From the NCBI GenBank assembly GCA_001792895.1, contig MARA01000031.1, forward strand, positions 434,001 through 498,000: 64,000 bases of DNA, read 5' to 3'. The DNA is from Lentinus brumalis (lineage: Eukaryota; Basidiomycota; Agaricomycetes; Polyporales; Polyporaceae). Both the position numbers and the translations under genes were made by a program. The notes below the pieces were generated by a model, which ran no database searches, was not told where the DNA came from, and saw nothing but the letters and a program-made list of their open reading frames with translations. Numbering within the stretch: the first letter of the stretch is position 1; every line of letters begins with the position of its first letter. This document shows, in pieces, positions 1 to 64,000 of the stretch.

Positions 1-419
1 CCGGCGGTGAGTAGCCTCGTGGCGCGTGGCGGGTATCTGCGCGGCGGGCGAAATCTCTCCGATGGACCGTCTGACTCTGTACGCCTGCTGTGGCTCATAT
101 CCTCTGTGACTGTACGCCCGCTGTGGCTCATTCCCTCTGTGGCTCATATCCTCCGTCCCTCCTTGCTGTATCTCTCAATGATGTATCTATACCTTGTATG
201 TCTCTCGCTGAGTGCTGGCACGCTCGTCTCGCTCTCGTACATGTAGTAGACAGCCAATATATTTCGTTCGCTACAAGGGACACGCAGATACAACTGCCCC
301 TGCAAACCACATAGAACACGTCGCTCGCACGGGCGCCTATTCGCACAGCACTTGGCCGCCGCGGCGTGCGTCGCCTGCTTGTCTCCTACCACCACCATCG
401 CGCTGCCTCCCTGCTCTCG

Positions 420-2528
420 GACTCACCGGCTCGTACTCCGGGATACTGGCGACTTCAAGCGCGACGTCTGGGTGCACTGGCGCGATGGAGCGACTTGATT
501 CCAGGACATACATACAGGTAAGTCGCCTGCCTGCTGCCAAAACTCGATGAGTATGCGCCGCGATAGCTAAGCGGTGAGATAGGTGCGGACTTGCAGGGCG
601 AGTGCGCGGGCTGACGCTTCCACGCCGTCATGGCACTGGGAATAGAGAGTGAGCCATAGGCGTGTGTGACGTGCCAGGAGAAGACCTCGCTCACCTCGTC
701 GTCTGTTCTGCCGTCTCAGCATCCGGGAGCAAGACGCGCGAGGCCGGACTACACAGGTTCTGACGTGCCGGGAGAAGACTCGGCACACAGTCGACCTCGA
801 GCCGCAAGGTATGGCACGACGACTGGAGCAGCAGGTGCGTTAGGACGCGTACCAGCTCCGTGCATGGATCACGCCGTGCTTGACGGGAAGCTGGACTTGT
901 CGCGGCGCTGGTCGCGGACATCGCGGTGAACGCGCCCGATCTGACCGGCTCGTCTCCTCGGCAGCGACGCCAGCTTCCGGTCAGACACTTCTGGCCTGGA
1001 CGGACAAGGAACGGCGAGTTGCCGTCCTGTTCTGACGAGCCCAGGAGGAGAGTTTACTCACCTGGATAGAGAGACGACCCGGAAGACTCGCCGCCGCTCC
1101 CGAGACCGTGCAAGTAAACGGTGCTTCTGGCGACGCCCTGTACAGATGAGGAGGTGAGCTGATGACATACCGGGAGAAGACTTCACTCACCTCGCTCTCT
1201 TCAGCCCACAGTCGACTTCAAGTCGCAGGGTAGGGCAGTTAGGTCGCGTACCAGCGCCGTGCTTGGGTCACGCCGCGCACGACGAGAAGCTGGACGCATC
1301 GCAGCGCCGGCCGCTTACATCGCGGTGAGCACGTCCGAGCTAGACCAGCTCGCTGTCCTCGGCAGCGACGCGAGCTCCTGACCAAGACTTTCGGCCTGGA
1401 CAGAGAAGGAAAGGTGAGTCGACTTGCTGTTCCGACGCTCCCGGGAATGTCATTACTCACCTCGATATGTAGGCGAGAAGGATCCAGGAAGGCTGGACGC
1501 AGCGAGGGTGCCACGCTGACGACGTCGCGCAACCGAACGCTGCTTCTGGCGGCCAGGTATGTCACTGGGAGCGGCCTGTACAGTCCAGGAGGTGGGTCAT
1601 AACGTGCCGGGAGAAGACTTACTTACCTCGCCGCGGTCAACTCGAGTCTCGAACTAGAATCGAAGTCGTCGTTCTGAACGGCTTCCAGAACTCCGTAGCG
1701 ATCCGGGAGAGCTTCCAGGCAACGACCGCAACCTGTTACAAGCAAGAGGTGAGTCGTCGCTGATTCTGACGCGTCGGCAGCGCAGTAGAAGTTTACTCAC
1801 TGAGGTAGACAGAAGGGTGCGGAGTGGACGGGCTGACGATGCCATGCGTGCGAACGCTGCAGCCTCTGTGACGGCAATTGGGAGCCCGCCAGCAGTGCAT
1901 CGCGTCCCGGATACCCCTGCCATGCCAGGCGCGGGCGGCACGTCTGCGATTTGCGACGGGCATGGCGGACGCATCTTGCAGATAGGCGAACGCGAGCTGA
2001 ACGACTCCATGCAGCGATGTCGGCCTCGAGAAGCCAGACCTGTGTGATATGGGAGTTGTAGATGAGCAACTGCGATGCTGGCTCGTGCAGCTTACTCACC
2101 TCGGCAGCCACACGGCCCGGCAGACGTCCCCACAATGTACAAGGTGCGTACGCGCGAGTGCGGTGGGAGAGTAGAAGGTGCGTGACACAGGAGAACCGAA
2201 TACGCGAGAGCTGAGCAGCGTCGTAGCCTCACTACCACGCGGCGGGACTGCGGGCTGAGGACCGTCCGAGTCGCCTCGAGCTCCTCTCGAGGCGAGGGCG
2301 GGCATCCGAAAGGTACACTGGAGGAGATGAGCATGCGGGGGAGGTGGGTGCCGGCGAGTTGCGTGGAGTGCCGATGCCCGACGGTAGGTTGGAGGGACAT
2401 TGAGCATAGCACAGCGGCGGAACAGGGACGGCTACATCCCTGGGTGAGGGTGTGGAACATGCGTACAAGGTTGTTGCACTCACCGACGATGCCGTCGTCG
2501 TATAGCTCGGAGTGTGTCGATCAGGCAT
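420..2528 (-). other. Exon-like modules of a Ser/Pro-rich minus-strand gene, unit 1
   Basis: The minus strand shows repeated short open stretches bounded by good donor sites (GTGAGT) and AG acceptors, with candidate introns of about 30-60 bp. A start at 2,526-2,528 opens with MPDRHTPSYTTTASS and is followed by a donor. The next stretch is Ser/Pro-rich and open in two frames, so the true frame is unclear. Modules near 671-1,160 and 1,163-1,600 are diverged tandem copies of each other, sharing GGAGAAGACTT and GAAGCTGGAC blocks. I recognise no domain. It may be a degenerate disordered-protein gene or non-coding. Confidence 0.3.
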
Positions 2529-2862
2529 GCTGGAGGTAAGGAGGCGGTCTTGCAGCGTTGTGGTAGGTAGCGTCGACGTCTAATGACACGACTTGAAGAG
2601 CTTTTCGATGGTGGGAGAGGGAGAGGGACAGCCGTGAGACAGCGCACATGAAGCCCGCTGACAACCCGACATTGCGGTCAGATCCTGGGCCGGATAACCA
2701 ACTCACCGCCTTCGGCTCGCGGTGAGCGCGTCTGCTTTTGAAGATCGCTTCTTCGTACCACATTCTCGGTGGTGAGCGGCCGCCGACGAAGCCCAGCATT
2801 GCAGTCGTTCGCTCTCCGTTCTGAAGAATGACAAGGTGAGCTTGAAGCAGGTACAGCAGTAG

Positions 2863-3600
2863 CTACGAGTGGACATGAGGCTCGATCTCTGCTGCCGTCG
2901 CAACTCTCCACACGCCCTCAGACCATGCCAGCCATGTATGGTCCTTGTACATCATCGGCAACGGGCCGCGTGAGACTGCTTCTCCACCGTTCTCCGCCTC
3001 CTCCTCCTCGTCAACTGCCTTCGCGCTCTTCGGACCATTCCGCTCATATCGCCGCGGCTGGAGGTTGCCCTCCGAGTCCGTGCAGGGCCGCTGTGTGCCG
3101 ATGTCGCACCGCCCGTAGTCCGGCAACGGCGCCGGAAAGAGGACGCCAGGGCAGGCATGCGCAACGTCCTGCTTCGCAGCGGCAAGCTCGTCATCTGAGG
3201 CGGGCTGAAGTGAAGCTGCCCGGACTCGCAGAGGTCGATGAGGAGCCGGATCTCCTCCGTGGACATGTACTTCGGGTTGCGGAAGACAATCTCCGGCGGC
3301 CACCCGACGGCCTTCACGTCCAAGCGGAGGAAGACCCGCTGCTGGAAACTGACGGCGGTCCAGGCCATCTTGGCGTCAAGGAACCCCGTCTCGTAAGCTG
3401 TGCCTGCCGTCAGTACAAGTACATTGAAGCCTGACAGGCACACGTAACCACAGGACGGACTGACCGAGCATGCCGTCAAAGAGAGCACGGAGATAACCCT
3501 TTCTTTGCCCCATGCTGTGGCATACGAGGACTTGGGGAGCTGGACGTGTATGGGTGAACGAGCGCAGCATGCATAGAGCAGCGTGGAGCAGGTTCGTAAC
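2863..3600 (-). pseudogene. GWPP-motif hypothetical protein, unit 1 (frameshifted)
   Basis: Counterpart of the unit 2 gene. The conserved blocks are present (FLDAKMAWTAVSFQQRVF, VGWPPEIVFRNP, EEIRLLIDLCESGQLHF, TWLAWSEGVWRVATAAE) but not in one frame. One base is missing between the QLHF and DDELAA blocks near 3,205, and another in the upstream exon within the SSYATAWG-K stretch near 3,510. Neither break is a simple homopolymer change. The copy cannot encode the full product unless these are sequencing errors. Confidence 0.6.
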
Positions 3601-4005
3601 TGCCCGAGTGCCGGTGTGTGGGCGGAGATGCTATTGGGTGACATGGACCTGCTGACGAGGTTCTTGTACCTACAGACTACAGAGGGACCAGGGCACATGA
3701 AAGGACGGACACATGCCCGCAGAGGCCAGAGTACATTCCCCAGGCGTGACGGCGCACGGCGGAGATGCAGCGTATCTTCATTACGCATAGCCGGAATAGA
3801 AGGGACCCTGGGCGCGGACTCGCCAAGTTAATACTCGCCTCGCTCGATCATGTCCCAACTCCCGACTCCCGACTCCCGACTCTCGGGTCTGAGTCCGCGG
3901 CCCTGGGACGCGTCGACGCGATTACGCCGCCACTTCAGCCCCCGCCGTTGTCCAATACTGCGGCCGTCGCCCGAAAGACCCAGACCACCCATGCTCGCAC
4001 AAGAC

Positions 4006-4128
4006 ATGGCAATGTATTGGGAACACCTCTTTGACGAGGACGTCCGACGAACGATAAGGCCGCGCTCCCGGCATGTCCCCAGTCACATCGAGATCATGCC
4101 AAACGCGGCGTTTGCGGCGCGCGAATAA
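4006..4128 (+). CDS. Mini-ORF, 40 aa, unit 1
   Basis: Short open frame beginning MAMYWEHLFDEDVRRTI and ending NAAFAARE. The counterpart in unit 2 differs by a net three bases and a few residue changes while most nearby sequence carries frame-breaking indels, a pattern weakly suggestive of coding constraint. It could also be one exon of a larger gene. No domain is recognised. Confidence 0.3.
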   Translation: MAMYWEHLFDEDVRRTIRPRSRHVPSHIEIMPNAAFAARE

Positions 4129-4856
4129 CCGCAAGAAGTACGTACTACAGCAGCACGCGGCGCCGTGAGTTCGGACACGGGGAGCTGACAACCTGCGACG
4201 CAGAACTTAGAAGAATGCCGAGTTGTCAGCGTGATTGCAGCTCATGACGGAAACACGGAGCGGGACGTACCTGGGTCCTGAACTGCTTCGCGGGCTCGTT
4301 CTCGGCGTTGCAGAGACATCCCCGGCATGTTCGCGGTGACCGTTCGCCTGACAGACAGGTCACAGTCGTCGGGGCGTTGGGAGTTGCTCGCGGGGAGTGA
4401 GGGCGGCGGGGCGTGTGCAGTGTGCACGACTGCACGGCGGAGAGCCGAAGCGACGGGGACGACGAGTATTGGCATACGTGCCGGCGTGCATCCTGCGCTG
4501 GGACTCGGAAAGCACTCAGCAGCTCACGGCTGTCGTATCCACAGCGCACGCGCGACACGGGCTGACTCCTCTGTCCAGCTGCAGCCATGAGCAGCGCGAA
4601 GGCGAACCCTGCATGTACATGACAGAGCTCAGAGCTCACAACAGTACGAGCTTAGGTTTAGTACGAGGACACTGCGGGCGAACTTCTCGACCCCTCGTTC
4701 GACGTTCGAGTACTTACTTCGCCCGCGCTGGGCACGACGCGTTCACAACGTAGATCTAACCTACGGCCGTTCGGGTGTGTGCGGTAGCACAGCGGGAGCG
4801 GGCACCGCGGCGCGCAGACGCAGAGCTGCTTGCATGGATCGAGGGAGGGCCGTCAA

Positions 4857-5752
4857 ACGTGCGAAGTCTGCTGCTAGCAGCCCATGAGTCGTGTGTGAGC
4901 TCTGGGAGCAGGCAAGCGTAAGAAGTACCTCGACGGACTGTGTTCGTGACTCCCGGATTCCGCACTCCGGAGGCAGCGCGGGAGCTCGCATTGGTTTCTG
5001 GGTCGTCGAGCTGCAGAGAGGCGGGACGGTGCACTCGGGCCCGGGCAAGGCTGGCGATCACATTCGAGTGTAGTACTACTAGTACATGTTCGCGGCACGC
5101 CTCCGCGACGATCTGCTCTGCAGTGGCGGACGTCGTGCTCGCTGTGAGCCGTCGACGCGGATCATGTACGGCGCGGTGACCGCATTGCCAATGAGTCCCT
5201 CTCCTCGAACGTCGAAGCCTGTCCGTCGCGGTCTGTCGTCCGTTCAAGTTCAAGTTCTGCGTTCTCCGCTCGGGGTACCGTGCATAGCAAGACGTGCGAA
5301 GTCTGCTGCTAGCAGCCCATGAGTCGTGTGTGAGCTCTGGCGAGCAGGCAAGCGTCAAGAAACGTACCTCGACGGACTGTGTTCGTGACTCCCGGATTCC
5401 GCACTCCGGAGGGCAGCGCGGGAGCTCGCATTGGTTTCTGGGTCGTCGAGCTGCAGACGGATGGCGGGACGGTGCACTCGGGGCCCGGGCAAGGCTGGCG
5501 ATCACATTCGAGTGTAGAGTACTACTAGTACATGTTCGCGGCACGCCTCCGCGACGATCTGCTCTGCCAGTGGCGGGACGTCGTGCTCGCGCTGTGAGCC
5601 GTCGACGCGGACTTCATGTACGCGGCGGTGACCCCGGGCAGATTGCCAATGAGTCCCTCTCCTCGAACGTCGAAGCCTGTCCGTCGCGGTCTGTCGTCCG
5701 TTCAAGTTCAAGTTCTGCGTTCTCCGCTCGGGTACCGTGCATAGCGCATCGT
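4857..5752. repeat. Local tandem duplication, about 435 bp x 2, only in unit 1
   Basis: The block starting ACGTGCGAAGTCTGCTGCTA at 4,857 starts again at 5,292 and runs through the same landmarks (CCCATGAGTCGTGTGTGAGC, GGACTGTGTTCGTGACTCCC, ACCGTGCATAGC) to about 5,752. The two copies differ by small indels. Units 2 and 3 have a single copy (from about 17,540 and 29,160), so the duplication arose in unit 1 after the units separated. Confidence 0.9.
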
Positions 5753-7078
5753 AGCATAAGTACTGCGACTGCTCTAGCCTCTACCCCGAGCCCGAGCGGC
5801 GTGGCCGCACCTCTAAATAGTACTTAGGACGAGACTCAAGACTCGAGAGCGGGCTCGGCGGGATACCTACTTCCCAACGACGACAGCGCGAAGAGCGTGC
5901 GTGCATGCCGTCGAGCATTGACAGAGGCTGCACTGTCCACTGGCACAAGGATGCCAGTGCTCGTCGCTCGACGCCGCCAACGTGCCTCTTGAACGCAATG
6001 CAGCGAGCTGCGAGCCTGCGAGCCTCGAGCTCCAGGGCTCGGACTGCACGCCGCGGACGAAGTGCGACGTACGGCGTACGACCGCAACGTCCCGGGTCCC
6101 CAAGACTCGCATTCACGACCGGCAGACGGGGCTCGCCGCCTGACGCTGCGACGCTGCGACGAGTCGACTCCGAGTCCCCGTGTCACCACGGTCATTGTGT
6201 GTGCTTACGCCGCTGCCGTTGCCCGCCCGCCCCCCCTCCTCCTCCGCGTACCTCAAGGTCCCGGCCTCCCTGTGCCTGTGTCGTGGTGCATCGTACGACT
6301 CTCTCCAATAAACAGTAGCCAATAAACAGTAGCCAGTAGCCAGTGGCCACCGCGTATCGAGTCCCGACCGCGGCGTGCTTCGTGCTTCGTGCTTCGTGCA
6401 GCATGCTTCGCCCGATCGTCATCTCCGCCGCCGCCGTCCGCCGTCCGCCGTGTGCGATGTCGCGCACCAGTCTCACTGCACTGTCAGGTCTGGGACCAAG
6501 CTCCGGCCAAGCGTGTGCGTGTGCGTGTGTGTGGGACTCTGTTGACGTCTTGAGGCGGACAGGGACTCTCTGCGCCGTGCGGTTGTAGATTGAGGGCCGC
6601 GGCGTGTCTCCGAGCCGCCGCCGTTGCATGCACTCTGCCAGTGAGCGACCGATTGACTGCGTGAGCTCGCTGCTGCGTGTCCGACCCGGCCAGTGCGCAT
6701 GCGGGCAGCGGTCAGCGGGCAGTACGAGTGCCAGTGCCGGCGGGCGCATCGTCGTCGTCGCCGGGGCTCGGACTCGGACTCAGTCGGCGGGGTTGGGCTG
6801 CGGTGCAGGGTCCAGCCACCAGTGCGACGGGCGACGTGCGGCGGGAACGCGGGGCGGCGTCCGAGTTGTATAATTGCATGGATCCGCGGATTTGCACAGT
6901 CTCCCGGGGGGCGGGGATAGCGTGAGGCTGCCGTCTGGGACGTAATGTGATTTGTGACGGGGCGGCGGGGCAGGCAAGCGAGGCGAGATGCGGTGCGTGG
7001 GCGTGGGCGTGCGGACGGGGTTTACGGTGTTTGTGCGTGGCAGACCGAGTCTGGGACGGTCCGTGCGCGGGGAGGGGT

Positions 7079-7087
7079 GCATATAAG
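7079..7087 (+). promoter_or_regulatory. TATA-like site, unit 1
   Basis: GCATATAAG sits in a G-rich stretch about 1.1 kb before the GT15 start codon. It is conserved at the same place in all three units. Downstream come splice-like signals (ATG|GTGAGT near 7,223, further donors near 7,333 and 7,410), so it may start a spliced transcript that is either a GT15 leader or a separate transcript. Confidence 0.35.
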
Positions 7088-7099
7088 CTGTGGGGGGAG

Positions 7100-7795
7100 A
7101 GGGAGCGGGCATGCTCTCGACCTCGAAGTGCGTCCGTTCCTCTCCGCTGCTTACGTGCCGTCGCACGCCGTCTGTTCTTGTCTTTGCTCGTCGCGTGCGA
7201 GCCCGAGTGGGGCGTGTCGAGGATGGTGAGTGTCGTCTTCGTGCTCGTGTTTGGGTTCGTGCTCACTGATGTGCTGTGCAGCTGCGTCGAATGTGAGCGG
7301 TAGCAGCGCGAGACGGGGGCAGAAACGTACGGTATGTTCCCTTCTCGTGCGCGTGTTGTGATTGTACTGACGAGTGGCTTGACAGTGACGGGCGACCAAC
7401 CTCGTTGGCAGGCGGCATTGCTTCGGTGAGTATGTGCTGGGTCCTGGTCCGTGATGCTGTTGTTTACGCTGTGTGTTAGCTCGGCGGAGTGCGTATCGCA
7501 AGAAGCACGAACCTTCGGACGGGCGGATGCCACTCAGCGCAGCGGAACGTGCGCAGATCCGGGGGCTCGCAGGCGTGGAGCCGGAGAGCAGTGCGTCTCC
7601 AGCTACGCGTGTGGACAAATGTGTGCTGACTCGGGGACCTACGTGCAGAATGCCGGCATGCCACTGGCGCGACGATGGGGCGACGGTGTCGGGCAGGCAG
7701 GCAATGCATGGGGCAGGGACACGGCGGGAAGGCAGCACGTCACAGGGGCGTCCGGGGCAGCAGCGAGTAGGGAGAGGACAGCGGTAGGACGGTAG
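7100..7795 (+). other. Splice-signal-rich leader region, unit 1 (coding unclear)
   Basis: Downstream of the TATA-like site there are three good donor/acceptor pairs: GTGAGT..TGCAG near 7,223-7,281, GTATGT..GACAG near 7,333-7,386, and GTGAGT..GTTAG near 7,410-7,480. I tried to join the short exons in every phase and met stop codons in most. One path stays open to 7,795 but is poorly conserved in unit 2. A stretch reading RRSAYRKKHEPSD is kept in units 1 and 2 but then diverges by frameshift. Either a decayed gene or a spliced non-coding leader. Confidence 0.3.
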
Positions 7796-7970
7796 ACGTA
7801 CGCTGTATGCACTGGCGAAGGAATGCGACCGACGGTCCCGCACGGCTGTCTGCGAGTGGAAGCGCGTCTCGGAGCGCTGGCCGGTGAATCCACGCACAGA
7901 CAAGACAGCACACACAGAGAGCAGCAGAGAGCGCGAGCAGAGAGCCAGGCTGAGTGAGCCTGAGTGAGCC

Positions 7971-8063
7971 ATGACGCAAGACGAGCGTCGTGCGATCGGC
8001 GTCGTGACTGCCATATTGGGCAGTGTCGGGATACTGCGCCCTCGATCGCTGCGGAGAAGGTGA
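7971..8063 (+). CDS. Upstream mini-ORF (30 aa) before GT15, unit 1
   Basis: Short frame MTQDERRAIGVVTAILGSVG followed by an Arg-rich end, stopping 155 bp before the GT15 ATG. Across the diverged units the frame, start, stop and length are kept and only a terminal residue differs (R to S). This suggests an upstream ORF that could dampen GT15 translation if the leader is continuous. The residues also fit a short hydrophobic helix. Confidence 0.35.
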   Translation: MTQDERRAIGVVTAILGSVGILRPRSLRRR

Positions 8064-8218
8064 TGGCGATTGCATACTCCATGGGCGTCGAGCGTCCAAC
8101 GAGTGCACAGGTACCCCGACGTCTCTCCATCTCCTGCCATCCTCTGCTGCCTGCTGCTGCTTGCTGCTTGCTGCCCGACTTCCCGCCAGCCCGCGACGAC
8201 ACCGGCCCGAACGCGGCG

Positions 8219-9621
8219 ATGGCGATCAAGCTGACGACCACAAGCCGCTACGTGCTCCTGGTCGTCGTCATCATCGTCAGTCCCTCTCCCTTGGCATCCG
8301 CGCAGCCCCTCACCCGCACCCGCAGATCGGCCTCCACTCCATCCTCAGCTTCACCCACGAAGACTACGGCCGCGCGACCTCCTTCAAGAACCTCGCCTCC
8401 CAGCTCACCTGGAGCTCTGCCTCGGGCGAAGCAGTCCCCGACGAGTACTATGTCCTCGACTCGGACGCCACACACCCGACTCCCTCCTCAGTCGACGCGC
8501 GAATGCCACCATCCTCATGCTTGCCCGCAACTCCGACGTCGATAACGCAGTACGGAGCGCGCGCAGACTGGAGGACAGGTTCAACAAGAAGTTTGGCTAC
8601 CCGTGGCTCTTCTTGAACGAGGAGCCGTTTCGGAGGAATTCAAGACGTGAGTGTCTCCCTCCGTTCGTGTTTCCCTTCATTCGTGTTTCTCTCCGTTCGT
8701 GCCTTTCCCACTCCTCTCTCCGTCTCTTCCTTCGCGGAGCCGTCGCGTCCTTCCCTCGTTCATACTTCAAGAGACGCATTCCCACATCTTCGATGTTCCA
8801 CACCCGCGTCCCGTCTACACGTCCGTCCTTGCGCCCATAGCTCGCTGGGATGCAGTAGCCATGCCATCCTCTGCAGACCCCGCTCCGTCCCTGGCGCACC
8901 TACCCGATGCTGTGAAGCACTGCTGCAGGCACGGCAGGACTACAACGCTGTCAGGCGGTGTTCCTGGGCACGCCCAACGGCGCAAACTGATCAGGATCTG
9001 CCGTGTGCCCCGTGTGATGCTGAGCCAGCACTTGAAGGAGAACGCGATGCTTCGCACGCCACGCCCGATCTCACCTCACGAGTCAATGACTTTGAGACGG
9101 CTACTGCGAATTGGCGAGGTGCCCTCCCGACCCAGAGCATGCGAACGACGGGGAGCACTCTCCATGAAGAGCTCCGGTGGCAAGTCCACGCCCTCCGTCC
9201 ACCGTTCACAATGTCACGACGCATGAGGCCTCCATGCCCCACCGCTTATCACGTTTCCCGCCCTCGCCGACGCTGCACGCTATCCCGCCGCTTCTCGCGG
9301 TGGCGTGGCGTCTCAGCGTGCGCGGTGAGCACTAGTGGTTGTGAGTGGTCAAGCTCAATAAACTCTTTAGTGGAGTAGCGGTGGATGATGGTCAACGCGA
9401 CTCAAGCAGGGGCGGCGTGCAGCAGGCGCAGGCCTTGGTGGCGTGCAGTGGCAGACGACGAGGGGCGGCACAAGCGTCTTGACGGAGGGCGGATGGAGAG
9501 CGCGCACGGTCACGCCCTCGACCCGCCATTTCCACACCTCGGGTACCAGCAGGACAGACCAAGTCTCCACTTGCAAAATGCACACCGTTATCGTCACCGT
9601 CATGCAGAGCCGTACGAACAC

Positions 9622-9660
<39 letters not shown>

Positions 9661-12053
9661 TACGCGACCGCGGCGACAGCTACGGCCACGCCGAGCGTGG
9701 TCAGCATCACCCCTCCCTAATTCGCCTCTCTAGTGCAACATGGACGGTGTCGATTGATGCCGCGGTCGAGCACTCGCAGAGCCCGATATGAGCACCCTTG
9801 CCACCTGTGGACGTGAGCGGAAGCAGAACGACTGGGCGGAGACGGATCCATGCGGAGCAGGGATGGGGCCGCCATTTGTCGCGGGACCTACAGCGTTGTG
9901 GTTGTAAGAAGACCGGCCGATTCTTGCTTCTTCTCCACGATAGAGGGCGTGCGCATTCGCACTCGATCGGCGAAGCGCCGTTTCTTGAGTAAAGTGACGA
10001 GCGTCGGAATTCGCATGTATCGGCGCGGGAGGCCGTGGAAGCGAACGAGCATGCGTTGTGTCATCTCTGTGGACCTCCGCTGCTCCGTCTCTTCTTGCAC
10101 GGCGTCTTCGCATGCGTCCACGAGAGCCCATCGGGAGCGGCACAGGTGCTGTGACGCAGTCCGCGTATCCAGGCTGTCCTCTATCCGCGGTAGCGTTCCG
10201 CGTGCCATTAGGACCCTACTTCCTATGTATAAGGGCACACATCGCGCCGAACGCTATCGGGGATCCGGAAGGAGCTTGTCACCTTGATTCCTGACCAGCG
10301 GAGCGGCAGTTCATCTAGGGCATTGTTGCCTGTGCACGAGGCGTGTTGCTGGGCGAACTCGTCATCCTGCTCCTACCAGCAGAGCGAACGCGGTCATGGC
10401 GTTGGGCAGCCGTGCAGGACCCTCGATGCATGGTCGAGCGGACGCGGGGTTCTGCAAGCCTGATGCGGCCTCACTCTTGATCGCTGGTGCGAAAGGATCG
10501 CCAGGGCGCAGAGCCGCGCAGTGGACCGGTGGCGTGACGGGCGCGGGATCCTGCGACCATCGTGCACTCCAAGTTGTGTCGCTGGAAGGTGCACAGACAC
10601 CGCCATCATATTCTCATCAGCGGACGGAGAATATGGAGTCATGCTCCGAATGTGTCGCGTCTGCCCAGTTTCGTACCCCCGCAGTTCGCCGCTCGGTTCA
10701 TCCTGTAGGATCGGACTTCTGCTGTCCTTGTCGGCTGTCACATGGGTACCGCTCAGCCGGCAGGAGTACCGTGGACATCGCCCGCCGCCTCGGTGATTCT
10801 GGCGATTCTTACATGGCTCCCGCGCGTCCACCGTCGCGTGAGGCGTGATGGAATCGAATGCGAGACTCGAGGCCTGTCCCAGGAGAGACCTATGCAAGAC
10901 GACCCACGAGCAGACTTATCTTCTTCTTCTACCTCTCGTATTCGATATCAACGCAACGACCATTGCTAACAACCTTCCCTCTCACCAGACGCGTTAGCAA
11001 TGTCATCAACGGCGAGGTCACCTTCGGGCTCGTCCCGCACGAGCACTGGTACCAGCCGGACTGGATCAACGAGACGCTCGCGACCGCGGGCCGCGACAAG
11101 ATGGTCGCGGACAACATCATCTACGGCGGGAGCGTGAGCTACCGCAACATGTGCCGGTTCAACTCCGGGGTGCGTCGTTTCCCTGCTACACACTGGGGGA
11201 GACCGAGGCTGACGCACGCGCACGCAGTTCTTCTACAGGCACCCGCTGCTGCAGCAGTACAAGTGGTACTGGCGCGTGAGCCGGACGTGCACTTCCACTG
11301 CGACATCGACTTTGACCCGTTCCTGTTCATGGAGGACCACAACAAGACGTACGGTGCGTCGCCTCCCCGCTCGCCTCGGTGCACGGGAGTTCTGCGCTGA
11401 CACGCACGCGGACAGCGTTCACGATCACGATGTACGAGTTCGGGGCGACGATCCCGACGCTGTGGGACAGCGTGAAGGAGTTCGTGAAGGAGCACCCGCA
11501 GTACGTCGCGCCGAACAACGCGGTAGGGTACATGTCCGAGGACGGCGGGAACACGTACAACAACTGCCACTGTGCGTCTTCCCTCCTTGTTCCTTGATGC
11601 GACGAGCTGACGGTGCCGGCACGCAGTCTGGAGCAACTTCGAGATCGCGGACATGGACTTCTGGCGGAGCGAGGCGTACACGAAGTTCTTCGAGCACCTG
11701 GACAAGAAGGGCGGGTTCTACTACGAGGTGCGTCCGTCCCGCACCTATCCATCCCCTGTGCTAACACAGACGCCCACAGCGCTGGGGCGACGCGCCGGTC
11801 CACAGCATCGCGGCCGCGCTGTTCCAAAACAAAGAGAAGATCCACTTCTTCGACGAGATCGGGTACGAGCACAACCCGTACACGCACTGCCCCAAGGGCG
11901 AGGGCGCGTGGGCGCGGGGCAAGTGCGGGTGCGACCCGAAGCGCAGTTTCGGTGCGTCTCCCCCCGGTCCGCTGCCATGCCAGAGTGCTGACTCCAGGAG
12001 CAGACTACGACGGGTACTCGTGCATGCGGCAGTGGGACCGCATCTGGCAGTGA
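8219..12053 (+). pseudogene. GT15 alpha-1,2-mannosyltransferase, unit 1 (broken copy)
   Basis: Eight exons can be matched to the intact copies: 8,219-8,275; 8,326-8,646; 10,989-11,169; 11,228-11,353; 11,416-11,571; 11,627-11,727; 11,780-11,951; 12,004-12,053. Family blocks are clear (RRLEDRFNKKFGYPWLFLNE, EHWYQPDWINE, SYRNMCRFNSG, FFYRHPLLQQYKWYWRV, ERWGDAPVHSIAAALF). Three single-base losses break the frame: within the DATHP-DSLL region near 8,474, within the EEPF-SEEF region near 8,628, and in WRV-EPDV at about 11,276, upstream of the metal- and donor-binding region. Only the first is in a homopolymer. Intron 2 is 2,342 bp. It is probably a pseudogene, though sequencing error at some sites is possible. 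Confidence 0.8.
8647..10988 (+). repeat. Expanded GT15 intron 2, unit 1 (2.3 kb, different content)
   Basis: The intron starts with the same CCTCCGTTCGTG and GCGGAGCCGTCGCG repeat as the other units and one following ACACGTCC / GTGAAGCACTGCTGCAGGCA segment. It then diverges from about 9.0 kb to 10.9 kb into sequence absent from units 2 and 3. It includes a 7-bp microsatellite (GAGATAC/GAGATGC, about 9,622-9,662). No credible coding exon was seen in it. Confidence 0.7.
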
Positions 12054-12599
12054 GCTTGCAGACGCCGGCGGTGAGTAGCCTCGTGGCGCGTGGCGGGTAT
12101 CTGCGCGGCGGGCGAAATCTCTCCGATGGACCGTCTGACTCTGTACGCCCTCCGTGACTGCATCCTTCCTATGCTCTTCGTGACTACATCCTTCCTACGC
12201 CCGCTGTGGCTCATGTCCTCCCGTGGACAGTCACGGACAGTCCTTCCTTGCTCGCTGTATCTCCCAGTGCTGTATCTCTCATTGATGTATCTATTTCTTG
12301 TATGTCTCTCGCTGAGTGCCGGCACGCTCGTCTCGCCCTCGTACATGTAGTAGACAGCCAATATATTTCGTTCGCTACAAGGGACACGCAGATACAACCA
12401 CCCCGCAAACCACTCAGAACGCGTCGCTCGCACGGGCGCCTATTTGCACAGCACTTGGCCGCCGCGGCGTGCGTCGCCTGCTTGTCTCCTACCACCACCA
12501 TCTCGCTGCCTCCCTGCCTTCGGACTCACCGGCTCGTACTCTTGGATACTGGCGACTTCAAGCGCGACGTCTGCGAGTACTGGCGCGGTGGGGACACTG

Positions 12600-14757
12600 G
12601 ATTCCAGGACATACATAGGTTGCAAGCTTGCGGTCGCACTGCCTGCTGCCAGAACTCGATCAGTATGCGCCGCGATATCTAAGCGGTGAGATAGGTACGT
12701 ACTGATGCTCCCAGGACTTAAAGGTGCGGACTTGCCGGGCGAGTGCGCGGGCTGACGCTACCACACTGGGAACAGAGAGTGAGCCATAGGCATGTGTGAC
12801 GTGCCAGGAGAAGACCTCGCTCACCTGGTCGTCTGTTCTGCCGTCTCAGCATTCGGGAGCAAGACGCGCGAGGCCGGACTGCACAGGTTCTGACGTGCCG
12901 GGAGAAGACTCGACACGCAGTCGACCTCGAGCCGCAAGGTATGGCAGGACGACTAGAGCAGCAGGTGCGTTAGGACGCGTACCAGCTCCGTGCATGGATC
13001 ACGCCGTGCTTGGCGGGAAGCTGCACTTGTCGCGGCGCCGGCCGCGGACATCGCGGTGAACGCGCCCGATCCAAAACGGCTCGTCTCCTCGACAGCGACG
13101 CCAGCTTCCGTTAGAGACTCCCAGCCTGGACGGACAAGCAAAGGTCAGTTGACGTTCTGTTATGACGAGCCCAGGAGGAGAGTTTACTCACCTGGATAGA
13201 GAGACGACCCGGAAGACTCGCCGCCGCTCCCGAGACCGTGCAAGTAAACGGTGCTTCTGGCGACGCCCTGAACCGATGAGGAGGTGAGCTGATGACATAC
13301 CGGGAGAAGACTTCACTCACCTCGCTCTCTTCAGCGCACAGTCGACTTCAAGTCGCAGGGTAGGGCAGTTAGGTCGCGTACCAGCGCCGTGCTTGGGTCA
13401 CGCCGCGCACGACGAGAAGCTGGACGCATCGCAGCGCCGGCCGCTTACATCGCGGTGAGCACGTCCGAGCACGACCAGCTCGCTGTTCTCGGCAGCGACG
13501 CGAGCTCCTTGACCAGGACTTCCGCCCTGGATGGAGAAGGAAAGGTGAGTTTACATGCTGGTCCGACGCTCCCGGGAGGAGTGATTACTCACCTAGATAG
13601 AGATCGATCCGCGAACACTCGCCGCCGCTGACGGCACCGTGCGCGCAAACACCGCTTCTGGTGGCAAGATGGCACCAGACACTGCCTGTACAGATGAAAG
13701 GTGAGCTAATGTTCATGATGTCGTGCCAGGAGAAGACTTACTTACGTCGCCACGGTCGACTCCAACTGGAATCGAAATCATGACGACCAGGCGGGGTCGT
13801 CGTTCCGAACGGCTTCTAGAACTCCGTAGCGATCCGGGAGAGCTTCCGGGCAAGGGCCGCGACCTGTACACAAGCAAGAGGTGAGTCGCTGCTGATCCTG
13901 ACGCGTCGGCAGCGCAGTAGAAGGGTACTCACTCAGGTAGACTAAGACAGAAAGGCGCAGAGGGGGCAGGCTGACGATGTCGTCGACGTGAACGCTGCAA
14001 GTGTCCTCTGTGACGGCGATCGGGAGCACGCCAGCAGTGCATCACGTCCCGGTATCCGTGCCATCCCGGGCGGCACGTTCGCGACGTGCGACGGGCATGT
14101 CGGGCGCGTCGTAGGTGAATCAAAGCTGGACGACTCCATGTAGCGACGTCGGTCTCGAGAAGCACGACCTGTGATATGGGAGGTCCAGGTGAGCAACGGC
14201 GGTGCCGGCTCGTGCAGCTTACTCACCTCGGCGGCCACACGGGAAGACAACCGCACAACTTACAAGGTGCGTGCCGGCCGACACGGGAGTGCGGTCAGAG
14301 AGTAGAAGGTGCGTGATACAGGAGAATCGAAGACGCGAGAGCTGAGCAGTGTTGTAGCCTCCCCACGCGGCGAGACTCTTCGCATGGCGAGGGGGGATAT
14401 GTGATCAGGAGCAAGGGCAGCGCACCGGCGGACATTGTTCGGTTGCGTGCAGCGATAGGCTGACTTCCTCGAAATCAACGGCGTTCAATGCGGGCTGAGG
14501 ACCGTCGCCTCCTCTTGAGGCGGGGGCTAGCATCCGAGAAGGTACGCTGCTGGAGATGAGCATGCTGGGGAGGTGGGTGCCGGCGAGTTGCGTGGAGTGC
14601 CGATGCCCGACGGTAGGTTGGAGGGACATCGAGCATAGCACAGCGGCGGAAAAGGGACATCTATGTCCCTGGGTGAGGGAGTAGAACATGCAGTTTGGGT
14701 TGTCGCACTCACCGACGATGCCGTCGTCGTATAGCTCGGAGTGTGTCGATCAGGCAT
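12600..14757 (-). other. Exon-like modules of a Ser/Pro-rich minus-strand gene, unit 2
   Basis: Unit 2 counterpart of the unit 1 module array. The start MPDRHTPSYTTTASS lies at 14,757 down to 14,713, followed by a GTGAGTGCG donor and an acceptor at 14,669. The following exon-like stretch is Ser/Pro-rich. Unit 3 keeps the downstream modules, but its 583-bp deletion removes the first exons, so the unit 3 copy cannot make the same product. Product and function are unknown. Confidence 0.3.
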
Positions 14758-15084
14758 GCTGGAGGGTAGGGAGGCGGTCTCACAGCGTTGTGGTAGGTAG
14801 CGTTGACGTCTAATGACACGACTTGAAGAGCATTTCGATGGTGGGAGAGGGAGAGGGACAGCCGTGAGACAGCGCGCATAAAGCCCGCTGACGACCCGAT
14901 ATTGCGGTCAGGTACTGGGCCGCGGATAACCAACTCACCGCCTTCGGCTCGCGTTGAGCGCGTGGATTCCTTCTTCGTACCACATTCTCGGTAGTGAGCG
15001 GCCGCCGACGAAGCTCAGTATTGCAGTCATTCGCTCTCCGTCCTGAAGAATGACAAGGTGAGCTTGAAGCAGGTACAGCAGTAG

Positions 15085-15866
15085 CTACAAGTGGACATGG
15101 GGCTCGATCTCTGCCGCCGTCGCAACTCTCCACACACCCTCAGACCATGCCAGCCACGTCCTGTCCTTGTACATCATCGGCAACGGACCTCGTGGGACTG
15201 CTTCTTCAGAGTTCTCCGCCTCCTCCTCCTCGTCAACCGCCTTCGCGCTCTTCGGACCATTCCGCTCATATCGCCGCGGCTGGAGGTTGCCCTCCGTGTC
15301 CGTGCGGGGCCGCTGTGTGCCGATATCGCGCCGCCCATAGTCCGGCAACGGTGCCGGAAAGAGGACACCGGGACAGGCATGCGCAATGTCCTGCTTCGCA
15401 GCAGCAAGCTCGTCATCTGAGGCAGGCGTGAAGTGAAGCTGCCCGGACTCGCAGAGGTCGATGAGGAGCCGGATCTCCTCCGTGGACATGTACTTCGGGT
15501 TGCGGAAGACGACCTCCGGCGGCCACCCGACGGCCTTCATGTCAAAGCGGAGGAAGACGCGCTGCTGGAAACTGACGGCGGTCCAGGCCATCTTGGCGTC
15601 AAGGAACCCCGTCTCGTAAGCTGTGCCTGCCGTCAGTACATTGAAGCCTGACAAGCACACGTAACCACAGGGATGGACTGACCGAGCATGCCGTCGAAAA
15701 GAGCGCGGAGATAGCCCTTCTCCTTGCCCCATGCTGTGGCATACGAGGACTTGGGGAGCTGGACCTTGTATGGGCAAACGAGCGCAGGATGCATAGAGCA
15801 GCGTGAGAGGGGGTTCGTAGCCGCACGAGTGCCGGCATGTGGGCGGAGATGCATATTGGGTGACAT
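15085..15866 (-). CDS. Hypothetical protein with GWPP motif, unit 2 (intact)
   Basis: Two exons are visible: 15,866-15,683 (5' end uncertain) and 15,626-15,085, separated by a 56-bp intron with phase-correct GTCAGT..CAG ends. The joined product runs KSSYATAWGKEKGYLRALFD, then FLDAKMAWTAVSFQQRVF, VGWPPEVVFRNP, EEIRLLIDLCESGQLHF, an acidic stretch (VDEEEEAENSEE) and a C-terminal TWLAWSEGVWRVATAAEIE. The GWPP-then-leucine-helix pattern resembles a short motif I associate with many uncharacterised Agaricomycete proteins (weak recollection). No catalytic signature is visible. The start codon is not certain. Confidence 0.55.
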
Positions 15867-16658
15867 GGACCTGCTGACGAGGTTCTTGAGATCATCTTAT
15901 ATATGTGTTGTCCCATGCTATGGCAATAAGTTATCCATTCGAGCACTTAGAACTCTACAACTTGCTGCCGCTGCAGAGACACTCAGAGTGGTCCTCGAAT
16001 TTTGAGTGTGACGACAAGCACGAAGTCCGTTCACCCGCTGCCGCCGCAGCGATCATGTCCGCAAATGGTACATGTGCCGAAAGTCTATCAGTCGCTTGAC
16101 TGCGCTCAGGAGGGACACCAAATGTGGTCCGCTGCCGCGTTCCCACCAGCCCGGATCCGTGCACAACTGACATCTCGGCACCAACATGGTACGATGCTTC
16201 CATTCGAGTTGAATTTGTCTCCGAGGTAAGCATGAGTCATTCATCCAGATTCGTTGCCGCCATCCACACGGTTGTTGAACAGCGGTACATGATATCCATT
16301 GTCGTTGTTCAACTTGTACCTACAAACTACAGGGGACCAGGGCACATGAAAGGACAGAAACATGCTCAGCAGGAGAGGCCAGAGTACGTTTCCCAGACAC
16401 GGCGCACGGGCGGAGAAGCGATGTATCTTCATTAACACATAGCCGGAATAGAAGGGACCCTGGGCGCGGACTCGCCAAGTTCACCTTCGCCTCGCTCGAT
16501 CATGTCCCGACTCCCGAACCCCGACTTCGAGGTCTGAGTCCGCGGCCCTGGGACGCGTCGACGCGATTACGCTGCCACTTCAGCCCCCGCCGTTGTGCCA
16601 ACTGCGACCGTCGTCCGAAAGGCCACAGACCCACGCATGTTCAGTGTTCACGCAAGAC

Positions 16659-16778
16659 ATGACGATGTATCGCGAACACCTGTTCGACGAGGACGTCCGA
16701 CAGACAATACGGCCGCGCTCCCAGCATGTCCCCAGTCACATCGAGATCATCAACGCGGCGTTTGCGGCGCGCGAATAA
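16659..16778 (+). CDS. Mini-ORF, 39 aa, unit 2
   Basis: Counterpart of the unit 1 mini-ORF: MTMYREHLFDEDVRQTI to NAAFAARE. Substitutions against unit 1 are mainly Arg/Gln and similar, and the only length change is one codon. No ribosome-site logic applies in fungi. It could be an exon, but I found no clear partner exons. Confidence 0.3.
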   Translation: MTMYREHLFDEDVRQTIRPRSQHVPSHIEIINAAFAARE

Positions 16779-19359
16779 CCGCAAGAAGCCAAAGTATGTA
16801 CGTACTACGGCAGCAGCACCCGGCGCCGTAAGTTCGGAGACGGGTGAGCTGACAACCTGCGACACAGAACGTAGAAGAATGCCGAGTTGTCAGCGTGATT
16901 GCAGCTCATGATGAGTGAAACACGGAGCGGGATGTACCTGGGTCCTGAACTGCTTCCGCGGGCTCGTTCTCGGCGCTGCGGTGATATCCCCGGCATGTTC
17001 GCGGTGACCGATCGTTCGCCTGACAGAGAGGTCATGGTGGTCCGACGTCGGGGCGTTGCTCGGCGGGGAGGGAGGGCGGCGGGGCGTGTGCAGTGTGCAC
17101 GACTGCACGGCGGAGGACCGAAGCGACGGGGACGACGAGTATTGGCATACGGTGCCGGCGTGCATCCTGCGCTGGCGACTCGGAAGCACTCAGCAGCTGA
17201 AGGCGGCCGCTGTCGTACCCCCAGCGCACGCGCGACACGGGGCTGACTCCTCTGTCCAGCTGCCAGCCGTGAGCACCGCGAAGGCAAACCCATGCATGTA
17301 CATGGTCAGGACAGAGGTCAGAGCTCACAACGGCTCCGAGCTCGGGCTGGACGAGGACACTACAGGCGAACTTCTCGACCCCTCGTTCGACGTTCAGGTA
17401 CTTACTTCGCCCCGCGCTGCGCACGACGCAGATACAAGACTACGGCCGTTCGAGTGTGTGTGCGGTAGCACAGCGAGAGCGGGCACCGTGGCGGCGCAGA
17501 CGCAGAGCTGCTTGCATGGATCGAGGGAGGGCCGTCAAGACGTGCGAAGTCCGCTGCTAGCAGCCCATGAGTCGTGTGTGAGCTCGGGCGAGCACTGGCA
17601 GGCAAGCGTAACAACGTACCTCGACGGACTGTGTTCGTGACTCCCCGGGTTCCGCACTTCGGAGGGCGGCGCAGGAGCTCGCATTGGTTTCCGAGTCGTC
17701 GAGCTGCAGATGGCGGCGGGACGGTGCACTCGGGGCCCGGGCAAGGCTGGCGATGGTATTCGAGTGTATAGTACTACCAGTACATGTTCGCGGTACGCCT
17801 CCGCGACGATCTGCTCTGGCTGGACGTCGTGCTCGCGCTGTGAGCCGTCGACGCGGACTTCATGTACGCGGCGGTGACCCCGGGCAGATTGCCAGTGAGT
17901 CTGTTCCCTCGAAGCCTGTCCGTCGCGGTCTGTCGTCCGTTCTGCGTTCAAGTTCTCCGCTCCCCGCTCCGGGTACCGTGTATGGCGCATCGTAGCGTAC
18001 TGCGACTGCTCTAGCCTCTAGCCTCTACCCGAGCCCGAGCGGCGTGGCCGCACCTCTAAATAGTACTTAGGACGAGACTCAAGACTCGAGAGCGGGCTCG
18101 GCGGGAAACCTCCTCTCCAACGACGGCCCCAGCGAGCGTCCTCGCCGTCGAGCATTGACAGAGGCTGCACTGTCCATTGGCACAAGGACGCCAGTGCTCG
18201 TCGCTCGACGCCGCCAACGTGCCTCTTGAACGCGGTGCATCGTGAACGCGGTGCAGCGAGCCTCCAGGGCTCGGACTGCCGGCCGCAGACGAAGTGCGAC
18301 GTACGGCGTATGACTGCAACGTCCCGGGTCCCCAAGACTCGCGTTCACGACCGTCGGCGGGGCTCGCCGCCTGACGCTGCGACGAGTCGACTCCGAGTCC
18401 CCGTGTCACGGTCATTGTGCGTGCTTACGCCGCTGCCGTCGCCCGCCCTGCCCCGCCCCGCCCTCCTCCTCCGCGTACCTCAAGTCCCGGCCTCCCTGTG
18501 CCTGTGTCGTGGTGCATCGTACGACTCTTGCCGATAAACAGTAGCCAGTAGCCAGTAGGCGGTGGCCAGTAACCAGTGGCCACCGCGTACCGAGTCCCGA
18601 CCGCGGCGTACTTCGTGCAGCGTGCTTCGTGCTTCGTGCAGCATGCTTCGCCCGATCGTCATCTCCGCCGCCCGCCGCCCGCCGTCCACCGTGTGCAATG
18701 TCGCGCACCAACTAGTCTCACTGCACTGTCAGGTCTGGGACCAAGCTCCGGCCAAGCGTGTGCGTGTGTGTGAGACTCTGTGGACGTCTTGAGGCGGACA
18801 GGGACTCTCTGCGGCTGTAGACTGAGGGCCGCGGCGTGGACGAGCCGCCGCCGTTGCCGTTGCCGTTAACGTTGCCTGCACTCTGCCAGTGAGCGACCGA
18901 CTGACTGCGTGTGCTCGCTGCTGCGTGTCCGACCCGGCCAGCCACGCTCGACGGTGCGCATGCGGGCAGCGGGCAGCGGGCAGTATGAGTGCCAGTGCCA
19001 GTGCCGGTGGGGCGCATCGTCGTCGTCGTCGTCGCCGGGGCTCGGAGTCGGACTCGGCGGGGTTCTGCTGCGGTGCAGGGTCCAGTCACCAGTCGCCAGT
19101 GCGACGGGCGGCGGGAACGCGGGGCGGCGTTCGAGTTGTATAGTTGCATGGATCCGCGGATTTGCATTGAGTACTCCAGGCTCCCGGGGCGGCGGGGATA
19201 GCGTGAGGCTGCCGTCTGGGACGTAATGTGATTTGTGACGGGGCGGCGGGGCAGGCAAGCGAGGCGAGATGCCGTGCGTGCGCGTGCGCGTGCGGACGGT
19301 GTTTACGGTGTTTGTGCGTGGCAGACTGAGTCTGGGACGGTCCGTGCGCGGGGAGGGGT

Positions 19360-19368
19360 GCATATAAG
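19360..19368 (+). promoter_or_regulatory. TATA-like site, unit 2
   Basis: Same GCATATAAG element in the same GGGGAGGGGT context as unit 1, about 1.1 kb before the GT15 start. The splice-like signals downstream are also preserved (GTGAGT near 19,508). Confidence 0.35.
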
Positions 19369-20245
19369 CTGTGGGGGGAGAGGGTGAGCGGGCATGCTCT
19401 CTACCTCGCAGTCTGTCCGTTCCTCCCGCTGCTTACGTGCCGTCGCACGCCGTCTGTTCTTGTCTTTGCTCGTCGCGTCCGAGCCCGAGTGGGGCGTGTC
19501 GAGGATGGTGAGTCGTCTTCGTGCTCGTGTTTGGGTTAGGGCTCACTGTTGTGCTGTGCAGCTGCGTGGAATGTGAGCTGTAGGAGCGCGAGACGGGAGC
19601 AGAAACCTACGGTACGCTCCCTTCTCGTGCGCGTGTTGTGATTGTACTGACCACTGTGCTCGACAGTGACGGGCGACCGACCTCGTTGGCAGGCGGCATT
19701 GCTGCGGTGAGTATATGCTGCATCCTGGTCAGTGATGCTGTTGTTTACGCTGTTTGTTAGCTCGCCGGAGTGCGTATCGCAAGAAGCACGAACCTTCGGA
19801 CGCGCGGATGCCGTTCAGCACGGCGGGACGTGCAGTTCCGGGGGCTCACAAGCGTGGAGAGCGGTGCAGAGTGACCGCCAGTGGTGCGTCTCCCGCTACG
19901 CGTGTGGACGGATGTGTGCTGACTCGGGGCGCTACGTACAGAATGCCAGCATGCGACGACGGGACGGCGGTGTCGGGCAGGCACGCAATGCATGGAGCAG
20001 GAACGCAGCACGTCACAGGGGCGTCCGGGGCAGCAGCGAGTAGGGAGAGGACAGCGGTAGGACGGTAGACGTACGCTGTATGCACTGGCGGAGGAATGCG
20101 ACCGACGGTCCCCGCGCGGCCGTCTGCGAGTGGAAGCGCGTCTCCGGAGCACTGGCCGGTGAATGCAGGCACAGACGAGGCAAGACACACAGAGACCAGC
20201 AGAGAGCGCGAGCAGAGAGCGACGTGCAGCCAGCCTGAGTGAGCC

Positions 20246-20338
20246 ATGACGCAGGACGAGCGTCGGGCGATCGGCGTCGTGACTGCCATATTGGGCAGTG
20301 TCGGGATACTGCGCCCTCGATCGCTGCGGAGAAGTTGA
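20246..20338 (+). CDS. Upstream mini-ORF (30 aa) before GT15, unit 2
   Basis: Counterpart of the unit 1 upstream ORF with the same length and near-identical residues, ending about 150 bp before the GT15 ATG. The nucleotide changes against unit 1 include a silent AAG/AGA-type pattern and one terminal replacement. Confidence 0.35.
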   Translation: MTQDERRAIGVVTAILGSVGILRPRSLRRS

Positions 20339-20488
20339 TGGCGATTGCATACTCCATGGGCGTCGACGAGCGTCCAACGAGTGCACAGGTACCCCGACGT
20401 CTCTCCATCTCCTGCCACTCTCTGCTGCTGGCTGCTGCCTGCTGCCCGACCTCCCGCCACCCGCGACGACACCGGCCCGAACGTGGCG

Positions 20489-23400
20489 ATGGCGATCAAG
20501 CTGACGACCACAAGCCGCTACGGGCTCCTGGTCGTCGTCATCATCGTCAGTCGCTCTCCCTTGGCATCCGCGCAGCCCCTCACCCGCACCCGCAGATCGG
20601 CCTCCACTCCATCCTCAGCTTCACTCACGAAGACTACGGCCGCGCGACCTCTTTCAAGAACATCGCCTCCCAGCTCACCTGGAGCTCCGCCTCTGGCGAA
20701 GCAGTCCCCGACGAGTACTATGTCCTCGACTCAGACGCCACACACCCCGACTCCCTCCTCAGCCGACGCGCGAATGCCACCATCCTCATGCTCGCACGCA
20801 ACTCCGACGTCGACAACGCAGTACGGAGCGCGCGCAGGCTGGAGGACAGGTTCAACAAGAAGTTTGGCTACCCGTGGCTGTTCTTGAACGAGGAGCCGTT
20901 CTCGGAGGAATTCAAGACGTGAGTCTTTCCCTCCGTTCGTGTTTCCCTTCATTCGTGTTTCTCTCCGTTCGTGCCTTTCCCACTCCTCTCTCCGTCTCTT
21001 CTTTCGCGGAGCCGTCGCGTTCTTCCCCCGGTCATTGTTCAAGAGAGGACTCTATGCGCACGTATTGCACCCGCAACCCTATGGAGGCATCCCGGTGTTT
21101 TGGAAGGGACAAAAGGCATGCCAGTGAGCGAAATGAGACGAAGGGTTCCGCGGTGCAAATCGCTCGCCTTTTCGCCCGTCCGATACGCGGGTCTGCCTGC
21201 GCACGCCCTGGAAACGATTCTGTAATCCAGATCTCGTGTGTATGCGCGTGGGATCCTTGTGAAGTGCGCTATGCCGTCACCTTGCAGCACGCAAGTACAC
21301 TCTGCTTTTCCCACTCCTCCCTCCGTCTCTTCCTTCGCGGAGCCGTCGCGTTCTGCCCTCGTTCATAGCTCGAGAGGCACCCGCACCCGCGTCCCATCTA
21401 CACGTCCGTCGCTGCGTCCTGACTCGGGAGCAGTCGTCGACGGCATGTCGATGCGTAGCCATGCCATCCTCTCGTCCCTGGCGTGCTGCCCGCGCATTTG
21501 TAGATGATTCTGCGCAGCTGTGATGCACTCTCGGCACTGCAGCATCGCACAGTCCAGGGCGCTGTTCCTGAGCACGTACAACGCGCAGACTCTGTTCGGG
21601 ATCTGGTCCGTGCGAGCCGCATCCGGGAGTCTTCCCCGAGCAGTCGTACTCGATAGGCGGAGGAGTGACGAGCATTGCGCCTCGTCTCTGTCTCTCACCA
21701 AGGCGTGGTGTCTCCGCGAGGCGTCACGGCTTGTCAGGAGGGTCGGTCTGAGCGTCCATGTAAGGCGTGGGCGGCGGGGTGGCAGCGTTATTGCAGTCGC
21801 CGACGCGCGACGTAGGGCAGGTATCAGGAAATGCAGCGGCATGATCGACACTCGCTGTGTCTCTCCCACTCCGTCGCTCGGTCTCTTCCTTCGCGGGGCC
21901 GTCGCGTTCTGCCCTCGTTTGTTGTGCAAGAGAGGCTTCTTCTTTCCACACCTGCTGCATCCGTGTCCCGTCTACACGTCCTCCGCTGCGCCCACAGTTG
22001 GCTCTGCAGATATCCCCCTTCGTCCCTGATGCACAGCTCGCCTGCAACTGTGAAGCACTGTTGTAGGCACTGCAGCATCGCACAGTCCCCGGCGCTGTTC
22101 CTGGGTACGCATTACGCGCACATTGTCATCGTGATAATGTGCTGGGGAGCTGCATCCCGCAGTCCTCGTCAGGGCCGTCCCGATCAAGCGTGAGCAGATG
22201 GTGATGAGCATTGGTTCTCCGAACCGAAGTCCGTGACTTGCTTGGGCAGCGCAAGGCTTCCGCCGCATCCAGCAGCCCGTGCACATTCTCGTTTGGACCG
22301 TGACAGGTGATTGGGATATGGTGTGTGCACCCGTGTGAGCCGCATCCCGAAGCGATAGTTGTACTCGACCGGGCGAAGGGACGTATCTGAACGACTAGCA
22401 TTGCCCGCATCCTAGTGCATTGCTCCGTCTCTGTCTCTCACATCGCATCGCGATCTTCCTCGCCCTTTCCTAGTATTTGTCGTCGCGTCGACTGTGCAGC
22501 CATGAGTTAGGCATCGCTGACCCCCTCCCTTCCACCAGACGTGTAAGCAATGTCATTAACGGCGAGGTCACCTTCGGACTCGTCCCGCGCGAGCACTGGT
22601 ACCAGCCGGACTGGATCAACGAGACGCTCGCGACCGCGGGCCGCGAGAAGATGGTCGCGGACAACATCATCTACGGCGGGAGCGTGAGCTACCGCAATAT
22701 GTGCCGGTTCAACTCCGGGGTGCGTCTTCGTCCCTGTCTAGTCTCTCTCCTTCTCTGGCGCTGTTTGCGAAACCGAGGAGGGGCAAGACGGTAGATGGGC
22801 TGATACTGACTCTGGTGTACGCACGCAGTTCTTCTACAGGCATCCGCTGCTGCAGCAGTACAAGTGGTACTGGCGCGTCGAGCCGGACGTGCACTTCCAC
22901 TGCGACATCGACTTTGACCCGTTCCTGTTCATGGAGGACCACAACAAGACGTACGGTGCGTCCCTTCCCCTCTGCGTGCACGGGAGTTCTGCGCTGACAC
23001 GCACACGGACAGCGTTCACGATCACGATGTACGAGTTCGGGGCGACGATCCCGACGCTGTGGGACAGCGTGAAGGAGTTCGTGAAGGAGCACCCGCAGTA
23101 CGTCGCGCCGAACAACGCGGTAGGGTACATGTCCGAGGACGGCGGGAACACGTACAACAACTGCCACTGTGCGTCTTCCCTCCTTGTTCCTTGATGCGAC
23201 GAGCTGACGGTGCCGGCACGCAGTCTGGAGCAACTTCGAGATCGCGGACATGGACTTCTGGCGGAGCGAGGCGTACACGAAGTTCTTCGAGCACCTGGAC
23301 AAGAAGGGCGGGTTCTACTACGAGGTGCGTCCGTCCGTCCCCGTTGGTTTCCCCAACACTATCACTTCTATCTATCCATCACCCCCACCTCATCACCGAA

Positions 23401-23700
23401 TATTGTGCTAACTCCTCCCTTGGCAGCGCTGGGGCGATGCGCCGGTCCACAGCATCGCGGCCGCGCTGTTCCAAAACAAAGAGAAGATCCACTTCTTCGA
23501 CGAGATCGGGTACGAGCACAACCCGTACACGCACTGCCCCAAGGGCGAGGGCGCGTGGGCGCGGGGCAAGTGCGGGTGCGACCCGAAGCGCAGTTTCGGT
23601 GCGTCTCCCCCCGGTCCGCTGCCATGCCAGAGTGCTGACTCCAGGAGCAGACTACGACGGGTACTCGTGCATGCGGCAGTGGGACCGCATCTGGCAGTGA
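20489..23700 (+). CDS. GT15 alpha-1,2-mannosyltransferase (KRE2/MNT1 type), unit 2, intact
   Basis: Eight exons: 20,489-20,545; 20,596-20,918; 22,539-22,719; 22,829-22,955; 23,013-23,168; 23,224-23,324; 23,427-23,598; 23,651-23,700, all with phase-correct GT..AG introns. The family transfers mannose from GDP-mannose in alpha-1,2 linkage to N- and O-glycans in the Golgi. A short N-terminal hydrophobic segment (about residues 11-20) suggests a type II signal anchor. Conserved blocks in order: RRLEDRFNKKFGYPWLFLNE, VPREHWYQPDWINE, YRNMCRFNSGFFYRHPLL, YWRVEPDVHFHCDIDFDPF, FGATIPTLWDSVKEF, CHFWSNFEIADMDFWRSEAY, YERWGDAPVHSIAAALF and a C-terminal Cys cluster. Intron 2 is 1,620 bp, far longer than the others. 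The short stem is unusual, so another upstream start remains possible. Confidence 0.9.
20919..22538 (+). repeat. Expanded GT15 intron 2 with about 0.5-kb internal repeats, unit 2
   Basis: The intron interrupts the EEFKT-RVSNV codon junction. It holds three diverged repeats, each beginning with a CCCACTCC..CCGTCTCTTC block plus GCGGAGCCGTCGCG (about 20,975, 21,305 and 21,865). The latter two continue with an ACACGTCC motif and a CACTGCAGCATCGCACAGTC block. Spacing is about 330-560 bp. No transposon protein is encoded. Most basidiomycete introns are 50-70 bp, so this is strongly atypical. Confidence 0.8.
23599..23650 (+). other. Last GT15 intron, variant shared by units 1 and 2
   Basis: This 52-bp intron (GTGCGTCTCCCCCCGG to CCAGGAGCAG) is the same as 11,952-12,003 in unit 1, although the rest of unit 1 has diverged. 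Unit 3 has an unrelated intron at the same position. This places the repeat-unit boundary or a conversion endpoint within the last part of GT15. Confidence 0.7.
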
Positions 23701-26148
23701 GCTTGCAGACGCCGGCGGTGAGTAGCCTCGTGGCGCGTGGCGGGTATCTGCGCGGCGGGCGAAATCTCTCCGATGGACCGTCTGACTCTGTACGCCCTCC
23801 GTGACTGCATCCTTCCTATGCTCTTCGTGACTACATCCTTCCTACGCCCGCTGTGGCTCATGTCCTCCCGTGGACAGTCACGGACAGTCCTTCCTTGCTC
23901 GCTGTATCTCCCAGTGCTGTATCTCTCATTGATGTATCTATTTCTTGTATGTCTCTCGCTGAGTGCCGGCACGCTCGTCTCGCCCTCGTACATGTAGTAG
24001 ACAGCCAATATATTTCGTTCGCTACAAGGGACACGCAGATACAACCACCCCCGCAAACCACTCAGAACGCGTCGCTCGCACGGGCGCCTATTTGCACAGC
24101 ACTTGGCCGCCGCGGCGTGCGTCGCCTGCTTGTCTCCTACCACCACCATCTCGCTGCCTCCCTGCCTTCGGACTCACCGGCTCGTACTCTTGGATACTGG
24201 CGACTTCAAGCGCGACGTCTGCGAGTACTGGCGCGGTGGGGACACTGGATTCCAGGACATACATAGGTTGCAAGCTTGCGGTCGCACTGCCTGCTGCCAG
24301 AACTCGATCAGTATGCGCCGCGATATCTAAGCGGTGAGATAGGTACGTACTGATGCTCCCAGGACTTAAAGGTGCGGACTTGCCGGGCGAGTGCGCGGGC
24401 TGACGCTACCACACTGGGAACAGAGAGTGAGCCATAGGCATGTGTGACGTGCCAGGAGAAGACCTCGCTCACCTGGTCGTCTGTTCTGCCGTCTCAGCAT
24501 TCGGGAGCAAGACGCGCGAGGCCGGACTGCACAGGTTCTGACGTGCCGGGAGAAGACTCGACACGCAGTCGACCTCGAGCCGCAAGGTATGGCAGGACGA
24601 CTAGAGCAGCAGGTGCGTTAGGACGCGTACCAGCTCCGTGCATGGATCACGCCGTGCTTGGCGGGAAGCTGCACTTGTCGCGGCGCCGGCCGCGGACATC
24701 GCGGTGAACGCGCCCGATCCAAAACGGCTCGTCTCCTCGACAGCGACGCCAGCTTCCGTTAGAGACTCCCAGCCTGGACGGACAAGCAAAGGTCAGTTGA
24801 CGTTCTGTTATGACGAGCCCAGGAGGAGAGTTTACTCACCTGGATAGAGAGACGACCCGGAAGACTCGCCGCCGCTCCCGAGACCGTGCAAGTAAACGGT
24901 GCTTCTGGCGACGCCCTGAACCGATGAGGAGGTGAGCTGATGACATACCGGGAGAAGACTTCACTCACCTCGCTCTCTTCAGCGCACAGTCGACTTCAAG
25001 TCGCAGGGTAGGGCAGTTAGGTCGCGTACCAGCGCCGTGCTTGGGTCACGCCGCGCACGACGAGAAGCTGGACGCATCGCAGCGCCGGCCGCTTACATCG
25101 CGGTGAGCACGTCCGAGCACGACCAGCTCGCTGTTCTCGGCAGCGACGCGAGCTCCTTGACCAGGACTTCCGCCCTGGATGGAGAAGGAAAGGTGAGTTT
25201 ACATGCTGGTCCGACGCTCCCGGAGGAGTGATTACTCACCTAGATAGAGATCGATCCGCGAACACTCGCCGCCGCTGACGGCACCGTGCGCGCAAACACC
25301 GCTTCTGGTGGCAAGATGGCACCAGACACTGCCTGTACAGATGAAAGGTGAGCTAATGTTCATGATGTCGTGCCAGGAGAAGACTTACTTACGTCGCCAC
25401 GGTCGACTCCAACTGGAATCGAAATCATGACGACCAGGCGGGGTCGTCGTTCCGAACGGCTTCTAGAACTCCGTAGCGATCCGGGAGAGCTTCCGGGCAA
25501 GGGCCGCGACCTGTACACAAGCAAGAGGTGAGTCGCTGCTGATCCTGACGCGTCGGCAGCGCAGTAGAAGGGTACTCACTCAGGTAGACTAAGACAGAAA
25601 GGCGCAGAGGGGGCAGGCTGACGATGTCGTCGACGTGAACGCTGCAAGTGTCCTCTGTGACGGCGATCGGGAGCACGCCAGCAGTGCATCACGTCCCGGT
25701 ATCCGTGCCATCCCGGGCGGCACGTTCGCGACGTGCGACGGGCATGTCGGGCGCGTCGTAGGTGAATCAAAGCTGGACGACTCCATGTAGCGACGTCGGT
25801 CTCGAGAAGCACGACCTGTGATATGGGAGGTCCAGGTGAGCAACGGCGGTGCCGGCTCGTGCAGCTTACTCACCTCGGCGGCCACACGGGAAGACAACCG
25901 CACAACTTACAAGGTGCGTGCCGGCCGACACGGGAGTGCGGTCAGAGAGTAGAAGGTGCGTGATACAGGAGAATCGAAGACGCGAGAGCTGAGCAGTGTT
26001 GTAGCCTCCCCACGCGGCGAGACTCTTCGCATGGCGAGGGGGGATATGTGATCAGGAGCAAGGGCAGCGCACCGGCGGACATTGTTCCAGTCATTCGCTC
26101 TCCGTCCTGAAGAATGACAAGGTGAGCTTGAAGCAGGTACAGCAGTAG

Positions 26149-27487
26149 CTACAAGTGGACATGGGGCTCGATCTCTGCCGCCGTCGCAACTCTCCACACA
26201 CCCTCAGACCATGCCAGCCACGTCCTGTCCTTGTACATCATCGGCAACGGACCTCGTGGGACTGCTTCTTCAGAGTTCTCCGCCTCCTCCTCCTCGTCAA
26301 CCGCCTTCGCGCTCTTCGGACCATTCCGCTCATATCGCCGCGGCTGGAGGTTGCCCTCCGTGTCCGTGCGGGGCCGCTGTGTGCCGATATCGCGCCGCCC
26401 ATAGTCCGGCAACGGTGCCGGAAAGAGGACACCGGGACAGGCATGCGCAATGTCCTGCTTCGCAGCAGCAAGCTCGTCATCTGAGGCAGGCGTGAAGTGA
26501 AGCTGCCCGGACTCGCAGAGGTCGATGAGGAGCCGGATCTCCTCCGTGGACATGTACTTCGGGTTGCGGAAGACGACCTCCGGCGGCCACCCGACGGCCT
26601 TCATGTCAAAGCGGAGGAAGACGCGCTGCTGGAAACTGACGGCGGTCCAGGCCATCTTGGCGTCAAGGAACCCGTCTCGTAAGCTGTGCCTGCCGTCAGT
26701 ACATTGAAGCCTGACAAGCACACGTAACCACAGGGATGGACTGACCGAGCATGCCGTCGAAAAGAGCGCGGAGATAGCCCTTCTCCTTGCCCCATGCTGT
26801 GGCATACGAGGACTTGGGGAGCTGGACCTTGTATGGGCAAACGAGCGCAGGATGCATAGAGCAGCGTGAGAGGGGGTTCGTAGCCGCACGCGCGCTCTTC
26901 GGACCATTCCGCTCATATCGCCGCGGCTGGAGGTTGCCCTCCGTGTCCGTGCGGGGCCGCTGTGTGCCGATATCGCGCCGCCCATAGTCCGGCAACGGTG
27001 CCGGAAAGAGGACACCGGGACAGGCATGCGCAATGTCCTGCTTCGCAGCAGCAAGCTCGTCATCTGAGGCAGGCGTGAAGTGAAGCTGCCCGGACTCGCA
27101 GAGGTCGATGAGGAGCCGGATCTCCTCCGTGGACATGTACTTCGGGTTGCGGAAGACGACCTCCGGCGGCCACCCGAAGACGCGCTGCTGGAAACTGACG
27201 GCGGTCCAGGCCATCTTGGCGTCAAGGAACCCCGTCTCGTAAGCTGTGCCTGCCGTCAGTACATTGAAGCCTGACAAGCACACGTAACCACAGGGATGGA
27301 CTGACCGAGCATGCCGTCGAAAAGAGCGCGAGATAGCCCTTCTCCTTGCCCCATGCTGTGGCATACGAGGACTTGGGGAGCTGGACCTTGTATGGGCAAA
27401 CGAGCGCAGGATGCATAGAGCAGCGTGAGAGGGGTTCGTAGCCGCACGAGTGCCGGCATGTGGGCGGAGATGCATATTGGGTGACAT
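26149..27487 (-). pseudogene. GWPP-motif gene, unit 3 (internally duplicated and broken)
   Basis: The unit 3 copy contains the 3' part of the gene twice because of the local 584-bp duplication. In the first block one C is missing (GGAACCCGTC against GGAACCCCGTC), shifting frame. In the second block 24 bp are missing in frame, removing the LRFDMKAV residues before GWPPE, and a G is missing in the upstream exon. The resulting open frames are chimeras and are unlikely to be functional. Confidence 0.6.
26308..27448. repeat. 584-bp tandem duplication inside unit 3
   Basis: Sequence equivalent to 15,244-15,827 of unit 2 appears twice, at 26,308-26,890 and 26,891-27,448. The junction reads CCGCACG|CGCGCTC with only CG-level microhomology. 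The second copy has a 24-bp in-frame loss at about 27,176. It sits about 220 bp from the 583-bp deletion junction at 26,087/26,088. Confidence 0.9.
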
Positions 27488-28280
27488 GGACCTGCTGACG
27501 AGGTTCTTGAGATCATCTTATATATGTGTTGTCCCATGCTATGGCAATAAGTTATCCATTCGAGCACTTAGAACTCTACAACTTGCTGCCGCTGCAGAGA
27601 CACTCAGAGTGGTCCTCGAATTTTGAGTGTGACGACAAGCACGAAGTCCGTTCACCCGCTGCCGCCGCAGCGATCATGTCCGCAAATGGTACATGTGCCG
27701 AAAGTCTATCAGTCGCTTGACTGCGCTCAGGAGGGACACCAAATGTGGTCCGCTGCCGCGTTCCCACCAGCCCGGATCCGTGCACAACTGACATCTCGGC
27801 ACCAACATGGTACGATGCTTCCATTCGAGTTGAATTTGTCTCCGAGGTAAGCATGAGTCATTCATCCAGATTCGTTGCCGCCATCCACACGGTTGTTGAA
27901 CAGCGGTACATGATATCCATTGTCGTTGTTCAACTTGTACCTACAAACTACAGGGGGACCAGGGCACATGAAAGGACAGAAACATGCTCAGCAGGAGAGG
28001 CCAGAGTACGTTTCCCAGACACGGCGCACGGGCGGAGAAGCGATGTATCTTCATTAACACATAGCCGGAATAGAAGGGACCCTGGGCGCGGACTCGCCAA
28101 GTTCACCTTCGCCTCGCTCGATCATGTCCCGACTCCCGAACCCCGACTTCGAGGTCTGAGTCCGCGGCCCTGGGACGCGTCGACGCGATTACGCTGCCAC
28201 TTCAGCCCCCGCCGTTGTGCCAACTGCGACCGTCGTCCGAAAGGCCACAGACCCACGCATGTTCAGTGTTCACGCAAGAC

Positions 28281-28400
28281 ATGACGATGTATCGCGAACA
28301 CCTGTTCGACGAGGACGTCCGACAGACAATACGGCCGCGCTCCCAGCATGTCCCCAGTCACATCGAGATCATCAACGCGGCGTTTGCGGCGCGCGAATAA
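28281..28400 (+). CDS. Mini-ORF, 39 aa, unit 3
   Basis: Identical to the unit 2 mini-ORF, as expected from the near-identity of the two units. It adds no independent evidence of selection. Confidence 0.3.
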   Translation: MTMYREHLFDEDVRQTIRPRSQHVPSHIEIINAAFAARE

Positions 28401-30982
28401 CCGCAAGAAGCCAAAGTATGTACGTACTACGGCAGCAGCACCCGGCGCCGTAAGTTCGGAGACGGGTGAGCTGACAACCTGCGACACAGAACGTAGAAGA
28501 ATGCCGAGTTGTCAGCGTGATTGCAGCTCATGATGAGTGAAACACGGAGCGGGATGTACCTGGGTCCTGAACTGCTTCCGCGGGCTCGTTCTCGGCGCTG
28601 CGGTGATATCCCCGGCATGTTCGCGGTGACCGATCGTTCGCCTGACAGAGAGGTCATGGTGGTCCGACGTCGGGGCGTTGCTCGGCGGGGAGGGAGGGCG
28701 GCGGGGCGTGTGCAGTGTGCACGACTGCACGGCGGAGGACCGAAGCGACGGGGACGACGAGTATTGGCATACGGTGCCGGCGTGCATCCTGCGCTGGCGA
28801 CTCGGAAGCACTCAGCAGCTGAAGGCGGCCGCTGTCGTACCCCCAGCGCACGCGCGACACGGGGCTGACTCCTCTGTCCAGCTGCCAGCCGTGAGCACCG
28901 CGAAGGCAAACCCATGCATGTACATGGTCAGGACAGAGGTCAGAGCTCACAACGGCTCCGAGCTCGGGCTGGACGAGGACACTACAGGCGAACTTCTCGA
29001 CCCCTCGTTCGACGTTCAGGTACTTACTTCGCCCCGCGCTGCGCACGACGCAGATACAAGACTACGGCCGTTCGAGTGTGTGTGCGGTAGCACAGCGAGA
29101 GCGGGCACCGTGGCGGCGCAGACGCAGAGCTGCTTGCATGGATCGAGGGAGGGCCGTCAAGACGTGCGAAGTCCGCTGCTAGCAGCCCATGAGTCGTGTG
29201 TGAGCTCGGGCGAGCACTGGCAGGCAAGCGTAACAACGTACCTCGACGGACTGTGTTCGTGACTCCCCGGGTTCCGCACTTCGGAGGGCGGCGCAGGAGC
29301 TCGCATTGGTTTCCGAGTCGTCGAGCTGCAGATGGCGGCGGGACGGTGCACTCGGGGCCCGGGCAAGGCTGGCGATGGTATTCGAGTGTATAGTACTACC
29401 AGTACATGTTCGCGGTACGCCTCCGCGACGATCTGCTCTGGCTGGACGTCGTGCTCGCGCTGTGAGCCGTCGACGCGGACTTCATGTACGCGGCGGTGAC
29501 CCCGGGCAGATTGCCAGTGAGTCTGTTCCCTCGAAGCCTGTCCGTCGCGGTCTGTCGTCCGTTCTGCGTTCAAGTTCTCCGCTCCCCGCTCCGGGTACCG
29601 TGTATGGCGCATCGTAGCGTACTGCGACTGCTCTAGCCTCTAGCCTCTACCCCGAGCCCGAGCGGCGTGGCCGCACCTCTAAATAGTACTTAGGACGAGA
29701 CTCAAGACTCGAGAGCGGGCTCGGCGGGAAACCTCCTCTCCAACGACGGCCCCAGCGAGCGTCCTCGCCGTCGAGCATTGACAGAGGCTGCACTGTCCAT
29801 TGGCACAAGGACGCCAGTGCTCGTCGCTCGACGCCGCCAACGTGCCTCTTGAACGCGGTGCATCGTGAACGCGGTGCAGCGAGCCTCCAGGGCTCGGACT
29901 GCCGGCCGCAGACGAAGTGCGACGTACGGCGTATGACTGCAACGTCCCGGGTCCCCAAGACTCGCGTTCACGACCGTCGGCGGGGCTCGCCGCCTGACGC
30001 TGCGACGAGTCGACTCCGAGTCCCCGTGTCACGGTCATTGTGCGTGCTTACGCCGCTGCCGTCGCCCGCCCTGCCCCGCCCCGCCCTCCTCCTCCGCGTA
30101 CCTCAAGTCCCCGGCCTCCCTGTGCCTGTGTCGTGGTGCATCGTACGACTCTTGCCGATAAACAGTAGCCAGTAGCCAGTAGGCGGTGGCCAGTAACCAG
30201 TGGCCACCGCGTACCGAGTCCCGACCGCGGCGTACTTCGTGCAGCGTGCTTCGTGCTTCGTGCAGCATGCTTCGCCCGATCGTCATCTCCGCCGCCCGCC
30301 GCCCGCCGTCCACCGTGTGCAATGTCGCGCACCAACTAGTCTCACTGCACTGTCAGGTCTGGGACCAAGCTCCGGCCAAGCGTGTGCGTGTGTGTGAGAC
30401 TCTGTGGACGTCTTGAGGCGGACAGGGACTCTCTGCGGCTGTAGACTGAGGGCCGCGGCGTGGACGAGCCGCCGCCGTTGCCGTTGCCGTTAACGTTGCC
30501 TGCACTCTGCCAGTGAGCGACCGACTGACTGCGTGTGCTCGCTGCTGCGTGTCCGACCCGGCCAGCCACGCTCGACGGTGCGCATGCGGGCAGCGGGCAG
30601 CGGGCAGTATGAGTGCCAGTGCCAGTGCCGGTGGGGCGCATCGTCGTCGTCGTCGTCGCCGGGGCTCGGAGTCGGACTCGGCGGGGTTCTGCTGCGGTGC
30701 AGGGTCCAGTCACCAGTCGCCAGTGCGACGGGCGGCGGGAACGCGGGGCGGCGTTCGAGTTGTATAGTTGCATGGATCCGCGGATTTGCATTGAGTACTC
30801 CAGGCTCCCGGGGCGGCGGGGATAGCGTGAGGCTGCCGTCTGGGACGTAATGTGATTTGTGACGGGCGGCGGGGCAGGCAAGCGAGGCGAGATGCCGTGC
30901 GTGCGCGTGCGCGTGCGGACGGTGTTTACGGTGTTTGTGCGTGGCAGACTGAGTCTGGGACGGTCCGTGCGCGGGGAGGGGT

Positions 30983-30991
30983 GCATATAAG
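30983..30991 (+). promoter_or_regulatory. TATA-like site, unit 3
   Basis: Third copy of the conserved GCATATAAG element, about 1.1 kb before the unit 3 GT15 start codon. It is identical to unit 2. Confidence 0.35.
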
Positions 30992-31869
30992 CTGTGGGGG
31001 GAGAGGGTGAGCGGGCATGCTCTCTACCTCGCAGTCTGTCCGTTCCTCCCCGCTGCTTACGTGCCGTCGCACGCCGTCTGTTCTTGTCTTTGCTCGTCGC
31101 GTCCGAGCCCGAGTGGGGCGTGTCGAGGATGGTGAGTCGTCTTCGTGCTCGTGTTTGGGTTAGGGCTCACTGTTGTGCTGTGCAGCTGCGTGGAATGTGA
31201 GCTGTAGGAGCGCGAGACGGGAGCAGAAACCTACGGTACGCTCCCTTCTCGTGCGCGTGTTGTGATTGTACTGACCACTGTGCTCGACAGTGACGGGCGA
31301 CCGACCTCGTTGGCAGGCGGCATTGCTGCGGTGAGTATATGCTGCATCCTGGTCAGTGATGCTGTTGTTTACGCTGTTTGTTAGCTCGCCGGAGTGCGTA
31401 TCGCAAGAAGCACGAACCTTCGGACGCGCGGATGCCGTTCAGCACGGCGGGACGTGCAGTTCCGGGGGCTCACAAGCGTGGAGAGCGGTGCAGAGTGACC
31501 GCCAGTGGTGCGTCTCCCGCTACGCGTGTGGACGGATGTGTGCTGACTCGGGGCGCTACGTACAGAATGCCAGCATGCGACGACGGGACGGCGGTGTCGG
31601 GCAGGCACGCAATGCATGGAGCAGGAACGCAGCACGTCACAGGGGCGTCCGGGGCAGCAGCGAGTAGGGAGAGGACAGCGGTAGGACGGTAGACGTACGC
31701 TGTATGCACTGGCGGAGGAATGCGACCGACGGTCCCCGCGCGGCCGTCTGCGAGTGGAAGCGCGTCTCCGGAGCACTGGCCGGTGAATGCAGGCACAGAC
31801 GAGGCAAGACACACAGAGACCAGCAGAGAGCGCGAGCAGAGAGCGACGTGCAGCCAGCCTGAGTGAGCC

Positions 31870-31962
31870 ATGACGCAGGACGAGCGTCGGGCGATCGGCG
31901 TCGTGACTGCCATATTGGGCAGTGTCGGGATACTGCGCCCTCGATCGCTGCGGAGAAGTTGA
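31870..31962 (+). CDS. Upstream mini-ORF (30 aa) before GT15, unit 3
   Basis: Identical to the unit 2 upstream ORF and in the same position relative to GT15. Confidence 0.35.
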   Translation: MTQDERRAIGVVTAILGSVGILRPRSLRRS

Positions 31963-32112
31963 TGGCGATTGCATACTCCATGGGCGTCGACGAGCGTCCA
32001 ACGAGTGCACAGGTACCCCGACGTCTCTCCATCTCCTGCCACTCTCTGCTGCTGGCTGCTGCCTGCTGCCCGACCTCCCGCCACCCGCGACGACACCGGC
32101 CCGAACGTGGCG

Positions 32113-35100
32113 ATGGCGATCAAGCTGACGACCACAAGCCGCTACGGGCTCCTGGTCGTCGTCATCATCGTCAGTCGCTCTCCCTTGGCATCCGCGCAGC
32201 CCCTCACCCGCACCCGCAGATCGGCCTCCACTCCATCCTCAGCTTCACTCACGAAGACTACGGCCGCGCGACCTCTTTCAAGAACATCGCCTCCCAGCTC
32301 ACCTGGAGCTCCGCCTCTGGCGAAGCAGTCCCCGACGAGTACTATGTCCTCGACTCAGACGCCACACACCCCGACTCCCTCCTCAGCCGACGCGCGAATG
32401 CCACCATCCTCATGCTCGCACGCAACTCCGACGTCGACAACGCAGTACGGAGCGCGCGCAGGCTGGAGGACAGGTTCAACAAGAAGTTTGGCTACCCGTG
32501 GCTGTTCTTGAACGAGGAGCCGTTCTCGGAGGAATTCAAGACGTGAGTCTTTCCCTCCGTTCGTGTTTCCCTTCATTCGTGTTTCTCTCCGTTCGTGCCT
32601 TTCCCACTCCTCTCTCCGTCTCTTCTTTCGCGGAGCCGTCGCGTTCTTCCCCCGGTCATTGTTCAAGAGAGGACTCTATGCGCACGTATTGCACCCGCAA
32701 CCCTATGGAGGCATCCCGGTGTTTTGGAAGGGACAAAAGGCATGCCAGTGAGCGAAATGAGACGAAGGGTTCCGCGGTGCAAATCGCTCGCCTTTTCGCC
32801 CGTCCGATACGCGGGTCTGCCTGCGCACGCCCTGGAAACGATTCTGTAATCCAGATCTCGTGTGTATGCGCGTGGGATCCTTGTGAAGTGCGCTATGCCG
32901 TCACCTTGCAGCACGCAAGTACACTCTGCTTTTCCCACTCCTCCCTCCGTCTCTTCCTTCGCGGAGCCGTCGCGTTCTGCCCTCGTTCATAGCTCGAGAG
33001 GCACCCGCACCCGCGTCCCATCTACACGTCCGTCGCTGCGTCCTGACTCGGGAGCAGTCGTCGACGGCATGTCGATGCGTAGCCATGCCATCCTCTCGTC
33101 CCTGGCGTGCTGCCCGCGCATTTGTAGATGATTCTGCGCAGCTGTGATGCACTCTCGGCACTGCAGCATCGCACAGTCCAGGGCGCTGTTCCTGAGCACG
33201 TACAACGCGCAGACTCTGTTCGGGATCTGGTCCGTGCGAGCCGCATCCGGGAGTCTTCCCCGAGCAGTCGTACTCGATAGGCGGAGGAGTGACGAGCATT
33301 GCGCCTCGTCTCTGTCTCTCACCAAGGCGTGGTGTCTCCGCGAGGCGTCACGGCTTGTCAGGAGGGTCGGTCTGAGCGTCCATGTAAGGCGTGGGCGGCG
33401 GGGTGGCAGCGTTATTGCAGTCGCCGACGCGCGACGTAGGGCAGGTATCAGGAAATGCAGCGGCATGATCGACACTCGCTGTGTCTCTCCCACTCCGTCG
33501 CTCGGTCTCTTCCTTCGCGGGGCCGTCGCGTTCTGCCCTCGTTTGTTGTGCAAGAGAGGCTTCTTCTTTCCACACCTGCTGCATCCGTGTCCCGTCTACA
33601 CGTCCTCCGCTGCGCCCACAGTTGGCTCTGCAGATATCCCCCTTCGTCCCTGATGCACAGCTCGCCTGCAACTGTGAAGCACTGTTGTAGGCACTGCAGC
33701 ATCGCACAGTCCCCGGCGCTGTTCCTGGGTACGCATTACGCGCACATTGTCATCGTGATAATGTGCTGGGGAGCTGCATCCCGCAGTCCTCGTCAGGGCC
33801 GTCCCGATCAAGCGTGAGCAGATGGTGATGAGCATTGGTTCTCCGAACCGAAGTCCGTGACTTGCTTGGGCAGCGCAAGGCTTCCGCCGCATCCAGCAGC
33901 CCGTGCACATTCTCGTTTGGACCGTGACAGGTGATTGGGATATGGTGTGTGCACCCGTGTGAGCCGCATCCCGAAGCGATAGTTGTACTCGACCGGGCGA
34001 AGGGACGTATCTGAACGACTAGCATTGCCCGCATCCTAGTGCATTGCTCCGTCTCTGTCTCTCACATCGCATCGCGATCTTCCTCGCCCTTTCCTAGTAT
34101 TTGTCGTCGCGTCGACTGTGCAGCCATGAGTTAGGCATCGCTGACCCCCTCCCTTCCACCAGACGTGTAAGCAATGTCATTAACGGCGAGGTCACCTTCG
34201 GACTCGTCCCGCGCGAGCACTGGTACCAGCCGGACTGGATCAACGAGACGCTCGCGACCGCGGGCCGCGAGAAGATGGTCGCGGACAACATCATCTACGG
34301 CGGGAGCGTGAGCTACCGCAATATGTGCCGGTTCAACTCCGGGGTGCGTCTTCGTCCCTGTCTAGTCTCTCTCCTTCTCTGGCGCTGTTTGCGAAACCGA
34401 GGAGGGGCAAGACGGTAGATGGGCTGATACTGACTCTGGTGTACGCACGCAGTTCTTCTACAGGCATCCGCTGCTGCAGCAGTACAAGTGGTACTGGCGC
34501 GTCGAGCCGGACGTGCACTTCCACTGCGACATCGACTTTGACCCGTTCCTGTTCATGGAGGACCACAACAAGACGTACGGTGCGTCCCTTCCCCTCTGCG
34601 TGCACGGGAGTTCTGCGCTGACACGCACACGGACAGCGTTCACGATCACGATGTACGAGTTCGGGGCGACGATCCCGACGCTGTGGGACAGCGTGAAGGA
34701 GTTCGTGAAGGAGCACCCGCAGTACGTCGCGCCGAACAACGCGGTAGGGTACATGTCCGAGGACGGCGGGAACACGTACAACAACTGCCACTGTGCGTCT
34801 TCCCTCCTTGTTCCTTGATGCGACGAGCTGACGGTGCCGGCACGCAGTCTGGAGCAACTTCGAGATCGCGGACATGGACTTCTGGCGGAGCGAGGCGTAC
34901 ACGAAGTTCTTCGAGCACCTGGACAAGAAGGGCGGGTTCTACTACGAGGTGCGTCCGTCCGTCCCCGTTGGTTTCCCCAACACTATCACTTCTATCTATC
35001 CATCACCCCCACCTCATCACCGAATATTGTGCTAACTCCTCCCTTGGCAGCGCTGGGGCGATGCGCCGGTCCACAGCATCGCGGCCGCGCTGTTCCAAAA

Positions 35101-35325
35101 CAAAGAGAAGATCCACTTCTTCGACGAGATCGGGTACGAGCACAACCCGTACACGCACTGCCCCAAGGGCGAGGGCGCGTGGGCGCGGGGCAAGTGCGGG
35201 TGCGATCCGAAGCGCAGTTTCGGTGCGTCTCTCCGTTCCTCCGGGATCGTGGCGTATGTGCTGACCGCTATGAAGACTACGACGGGTACTCGTGCATGCG
35301 GCAGTGGGACCGCATCTGGCAATAA
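32113..35325 (+). CDS. GT15 alpha-1,2-mannosyltransferase (KRE2/MNT1 type), unit 3, intact
   Basis: Exons: 32,113-32,169; 32,220-32,542; 34,163-34,343; 34,453-34,579; 34,637-34,792; 34,848-34,948; 35,051-35,222; 35,276-35,325. Through exon 7 it is essentially the unit 2 gene, so the predicted enzyme is the same. The last intron (35,223-35,275, ending CTATGAAG) and the stop region (CAATAAG instead of CAGTGAG) differ from units 1 and 2, and the downstream sequence is single-copy. This copy therefore probably keeps the ancestral 3' end. Golgi type II topology is inferred from the N-terminal hydrophobic stretch. Confidence 0.9.
32543..34162 (+). repeat. Expanded GT15 intron 2, unit 3
   Basis: Same 1,620-bp intron with the same three internal repeats as unit 2 (about 32,600, 32,930 and 33,490). 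Confidence 0.8.
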
Positions 35326-35849
35326 GTTGCCCTTGTCGGGACCGTCGTCGGGGCGCTGCTGCCCCCTTCACCTCCGCTACTACGCATACGCCTCCGGCTT
35401 CAGCATCGAGCGGGAAAACGCGCGCACGGACGCTGTAACACCTACCACGCTCTCTCCCGCCCCACCACCCCAGAGCTCATCTGTACACCTACCCATACCC
35501 GTTACCGACGCCGCGGCCGGTCCGACTCTGCGGTCCCAAATTGACTGACATCGCCTTGTGATTCTCCGCATCACCATGATGATTATGTAGCAGTGCTCTC
35601 CGTCCACGCCCATCGCTCTGGCTAGTCTGGCCACTTGTTCGTCATCTATTCATCAATATCTAATTACTCACTACCTTGCATAGACAGTCGTTGTTTCCCT
35701 TTGCTTAATTTATCCTCTTTTGCTGCTCTTCGTGTCGATCTTGTTGGAGCAGGTGAACCATGGCGGACAAGGTGCCGAAACGTGCAGGAAGGAAGAGGTT
35801 GCGCTGCTGTCTCGTCTCGTCTCGTTTCGGAGGGGCAAACAGAATTTGA

Positions 35850-35928
35850 CGCGACCTGCCGCGACCTGCCGCGACGTGACGCGACGCGTCAGTCCGCGTC
35901 ACGTCGCGTCAACGTCGCGTCTCGACCT
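35850..35928. repeat. GTCGCG-type motif cluster 1
   Basis: Dense run of CCGCGACCTG, GACGCGACGCGTCA and GTCACGTCGCGTCAACGTCG in both orientations. The motif is degenerate rather than a fixed-length tandem array. Confidence 0.7.
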
Positions 35929-36237
35929 TTCTTGTCTTCCTCCAATCGTCTCCGCACAGGTGTATCCTGAGCTCAGGAGCGAATCACTCACTCATGAAGA
36001 CTATATAGCTGCAAATCTACCACTACAAGCCTCCTGTGCCCTCACCAATGACCGTTCCCTGTGGCCCCGCTAAGCGCTGGTCAGACGCGTACATCAAGAC
36101 AATGCTCTCCAACTCGTCCGTTAGGCTATGCACAGCAAGCAGAACACCTCTGGGAGTCTGCGCAGGTGTATAGTATCCATATAGTCCTTACAAAGGTAGC
36201 TTTCAACCGTTGCTGGACAATGAGATGACTCTAAGTT

Positions 36238-36416
36238 CGACCAGCCGCGTCTCGGTCGCGTCACACTCGCGGCACAGTGCGCGTCATGTCGCGGCACACT
36301 CCGCGTCACGTCGCGTCTCGGTCGCGGCACCGGCGCTTATGGCGCGTCAAGGTCGCGTCAAGGTCGCGGCACGGTGCGTCTCAGTCGCGGTCGTCGCGTC
36401 AGACGTCGCGTTACAA
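36238..36416. repeat. GTCGCG-type motif cluster 2
   Basis: About 180 bp made mainly of GTCGCGTCA, GTCGCGGCAC and GTCGCGTCTC variants, spaced about 8-18 bp apart. The motif is the same as in clusters 1 and 3. Confidence 0.75.
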
Positions 36417-36837
36417 CTTCGCGGTCCTGGGCCCAACACGGATTCGGGCTATCACAGTACGGCTCTTTTGTTAAACCTACGGTCTCCTCAAACTGATCAA
36501 ATTAATGCTCCTTAAGTCGTAGCCTCCAGGGTGTTTGATGCACATAGCACATCATAAGTATCGGTAAGTGCTCGAAGTAATCGACTAGTTCCCAGTCTCC
36601 CTGACCCTCGGGCTCACTCAAGATGCTTTAGCTGGGACTTTTTAGATTGCTTTTGGGAGCACTCATCAAGTACACCATCTGGACGTCCCACGCTTGTGAG
36701 TCTACGGGAGACTGTCCACTCATCGAGCTCAAATCTCAGGCTCCAAGTCACTCCACGTCTCCACAGCCCGCACTTCGCCACTCAGATATACAGTAAACCC
36801 CCGTCGTATATAGACTCTAGCTGCGCTAACTATGCCG

Positions 36838-36945
36838 AGTCGCGTCCATGTCGCGTCAAGGTCGCGTCTCACACCGCGGCACGCGTGGGCGTCTGTCGCG
36901 GCAGGTCGCGTCAAGGCGCGTCACGTCGCGTCAAGTCGCGTCAAA
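36838..36945. repeat. GTCGCG-type motif cluster 3
   Basis: Third cluster, with GTCGCGTCAAGGTCGCGTC and GTCACGTCGCGTCAAGTCG runs. Isolated palindromic relatives (ACGCGTCA, TGACGCGT) recur near 42,240, 44,810 and 45,790. Confidence 0.75.
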
Positions 36946-37348
36946 TTACTTGTGCCCGTTTCGGAGGGGTCCTCTTTGGGTGCATGACCTATGTTGTAAG
37001 GAGCTGTGGGCTCTATGGTTACAGCTGGACGCGCGAATGGCGGCTGGTTCGCGGTAGGTATGTTCGCGCACTTCCTCAGAACTTCCTCCAACAAGCGTCA
37101 ACAGCGCCTGTAAGGACTGCAGCCAAATCGGCACTCTCGGACTTCACCTGAGCCATCCTCGCGCATCTTCCCGGTATTGCACGGTGTTGGAGCGAGCGAG
37201 CAAGAGCAGAGATTTTGTTACAAAAGTCAACGTAAGTGCAGGTTGCTTAAATTTTTTGACTATGTCACAATCCGTAAGTTTTCGCGCATGACGGTATTGC
37301 TCTCAACCATGACTTGATCACTACACTTGCGACCACAGCCAATTCGAT

Positions 37349-37639
37349 GAACCGTCGCCCATCTACACCCCCCGTCCGCGCGTTCCAGAGTCGACAGGCT
37401 GTCGCTACTTCGGAGGCGGAGATCTCAGATCCCCGCTACTCCGGAGCGGCCGCGAAAGCTGTCTGCGTCGCTCTCGACGATTCAGCGTAAGAATGACGAC
37501 TATGAGGTCCAGCAACTCGAGCCGACCGCAGCTCGTCCATATTATGTCGTGACCCGAGCCTCCGCAGACATGTGTTCTGGCCGCTGCTACATCGGACTCT
37601 CTCAGTCGTAAGAATTGATTTTATATCGTTATCGTCTAG
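37349..37639 (+). other. Probable 5' exon region of the next gene (unresolved)
   Basis: An ATG at 37,349 opens a 49-codon frame, and a second frame (IQRKNDDYEVQQLEP, then YYVVTRASADMCSGRCYIGL) runs through the same stretch to 37,610. A donor (GTAAGA at 37,608) and an acceptor (37,639) lead to the supported exons, but the phase does not match either frame cleanly. The start exon is therefore not assigned. One missing base or an undetected intron would resolve it. Confidence 0.35.
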
Positions 37640-38679
37640 CTCACAACGTTCTGTGGCAGAAGTTGGACCGACTGGAATGGGCGTGGGATATGCCGTATCG
37701 CACGCTCAACGTCCAGATGCGAAAGAACATGCATGCTCGTGAGTGCGGTACCTCTTTATATGCTCCAAGTTCAACTGCCTCACGTTATGAATATTTGATA
37801 TAGTAACGCATCGGTACTTTGACTGCACCGACGACAAGAAACATAACGGGTGGTTCTGGTTTCCCGCCAGTGATCAACAGATCCAAAACACCATCCGTGC
37901 GATGCACGAGTTCTATACGGGTAGATTGGGTAGCGGGACCATTGGTGCAACACCGTCTTCGTATCCCAATCGGCGACCCAAGCCCGATGAGGTGTGTGTT
38001 GTACACCTTGTTATGGTCATTACGATCATGAACCCAGTTTTACGACGAAGCAAAATCGTTCAAGTATCGACTTGTCCCATTCCCCGCCATGAAGGTAATT
38101 TGGTCGGTTCGGCAGCCCGCTCACTTCGTCTCAGAGTTTGATCCGCAGACGCAAGTCCAGTACCCTTTCAAGGATCTACCGGCTATCTCTCTTTATGTCC
38201 CATGTCACTTCGTCATCTGCGACACCGGTAAAAAGCTAATGAGCTTCTTCGGGGGTACTCGTCCGACGGCTGAACAACTTGAGCTCGATTTCCCTTCCAC
38301 CTTCACCCCAATCGATCGCTTCGTTATGTCAGTTGTTCGGGACCTCTACGAAGCGTGGATGTGTGTCCGGCCTGATGCCGAGTGGAAGAACATTGTAGGC
38401 CAGCTCACTAACAGTCATTCTGATGGCGGTGGCCACGACGGTCCCTGTGGCCCTTCAAGCCATGGCGGGAATGAAGGCGGCGGCGGCCAGGGTCTTCTCA
38501 ACGAGAACGACGGCCCTCCGCAGGGAGCGCCCGGTGGTGCAGATGCTGTAGATCACCCCTTCGGTCGGCCACTGCCAACGTCATCGCTGGCACCGGAGGA
38601 CTCTGCCTCGTGCCGCGACGTGGCTGGAGGCGAGGAGGCACCGGCAGACGAGGACGAGGAGTGGGAGGATCTCGAGTAG
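37640..38679 (+). CDS. Hypothetical protein, multi-exon, acidic C-terminus (5' end missing)
   Basis: Three supported exons: 37,640-37,738, 37,804-37,991 and 38,038-38,679, joined in phase across 65-bp and 46-bp introns. The product reads LWQKLDRLEWAWDMPYRTLN, then HRYFDCTDDKKHNGWFWFPA, an aromatic-rich middle (FKYRLVPFPAMKVIWSVRQP, FKDLPAISLYVPCHFVICD), and ends in a Gly-rich linker and an acidic tail (EDEEWEDLE). The layout recalls an uncharacterised, often multi-copy Agaricomycete family (weak recollection, no named domain). No catalytic motif or membrane segment is visible. Confidence 0.6.
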
Positions 38680-39099
38680 TTTGCGTGGCTGGAGGCATGG
38701 GTGGAGGACGTCCGGAAGGCAATGCAGGAGGACGCGTCGCCCCCTTCGCGCGCACAGAAGGCGCCATCTCCCTCGCCTTCGGGGTAATATTGGGACGACT
38801 CGACCTCTGAGCGTTACGCCTGCATTGCCCAGACCTCCTGCGAGGATCGAATGAGGTATGTACATATATCGTTGTCTTGTCAGCCATCAGCGCAGGGGAT
38901 TAGCGTTTGCTCATCGAACATCGTCAGATGAGAGTCTCCCGTGGTATGACGGCGCACCAGTGCGCGCTCCGATCGTCCAGAGGAGTCAGAACTGGTCGAC
39001 CCCGGCGGGCCGGGGCGGAGCAGAGCATGAGTCATTCAAGATCTCCAGCTTCAGCGACTTCGACGGGACTCCTGCCACAACATCTCCCCCACAACAATC

Positions 39100-39894
39100 A
39101 TGCTGTGGGTGAATAACTACCTCTCCCAGCCCACTACAGCTCCTCAATTTGGAGACGTCCTCCCCGAGGCTGAGCGCTATGGCCCGACTCCATACGACAT
39201 CAACTTCGCCTATCCTCTCCATGAGGAGACACTCCAGAGCGACCGTATCAAGCTGGTGCCCTTCATCCCCTCCGTACACGCCGAGACGTACTGGCGTCAC
39301 GTCGGCGATCGCAGAACGGAGATCTTCCACTACTATCCCGCCATCTTCACGCTCGAAGAGACCCTCTCCTTCTTCGAGCTGTTCCTTCGGCGGAACCCGC
39401 ACACCGTCCTCTTCGCCGTGATCGACAAGACGCGGCCAGACGCAGAGCACCCTGAGTGGGGTGGGAGCCTGGCGGGCATCCTCGGGCTCTTCGACACGTC
39501 CCCGGCGAACCTCACGACGGAGATCGGATACGTGGTCGTGTTCCCGGAGTTCCGCGGCACGCACGTCGCGAAGCATATGGTTGGCGTACTCCTGCGCTAC
39601 CTGCTGCAGCTGCCGAGCCAGTCGCCGCCCGGGCTCGGGTTCCGGCGCGTGCAGTGGTTGGCACATCCGGACAACGCGGCGTCGGTTGGGTTGGCGCAGC
39701 GGATGGGATTCAAGGTTGAGGGAAGGAAGAGGTGGATGTGGGTGCTCCCGGACAATCTCACTGATATGGGGCCAGCTGGTAGAGAGGGAGATCCTGCGGG
39801 TGGGCGGTCTGGGAGGGATTCGACGGTTCTATCTTTGTGCTGGGATGACTGGGAGGGTGGTGCAAGAGAGAGGGTGGAAGATGTGTTGCACTAA
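39100..39894 (+). CDS. GNAT-family N-acetyltransferase (RimJ/RimL-like)
   Basis: Single-exon gene of 264 residues. Members move an acetyl group from acetyl-CoA to an amine. The layout fits the Acetyltransf_3/RimL subgroup: an N-terminal segment naming ligands (DRIKLVPFIPSVHAETYWRH, about residues 47-66), a beta strand with bulge and CoA-pyrophosphate loop (IGYVVVFPEFRGTHVAKHM, about 147-165), and a C-terminal motif B (HPDNAASVGLAQRMGFKVEG, about 189-208) whose Asn and Gly-Phe positions are typical. Substrate is unknown. The first ATG is chosen because no upstream in-frame ATG gives a conserved extension. The C-terminal 45 residues look unstructured. Confidence 0.85.
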   Translation: MLWVNNYLSQPTTAPQFGDVLPEAERYGPTPYDINFAYPLHEETLQSDRIKLVPFIPSVHAETYWRHVGDRRTEIFHYYPAIFTLEETLSFFELFLRRNPHTVLFAVIDKTRPDAEHPEWGGSLAGILGLFDTSPANLTTEIGYVVVFPEFRGTHVAKHMVGVLLRYLLQLPSQSPPGLGFRRVQWLAHPDNAASVGLAQRMGFKVEGRKRWMWVLPDNLTDMGPAGREGDPAGGRSGRDSTVLSLCWDDWEGGARERVEDVLH

Positions 39895-40318
39895 CCGCTA
39901 TGGAGCAGTACATATTACTGGTGTACGCGCGACGAGTCAATCCCTATCACGTTTGTGTAAGGCAATTCTGCACATATGGCACCTTTTATCAGGGGGTCTG
40001 AAGATGTCTGAAGCCCGTCGAGAGCAAAGTAAGTATCTTCGGTGTCTGCCGCGGGCCGGCGTGCCAGGAGGCGCCAACGCAACGGTGGCGCGTCGATGTC
40101 CAAGTTGAACGTTGAACTTGCACCGTCAGCTTCTGGCTTCATCTAGTCCGCACATCACACTCTACATCTAGGAGGTCTCGTTGGAGTACGCTTATTTTTT
40201 TGGCTTGTAGGTCTTCGGGCGAGTTGGAGTTCTCACGACGCGAACCGAACACCCGGTGACGCGCTCCCGCGTTGAACTTGAATGGCTCTGAGTCGGACTC
40301 GAGAGAAACCTTGAAAAC

Positions 40319-41764
40319 ATGATGGGGCGGAGACATGTTACAATTTTATCTGCAGGTGAGTTGGACTTTTTTTTGCATTACTCCCAAGCTAACAATGCAT
40401 TAGCGACGCAGAAGTTCCCAAAGCGACTGAACCTTCCGTCAGAGCTCTGGGATCTCATTATTGACCATCTTTGCGCGAACATCCGCTCGTTGAAGATGTG
40501 CTCATTGGTCTGCAAGGCGTGGAGTCGGAGGACTGAGCCCTATCTTTTCAACACACTATCATACTCCTACTCCAACTACAATGCCCCTGATCCCGAAGAT
40601 CTCGCTGCTTTCTTGTCCGCGTCGCCGCGCATCGCACAGCACGTCCATACTCTTCGATACTCTCGATGGATCAACTTCCCGTGGTCTACGCTCGTGCGCA
40701 TCCTGCTCTTCCTGCGCAATATCCGCAACTTGGAGCTTGACCGAGTGCGGATAGTCGATGAACCCGATGTACATGAACATCATTTGTGTTCGCCTCATCC
40801 GCCTCTGGGGCATCTCGACACATTCTCTCTGCTGTGCTGTAAACCCACCGACAGCATCGCGATCTTTCGTCTCCTAGATATGTTTACGTCCATCGCTCGC
40901 CTCACGCTGCATGGCTCTACGGTATCAATGAATCGCACCGCGATGCTGATCGAACTGTCGGAGGTGTATCCCACGAGACTGGCCGTGGACACTCTGTCCA
41001 CGGAGAACTTGTCGTGGCAGTTCTTATCCTCCATGGTACACCGTCAGTCGACGATGGCGAGAAGCGTCACCTCGCTGCGCCTACGGCTACCGTCGAACGT
41101 CTACGGGTACTACCCGCCGCCAGCCATTGGGACGGTGCTGGACATACTGCAGTCACTGCGGCACTTCCAGTTCGGGCCGTTAACGGACACTGGCATACAA
41201 ACGATGATAGCCCAGGGACACGGTAAGCATATTCGACGCTTCAGCTCTTAGATCCTCGCGTTGATTGAGTCACCAGCTCTGGGGCAGATGAATCTCCATC
41301 GATGCAAGAGGCTGCAAATCGTGGAGTTCACGCTCCCTACGCTGCTACGTGCAACTGGCTTGCGTGAACTGATTCACGTACTAATCACGACTTTGTCTCT
41401 GCCAGCCTCAGTTCGGGAGTTGCGATTCTCTTTCGTCGGACATGTTCCTCGGTGTTGCGCACCGCCGAAACGCCAGGCTCTGCTTGAACACTTCTTGTGG
41501 GCGGAGCTAGACAACAGGATGTTGGCGATGCCACCGCGCGTTCACTTCCGATTCGCTTTTGCGGAGGTCCGTGGTGCCCAGAAACGGTATCGAGAACGAG
41601 AATATGTCGATTCGTTCAGGGCGTTCTGCACTACCACTCTCCCAGGCGCCACGGAATCACAAAGGCTCTCGGTCTTGGCCGAGGTACCTGTCTCTGCCAA
41701 TGCAATTCCAGGTTGTCCATGTCCGGGATGCTGCCGCGGTTTCATATTGGAGGAGTGTGATTGA
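40319..41764 (+). CDS. F-box protein
   Basis: Three exons: 40,319-40,355, 40,404-41,222 and 41,277-41,764. Intron 1 (48 bp) has a GCTAAC branch-like site and intron 2 (54 bp) restores frame across an apparent stop. The F-box lies at about residues 19-52 (LNLPSELWDLIIDHL followed by MCSLVCKAW), and is expected to bind Skp1 in an SCF ubiquitin ligase. The rest has leucine-rich segments (IRNLELDRV, LGHLDTFSLL, IARLTLHGST, VTSLRLRL, VRELRFSFVG) typical of Agaricomycete F-box proteins, where it would form the substrate side. The C-terminus has a CPCPGCCRG Cys patch. Intact; substrate unknown. Confidence 0.85.
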
Positions 41765-42372
41765 ATGAATACTCTGTGGTCTGTCATAGGGTTTTTGATC
41801 GCCGGTATGTGCTTCGTTCTTTCCCACATTTCCTTGATTTCCCGCTGACTGTTGACCGTTTCTCCAAATCTCCAATTACGCAGCTACAACTCGCCCAAAT
41901 CCTGGTACGCGAAGGCATGCACCGAAGGAGTGTGGTACAATAACTTGAATTTCTTGAACTTATGCTCCATCTCTCTTGGGGCCGCTCTTCCAGAGCGGCA
42001 TGTATCTCGATTGCTTTCCGAGTCGGCTACATAGTGACAATTCAATTGACATGACCCAGTGCTGGTTCTGACATACTTACACTCGACAGTTCTGCGAGAA
42101 GGACCATGGACTTACCAGCAAACGTATATCGGCGTCATAGAATGGATATGTGGACTGCCGGGTTCCGGGAGCGTGTCATGGTGTTCTGTCGCGAATATCG
42201 GCCTGAAGGTCACATTTGTGTCCAAATTCGCGTCTCCCCGGACGCGTCCTGACGCGTGACATAACGCGTCAATCACATCACACATAGGGCGTCACTCCGA
42301 ACTTCTTCTTCTCCTCCTTCCTCCTCCTCCTTCCTCCTCCTCCTCCTCCTCCTCCTCTTCGTCTAGATCTGT
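41765..42372. other. Intergenic region with ACGCGTCA motifs and TCC-rich microsatellite
   Basis: No credible gene. It contains GACGCGTCCTGACGCGTGAC followed by ACGCGTCA near 42,237-42,270 and then a CTT/CTCC microsatellite. Confidence 0.6.
42302..42360. repeat. CTT/TCC microsatellite
   Basis: About 59 bp of pure pyrimidine triplet repeats (CTTCTT then CCTCCTCCT), just before the second F-box gene. It could be promoter-associated pyrimidine-rich DNA. Confidence 0.85.
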
Positions 42373-42689
42373 ATGGGATGTCTCTGCTCCCAAATACAGC
42401 ACACAAGAAGCTGCTCTCTGGCCGCGTCCCCAGCCAGCTGGAACGGAAGAACCTTGGTTGCTAGCGAGGGAATTGCGACGCGGAGAGCAGACAAAGGAGG
42501 CGAAGGGCTGCTCTCGCGATTGCCTGTCTCAGAGAGGAAGGTACGCAGTGCTGCGGCTTCTGATCTACTATGTCGGTGCTCACGGTCCTCCCAGATACCG
42601 CCGCGTCTACCCTGCGAGCTCTGGGACACGATCGTCGACTTCTTACACGACGACAAGTCTGCATTGCAACACTGCGCTCTCGTACATCA

Positions 42690-43160
42690 GTAATTCCAGA
42701 TTTATCTGATGGCGTCTGAAACGTCTGATACAGACGTTTCAGACGCTGTCAGACATGTTTTCAGACGTCACAGACAACTCAGACATCTCCAGACGTTCAG
42801 ACGGTCTGGAGACGTCTGAGCATACCTTGTATCGTCCCGCGGCCACACTTCGACAACTTCGTGAGCTCCCTCGGCCTCCGTAACACGTCCCTCGGTGGTT
42901 GCTTTCCGGAGTTTCGGAGTGGCCTTGCCAGATTGGGCTCGGGGATGTCCGGCACTCTTGGCTGTACCGGGGCTTCCCAGTAGAGAGGTTGTGACGACGG
43001 ATGTTGGCAAGGGGTCGGGGCAGGCCTCAAGGTATGTTCTGTCGAGTTTTGAGACGCTAAAGCGAGATGGGACAGTGATATGCTCGAAGTCGAGGTCGAA
43101 GTCGTTAGGCGCCCGCGCGCCAGACTTTCAGACAAATCGGGAATTACTGATGTATGCCAT
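42690..43160. mobile_element. Insertion inside F-box gene, with CAGACGT repeats
   Basis: Sequence between the two halves of the F-box has no counterpart in the related gene at 45,204. Its left 120 bp is dense in TCAGACGT/ACGTCTGA motifs, including a perfect hairpin. No protein is encoded, and I could not define terminal repeats or a target duplication. A small non-autonomous element is one explanation. Confidence 0.4.
42712..42746. repeat. Perfect 16-bp-arm hairpin
   Basis: GCGTCTGAAACGTCTG, a three-base ATA loop, then its exact reverse complement. It is followed within 90 bp by further CAGACG and ACGTCTG half-sites. Confidence 0.9.
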
Positions 43161-44189
43161 TTGTGGCTGCCCTCCAGCCGACTGCATCTCTTTCAAAACT
43201 TCCATCTCGAGGGTGCCGCACGTACGCTCGCAAAATTTCGCTTACTCCTCGCGTGCTTTGGCCATTCCGCTTCGGCCATACGCTTTCTCGGCATACATCG
43301 TCAAGACTCAGTGACTATTCACGATCTCCGCTCTGTGCTGTCTTTGCTCCCGGCATCGGTTATGCTCGATCTGTCCCACTGCACGATAGCCTCGTACAGT
43401 ACGAACCGACGTCGACCCCTTGCCTGCATTCCCGCCTTCCTGGTCTCAGCCTGCGATATTGCAATCTTAAACGCACGACCCGGACCCACTCCTGTACATA
43501 ACTACCCTCTTCTCGCGCATCGATGTTTCATGTCGAAGAACGAGGACTCCCAGCTCTTGACGAACCCGCGTGAAGTCGGGTGCGGTCCGTCATTGACATC
43601 CCTCCACATCGTCCAAGCAAGCCACTTCCCGCTCTCCTTCCTCGCCCCTCTGATGGTCGAGTCAAAGGATCCCGCCGAGATCAGGCTCATCGGCCTGGAG
43701 TACTGTCTGGTGCCCTCCGACGCCGACGCCGCCGACGTCGCCCGGCCTCTGCTGCTGCTCGATACCACCGGACCGACTCTGGAAAGCTACGCGATTGCGC
43801 CCATGTGCTACCGGCCAAGCTGTACGTGTTCGAGCATGTCCCGCGCCACGTGAGGGCTGATGCTCAAGCCTCTGACGCGGTACAGTCATGGCACGGTACA
43901 GCTGCAGCCCAGAAGCGCCGGCGGTGTCGCAGTGCACGCACCTCCGAAGCCTCGACGTCTCGCTTTTCCACGTCTCGTCTGCGCACCAGCTCCTCGTACA
44001 CCTGCAGAACTTCCAGCAAGACTTCGTTACCTGCAGGCCGCATCTGGGCTCCACACGGTCCGGTTTGCCTTGCACGACGTCCTCAGTCTTGCCCCGCCTT
44101 CCGCAGTTGCCGCCGAATACTATGAAGAGGAGGTGATCGTCTCGTGGGAGCTCGTCTCCGGGATCTTTGAGCGTTTCTATACGCCATGA

Positions 44190-44478
44190 AGTTCGAGTAA
44201 GTGATGGCATTCTATGCGAGCGAGTTTCTCGAGGGGAGATGGCCGATATGATAGGTTTCCTTGACAAGCATCTCGCGGCCATGGTGGGGCGCGGCCAAGT
44301 GGCGCTGTTTCCGGAGCGCCTGGTGAGCACTGAGCACAGGTGGTCCGGACTCTTTAAGCGATGCTCATTCGAGAGCGTTGATATGATAGAGTTCCTTGAC
44401 AAGCATCTGGAGGCGATGCTGGGGTGCGGTCCGCTGGTGCTGCTTCGGGATGTCCCTGGTGCGCATGAATGGTCCTGA
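44190..44478 (+). repeat. In-frame 45-codon tandem duplication
   Basis: Downstream of the damaged F-box gene, a frame open to 44,478 contains DMIGFLDKHLAAMVGRGQ and, exactly 135 bp later, DMIEFLDKHLEAMLGCGP. Both copies continue with similar W-S/L-F sequence. An offset that is a multiple of three in an open frame suggests it was once coding, perhaps an extra 3' part of the F-box gene. No known domain. Confidence 0.5.
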
Positions 44479-45203
44479 CTCTTTGAGCTATGCTCGTACG
44501 TCTGTGTTCCTTTAGCGTAACCGGCGCGGACATTGATTGGATTGATATACATGGTGCTATTGCTCACCTCGCTCGGGTTGGTATGACAACCTCGAGCTTA
44601 TGATCGCGTAGTTTCGCAGTGACTTATCTTTTTCAAGACATACTATTGCCTTGCTCAGTTCTTGCCATGCCATGTCCTGGCCTTTCATTATAATCGCAAA
44701 TTGCTTATAGAGCCGCGTAGCGTCATTGCATGCGCTGCACCTGAAGTTCTCATTGCGTACGACATCTACTCTCTGTGCCTTCGAGGTCGCGCCCGCGGCT
44801 TGACGCGTGACGTCACGCGTCAGGCCGCGACGCGCACTACTTCCGCGTCTTGAACAACTTGCCGACTCGTTCTACCTACGCTTGTAATTGCGCGGATTGA
44901 AGCACATCTCTATGTGCGCTACTAATTGAGAGTTGTAGATGGGTAGAGAGATACCGTTCTAGTTTCGTGTCCTCGGATCAGTCCGAGCTCGATATATAAG
45001 TATAGAGACTGCTTGTTGGTCGTCCTTCTCTCTTCTTCTTCTGCTCCATCATCATCCCCGTCTTAATCGTCAGTTTACTTTATCTCTACTGCTACTGTAG
45101 TCCTCATCTCAATCTTGATCTTGTCCTACAGTCTCGTCGTCCTTCCCCTTCTACCCATTCACTGCTCAAGTACCAGCAACGACCGGCTCTTCCAAGCTCC
45201 GCG
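44479..45203. other. Intergenic region and promoter of the third F-box gene
   Basis: No gene seen. It holds a GCGTGACGTCACGCGTCAGG palindromic stretch near 44,806-44,825, and then a TATA-like site with pyrimidine-rich sequence before the next start. Confidence 0.6.
44991..45050 (+). promoter_or_regulatory. TATA box and CT-rich start region
   Basis: GATATATAAG at 44,991-45,000, followed 20-50 bp later by CTTCTCTCTTCTTCTTC, which is the usual core-promoter arrangement for a strongly expressed filamentous fungal gene. The next ATG with a conserved product is at 45,204. Confidence 0.5.
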
Positions 45204-45655
45204 ATGAGCGTCGCAGGCGGGCTAGCACCCGCAAGGAACGGAAGGTATGGAGGCGATGATGGATCTATGTCCGTGGCGTCCACAGGAAAGGTACGTCTCG
45301 GGGTTAGTTCTGCAGGCTTTTTGTTGAGTACAACCGCGCTGCGTACGTTCTCCAGGTCTCAGTCATCCTTCCCGGAGAGCTTTCGGATACGGTCATCGAT
45401 TTTCTACATGACGACAAGGACTCCTTGCAACAATGCTCGCTCGTCTGTAAAGCCTGGCTTTCCTCCAGCCGCCTCCATCTGTTCCACTCCATAACCGTTC
45501 GGGATGCCGAACGCACCTTCAAGAGGTGCTTCAGTACAACGGATGCACCTTACATGGTGCCGGACCGTGCTGAGGATGCATCCCAGGAAGATGCATCCCG
45601 GGGCCAAATGAAGGAAATATGTCGCACAGTGGATTGTAAGGAGCGTACAGATTAG
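45204..45655 (+). pseudogene. Truncated F-box gene
   Basis: Exon 1 from 45,204 (MSVAGGLAPARNGRYGGDDG) ends at a GTACGTCTCG donor near 45,291. A 68-bp intron leads to the F-box (VILPGELSDTVIDFLHDDKD, SLVCKAWLSSSRLHLFHSIT). After RTFKRC the expected leucine-rich body is missing. The frame runs about 40 further residues to a stop at 45,655 and then the sequence is non-coding, with a MITE 110 bp later. It is likely a 3'-truncated relative of the split F-box gene, and a short F-box-only protein could still be made. Confidence 0.6.
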
Positions 45656-45768
45656 TAAGTGCATCAACAGAGCATAATTCGTGGTCAAAGAAGCCGATAA
45701 GCATGTCAACAAATGGATAAGTGCGCAAAGTACGCGTAAAGACAAGAATATCAATGAATGAGTAAGTA

Positions 45769-46036
45769 CTGTACCATTTCAAACTGTTCGGCACGTCACG
45801 CGTCACAGAGGCCCGAAATTGACGAAATTTCGGCCTCTGTCACATGTCACCGGCAGGATTGTCGAAATTGTTCTGCGGGCGCTTACCGGTCCGCGGGAGC
45901 CGCGCGCTGTCGCGCGCCCAAATTGTGCCGAATTTCAGGCCTCTGTCACGGGCAGGCGCCCGTAGTGCCGAATTGTCGAAATGGTTTGACCCTGTCACAG
46001 GTCACAGCCAGTGCCGGACTGTTTGAAATGGTACAG
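45769..46036. mobile_element. 268-bp MITE with TA target duplication
   Basis: The ends are inverted repeats: CTGTACCATTTCAAAC at the left and its exact complement GTTTGAAATGGTACAG at the right, imperfectly extended inward by GGCA/TGCC. TA flanks both ends (45,767-45,768 and 46,037-46,038), as for Tc1/mariner-type insertions. The inside has no ORF, but has a hairpin (CAGAGGCCCGAAATT / GAAATTTCGGCCTCTG) and three copies of a GGCCTCTGTCAC-like block. It is non-autonomous; the mobilising transposase is unknown and need not be the KDZ gene nearby. Confidence 0.85.
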
Positions 46037-46038
46037 TA

Positions 46039-46969
46039 GACCGTGGTACGCATACAAGGACATTATAAGGGAGCAGGTCAAAACGTTGCATTGAGATCAT
46101 ATAACAGAGAGCGCGCGGAAAGGACGAAGGGGGATAATTTGATTAGCGTCGAAGCTAGAAGGCAATAAAATGTCACTTACATTCTCGGTTGATGCAGGGG
46201 TCTTTCTCCGGCTACACGAGGAATGGTGTTTTCGATATTGCGAAGCCTGAATGTCAGTACGGGCGGCGATCCGTCCCTTGTCGGGGAGACTCGGATGTAC
46301 GGCTTATAAGCAAAGTACTAGTACTGTCAGAGGAAGCCACAACGTCGCAATTGAAACAAATGAAGTCATCATTGCACGACCTAGCTTATGTGAGATGCCA
46401 AGGTCACGTAAACAGCTAACGAGTCGTCCAGCGATAGCGAACTATGTAGAGGGACATCGCAAGAGAAGACACAGCCTGCATCAACATCATAACGTAGGGA
46501 AGCGAGCAACGACCATATGAACACGGACGACGACCAGGCGCCCTGCGGTGTACAAGACACAATGGAAAAACGCGCACGAAGGGGCAACAGTAGGGAAGGC
46601 CAGCACGGAAAAGGATACAATCGAGGCCGGCAAGATTGCACAGCGGTGAGGGACGACGACTAAGCGTCTCGAAGGTGAAGAACAAGAGGGGGGGGAGCTT
46701 GACGAAATGACGAAGATAATCGCACAACAAGGCAAACAGAATAGCAGAATGGGTGAAGATGAACGCGAAAACGGGTTGAGGAGAGGGAGGGTGCATGATG
46801 GTGTGACGAACGGCAACGAAACTTATAAAGAATGACATACTCTTCGGGTGGATGCTTCCGATACAGAGGCATCGAGGTCTGTTCTGATGTGCTGCGCACT
46901 CGCTGTCGTTTCGTCAGTCAGTTGCTCGATGCAGAACAGAGAGGACAGACGCACCAAGGACCTCTTTTT
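46039..46969. other. No clear gene; trailer of the minus-strand gene
   Basis: Purine-rich + strand with a G10 run near 46,690. Minus-strand frames here are phenylalanine/serine-rich and overlap each other in several frames, as expected from composition. Nothing conserved seen. Confidence 0.6.
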
Positions 46970-49900
46970 TTACACGCTACGCTTCTCCTTCTCCTTCCCC
47001 CTCTCCTTCCCGGTTCCCTTCTCCCTGCCCTCGCGGTGGCCTCCCTGACGCTCCTTCGAAGAGGCCCGGCTGGAGGAACACGGTGTCCAGGCCGTACCAT
47101 GTTGCTGAGACGAAAGCAGGGCCGTCGCGAAGTTGGGGCAACGTCGAACATTGGGGAGACGGACTAGGAGGGTGTGTCGGGTGTGCTTGCAGACGAAGAT
47201 AGAGTTGCAGATGGGTTGCGTGCGCCAAGTCGTACTCGAGGGATCCCACAGCTCGATCTCGCGGACGTGCAAGTTGCGAAGAAGTACCGCCAGTCGGGTA
47301 CCGTCGGTCAGATAGACCGCCGCCTGCGAAGTCGGCACGCCGATCTTGTGAACCTTCGGCGAGGCTCCATCCTGGCGATATGTCATCAGTACGAGAGCAC
47401 AACCGTGGAAGTGTCGTGAAGGACTAACCATCGTCCATAGGTAGATCTTGAGCATCCACGCAGTAACACTGTCGAAGTCGTGAGTCCACGCCGGTGCCGT
47501 AGACTTCAAGGGAGGCTCCACAACATACGGGGCGTGGATGTAGGCGATATGCTCTTCTATGTCGTCGTCGCCATCGTCGTCGTCGCTAGCCGCGTCGCTG
47601 CCGCTGTCGGTACTATTGCGCTCGATGTCTTGGGAAGTGCTGTGGCCAACCTCCCTGGCAACGGAAGGAGATTCCAAATCGCCAGCAGGCTTGCACGGAG
47701 ACTGAGAGAGGCGACTGGAGTCGCTCTGGATGGGCGATGATGGAGGTAATGGGGACAGAGGCAAGGCTGCCAGAGGACGACGAATAGCGCGTGGGCCGGC
47801 CGGTTCACCGTGGGAAGACGTTGGTGCGACTTCGGCTTGTGAGACTTCACCGGCACCGGCAGCCTCCGCCGGACGAACCGAGGAAGTCGTCACAGGCATA
47901 GGTGGTTTGTCTGCGTTCGGCGCATTCTCTTCTTCGGAGTTAGAATCCGTGTCCCATGGTGCACGCTCGTCCTTCCAGCGACAGCTTGCATCGTACGACA
48001 ACGGAAGTCCTCGCCCCTTCCTGATGCGGTCGTATGCGGTCGCGAGGTCCCGATCAAGGATGTGGAAACGGGGTCCGGATGTCAGGACTGGAGGTTCAGC
48101 ACCGGGCTTCCCGAACGCCTTACTAACTGGCCCCGGCTTCGAGGCAGCAGTGCGTGGACGAGATGAGGCGGTGGTGGTGGTGGAAGGTGGATGAGGGGCG
48201 GGAGCAGAGTTCGCAGGACGAGAGATGGCCGTAGAGTTACGAGGGGCGGTAGCGGAGTTCGCAGGACGAGAGATGGCGGTAGAGTTTGTCGTTTGAGCGG
48301 CAAGGAAGGCCAGGCGACGCGTGTTGGGGCAGGACAAGCACGAACAGTTGTCGTCGCCATCGTCGTCGTCGTCTGAGTCAGACATTTCCGCTAGTTCAGG
48401 CATGTCCGGATCGTCGGGCATGTCGGTGATGGCTTCTTCGTCCACGCCATTTTTCTCCTCGTCGATGGGCCGGTCTCCTGCATCCTTGGTGGTTGGCGTC
48501 CTCTGAGCACTCTCCACAGCATTGTCTCTGCTATCAGACCAGTAGCGATCTTCCAGCCGCTCACCCGGGGTGAAGTCGCTGTCGTCCTTCTCACCCTCTG
48601 CAAAGAGATCAACGGACGGAGAACGACCATCGAAGCCCTTGTTCTCCTTGTTGCTGGACTGCAAGGACGACTCGACGCTGCCATCGCGGGCGCGATCGCT
48701 TCTAGCCTGGGTCCCGGGAAGCGGTGAAGGGACGAGGAGGGAGTGGTTGGCATTTCCGCGAGGCGAAGGCACGACTGGAGACTGTTGGGCGCGTGCCGAA
48801 GGCGATCGGGCAGGAGGAGACCGGGGAGGACACTGTGCATTGGGTTCGACATCACGGAGGACGAGAGGACCCTCTTCCTCCGGTTCTGTCTTCACACGGA
48901 CTGCGGGGCGACGGGAGCTTCTGATCCGTGGTTCGTCCTCTGTCGAGCTGATGGAGATGACGCTGGTGTCGGACAGCGAGCCAGCGCGCTTCTGTGGCAC
49001 AGCATCGTGCTGCGGGAGATAAGCCATAGAAGCATATTGTGTAGCCACGGATACGTACTTTGGGCTTCGCAGATGTTGAGTCTGGCTGCGCTTTGCGGGC
49101 TGGTGGCAGCGCTGGTGTGGTAGCGGCGTCCGAATTTGAACGAGCGCGCTTCTGCGGGACGGCTTGTATGAGCATGAGAATCACCCGGGGTAACCACAGA
49201 TACGTACTTTGAGGTTTGCAGAGGCTGTGTCCACCGGCGTCTTGCGGGTTGGAGGTTGCGCTGGTGTCGTAGCCGTCTGACGTCTCAGTGGCCGCGGCTT
49301 GACCTTCCATGTACTGCCGGTGATCAAAGGCGGCAGAGCGGTTCCCGCTGTGCCGTTGACCATGGTGGTGGGCGCAACAGTCGGGGGAGCTCGCGACTGG
49401 ACATGTGCCACTGATGCACGGCCGAGATCCATTGGGAACGGCTTGACCTTGTGTACACGCGCGGCAGGAGTCGGTGTATCCACCGATGATGGGGACGACG
49501 TCGCGGTGATCTCCTCCCGTGAGATCTCACGCTGCGCGCGATTGCGGATCTAAAGAGTGCTCAGTATGCTAACCACTCCCGAGGAACATGAGGAAGACTT
49601 ACAGCGGCAGGGGTCTCGCGGTGGGGGGGTGTCGTTACACTGTCGCTGTGCTCGGCCTGCTTGTCACAGTCAGCCGCTGATGCAGGGTTGATTTGGGCAG
49701 CGTGTACGTACCGCTTCTCGTTGCAGCATAGCTGCACGACGAATACGATTGTTGGCCTGAAGCAAAGGCGGTTAGGGACAGACAATACCATGCCCTACGG
49801 ATTGGGTACTCACATCGCTCTCGGAGCGCGGTTGAGATGATGACTGACTTTGCGAGCCGCCATCGGGAGCAGGGACGGTTCCGGATGACGCCTGGTTTTG

Positions 49901-50958
49901 GGGGCGAGAGTCCGTGTGGCGTGTTGGGGTGTCCTCGTCGTCGTCGGCCAACTCCACGTCGGAGTGGTTGATAGCCTCTTGCAACTGTAGAGCGACCGCG
50001 TAGTCGTGGTCCAACTGCGCCTGAGAGGTAGTAGTCCGGATGGATGTCGCGCTACTTGAAGGGCCGTCCTGAGCGAGATGTCGTCTTAGCTCATGGGACT
50101 CATAGAGGTTATCATCACCACTGAAAGACTTACGGTGTATGCGGTTGCATGCGGAGGAGTCGAGGTCGAGCCGGAGGGCAGAGCCGGAAGAGGTTCACCC
50201 TGCAAAATTGCGTGTCAGCGAGTGATGTTTGCGGGTTTAGAGAATACTCACATGGTGCATATGGGCGACGAGGGCGTTCACGTACGCGGCGGTTGACTGC
50301 GACTCAGGACTGGACTCGGACTGGCCAGCGCGGCTAGTGGAAGGCGTGTTCTGCGAGTAATATGTATATCAATGCATAGGGCTCGATGGAAGGGAATCGT
50401 ACCGAAGAAGCGGGCGTTGGCGCGGTCTGTTGTCAAAGTTAGAATGCGACTTCTAGTACGATGAAAGAGTCAGGCTAGGGTGCTCACTGTGACATTGTTG
50501 CCATCCCTGGCTTCCGATACACTAGACTCCAATATCTCGTCAAGCTTACGCTGATTCTCAATCTCGTCGATCTGTTCTAGCGGCAGCGGCTCCTGTTGAG
50601 GCATGTTCCAGAACGTGCACCTGACTGGACGCCCGTTTTCGTCGAACGCATTGGGATTGGTGCACTGAGGAACATACGCAGCGTATACATCAGACATTTG
50701 CACGACAAGGAGAAGGAGGATACGAACATGGTGGTACCAGTGACCCGCGATGTACCTCGCATAAGCCAACCGGGTCTGTATGGTATTGCGGCCGCAATGG
50801 GGGCACCTGTGAAGAGGCACAGGCTTGCGCGCAAGAGCACCTCGATGACATAGAGCCTTGAGAGCGTCCGAGTACTTCGAGCGGCTGCGGGTAGACCTCT
50901 TGCTCTTCTTCTTGGACGGCGAGCGGGACCGGCGTGGTTTGCGCGCCTTCTTAGCCAT
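46970..50958 (-). CDS. Long disordered protein with GRF-like zinc finger
   Basis: Many exons. Exon 1 (50,958-50,728) starts MAKKARKPRRSRSPSKKKSK, a strongly basic nuclear-type signal. Exons 1-2 (50,664-50,488) join across a 63-bp in-frame intron to give CPHCGRNT, then GHWYHHC and VRCTFW, spaced like a GRF zinc finger (C-x2-C..GxWYxxC..CxFW), a nucleic-acid-binding fold. Small exons follow to about 49,060. The large exon to 47,429 is Ser/Pro/acidic and disordered, with VKTEPEEEG, a DDDDDGDD run and a CSCLSCP Cys patch. After a 57-bp intron (47,372-47,428) the C-terminal block is better ordered (KIGVPTSQAAVYLTDGTRLA) and ends in a Lys/Glu tail. A nuclear role is inferred; function unknown. Middle exon borders are not all fixed. 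Confidence 0.6.
49060..49300 (-). repeat. Duplicated exon-intron module inside the GRF-like gene
   Basis: Exon 49,151-49,060 contains ATTPALPPARKAQPD and is followed by an intron beginning GTACGTATCCGTGGCTAC. The exon before it (ending at 49,208) contains ATTPAQPPTRKTPVD and its intron begins GTACGTATCTGTGGTTAC. The exon at 49,151 also starts KRARSNSD, like the next exon (KRAGSLSD). This is direct evidence of exon-intron tandem duplication. Confidence 0.7.
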
Positions 50959-51050
50959 CGAGGAGAGCGAGGTGAAGGACGATGAGACGAGGGAGGGCGA
51001 GCCGAGGGCGAGACGACGAAGGGGGTGCCGAGGGCGAGACACTGAAGGGT

Positions 51051-51155
51051 GAGACGAAGGACGGTGAGAGGAGGGAGGGTGAGACGAAGGACGGTGAGAG
51101 GAGGGAGGGTGAGACGAAGGACGGTGAGAGGAGGGAGGGTGAGACGAAGGACGGT
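51051..51155. repeat. 30-bp minisatellite, about 3.5 copies
   Basis: Unit GAGACGAAGGACGGTGAGAG plus GAGGGAGGGT, at 51,051, 51,081 and 51,111 and a partial copy. It lies about 90 bp upstream of the start codon of the GRF-like gene, in its leader or promoter. Confidence 0.95.
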
Positions 51156-51538
51156 GGGATGAGCGCGAGAAGGAGAGCTCTGCGGCGAAGAAAGAAAGTC
51201 GAAGTCTGGGGGAGTTGAGGGCTCGGACGGGTTTTAAGGCTGGAAAAATTGTGGCTGGGTCGACGGAACCGGGCGATCGTGTTCATATCCAACGAATTTT
51301 TCTTGGGCTCCTCGGGGTCTCCGCCGAAAGTTCAACCTCTCTTTCCGGAGCGAAGGAAATCGCGGATGTCGTCCCAGGTCCGGGACGGGGCGCGATCTGC
51401 AACGCAACATGTCCGCTTTAGCATCCGGGACTTCAATCATCTCCTACACCTCCAATACATTTCTCAAATGTTTGAGCTAGGCGGTCAATCATCTACTAAG
51501 ACTTCGACGATTCCACGAGGCACAGACTACGCTAACCC
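51156..51538. other. Intergenic region between two minus-strand genes
   Basis: Promoter region of the GRF-like gene and trailer of the next gene. No gene seen. Confidence 0.6.
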
Positions 51539-54036
51539 TTATCGCTTCTTCTTCTGAGGCGCACCCTCGTTCGCGCTGTTCTCATCGTCCCTCGCCCGTT
51601 TGCTGGGGTGGGATGTCACCTTGCCCTGGGCATATTTGGCCGCAGACATGTCGCTGTTCAAGCACATGAGCGCAGTCATATTGACACCTGGAAGGATACG
51701 CACGGACTGTTGCCCAGTCGTCGGGCTGTACGCTTTGAGATACGGCCAGTTCGAGTCTCGACCACCTAGCACCATGACCGGTCAGTGTCCAGCACGCACG
51801 CGTAAGGAGATTGAACAACCTGTGCGATCACATCTGCGTTCGGGGCTCGTTTGGCTGCCTCGGACTTCTTGATGGCGGCGGCCGCCTTCTTCGCATGGGC
51901 CTTGTCGGCGTGCTGCACAACGGATTCGCGATGAGTGACAAACATGAAGGCACGACAAGGACACGCACATACCTTGCAAGGGTTCTCTTTCGTCGTAACA
52001 TGCGTGGTACCGGTCGCCGGTGCATCTTCAACCGCTGCTGATCGGCTGCCCTTGGACTTGGGCAGACTATCGTCCTCTACGCCCGAGGCCCCAACCCCAG
52101 CCTGCGACTTCTTCGCGTTCTTGTCGGCCTTCTTCCGGGCCGTTTTGATTACTCCACTCCTACAAAATCTTGCGTCTAGGTTGCATCGGCAGAAGCTACG
52201 GAAAGAACTCACGAGGCAGCTTCGTTGATCTGCTTCGAATTCTTGAGTGGCGCAGATCTCTTCGGCTTTTTTGGTGTCCGCTTCTGGGGCGAGGTGCGGT
52301 CCCTATGATGTAGAGCATGAGCGGGTAAGCAAGGGGGAAGGGGAAGCATGAGACGCACATCGTCAACTGCGGTACCAACATTTTCTTGGGCGCGGGGACG
52401 AGCTTGCTGAGAGCGGTGAAGTCACCGAATTCGTCGTCTGACGAATCCGACAGGTCTCCCAGTGAACGCTGGCGCTCAATGGTCTGCGCCTGGTTCTTCT
52501 GTGCGACAACCGGAGCCTCCTCTATCGGGATGGTACCTGTCGTCGTGTTGCGCGGTGGCGAAGGCATGCACCCGGAGTTACGCGCTGGAAAGTCGGTGCT
52601 GTTGGCGAGTGTGACACCGGCATCGGGCGCGTGCTGAGCCGCAGGACCCTCAGCTGCTTGCGTGGCTTGCGCAGAGATGGGAGATTCAAGCCTCGACACA
52701 GGCAATTGCGAGGAGGGATGCTGCGGAACCGCGCCAGGCGTGGGCACGTGCGGGGGACCTAAACATGTCGCAACTTTAGACAGAGTGATACTCTGGCGAG
52801 GACGAGGATTCGACGTACCGATGGCCGGAGTAGGCAAGTCTTGCGTGGCAAGAGGACCTGCGTGCCAGCAGCGGCGTTACAGCAACAACTGACAGGTGTG
52901 ACGAACACAGTACGTACCGGCGGATACAATGTCTCCGGCCACTGTTCCCCCAAGGGGGACTGGGGCTAGCCGCCTATGAGCGTGCGAGGGCTTCTATGAT
53001 GTTGCCGACTCACCATCAAAAATCTCACACAGCCATTTCATGAACACCACTTCGATGTATTGAGCGGTGCAGCGGAACTCTTCGGCAAGGCGTTCGACGA
53101 AAGTTCGCCCCTGTGCGTCGCGCCCGGTGGGTCGGCTAGGAAGGTGGGTTCAAGACGTATACTGGCACGTTCGAACGGCAACAGATACGTACTGAATGGC
53201 GGCAATCTCCCCGTGCTGGTCGATCCCGCCTGTCAAGATCATCCCAACCCAACCACCCTCCTTCTGCCAAGTGTTCGCTGTACGCTTCGTGACCGCTGGC
53301 AGGTCCTGCACATATCTAGCAGAATAGGTTAGAACACGGAAGAGAACAAAGCAAACACGCGTACTTTGCTCGGCGAACCTCCTTTGAGAGATCGCCCTCA
53401 TCCGCCGCCTTCTTCGCCTGCGCTTGTGCCTGCAATGCTTCAACCTCTTCTCTGGACAACGAATCGAACACCGCTTTGAAGTTCTTGTTCCAATCCCGCA
53501 TAGCGTCGGCCTTCGGAGTGTCTGGACCACGGTTCATTCTGGGCTTCGATGGATGTTGACTAGATTGGAACTCGCGGTACGCGTTGGGCTTCCCACCGGT
53601 TGCGGGAGGAGAAACATCGTCGTCGTCGGTGTTATCGTGTCCCTGTGCACGCTTGCGCCGGCTGAAATTGTCGCTACCGCGCTTGAGGACACCTAGGATA
53701 CGCTGATGAAGACTTGAGACCCCACGGACACTTCCAGCGAGAAATGACCGCCTCAATGCTCACCGATGATGCCATCTTCAACCGTTGCTGTTGCTCGCTC
53801 TCCGTCTCAGCCGTAAGACGGACAGCTTTGCGGTTGTGCTTGCGTCGGGCTTGGAATTCTTCTTCGCTTTCTCCGCCAAGGAGTCCACCGAACCGAGCCC
53901 GATAAAGCTGCTCGATACGCAAGGCAGCGGCCTTCTGTGCGCCATGGGGACCGCGTAAGATACGGCGTACCTCCTCTGTCTGTTGCATTTGCTGGATGAA
54001 GTCGAATTCATCATCGCGGAGCTGTCGACGACCCAT
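51539..54036 (-). CDS. Multi-exon hypothetical protein, nuclear-type C-terminus
   Basis: Phase-checked exons: 54,036-53,764; 53,702-53,365; 53,315-53,193; 53,111-53,014; 52,941-52,918; 52,857-52,819; 52,758 onward; then three or more exons to a stop at 51,539. The N-terminus is helical (MGRRQLRDDEFDFIQQMQQT). The middle reads TWQKEGGWVGMILTGGID, then GRTFVERLAEEF and YIEVVFMKWLCEIFD; the W-x-GGxD-x8-F pattern recalls an uncharacterised Agaricomycete family (recollection only). A long Ser/Pro linker follows (SLGDLSDSSDDEFGDF) and a basic tail (KRARDD..PQKKKR) suits nuclear import. The last three exon borders are less certain. Function unknown. Confidence 0.6.
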
Positions 54037-54383
54037 AGTGGGCAGAGGGTGGGGAGAGAAGGCAGAGGACAAGCTGCAAACCCGAAGTCCGTGCGGAAGG
54101 GGGGATGCAAACCGTGGCCGTGCGCTCTTGGGCGGCAAAAGTGTTTTGCGCGATTGAGATCTAGCCCAGCCCTGTGCAAGTAAGCGTGCGGGTCTATCGT
54201 ACAGCAGATGACACCTCGTCGACAGCGAAGATGGCTACATTGCATATCACAGCATAGAAAATACAGCACATGGGTTTGTCCGAGCAGAGGCAAATTGGAT
54301 ATAGGAATAGCCGTCGGAAACTGTGAACAGAGGGTTCAACGGTGTTAGTACCGAAATAGACGGGATGCAGAGTTGTGCATACC

Positions 54384-54896
54384 TTAAACAGCACGCAAAG
54401 TTGACCCCTCAACCTCGACGGCGGGAAGCTCGCTCACCGGTCGCTCTCGGACAGGTGGAGTAGGGAGGCGATGGAAGCGGGCCACGAAAGTACGAACATG
54501 AAACTCCACCGCCATTCCCTCGATATGCAACATTCGAGCCCCGTCCATCGACGAGACGGTCGTCCCGACATGGCGCAATTCCTCCGGGCACCCTGGCCAA
54601 CGAACGAGGAGGTCGACGAATGCTTGAAGGTACGCCCGGGTCTCCTCCCAGCCTGGGTCCGGGGGTCTCGTCCAGCAGAATGGTGTAGCCGCCTCGGGGT
54701 CAGGGCACAGCGCTAGCCCCGATCGTGACGGGCCCCACACCTCCGAAATGTGTGCCTCGCGCGTCCACCGCTCCAACTCGGGCCAGGATGACAATTCCAC
54801 CATGACGGCGTCGAGAGCCAAGAGCTCGCAGCGCCAGTTTGTCTCGTGAGCTTCCCACACGAGATGACAACGGAGATGTTCTTCATGAGCGGCCAT
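54384..54896 (-). CDS. Small hypothetical protein (about 170 aa)
   Basis: Single-exon frame starting MAAHEEHLRCHLVWEAHETN and ending EVEGSTLRAV. A frame extension upstream runs into the TTGTA repeat zone, so the internal ATG at 54,896 is preferred. Landmarks: NWRCELLALDAVMVEL, WTREAHISEVWGPSRSGL, FCWTRPPDPGW, LLVRWPGCPEEL and FVARFHRLPTPP. The Trp- and Pro-rich pattern resembles an uncharacterised multi-copy Polyporales family (recollection). No catalytic residues are evident. It lies just beyond the tandem array that follows the KDZ gene. Confidence 0.55.
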   Translation of the reverse strand: MAAHEEHLRCHLVWEAHETNWRCELLALDAVMVELSSWPELERWTREAHISEVWGPSRSGLALCPDPEAATPFCWTRPPDPGWEETRAYLQAFVDLLVRWPGCPEELRHVGTTVSSMDGARMLHIEGMAVEFHVRTFVARFHRLPTPPVRERPVSELPAVEVEGSTLRAV

Positions 54897-54944
54897 GGAC
54901 TGAGTAACCTCGGTGTCGCCATAGACAGGACACCAGTGGTATCC

Positions 54945-55325
54945 AGACTTGTAGTACAAACCCCACAGGTATGGTACAATGGTTGTGCTGTACGTGGGGG
55001 ATATTCTGTACAAGACCCTTGTACAAGAGCCATAGGATTGTACAACCAACCACTTGTAGTACAAGTAAGGCTTGTATTACAAGTGGTCTACTGCAAAGGG
55101 CAGCTAAATGCGGACTTGTACAAAGGATTGTAACCCGCATAGAGCAGCCTATACAGAGCTTGTACAAGGCTTGTAATAGATGTGATCAGCAGATATAGAT
55201 CTGATAGATCTGGTGATGGGAAATCTAAGTACCAAGATCCTGGCTCTTGTAACCAATTGTAACATGGTCTGGGGGCTATATGGAGGCAGGCTCTGTAAAA
55301 GTGATTGTAACCATCCGTGGGTGTC
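54945..55325. repeat. TTGTA/TACAA-rich zone with hairpins
   Basis: About 380 bp with roughly twenty TTGTA or TACAA occurrences, often as CTTGTAC or TTGTACAAG palindromes. A 16-bp imperfect hairpin lies at 55,050-55,086 (CCACTTGTAGTACAAG / CTTGTATTACAAGTGG, 15 of 16 paired). It is continuous with the 79-bp array, whose unit carries the same motif three times. Confidence 0.75.
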
Positions 55326-55329
55326 TATA

Positions 55330-56490
55330 TTCGGACAGAGAAAGCTGGAGCTTGTACATGGGGTCCAGACCTTGTAATGCAGATTGTAACTGGCCGTAGT
55401 GATCCCGATTCGGACAGGAAAAGCTGGAGCTTGTACATGGGGTCCAGACCTTGTAATGCAGATTGTAACTGGCCGTAGCGATCCCGATTCGGACAGAGAA
55501 AGCTGGAGCTTGTACATGGGGTCCAGACCTTGTAATGCAGATTGTAACTGGCCGTAGCGATCCTGATTCGGACAGGAAAAGCTGGAGCTTGTACATGGGG
55601 TCCAGACCTTGTAATGCAGATTGTAACTGGCCGTAGCGATCCCGATTCGGACAGGAAAAGCTGGAGCTTGTACATGGGGTCCAGACCTTGTAATGCAGAT
55701 TGTAACTGGCCGTAGCGATCCTGATTCGGACAGGAAAAGCTGGAGCTTGTACATGGGGTCCAGACCTTGTAATGCAGATTGTAACTGGCCGTAGCGATCC
55801 CGATTCGGACAGGAAAAGCTGGAGCTTGTACATGGGGTCCAGACCTTGTAATGCAGATTGTAACTGGCCGTAGCGATCCCGATTCGGACAGGAAAAGCTG
55901 GAGCTTGTACATGGGGTCCAGACCTTGTAATGCAGATTGTAACTGGCCGTAGCGATCCTGATTCGGACAGGAAAAGCTGGAGCTTGTACATGGGGTCCAG
56001 ACCTTGTAATGCAGATTGTAACTGGCCGTAGCGATCCCGATTCGGACAGGAAAAGCTGGAGCTTGTACATGGGGTCCAGACCTTGTAATGCAGATTGTAA
56101 CTGGCCGTAGTGATCCCGATTCGGACAGAGAAAGCTGGAGCTTGTACATGGGGTCCAGACCTTGTAATGCAGATTGTAACTGGCCGTAGTGATCCCGATT
56201 CGGACAGGAAAAGCTGGAGCTTGTACATGGGGTCCAGACCTTGTAATGCAGATTGTAACTGGCCGTAGCGATCCCGATTCGGACAGAGAAAGCTGGAGCT
56301 TGTACATGGGGTCCAGACCTTGTAATGCAGATTGTAACTGGCCGTAGCGATCCCGATTCGGACAGGAAAAGCTGGAGCTTGTACATGGGGTCCAGACCTT
56401 GTAATGCAGATTGTAACCGGCCGTAGCGATCCCGATTCAGACAGGAAAAGCTGGAGCTTGTCATAGCGATCCCGATTCGGACAGGAAACG
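55330..56490. repeat. 79-bp tandem array, 14 full units
   Basis: Unit landmarks are GATTCGGACAGGAAAAGCTG, CTTGTACATGGGGTCCAGAC, CTTGTAATGCAGATTGTAAC and TGGCCGTAGCGATCC. The CTTG landmark recurs every 79 bp from 55,351 to 56,457 (14 periods). Units are nearly identical, with a few alternating variants (AGAG/GGAA, CCCG/CCTG, TAGC/TAGT). Each unit has three TTGTA motifs (TTGTACA, TTGTAAT, TTGTAAC). The array lies downstream of the KDZ transposase stop codon. Confidence 0.97.
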
Positions 56491-57013
56491 CTATCTCAAT
56501 TATACCATCATCATTGTCAGTATTCCAGAACATCTGCACAGGCTGGGTGCAAAATACAGCCAGAGGTACTGAGGTTTGGAGAGCCATCACAACTTCCAGC
56601 TGCAAAGATCTAATTGTGTGCCAGTTTCTAGGACACTAGTAGCCGCCTCGTTGCTGCGAGCACCATCCTGATATGTTAGGCTATCCGCAAAAATAGTGTT
56701 TGAGCCCATAGTGATAGCCCAAGACATGTCATTGATCGTCACTTACTGACTGCTTCAGTTTGCCGCCCATGATGCCCTTGGGAGATTACTACTTAGCTTC
56801 GCTTTCGGACTCTACAATTGGTTTTTTGCTCAGGCTGAGTCTTAGCAGTTGTGCAACACTGTTGATAGCCGCACTTAGGGAATAAGTAATTTGAACAAGT
56901 CGGCGCTTTTGGACGACTTATGGACATGCCTTACTGAGCTTACTTATCTGACTGTTGCACATTACAGATGAGAGTCAAGATCATGACGATACACATGTGA
57001 TCCTATATACAGC
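56491..57013. other. Spacer between tandem array and KDZ gene
   Basis: About 520 bp, AT-richer than its surroundings, with no credible gene. It would hold the KDZ 3' trailer. Confidence 0.6.
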
Positions 57014-60000
57014 CTATTCATCCCTATCTGAGCCAGCCTCAGAGTCTGAGGAGTCTGAGGCTTCGACGCCAAAGGCCACATTCAACTCCTCGCCATCCAA
57101 CACAGCCATGCCATTGCGACTGCGTGGCCGCACCTTACGAGCGTACTTCTCGTACGGGCGGATCCAAGGTGGTAGAGGCCCTATGCTGGCAAGCTCGTGC
57201 ACCCAAAACGATGCGGTGCGGATTGCGAGCTTGTCAAACACAGCTGCCTGCTTCCGGGCATAGATCCGAAGGCCCCGTTTAAGACGTGCAGGCACGTCTG
57301 CCCGACGCCCGGCCTGATTTCGCCACCATCGAGACTTCCACTGGAAGTACTCGATAATACGTCGCATCTCTTCCAATAGGAGAGCTTGTTCCTCATCCCA
57401 CCGGTCGGCCCGCGCCTTACACCGCGCCCATTCTGCGCGCATAGTCTGCAGGAACTCCTCATTGTCCGCAGGATTCATGCTGTTAGCAGCAGATTCCCGT
57501 GCGGACAACGATGTGAGCCAAATCCAGCTTGGCGTGTAGCGACCCTCGCTTGCGATGACTTCATCGTCCTCTCTCCGAGGCCCGCGGAGATCTGCGTCAA
57601 GGAGCGGCCGGTAAGTCGTAGTCCAGGAACCGTCCGGATCGAGAGCCACCATCGCAGTGCGCGCCGCTCGGTACCTCTCCACCGCACGTTGCTGCTTGTC
57701 TTTGAAGCGCGTATACAAGCCTTGTTGCCTGGTCATGGAGCGCTGGCCAAGGCCGAGGACGTTCATCCTTGAGAACTCGGATACCGCAGCCAGAACACGA
57801 CGGATACGCCGAATCTCCGCGAGCGCATCGGATAACTGGGCCAGACGTAGTCGCTGTTCCTTCTTCCGCAAGCCCGAGAGAGTCTCGTTGGATGCCAAAG
57901 TTGCCGGAAGGGCGGATGGGAGCCACAGGCGGACATCTTCAGCTTTGATTGCAGGACGCGGACCCTCTTGATCGGAACGGGTGCGACCGGCGGCCGCACG
58001 TAGTTCTGCAACCATAGGCATGTGGATGTCCTGGAGCTCGCGCCAGAGATCAATCCGGCGCGTCAAGACGTTGCGCTTTTCTTGCTGCGCCGCGAGCTCT
58101 GACAGACTGCGCCCCGTGCTCGCTCGAAGGCGGAGGGCACGCCTGCCAACCCGTGCCAGTATGAGTCAGCTGTAGAGTGAGATAAGAGGAAACGCGTACT
58201 GCTTCTCTTCGAGCTCCAGTCCAACCTGCAGGAACACTCCTGGAGTTGTGTCGTGGGGAGGCAGCGTCCCGGCCGCGGCTTCCGCTGCTTCTTCCTGGTT
58301 GAGCTGGAGCTTGACCGCGACGAATGTGATGGCTGTAAAGCGAGGTCAACGCAAGCTCGTGGAAGTCCACAGTCGCTCTCAGCTTACACGAGGTGGGTTC
58401 GTCATACGGGTCCGGTTTGGTGGGGTCTGCATTCCATGCGCTGAGCATTTCCTCCCATCCCTTGACAGTATCCTCTGGGATGTTTGCAGCGAACTCTTCA
58501 TAGACCTTTCGCTGTTTTACGCGCATCTCTTTGGCTTCCTGCAGCGCACGTAAGAGAACTAAGCCTGATGATAGTGTCAATCATGATGTACGCAGGTCAA
58601 CGCAGATAAGACTTACCGAACGAGATCGTCTTCTGCCAATTCCAGGCGCCCCAGTGGTCGTTGTAGACCTCATGCCGCATGCCGAGGCCCATCTCCCGCG
58701 TACTGAGTGCCAGAGGGTTCATGTGTGACCAATGAGCTTCAATCCATTCGCCGTAAGTGCGTCCGACGTGCTTGAGAAAGTTGAGAGACCACCGCGAGTG
58801 CGGCTCCCCTCCGTGAACACGGTAGTGCTTCTTCGGAATGGCAAAGCGGATGTCTTCGACCTTTGTTCTATCTATCCTCATCTCGGGAGGAAAGTTCTCG
58901 TCCATCCGCTTGAAGAACTTCTTGCACCATTGGCAGGCGATGTCGTAGGAGAAGAGCAGTGCCGCCAGGACGAGGCCCAAGACCGTCGAAAAAACGAGGT
59001 AGTCCATATTGGCATACCTGAAGATGTTGTATCCTTGGTCAGCCCGAACACTAGGAAGCATAGAAAGCTCACATACCCTTCGCCGAGCTGGAGATCTCCC
59101 GCTCCGTTCTTCCGGACAAGGGCATGGCGAGCGCACAAGACAGCGCCGATACCCGAAGCAATGTACCCCTCGCGCCGAAGATTGGCCTTCAAGATAGCGT
59201 TGTGCTCTGCAGAGCAGGTGTTTTCCTACGACGATCAACGTCAGCTGACATCAGACGGGCTTTGCGTGCGTTGTCATACCTCCTTTTGGCCTTTGCAGGC
59301 GGCAACATGCGCTTGATACGCTTTCTCTTCGACGTAATAGGCCCACCCCGGGGCGAGCTCGATGTCCTCGATCCCTCGGTCCTTGCACCGAGCGCGGAAG
59401 TTGGCATCTATCATGAGATACAGCGTGTACAACCACCTGGTATTCGAATCATGCGTGAGATCGACGCGCTGATAGAAAGCAAGAAATCTGAACTCACTTC
59501 GACTCTGCCGGCGCATTCTCCCATCCCTCTGGTAGATTTTTGCCAGGGTGCGGGCAGGCTGGACACTCAACAACGAGTTCGCCAGGTCCGGTTGCCTGCG
59601 CGCCAGCTGGATCGTGCGCTCGCGCGGATCTCTTCAGCATCTGGAGATGACGCCAGATACGAACGGCATGAGAGAGTTGCTTGTATCGATTCTAGAAAGT
59701 ATCATTAGGGAACTCCGTGAGGACGACGGATGATCTTTGAAAATGAAGCTCACCGGGACATCGGCACCTCCTGAGTTGTCGGTGATCCGCTCCAGGGTCT
59801 TCCAGTAGTCGTGCAGGTTGGTCTTGGCCTGGAAATTGAGCTCCTGGAACGTCTTGAGGAGCCGAAATGTGAAGACCGTTTCCGGGCGGTCCATGCTGGC
59901 CGGAAACCAGCCCATGCGCATGAGCTGACGCCAATCTGGCGTGAGTTCACCCGAAGCAGGGTCTATGCACTTGCAGAACTTGACCCGGTGCGTATAGATT

Positions 60001-60837
60001 CCCGTAGAGTCGCAGATGACGATCCGGCGGCCGACCAGAGAAGGGTGAGGGCATGTTCCACGGTCATGGCCAACTTGCACTTTCAAGCCGAGCTTTTCGA
60101 GCGAGCTGTTGCAGAATTTATCTCCATCCCACTCCTGCTCCGTCGCTTGTGAGTTTCCAGAAGCTGAATGAATCGGGATTTACTCACTTCGACCCGGTGC
60201 AACAGGTTCTCGGCATGCTTCTCAAGTATGCACGACTTGCAGCGGAGAGGGCGTCGGAAGCAGTCGCGACATCGTATAGTTGCAGGGCGGACTCCGCATA
60301 GATCGCAGAGAACGAAGCCCTCTTCAATAGGCTCCTCGCAGCCTTCAAAGGCGAGCAGTTCATCGAGGAAGTCTTGCCTGGCGGGGAGCCACTTCCGAAG
60401 ACGATTCTAAAGAAGACTTCAGTACTCGGATGAGAAAATGTAGAAGAACGGTCACGCACTACTGCACGTAAATCAGAACGCGGTCTCTTGGCCTGAGTGG
60501 TGGGACTGGTGTCGCCAGTCGATCCCTCGAGGTCTTCAGCTTCCGCGACAGGCAATACAGCCAAGATCGAATTCACTGTGTTGTCCGACGAGGCATCTCC
60601 TGCATAGGCGGGTGCTTGCTCGCGCGGGTCTGGAATGACCTGCATACGCTCGGTTTTCTGTCGTCTGCGCCCGGAAGAGCTTTCTGAGAAGTCGACATGT
60701 CGCACTGTTATAGGTTGACTCGAGCCAGCCTCGGTGCTACTTCCACTGGGCCCGTCGAAGACTGTATCTATCACATCAAACTTGGCCTTCTTGCCTTTGC
60801 GTGGACCCGATGTCGCTTTGCGTTTTTCCGACCTCAT
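57014..60837 (-). CDS. KDZ-superfamily transposase with CxC2-type Cys cluster, intact
   Basis: Ten exons: 60,837-60,460; 60,406-60,188; 60,134-59,754; 59,691-59,498; 59,436-59,280; 59,225-59,077; 59,017-58,617; 58,564-58,388; 58,332-58,200; 58,142-57,014. All nine introns are 53-62 bp and phase-correct, giving 1,105 residues. N-terminus: basic leader (MRSEKRKATSGPRKGKKAK), then a Cys/His cluster at about 142-245 (CEEP, CDLCGVRP, CRDCFRRPLRCKSC, LGLKVQVGHDRGTC). The DDE/RNase-H-like core includes YLMIDANFR (about 405), SYDIACQWC (Asp about 518), and GEWIEAHWSHMNPLALSTRE (Glu about 583-586). C-terminus: coiled coil and SWIWLTS..RWDEEQALLLEEMRR, ending with an acidic tail. KDZ proteins cut and paste DNA transposons. 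No frameshift, so it may be active. Neighbours on the same strand include a TET/JBP-like gene. Confidence 0.93.
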
Positions 60838-61696
60838 GCTCGATGTAGTTGGGCCGACCGACGACGCAGCCGGTAGACGTCCGTGGCGGCCAGGGAAAGA
60901 CTAATGATGGCAATAAGCGCGGATCCAACTGCGTACGAGTTTGCGCATCCGTACTGTAATGCATGCTATATCTCACTCAAATCAGCCTTATATGTTTCAC
61001 AGCCTGACTACGAGGACGCACATCTTGAAGACTACCATGAGCCTCAGCCTGTCTCAGATCCTGACCCGGTGTTGTTCATCCTGCATCCTCCAAATGCCGA
61101 CCTCGCAGCCCGTCCACGACACACGGTGCACTACCCCGTACGGCCCCGACGATGGCGCCTGCACATCGCTCTGCACGCCTACAAGATGCCGTGCATGAGC
61201 TCCCCAAAGACAATTTGCATGGCCAAATCCTGCGAAAACCGCGGTACCAGCCCGCACGCGTCGCCCAGGCCGACTGCTCCGCCCGTAACGGTACGCACAC
61301 GAGTTCAACCTGCCGTAACTGACTTCCATGCTACAGGCGAGCCAGACGATGTTCGTCTCGAGAGAAATGACGCGGTTTCCGGTGAGTTATGCTCCCTTGT
61401 CCATTCGGATTTCAAGCAGTCTGATGTCGAGGCCGAAGAAGGCTCGGAAGTCTTCGTGCCCCCATCTCCGTCGACGGCGCCCCTCTCCTCTCTCGCCTCG
61501 CGCTGTAGCGAGTTCACTGCGTGCGAGGGCCGACCTCGAGCACGATGGCATCCAGCCAGTTCACTGTCCCCCGAAGCCGGGACGAGCATCGAGTATCAGT
61601 TCTGGATTGGACTATTCACCCCAAGTAGTTTCGCATTGCATGTATCAGATCCGACCACAATTTATCTGTCTGGCATTCATCTTATACATGTCCGCT
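60838..61696. other. Gap between KDZ start and next gene; one doubtful + ORF
   Basis: Contains the KDZ promoter. A + strand open frame at 60,883-61,755 (290 codons, starting MAARERLMMAISADPTAYEF) is divergent from KDZ and overlaps the next gene's 3' end. It has no recognisable domain and its C-terminal half is Ser/Pro compositional, so I do not call it a gene. Confidence 0.4.
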
Positions 61697-62499
61697 CTAC
61701 AATACTTGTGCATCGTGCGCAGCTAGCTGTAGGTGGACTTTGGTGGCAGCGATGACATACTGAACGTTAGAGCTTGCAGTAGTGATACCCCTCCACACCT
61801 CATGCAAGGCGTCCGAGGAGAGACCTCGAGCAGGCATGCTCACCAGAACATCCTGTATCCACTCCAACAACTCCTCACCCCTGTCGACCTGCTCCTCAGC
61901 CTCAGACACCCAGGATTCCATCTCTTCCCCCAGTAACGCACGCTCGTATCGAACACAGAGCTGTTTCCAGAACGCGTTGAGATTCTCGCGATATCCCCAG
62001 TAGTTCAGTGCCTCGTTGAGCCTGTCGAGGACTCGAATGAGTTCATATTCGGCGGTCGCAGGGATAGGAATAGGCCAAGCTAGGGCATTCGTCCTGTCGC
62101 ACCTCAACCAATTGCATCATGACTGACTGCACTTTGACTCACCGGAACGAAGGGTCTATACCATCGCCCTCGAATCCAACATGCTCCTGCGCGGCGGGCG
62201 CGGTTGCGTCTGAGCCAGAATCCTCGTGGGTCTCGGACGGCCCCGCTTGAAGTAGTTGCTTGTGCTTTTGTCCAACCGGCCTGCTTCCCTTGCCCGCCCT
62301 ACTCAATTTGCGCAGGGCCTTCACCGAGATCCCGAGCCTTTCTGCTCTGGCGGGAGGTTAGTGTTAGACACAAGTGCAGCTTGGGAGCAAGGACTTACTC
62401 CGACTTCTTCTTCAGGTAGTGCCGGTGATTCCTCTCCTGCTTCAGAAGCTTGCTCCGCAGAGTCTCCTCGTCGGTTATGTCTTGGACAGCCCGAGGCAT
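61697..62499 (-). CDS. Charged helical hypothetical protein, 3 exons
   Basis: Exons 62,499-62,399, 62,346-62,143 and 62,093-61,697, joined in phase across 52-bp and 49-bp introns, giving about 233 residues. The N-terminus is highly charged (MPRAVQDITDEETLRSKLLK, HRHYLKKKSEAERLG) and could bind nucleic acid. A Gln/Ser/Glu linker follows, then an alpha-helical C-terminal domain (YELIRVLDRLNEALNYWGYR, WVSEAEEQVDRGEELLEWIQ, LHEVWRGITTASSNVQYVIA). No known domain. It lies between the KDZ transposase and the TET/JBP-like gene on the same strand. Confidence 0.6.
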
Positions 62500-62769
62500 G
62501 ATATGTAGACAAGGGATGCACAAGTAGGAGTGACTGCACGTTGGGCTGAGTAGAGGATCAAGGTGAGCATGGAGGCGCTAGTAGTCCGCGGCAATTGAAG
62601 AGGGTTGGCCGCGTCGCTCCGCAGGACTCTATTATGCAACATACCTCATGCGTACATCGTCAGTAACACAGGAGATCCTCTGAAATGTGTATAGCCAAAT
62701 TTCAGACGACCTTACATCCCATGTTGACTACATGTTCTAATACACAACATGACTCTACGATACTGTGTC
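62500..62769. other. Intergenic spacer
   Basis: No gene seen between the helical protein's start and the GTCTTAC duplication. Confidence 0.6.
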
Positions 62770-63105
62770 TTACTTTCAGCGACAGCGTCTTAACCTTCGA
62801 GTAAGACGCCGTCGCATGTCCTCGCATGGATTATGCCATCGTCACCGGCTCACATGTCTATGAAACCTCTCGGCGATATATGTTCGTACGACCAACTCGA
62901 CTACAACAGTAAACTGGTAAGACGCATATCAGTCTATAAGACACCGTAGCCATGTTACTCACCGAATCTTACTTTTGGCGACAGCGTCTTACCCTCCCAG
63001 TAAGACACATGTTTGCATGCCATCAAAGTCTTGTCCGACGACGAACTCAATTACGAAAGTAGGTAGTACGACGGTACACATATCAGTCTACAAATTCGTC
63101 CCATT
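62770..63105. repeat. Diverged 199-bp direct repeat with GTCTTAC/GTAAGAC inverted motifs
   Basis: GCGACAGCGTCTTA occurs at 62,779 and again at 62,978. In each copy it is followed by GTAAGAC, and about 125 bp on by CATATCAGTCTA. The second copy ends inside the last codons of the TET/JBP-like gene, so the duplication copied that gene's 3' end. Confidence 0.8.
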
Positions 63106-64000
63106 TGCTAAGTAAAGACATGCCCAACCTCCATCGCTCCTGGCCGGTAATGTCGAACTTGTTACCCGCAGCCTCGAAGTTCTTCTGACTTTGAAAGCCG
63201 CACGCCGCCCAGCGAAGGAGTCCACCTGCGGTATACTGCGTGATTGACAGGCGAGTTTCGCCTGCTTGTGTCAGGATAGTATTTGAATGGGGAACGGTCG
63301 CGGAGGGTAGAAAGATCGTGGCGCCGGGTGGGAACTCGATCACCTTACGCAAAGACCACAGGACCAGATGTCCGCTCTGCTTAGGGTTGTACCTCCCAAG
63401 CGCAGTGACCGCGCACAACCCCCATGGAACGTTCTGCTGGTCAACATGGCGATGAGTGACGGTGCTCGGGCCAAGGTTGAACGTTGCTGCGGCAAAGACA
63501 TTGCCCTTGAAGGGCGGCTTGAGCTCAGGATCGCGCTCGCACAATTCGCTGAGCACGTCGCCGTAGGAATCGTAGAGCCTGGGTGCCCAGACCTGGAGCG
63601 CGCCTTCGAGCTTGTAAATGACCCGTCCATTGCAACAAACTCGCCACTCACCACTGGCAAAGTTCGCGATGCGGCGAATGGCCGTGTTGTCCAGAGCGTC
63701 TTGGATCACAAGGCGGTTGTGCGCGGAATGGGCGAAGTTCGACGGAGACTTCGGGCCGGTGAGCATGCGAAAGGTAGGCCACGAGCACGCGCACTCACCG
63801 GCTGTCCGCCTCCATAGGTGATTCCAGTAGTGACCGACCAGTAATCGCCGCGGCGGTGGGAGAAGTCGCAGTGTGCAGAGTGGTAGTTCCGCCGCATGTC
63901 CTCAAGCGCCCCGGTCGCTTCCTCAGTCACCGTGCTCCAAGACGCGTCGTTGGGTTGACCGGCAAGCACGACGATGATTGTGCCATCAGGAGCGAGGAGG
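63083..64000 (-). CDS. TET/JBP-like 2-oxoglutarate/Fe(II) dioxygenase (5' end outside window)
   Basis: Visible exons: 64,000-63,799 (enters from the window edge), 63,748-63,652 and 63,603-63,083, joined in phase across 50-bp and 48-bp introns (272 residues seen). TET/JBP enzymes oxidise modified pyrimidines in DNA (5-methylcytosine in TET). Landmarks: IIVVLAGQPNDASW, SVTTGITYGGGQP, the core FNLGPSTVTHRHVDQQNVPW with an HxD iron pair (H-V-D), GHLVLWSLRKVIEFPPGATI, distal His in PSATVPHSNT, and the 2-oxoglutarate Arg in GETRLSITQYTAGGLLRW. All key iron and cosubstrate residues are present, so it appears active. In fungi this family is expanded and tied to KDZ transposons; one lies 2.2 kb away on the same strand. 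No DNA-binding domain is visible in the part seen. Confidence 0.85.

Follow-up and report, generated by a model that had tools for sequence, protein, structure and literature searches.

The co-oriented genes between 46,970 and 64,000 of the window (64,000 nt of Lentinus brumalis, MARA01000031.1:434,001-498,000, forward strand; positions are window coordinates, and the window contig is called C62) form two nested units: with a probability of about 0.85, a young Kyakuja-like KDZ/TET transposon of 15-17 kb lies within an older KDZ-linked block, A-zf-B-X. The odd run in one direction is explained by this nesting: the young element interrupts a gene of the older, related block, so that the shared minus-strand direction extends over two units, not one. 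The original prediction had every credible gene from 46,970 to the window end co-oriented. This holds for the recognisable genes inside the window, but the plus strand carries the next gene of the element (65,978-68,796) and, in window orientation, the KDZ gene that accompanies the left-hand genes.

Table 1. Features of the two nested units, in window coordinates; C62 and C125 are contigs
Feature	Position	Strand	Remarks
Gene A	46970..49180	-	ORF; 6 other loci, 3 at 10.9-11.8 kb from opposite-strand KDZ
zf, zinc-finger-like	50470..51282	-	ORF; 4 other loci, all 8.4-9.0 kb from opposite-strand KDZ
Gene B	53674..54234	-	ORF; 3 other loci, all 5.7-6.1 kb from opposite-strand KDZ
Gene X, 3' part	54384..54930	-	Interrupted by young element; 5' part C125:27147-28739; 18 other X loci
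Left target duplication GACAGGA, insertion 1	54924..54930		Right copy in C125 beside base 28740
Young KDZ/TET element	54931-71,656 (in window 54931..64000)		C62:488931-505656, 16,726 bp as assembled; same edges across copies, 7-bp target duplications
Left terminal inverted repeat	54931..56956		Tip CACCAGTGGTATCC; 98-99% inverted match to right end
79-bp tandem array	55333..56460		14 anchor units, TTGTA-rich; 23 units in right end
KDZ transposase	57014..60837	-	10 exons, 1,105 aa (spliced model), CxC2 cysteine cluster
HEL, small helical protein	61697..62499	-	3 exons, 233 aa (model)
TET/JBP-like dioxygenase	Catalytic exon 63,083-63,901; further exons to about 65,033, outside window	-	Fold, iron site
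PLUS, fourth gene	65,978-68,796, outside window	+	
Right terminal inverted repeat	68,919-71,656, outside window		Partner of left repeat

The young element and its ends

The young element comprises KDZ, HEL, the TET/JBP-like gene and PLUS, and both of its edges are constant wherever a copy retains that end. After re-pairing of the flanks, four insertions are recognised, each of them with a perfect 7-bp target duplication (4/4); GACAGGA, CCACGTC and GTGGGTC are among the duplicated sequences. The termini are CA..TG. The terminal inverted repeats, 2.0 kb on the left and 2.7 kb on the right, are built largely of a 79-bp unit. Alignment of other copies, suggested earlier as a check, has therefore yielded common outer edges, inverted repeats and target duplications alike. 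The two refuting conditions named beforehand give a mixed answer: the edges do not fall tightly around the KDZ gene, and the other copies retain the right-hand families, without the left-hand ones. Three features of the KDZ superfamily were found: the PF18758 domain, a CxC cluster, and a target duplication with discrete common ends. The near-identity of the copies suggests that the element has been moved by its own transposase. A search for short derivatives with a 400-bp end probe gave nine matches, all on the copies described here; very diverged derivatives could escape such a probe.

The copies in contigs C77 and C118 have a common target duplication, yet differ at 15 of the 20 variable sites. 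Among the young copies, transitions make up 18 of these 20 sites, and half of them (10/20) are CpG/TpG/CpA changes. The latter are suggestive of methylation, as far as 20 sites can be; within the 79-bp units, non-CpG sites vary too.

The KDZ transposase had been predicted at 60,837-57,014, and the exon model built there by a splice script bears this out with 191.7 bits against PF18758 (cut-off 26.6) and 115 bits against CxC2 (cut-off 27). In the C59 copy the frame of the KDZ match is broken. HEL exceeds the cut-off of no Pfam family, and one of 44 candidates in the protein database proved to be a relative (96% identical). The PLUS exons likewise gave no Pfam family over cut-off, and none of 1,044 database candidates was a relative; a structure prediction of the PLUS C-terminus, made from 2 sequences with a mean pLDDT of 37.4, was set aside.

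The older block

The young element is inserted into gene X of the older block. If it is left out and its flanks are joined, a 710-aa open frame of X emerges, with 528 aa before the junction and 181 after it; the joined flanks of insertions 2 and 3, in contrast, contain only repeat-rich or short frames. Three of the four left-hand ORFs (A, zf and B) together with X accompany a different, older KDZ gene. In the order A-zf-B-X, the block faces away from this second KDZ gene, and the full order was found again at three other loci. No Pfam family passed the cut-off for A, B and zf, searched unspliced, or for the first 531 aa of X. The GRF-like zinc finger claimed for zf also failed to be recognised after splicing by hand and stays a by-eye reading. 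The fourth ORF, at 52,196-52,876, has no other match. It had suggested a plain host origin of the left block, an idea that was dropped once A, zf, B and X had turned up next to KDZ elsewhere.

The older block may itself be a mobile unit. Alternatively, A-zf-B-X-KDZ could be a duplicated chromosomal segment that just happens to hold KDZ genes; we consider this doubtful, though a serious possibility. It would fit the ends: between the left and middle parts of the block no inverted repeat was found, nor were edges or target duplications. It would also fit the related X-KDZ-TET copies at C52 and C118, which show 16 kb of near-identity and are located in a small contig or close to the start of one; their edges were not found within the aligned stretch, which stops at a 173-bp tandem array on one side and on the other where the DNA taken for comparison ended. 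Against a mere segment speaks that the loci have diverged, X proteins at KDZ-linked loci being 38-73% identical, while order and spacing have been kept. Moreover, about 52 of the at least 92 KDZ loci lack the A-zf-B-X families, which implies that the block is not a general KDZ neighbourhood.

Accessory families beside KDZ

The figure of at least 92 KDZ loci is a lower bound, merged by hand from at least 159 matches; the locus counts for TET, HEL, PLUS, zf, X, A and B, likewise merged by hand, are approximate, and near-identical copies (e.g., C1/C60/C122, or the two halves of C79) were counted singly. That accessory families should recur beside KDZ above chance was another suggested check. They indeed adjoin KDZ far more often than expected from the 3-4% of the genome that lies near a KDZ gene. 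PLUS, for instance, does so at 16 of 23 loci (11/18 without the element's own copies). The prediction that accessory genes travel with KDZ and TET/JBP as one large element thus survives for a unit with terminal inverted repeats and target duplications, but with another extent and another gene list.

Signs of module exchange come from two contigs. The copy in C59 is an older mosaic. The sister element in C79 has kept KDZ, HEL and PLUS; TET was not detected there. KDZ elements of these fungi might be modular gene systems rather than a transposase with TET as a mere hitch-hiker, a tentative view to which we give slightly less than even odds. The sets {TET, HEL, PLUS} and {X, B, zf, A} would go with distinct KDZ genes, distance and orientation being fixed. 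A whole set could have turned round (HEL-TET in the young element), the right arm could have passed between subfamilies (C59), and a frame with a Cauli_VI domain could have taken over the TET slot (C79). DNA oxidation would then be one interchangeable way to escape silencing, and the 79-bp arrays a loading platform for these proteins.

The TET/JBP-like gene

The catalytic exon is predicted to adopt a double-stranded beta-helix fold, nearest to that of TET enzymes, which agrees with the dioxygenase originally proposed. Its Pfam Tet_JBP score of 18.9 bits, however, does not reach the curated cut-off (34.9), which is a limit set by the database and no biological trait; for this reason the gene is named 'TET/JBP-like'. 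In an alignment of 34 members, for which 33 relatives were chosen from 110 found, 12 match Pfam Tet_JBP at E 0.01 or better, and the HxD...H iron site (H152, D154, H205) is invariant in all 34. The N-terminal exon gave no Pfam family over cut-off. Identity to CcTET of Coprinopsis cinerea (structures 7vpn, 8jkk, 7w5p) is about 17%. According to the text available of Kojima 2025 (PMC12730594), AG-type TET enzymes combine HxD with a Gly or Ser where CcTET carries G331 and an Asp where it carries D337. The enzyme of the window has Asn and Cys there, as judged by equal spacing and not by residue alignment; since HxD is present, it is not of the PE type by the hallmark of that type.

TET might, of course, be a dispensable passenger without benefit to the element. 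The C79 copies have KDZ, HEL and PLUS and gave no TET match, and the TET frame is broken in three of the six assembled copies of the young family. We nevertheless regard this as unlikely: the catalytic exons of C62 and C59 differ by 5 synonymous and 0 replacement changes (few sites, though), the active-site residues never vary in the alignment, and at 24 of 43 loci, or 18 of 37 without the element's own copies, no more than 10 kb separate TET from KDZ.

A contig junction to be read with caution

Neither copy has both of its true flanks in the window contig. C62 joins the flanks of two different insertions; of insertion 1, the left flank is in C62 and the right one in C125. The junction could be a true recombinant, an exchange between the same-direction insertions 1 and 2 having deleted 18.4 kb (now C125), be it in a single nucleus or in the form of a 35-kb circle. 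The geometry fits, as the two copies are in direct orientation, and both ends of C125 fall within the element, 7 kb of which they have in common. Still, we think it rather improbable, because assemblers typically collapse copies of this kind, 16 kb long, near-identical and with long tandem arrays. The 0 substitutions between C62 and insertion 1 in 10,922 columns are expected under collapse and recombination alike. Near-identical elements with array-built ends can wrongly splice assemblies.

The single element of at least 17 kb from 46,970, with all listed genes as cargo, has one strand for its window genes and the KDZ linkage of the left-hand families elsewhere in its favour, but is practically ruled out by the common edges and target duplications: the repeated unit starts at 54,931 in every copy having that end, cuts gene X exactly there and ends only at 71,656, beyond the window. 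Outside it, therefore, lie the zinc-finger gene, the 'nuclear' one and the small one (46,970-54,930), and searches with the four left-hand ORFs matched none of the young-element copies at C77, C118:1-30000 and C59.

Proposed mechanism and meaning

The two nested units suggest the following scheme. The KDZ transposase would recognise the ends and move the element, by cut-and-paste if it behaves like its superfamily, leaving the observed 7-bp target duplication. The long inverted ends, with TTGTA sites in the 79-bp unit, probably form a platform of sites to which the zinc-bearing transposase, or else an accessory protein, would bind. The TET/JBP-like enzyme would oxidise methylated cytosine on the element and thereby counter silencing, which its fold and the published interpretation of comparable elements make probable. 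HEL and PLUS are partners that recur beside KDZ, and the young element as a whole landed in gene X of the older KDZ-linked block.

Mushroom genomes can contain dozens of TET-like genes, with 46 in C. cinerea (Kojima 2025, PMC12730594) and 43 places, merged by hand from matches, in L. brumalis; they may serve the host or the transposon. Here, the limits of a TET-bearing element with target duplications are placed to the base; the same genome provides copies that are nearly identical, one that is an older mosaic, and a sister in which no TET was detected. With element variants that differ in the TET slot within one genome, the question of host or transposon becomes testable. Parts still missing from KDZ biology have concrete candidates in HEL, PLUS, X, B and zf.

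Comparison with known systems

In En/Spm (CACTA) of maize, many short repeats in both ends bind an element-coded protein, which is itself linked to demethylation. The comparison is one of working principle only; the transposase is unrelated and the duplication is 3 bp.

KDZ1, KDZ2 and KDZ3 of Cryptococcus neoformans, the mobility of which was shown by trapping, also combine a KDZ transposase with cysteine cluster and terminal inverted repeats (PMC12810828). They differ in size (9.2-11 kb), in inverted repeats of 139-241 bp and duplications of 4-8 bp, and in having CxC1, where the window element has CxC2; TET is unmentioned for them in the available part of that report.

Kyakuja transposons that carry TET have been described before (Kojima 2025, PMC12730594). 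Like the window element, they occur in Agaricomycetes, pair a KDZ transposase with a TET/JBP gene, and have 7-bp target duplications and CA..TG ends. We call our element only 'Kyakuja-like' because the assignment rests on duplication and ends rather than on a transposase tree. Two Laccaria families, Kyakuja-1_LB and -2_LB, are reported there without terminal inverted repeats, which is descriptive and, in the text available, not known to define the group; those of the window element measure 2.0-2.7 kb and contain 79-bp arrays. The same paper, in its accessible part, discusses neither HEL and PLUS nor their repeated occurrence next to KDZ. Three features are new as far as our literature search reached: kilobase inverted repeats built of arrays, accessory genes that repeatedly adjoin KDZ at fixed distances, and hints of an exchange of modules.

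Extent and Insertion Sites of the Element

The KDZ/TET transposon of the window, here called the young element, is well delimited, lies inside an older relative and bears signs of module exchange. The genome searched comprises 53.4 Mb in 136 contigs (C-numbers; the window is C62:434001-498000). It holds five near-identical assembled copies of the KDZ gene piece, including the window's, plus an older one on C59. Wherever an end was present, copy alignments had common edges of similarity at 54,931 and 71,656 in window coordinates, and the tips at both ends read inward CACCAGTGGTATCC. Four left flanks (C62, C125, C77, C59) were paired with four right flanks (C62, C125, C118, C59). A perfect 7 bp was common to 4 of the 16 pairings (GACAGGA, CCACGTC, GTGGGTC and ATATGCT); the other 12 had 0-1 bp in common. 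Since exactly four pairings match over 7 bp, the young element represents four insertions. The copy at C59:210483-225569 has both ends and its own target duplication within one contig. According to the flank pairing, the window's contig is spliced from two insertions, with its left flank taken from insertion 1 and its right flank from insertion 2; C125 holds the 18.4 kb that separate them. A 400-bp end probe had nine matches genome-wide, every one on the copies described here. The original prediction had taken the all-minus-strand block 46970..64000 for one possible cargo-carrying element. An element is indeed there, with common edges and 7-bp duplications, but its borders had been misplaced.

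Features of the young element (window coordinates; gene models from a simple splice script, with no transcripts behind them)
Feature	Position	Strand	Remarks
Left TIR	54,931-56,956		copy alignment
KDZ	60,837-57,014	minus	10 exons, 1,105 aa; KDZ 191.7 bits, CxC2 115 bits
HEL (helical)	62,499-61,697	minus	233 aa
TET/JBP-like	exon 63,901-63,083, further exons to about 65,033	minus
PLUS	65,978-68,796	plus	5 exons
Right TIR	68,919-71,656		copy alignment

Both terminal inverted repeats (TIRs) contain 79-bp tandem units: 14 left and 23 right on C62, 17 and 23 on C125, 5 and 15 on C59; on C77 and C118 the contig end cuts one array in each. The density of TTGTA sites per kb is 52.5 within the outermost 400 bp, 31.6 across the left TIR and 1.4 for the core. 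The TTGTA-rich array ends probably act as a binding platform.

The best relative of the TET exon that bears a name is from Ganoderma leucocontextum (54%); the named relatives are all Agaricomycetes, which makes a polypore source likely. The exon has Asn and Cys where equal spacing puts G331 and D337 of CcTET, the TET of Coprinopsis cinerea. A departure from the published AG type is possible, as judged by residue spacing.

Divergence Among Copies

For the C62 core, substitutions number 0 in 10,922 columns against the C125 copy of insertion 1, 6 in 8,072 against the C125 copy of insertion 2, 11 in 11,932 against C77 and 12 in 11,922 against C118. The difference from C59 is 0-2% over 56,957-64,456, 6-13% to about 66,556 and 19-48% to 68,918. 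Because the core diverges stepwise despite outer ends that are 97% identical between C62 and C59, the C59 copy is a mosaic. One of its breakpoints is seen within the TET gene, near 64,457. Codon changes relative to C59, synonymous versus not, are 16 to 4 in KDZ, 5 to 0 in the TET exon, 6 to 4 in HEL and 181 to 224 in PLUS, the synonymous share expected without selection being about 0.27. The TET exon is broken in three of six assembled copies (C118, C125:1126, C59), which may be decay or sequencing error. C77:287747-302773 and C118:1-14955 share the same 7-bp target duplication, yet 15 of the 20 variable sites distinguish them; they may stem from two nuclei or from a mixed assembly.

Nesting in an Older Block

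When the left flank on C62 is connected to C125 and one of the two 7-bp copies is taken out, a single open frame of 710 aa results, 528 ahead of the junction and 181 past it. This frame is that of gene X. For insertion 2, the connected flanks yield only a repeat-rich frame of 215 aa and for insertion 3 a longest frame of 161 aa, neither with evidential weight.

X belongs to an older block with genes A, zf (zinc-finger-like) and B, whose order in the window is that of the other older-block loci. There, all four lie upstream of KDZ and on the strand opposite to it, X being 3.5-4.6 kb away, B 5.7-6.1 kb, zf 8.7-9.0 kb and A 10.9-11.8 kb. The full order occurs at C1:430087, C2 and C104:861092. The C99 KDZ has X and zf, with TET 3.9 kb downstream. 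Six further KDZ loci (C104:1009236, C87, C55, C93, C52 and C118:49505) also have X, on the strand opposite to KDZ and 4.0-4.9 kb upstream of it. The older block's own KDZ is found in C125, past X and in the opposite orientation (CxC2 95.7 bits, partial KDZ 80.1 bits). It is interrupted by a Gypsy-type LTR retrotransposon (C125:18794-25028; 368-bp ends, 99.7% identical). With the young element and this 6.2-kb retrotransposon subtracted by hand arithmetic, the distance to KDZ comes to about 6.0 kb for B and about 9.2 kb for zf, matching the other loci; A, at about 12.7 kb, is somewhat beyond them. No edges of the older block were found; that it is a mobile unit is what we infer.

A stretch related to the C125 retrotransposon adjoins the C99 KDZ/TET locus. 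The TET-KDZ-X blocks C118:40001-58865 and C52:2050-20000 are 99.8% identical over 16.3 kb, the left side of the former entering a 173-bp tandem array. In the window, the minus-strand ORF 52196-52876 between zf and B, unlike its neighbours, has no other match genome-wide. A 28-nt inverted repeat at 45767-46038, whose arms are 93% complementary with 216 nt between them, may represent a small MITE-like element, and the plus-strand ORF 45308-45655 looks F-box-like by eye.

Accessory Genes Beside KDZ

The KDZ family was reportedly named in Iyer 2014. Merging of the listed PF18758 matches gave at least 92 KDZ loci; among the matches listed, 3.2% of the genome is within 10 kb and 3.8% within 12 kb of them. 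Among the matches listed, 24/43 of TET, 14/16 of HEL, 14/19 of X and 5/5 of zf are within 10 kb of KDZ (18/37, 8/10, 13/18 and 4/4 with own copies excluded); within 12 kb are 16/23 of the PLUS C-terminal part and 4/4 of B (11/18 and 3/3). A is 10.9-11.8 kb from KDZ at three of six other loci among the matches listed. Near-identical blocks inflate these counts. TET, HEL, PLUS and X each also occur, among the matches listed, at places without a nearby KDZ, partly on short contigs, and 52 of the 92 loci have none of the seven families within 16.5 kb; these may hold other cargo sets or bare KDZ genes. Fixed spacing and orientation are stronger evidence than the counts.

Such spacing is seen in a second architecture, with TET 3.6-3.9, HEL 4.9-5.2 and PLUS 8.9-9.6 kb upstream of KDZ on the opposite strand. 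It is complete at C1:2632794, C60, C122, C86 and C115, and complete except for a HEL match on C35, C105 and C109. The young element keeps the place and direction of PLUS, whereas HEL and TET are in reversed order on KDZ's strand, an arrangement resembling that expected after inversion of the pair. Two copies on C79 retain KDZ, HEL and PLUS without a TET match. In this sister element, a 900-bp stretch between HEL and PLUS, where TET would be expected (C79:3051-3950), contains a frame with a Cauli_VI / RNase H1 N-terminal domain (PF01693, 29.3 bits, cut-off 21) and no TET. The signs of module exchange merit a wider survey.

Comparison with Known Elements

In the available part of Kojima 2025 (PMC12730594), complete TET+ Kyakuja elements have 7-bp duplications and CA..TG ends, two families are described as having "no TIRs", and escape from silencing is suggested; that part is without discussion of accessory genes. 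The TIRs of Cryptococcus KDZ1-3 measure 139-241 bp, according to the accessible text of PMC12810828. As far as the accessible portions of the respective papers go, KDZ TIR motifs of Marasmius oreades are reported in a supplement, intact KDZ genes of Pleurotus ostreatus carry CxC2, and 5hmC/5fC mark transposons and TET genes in C. cinerea and L. bicolor. In the accessible portions of open-licence papers we found no report of kilobase TIRs built from arrays or of such accessory sets; Iyer 2014 may cover some of the accessory genes. The young element is of a known kind, a TET+ KDZ transposon, and its variant features appear to be new.
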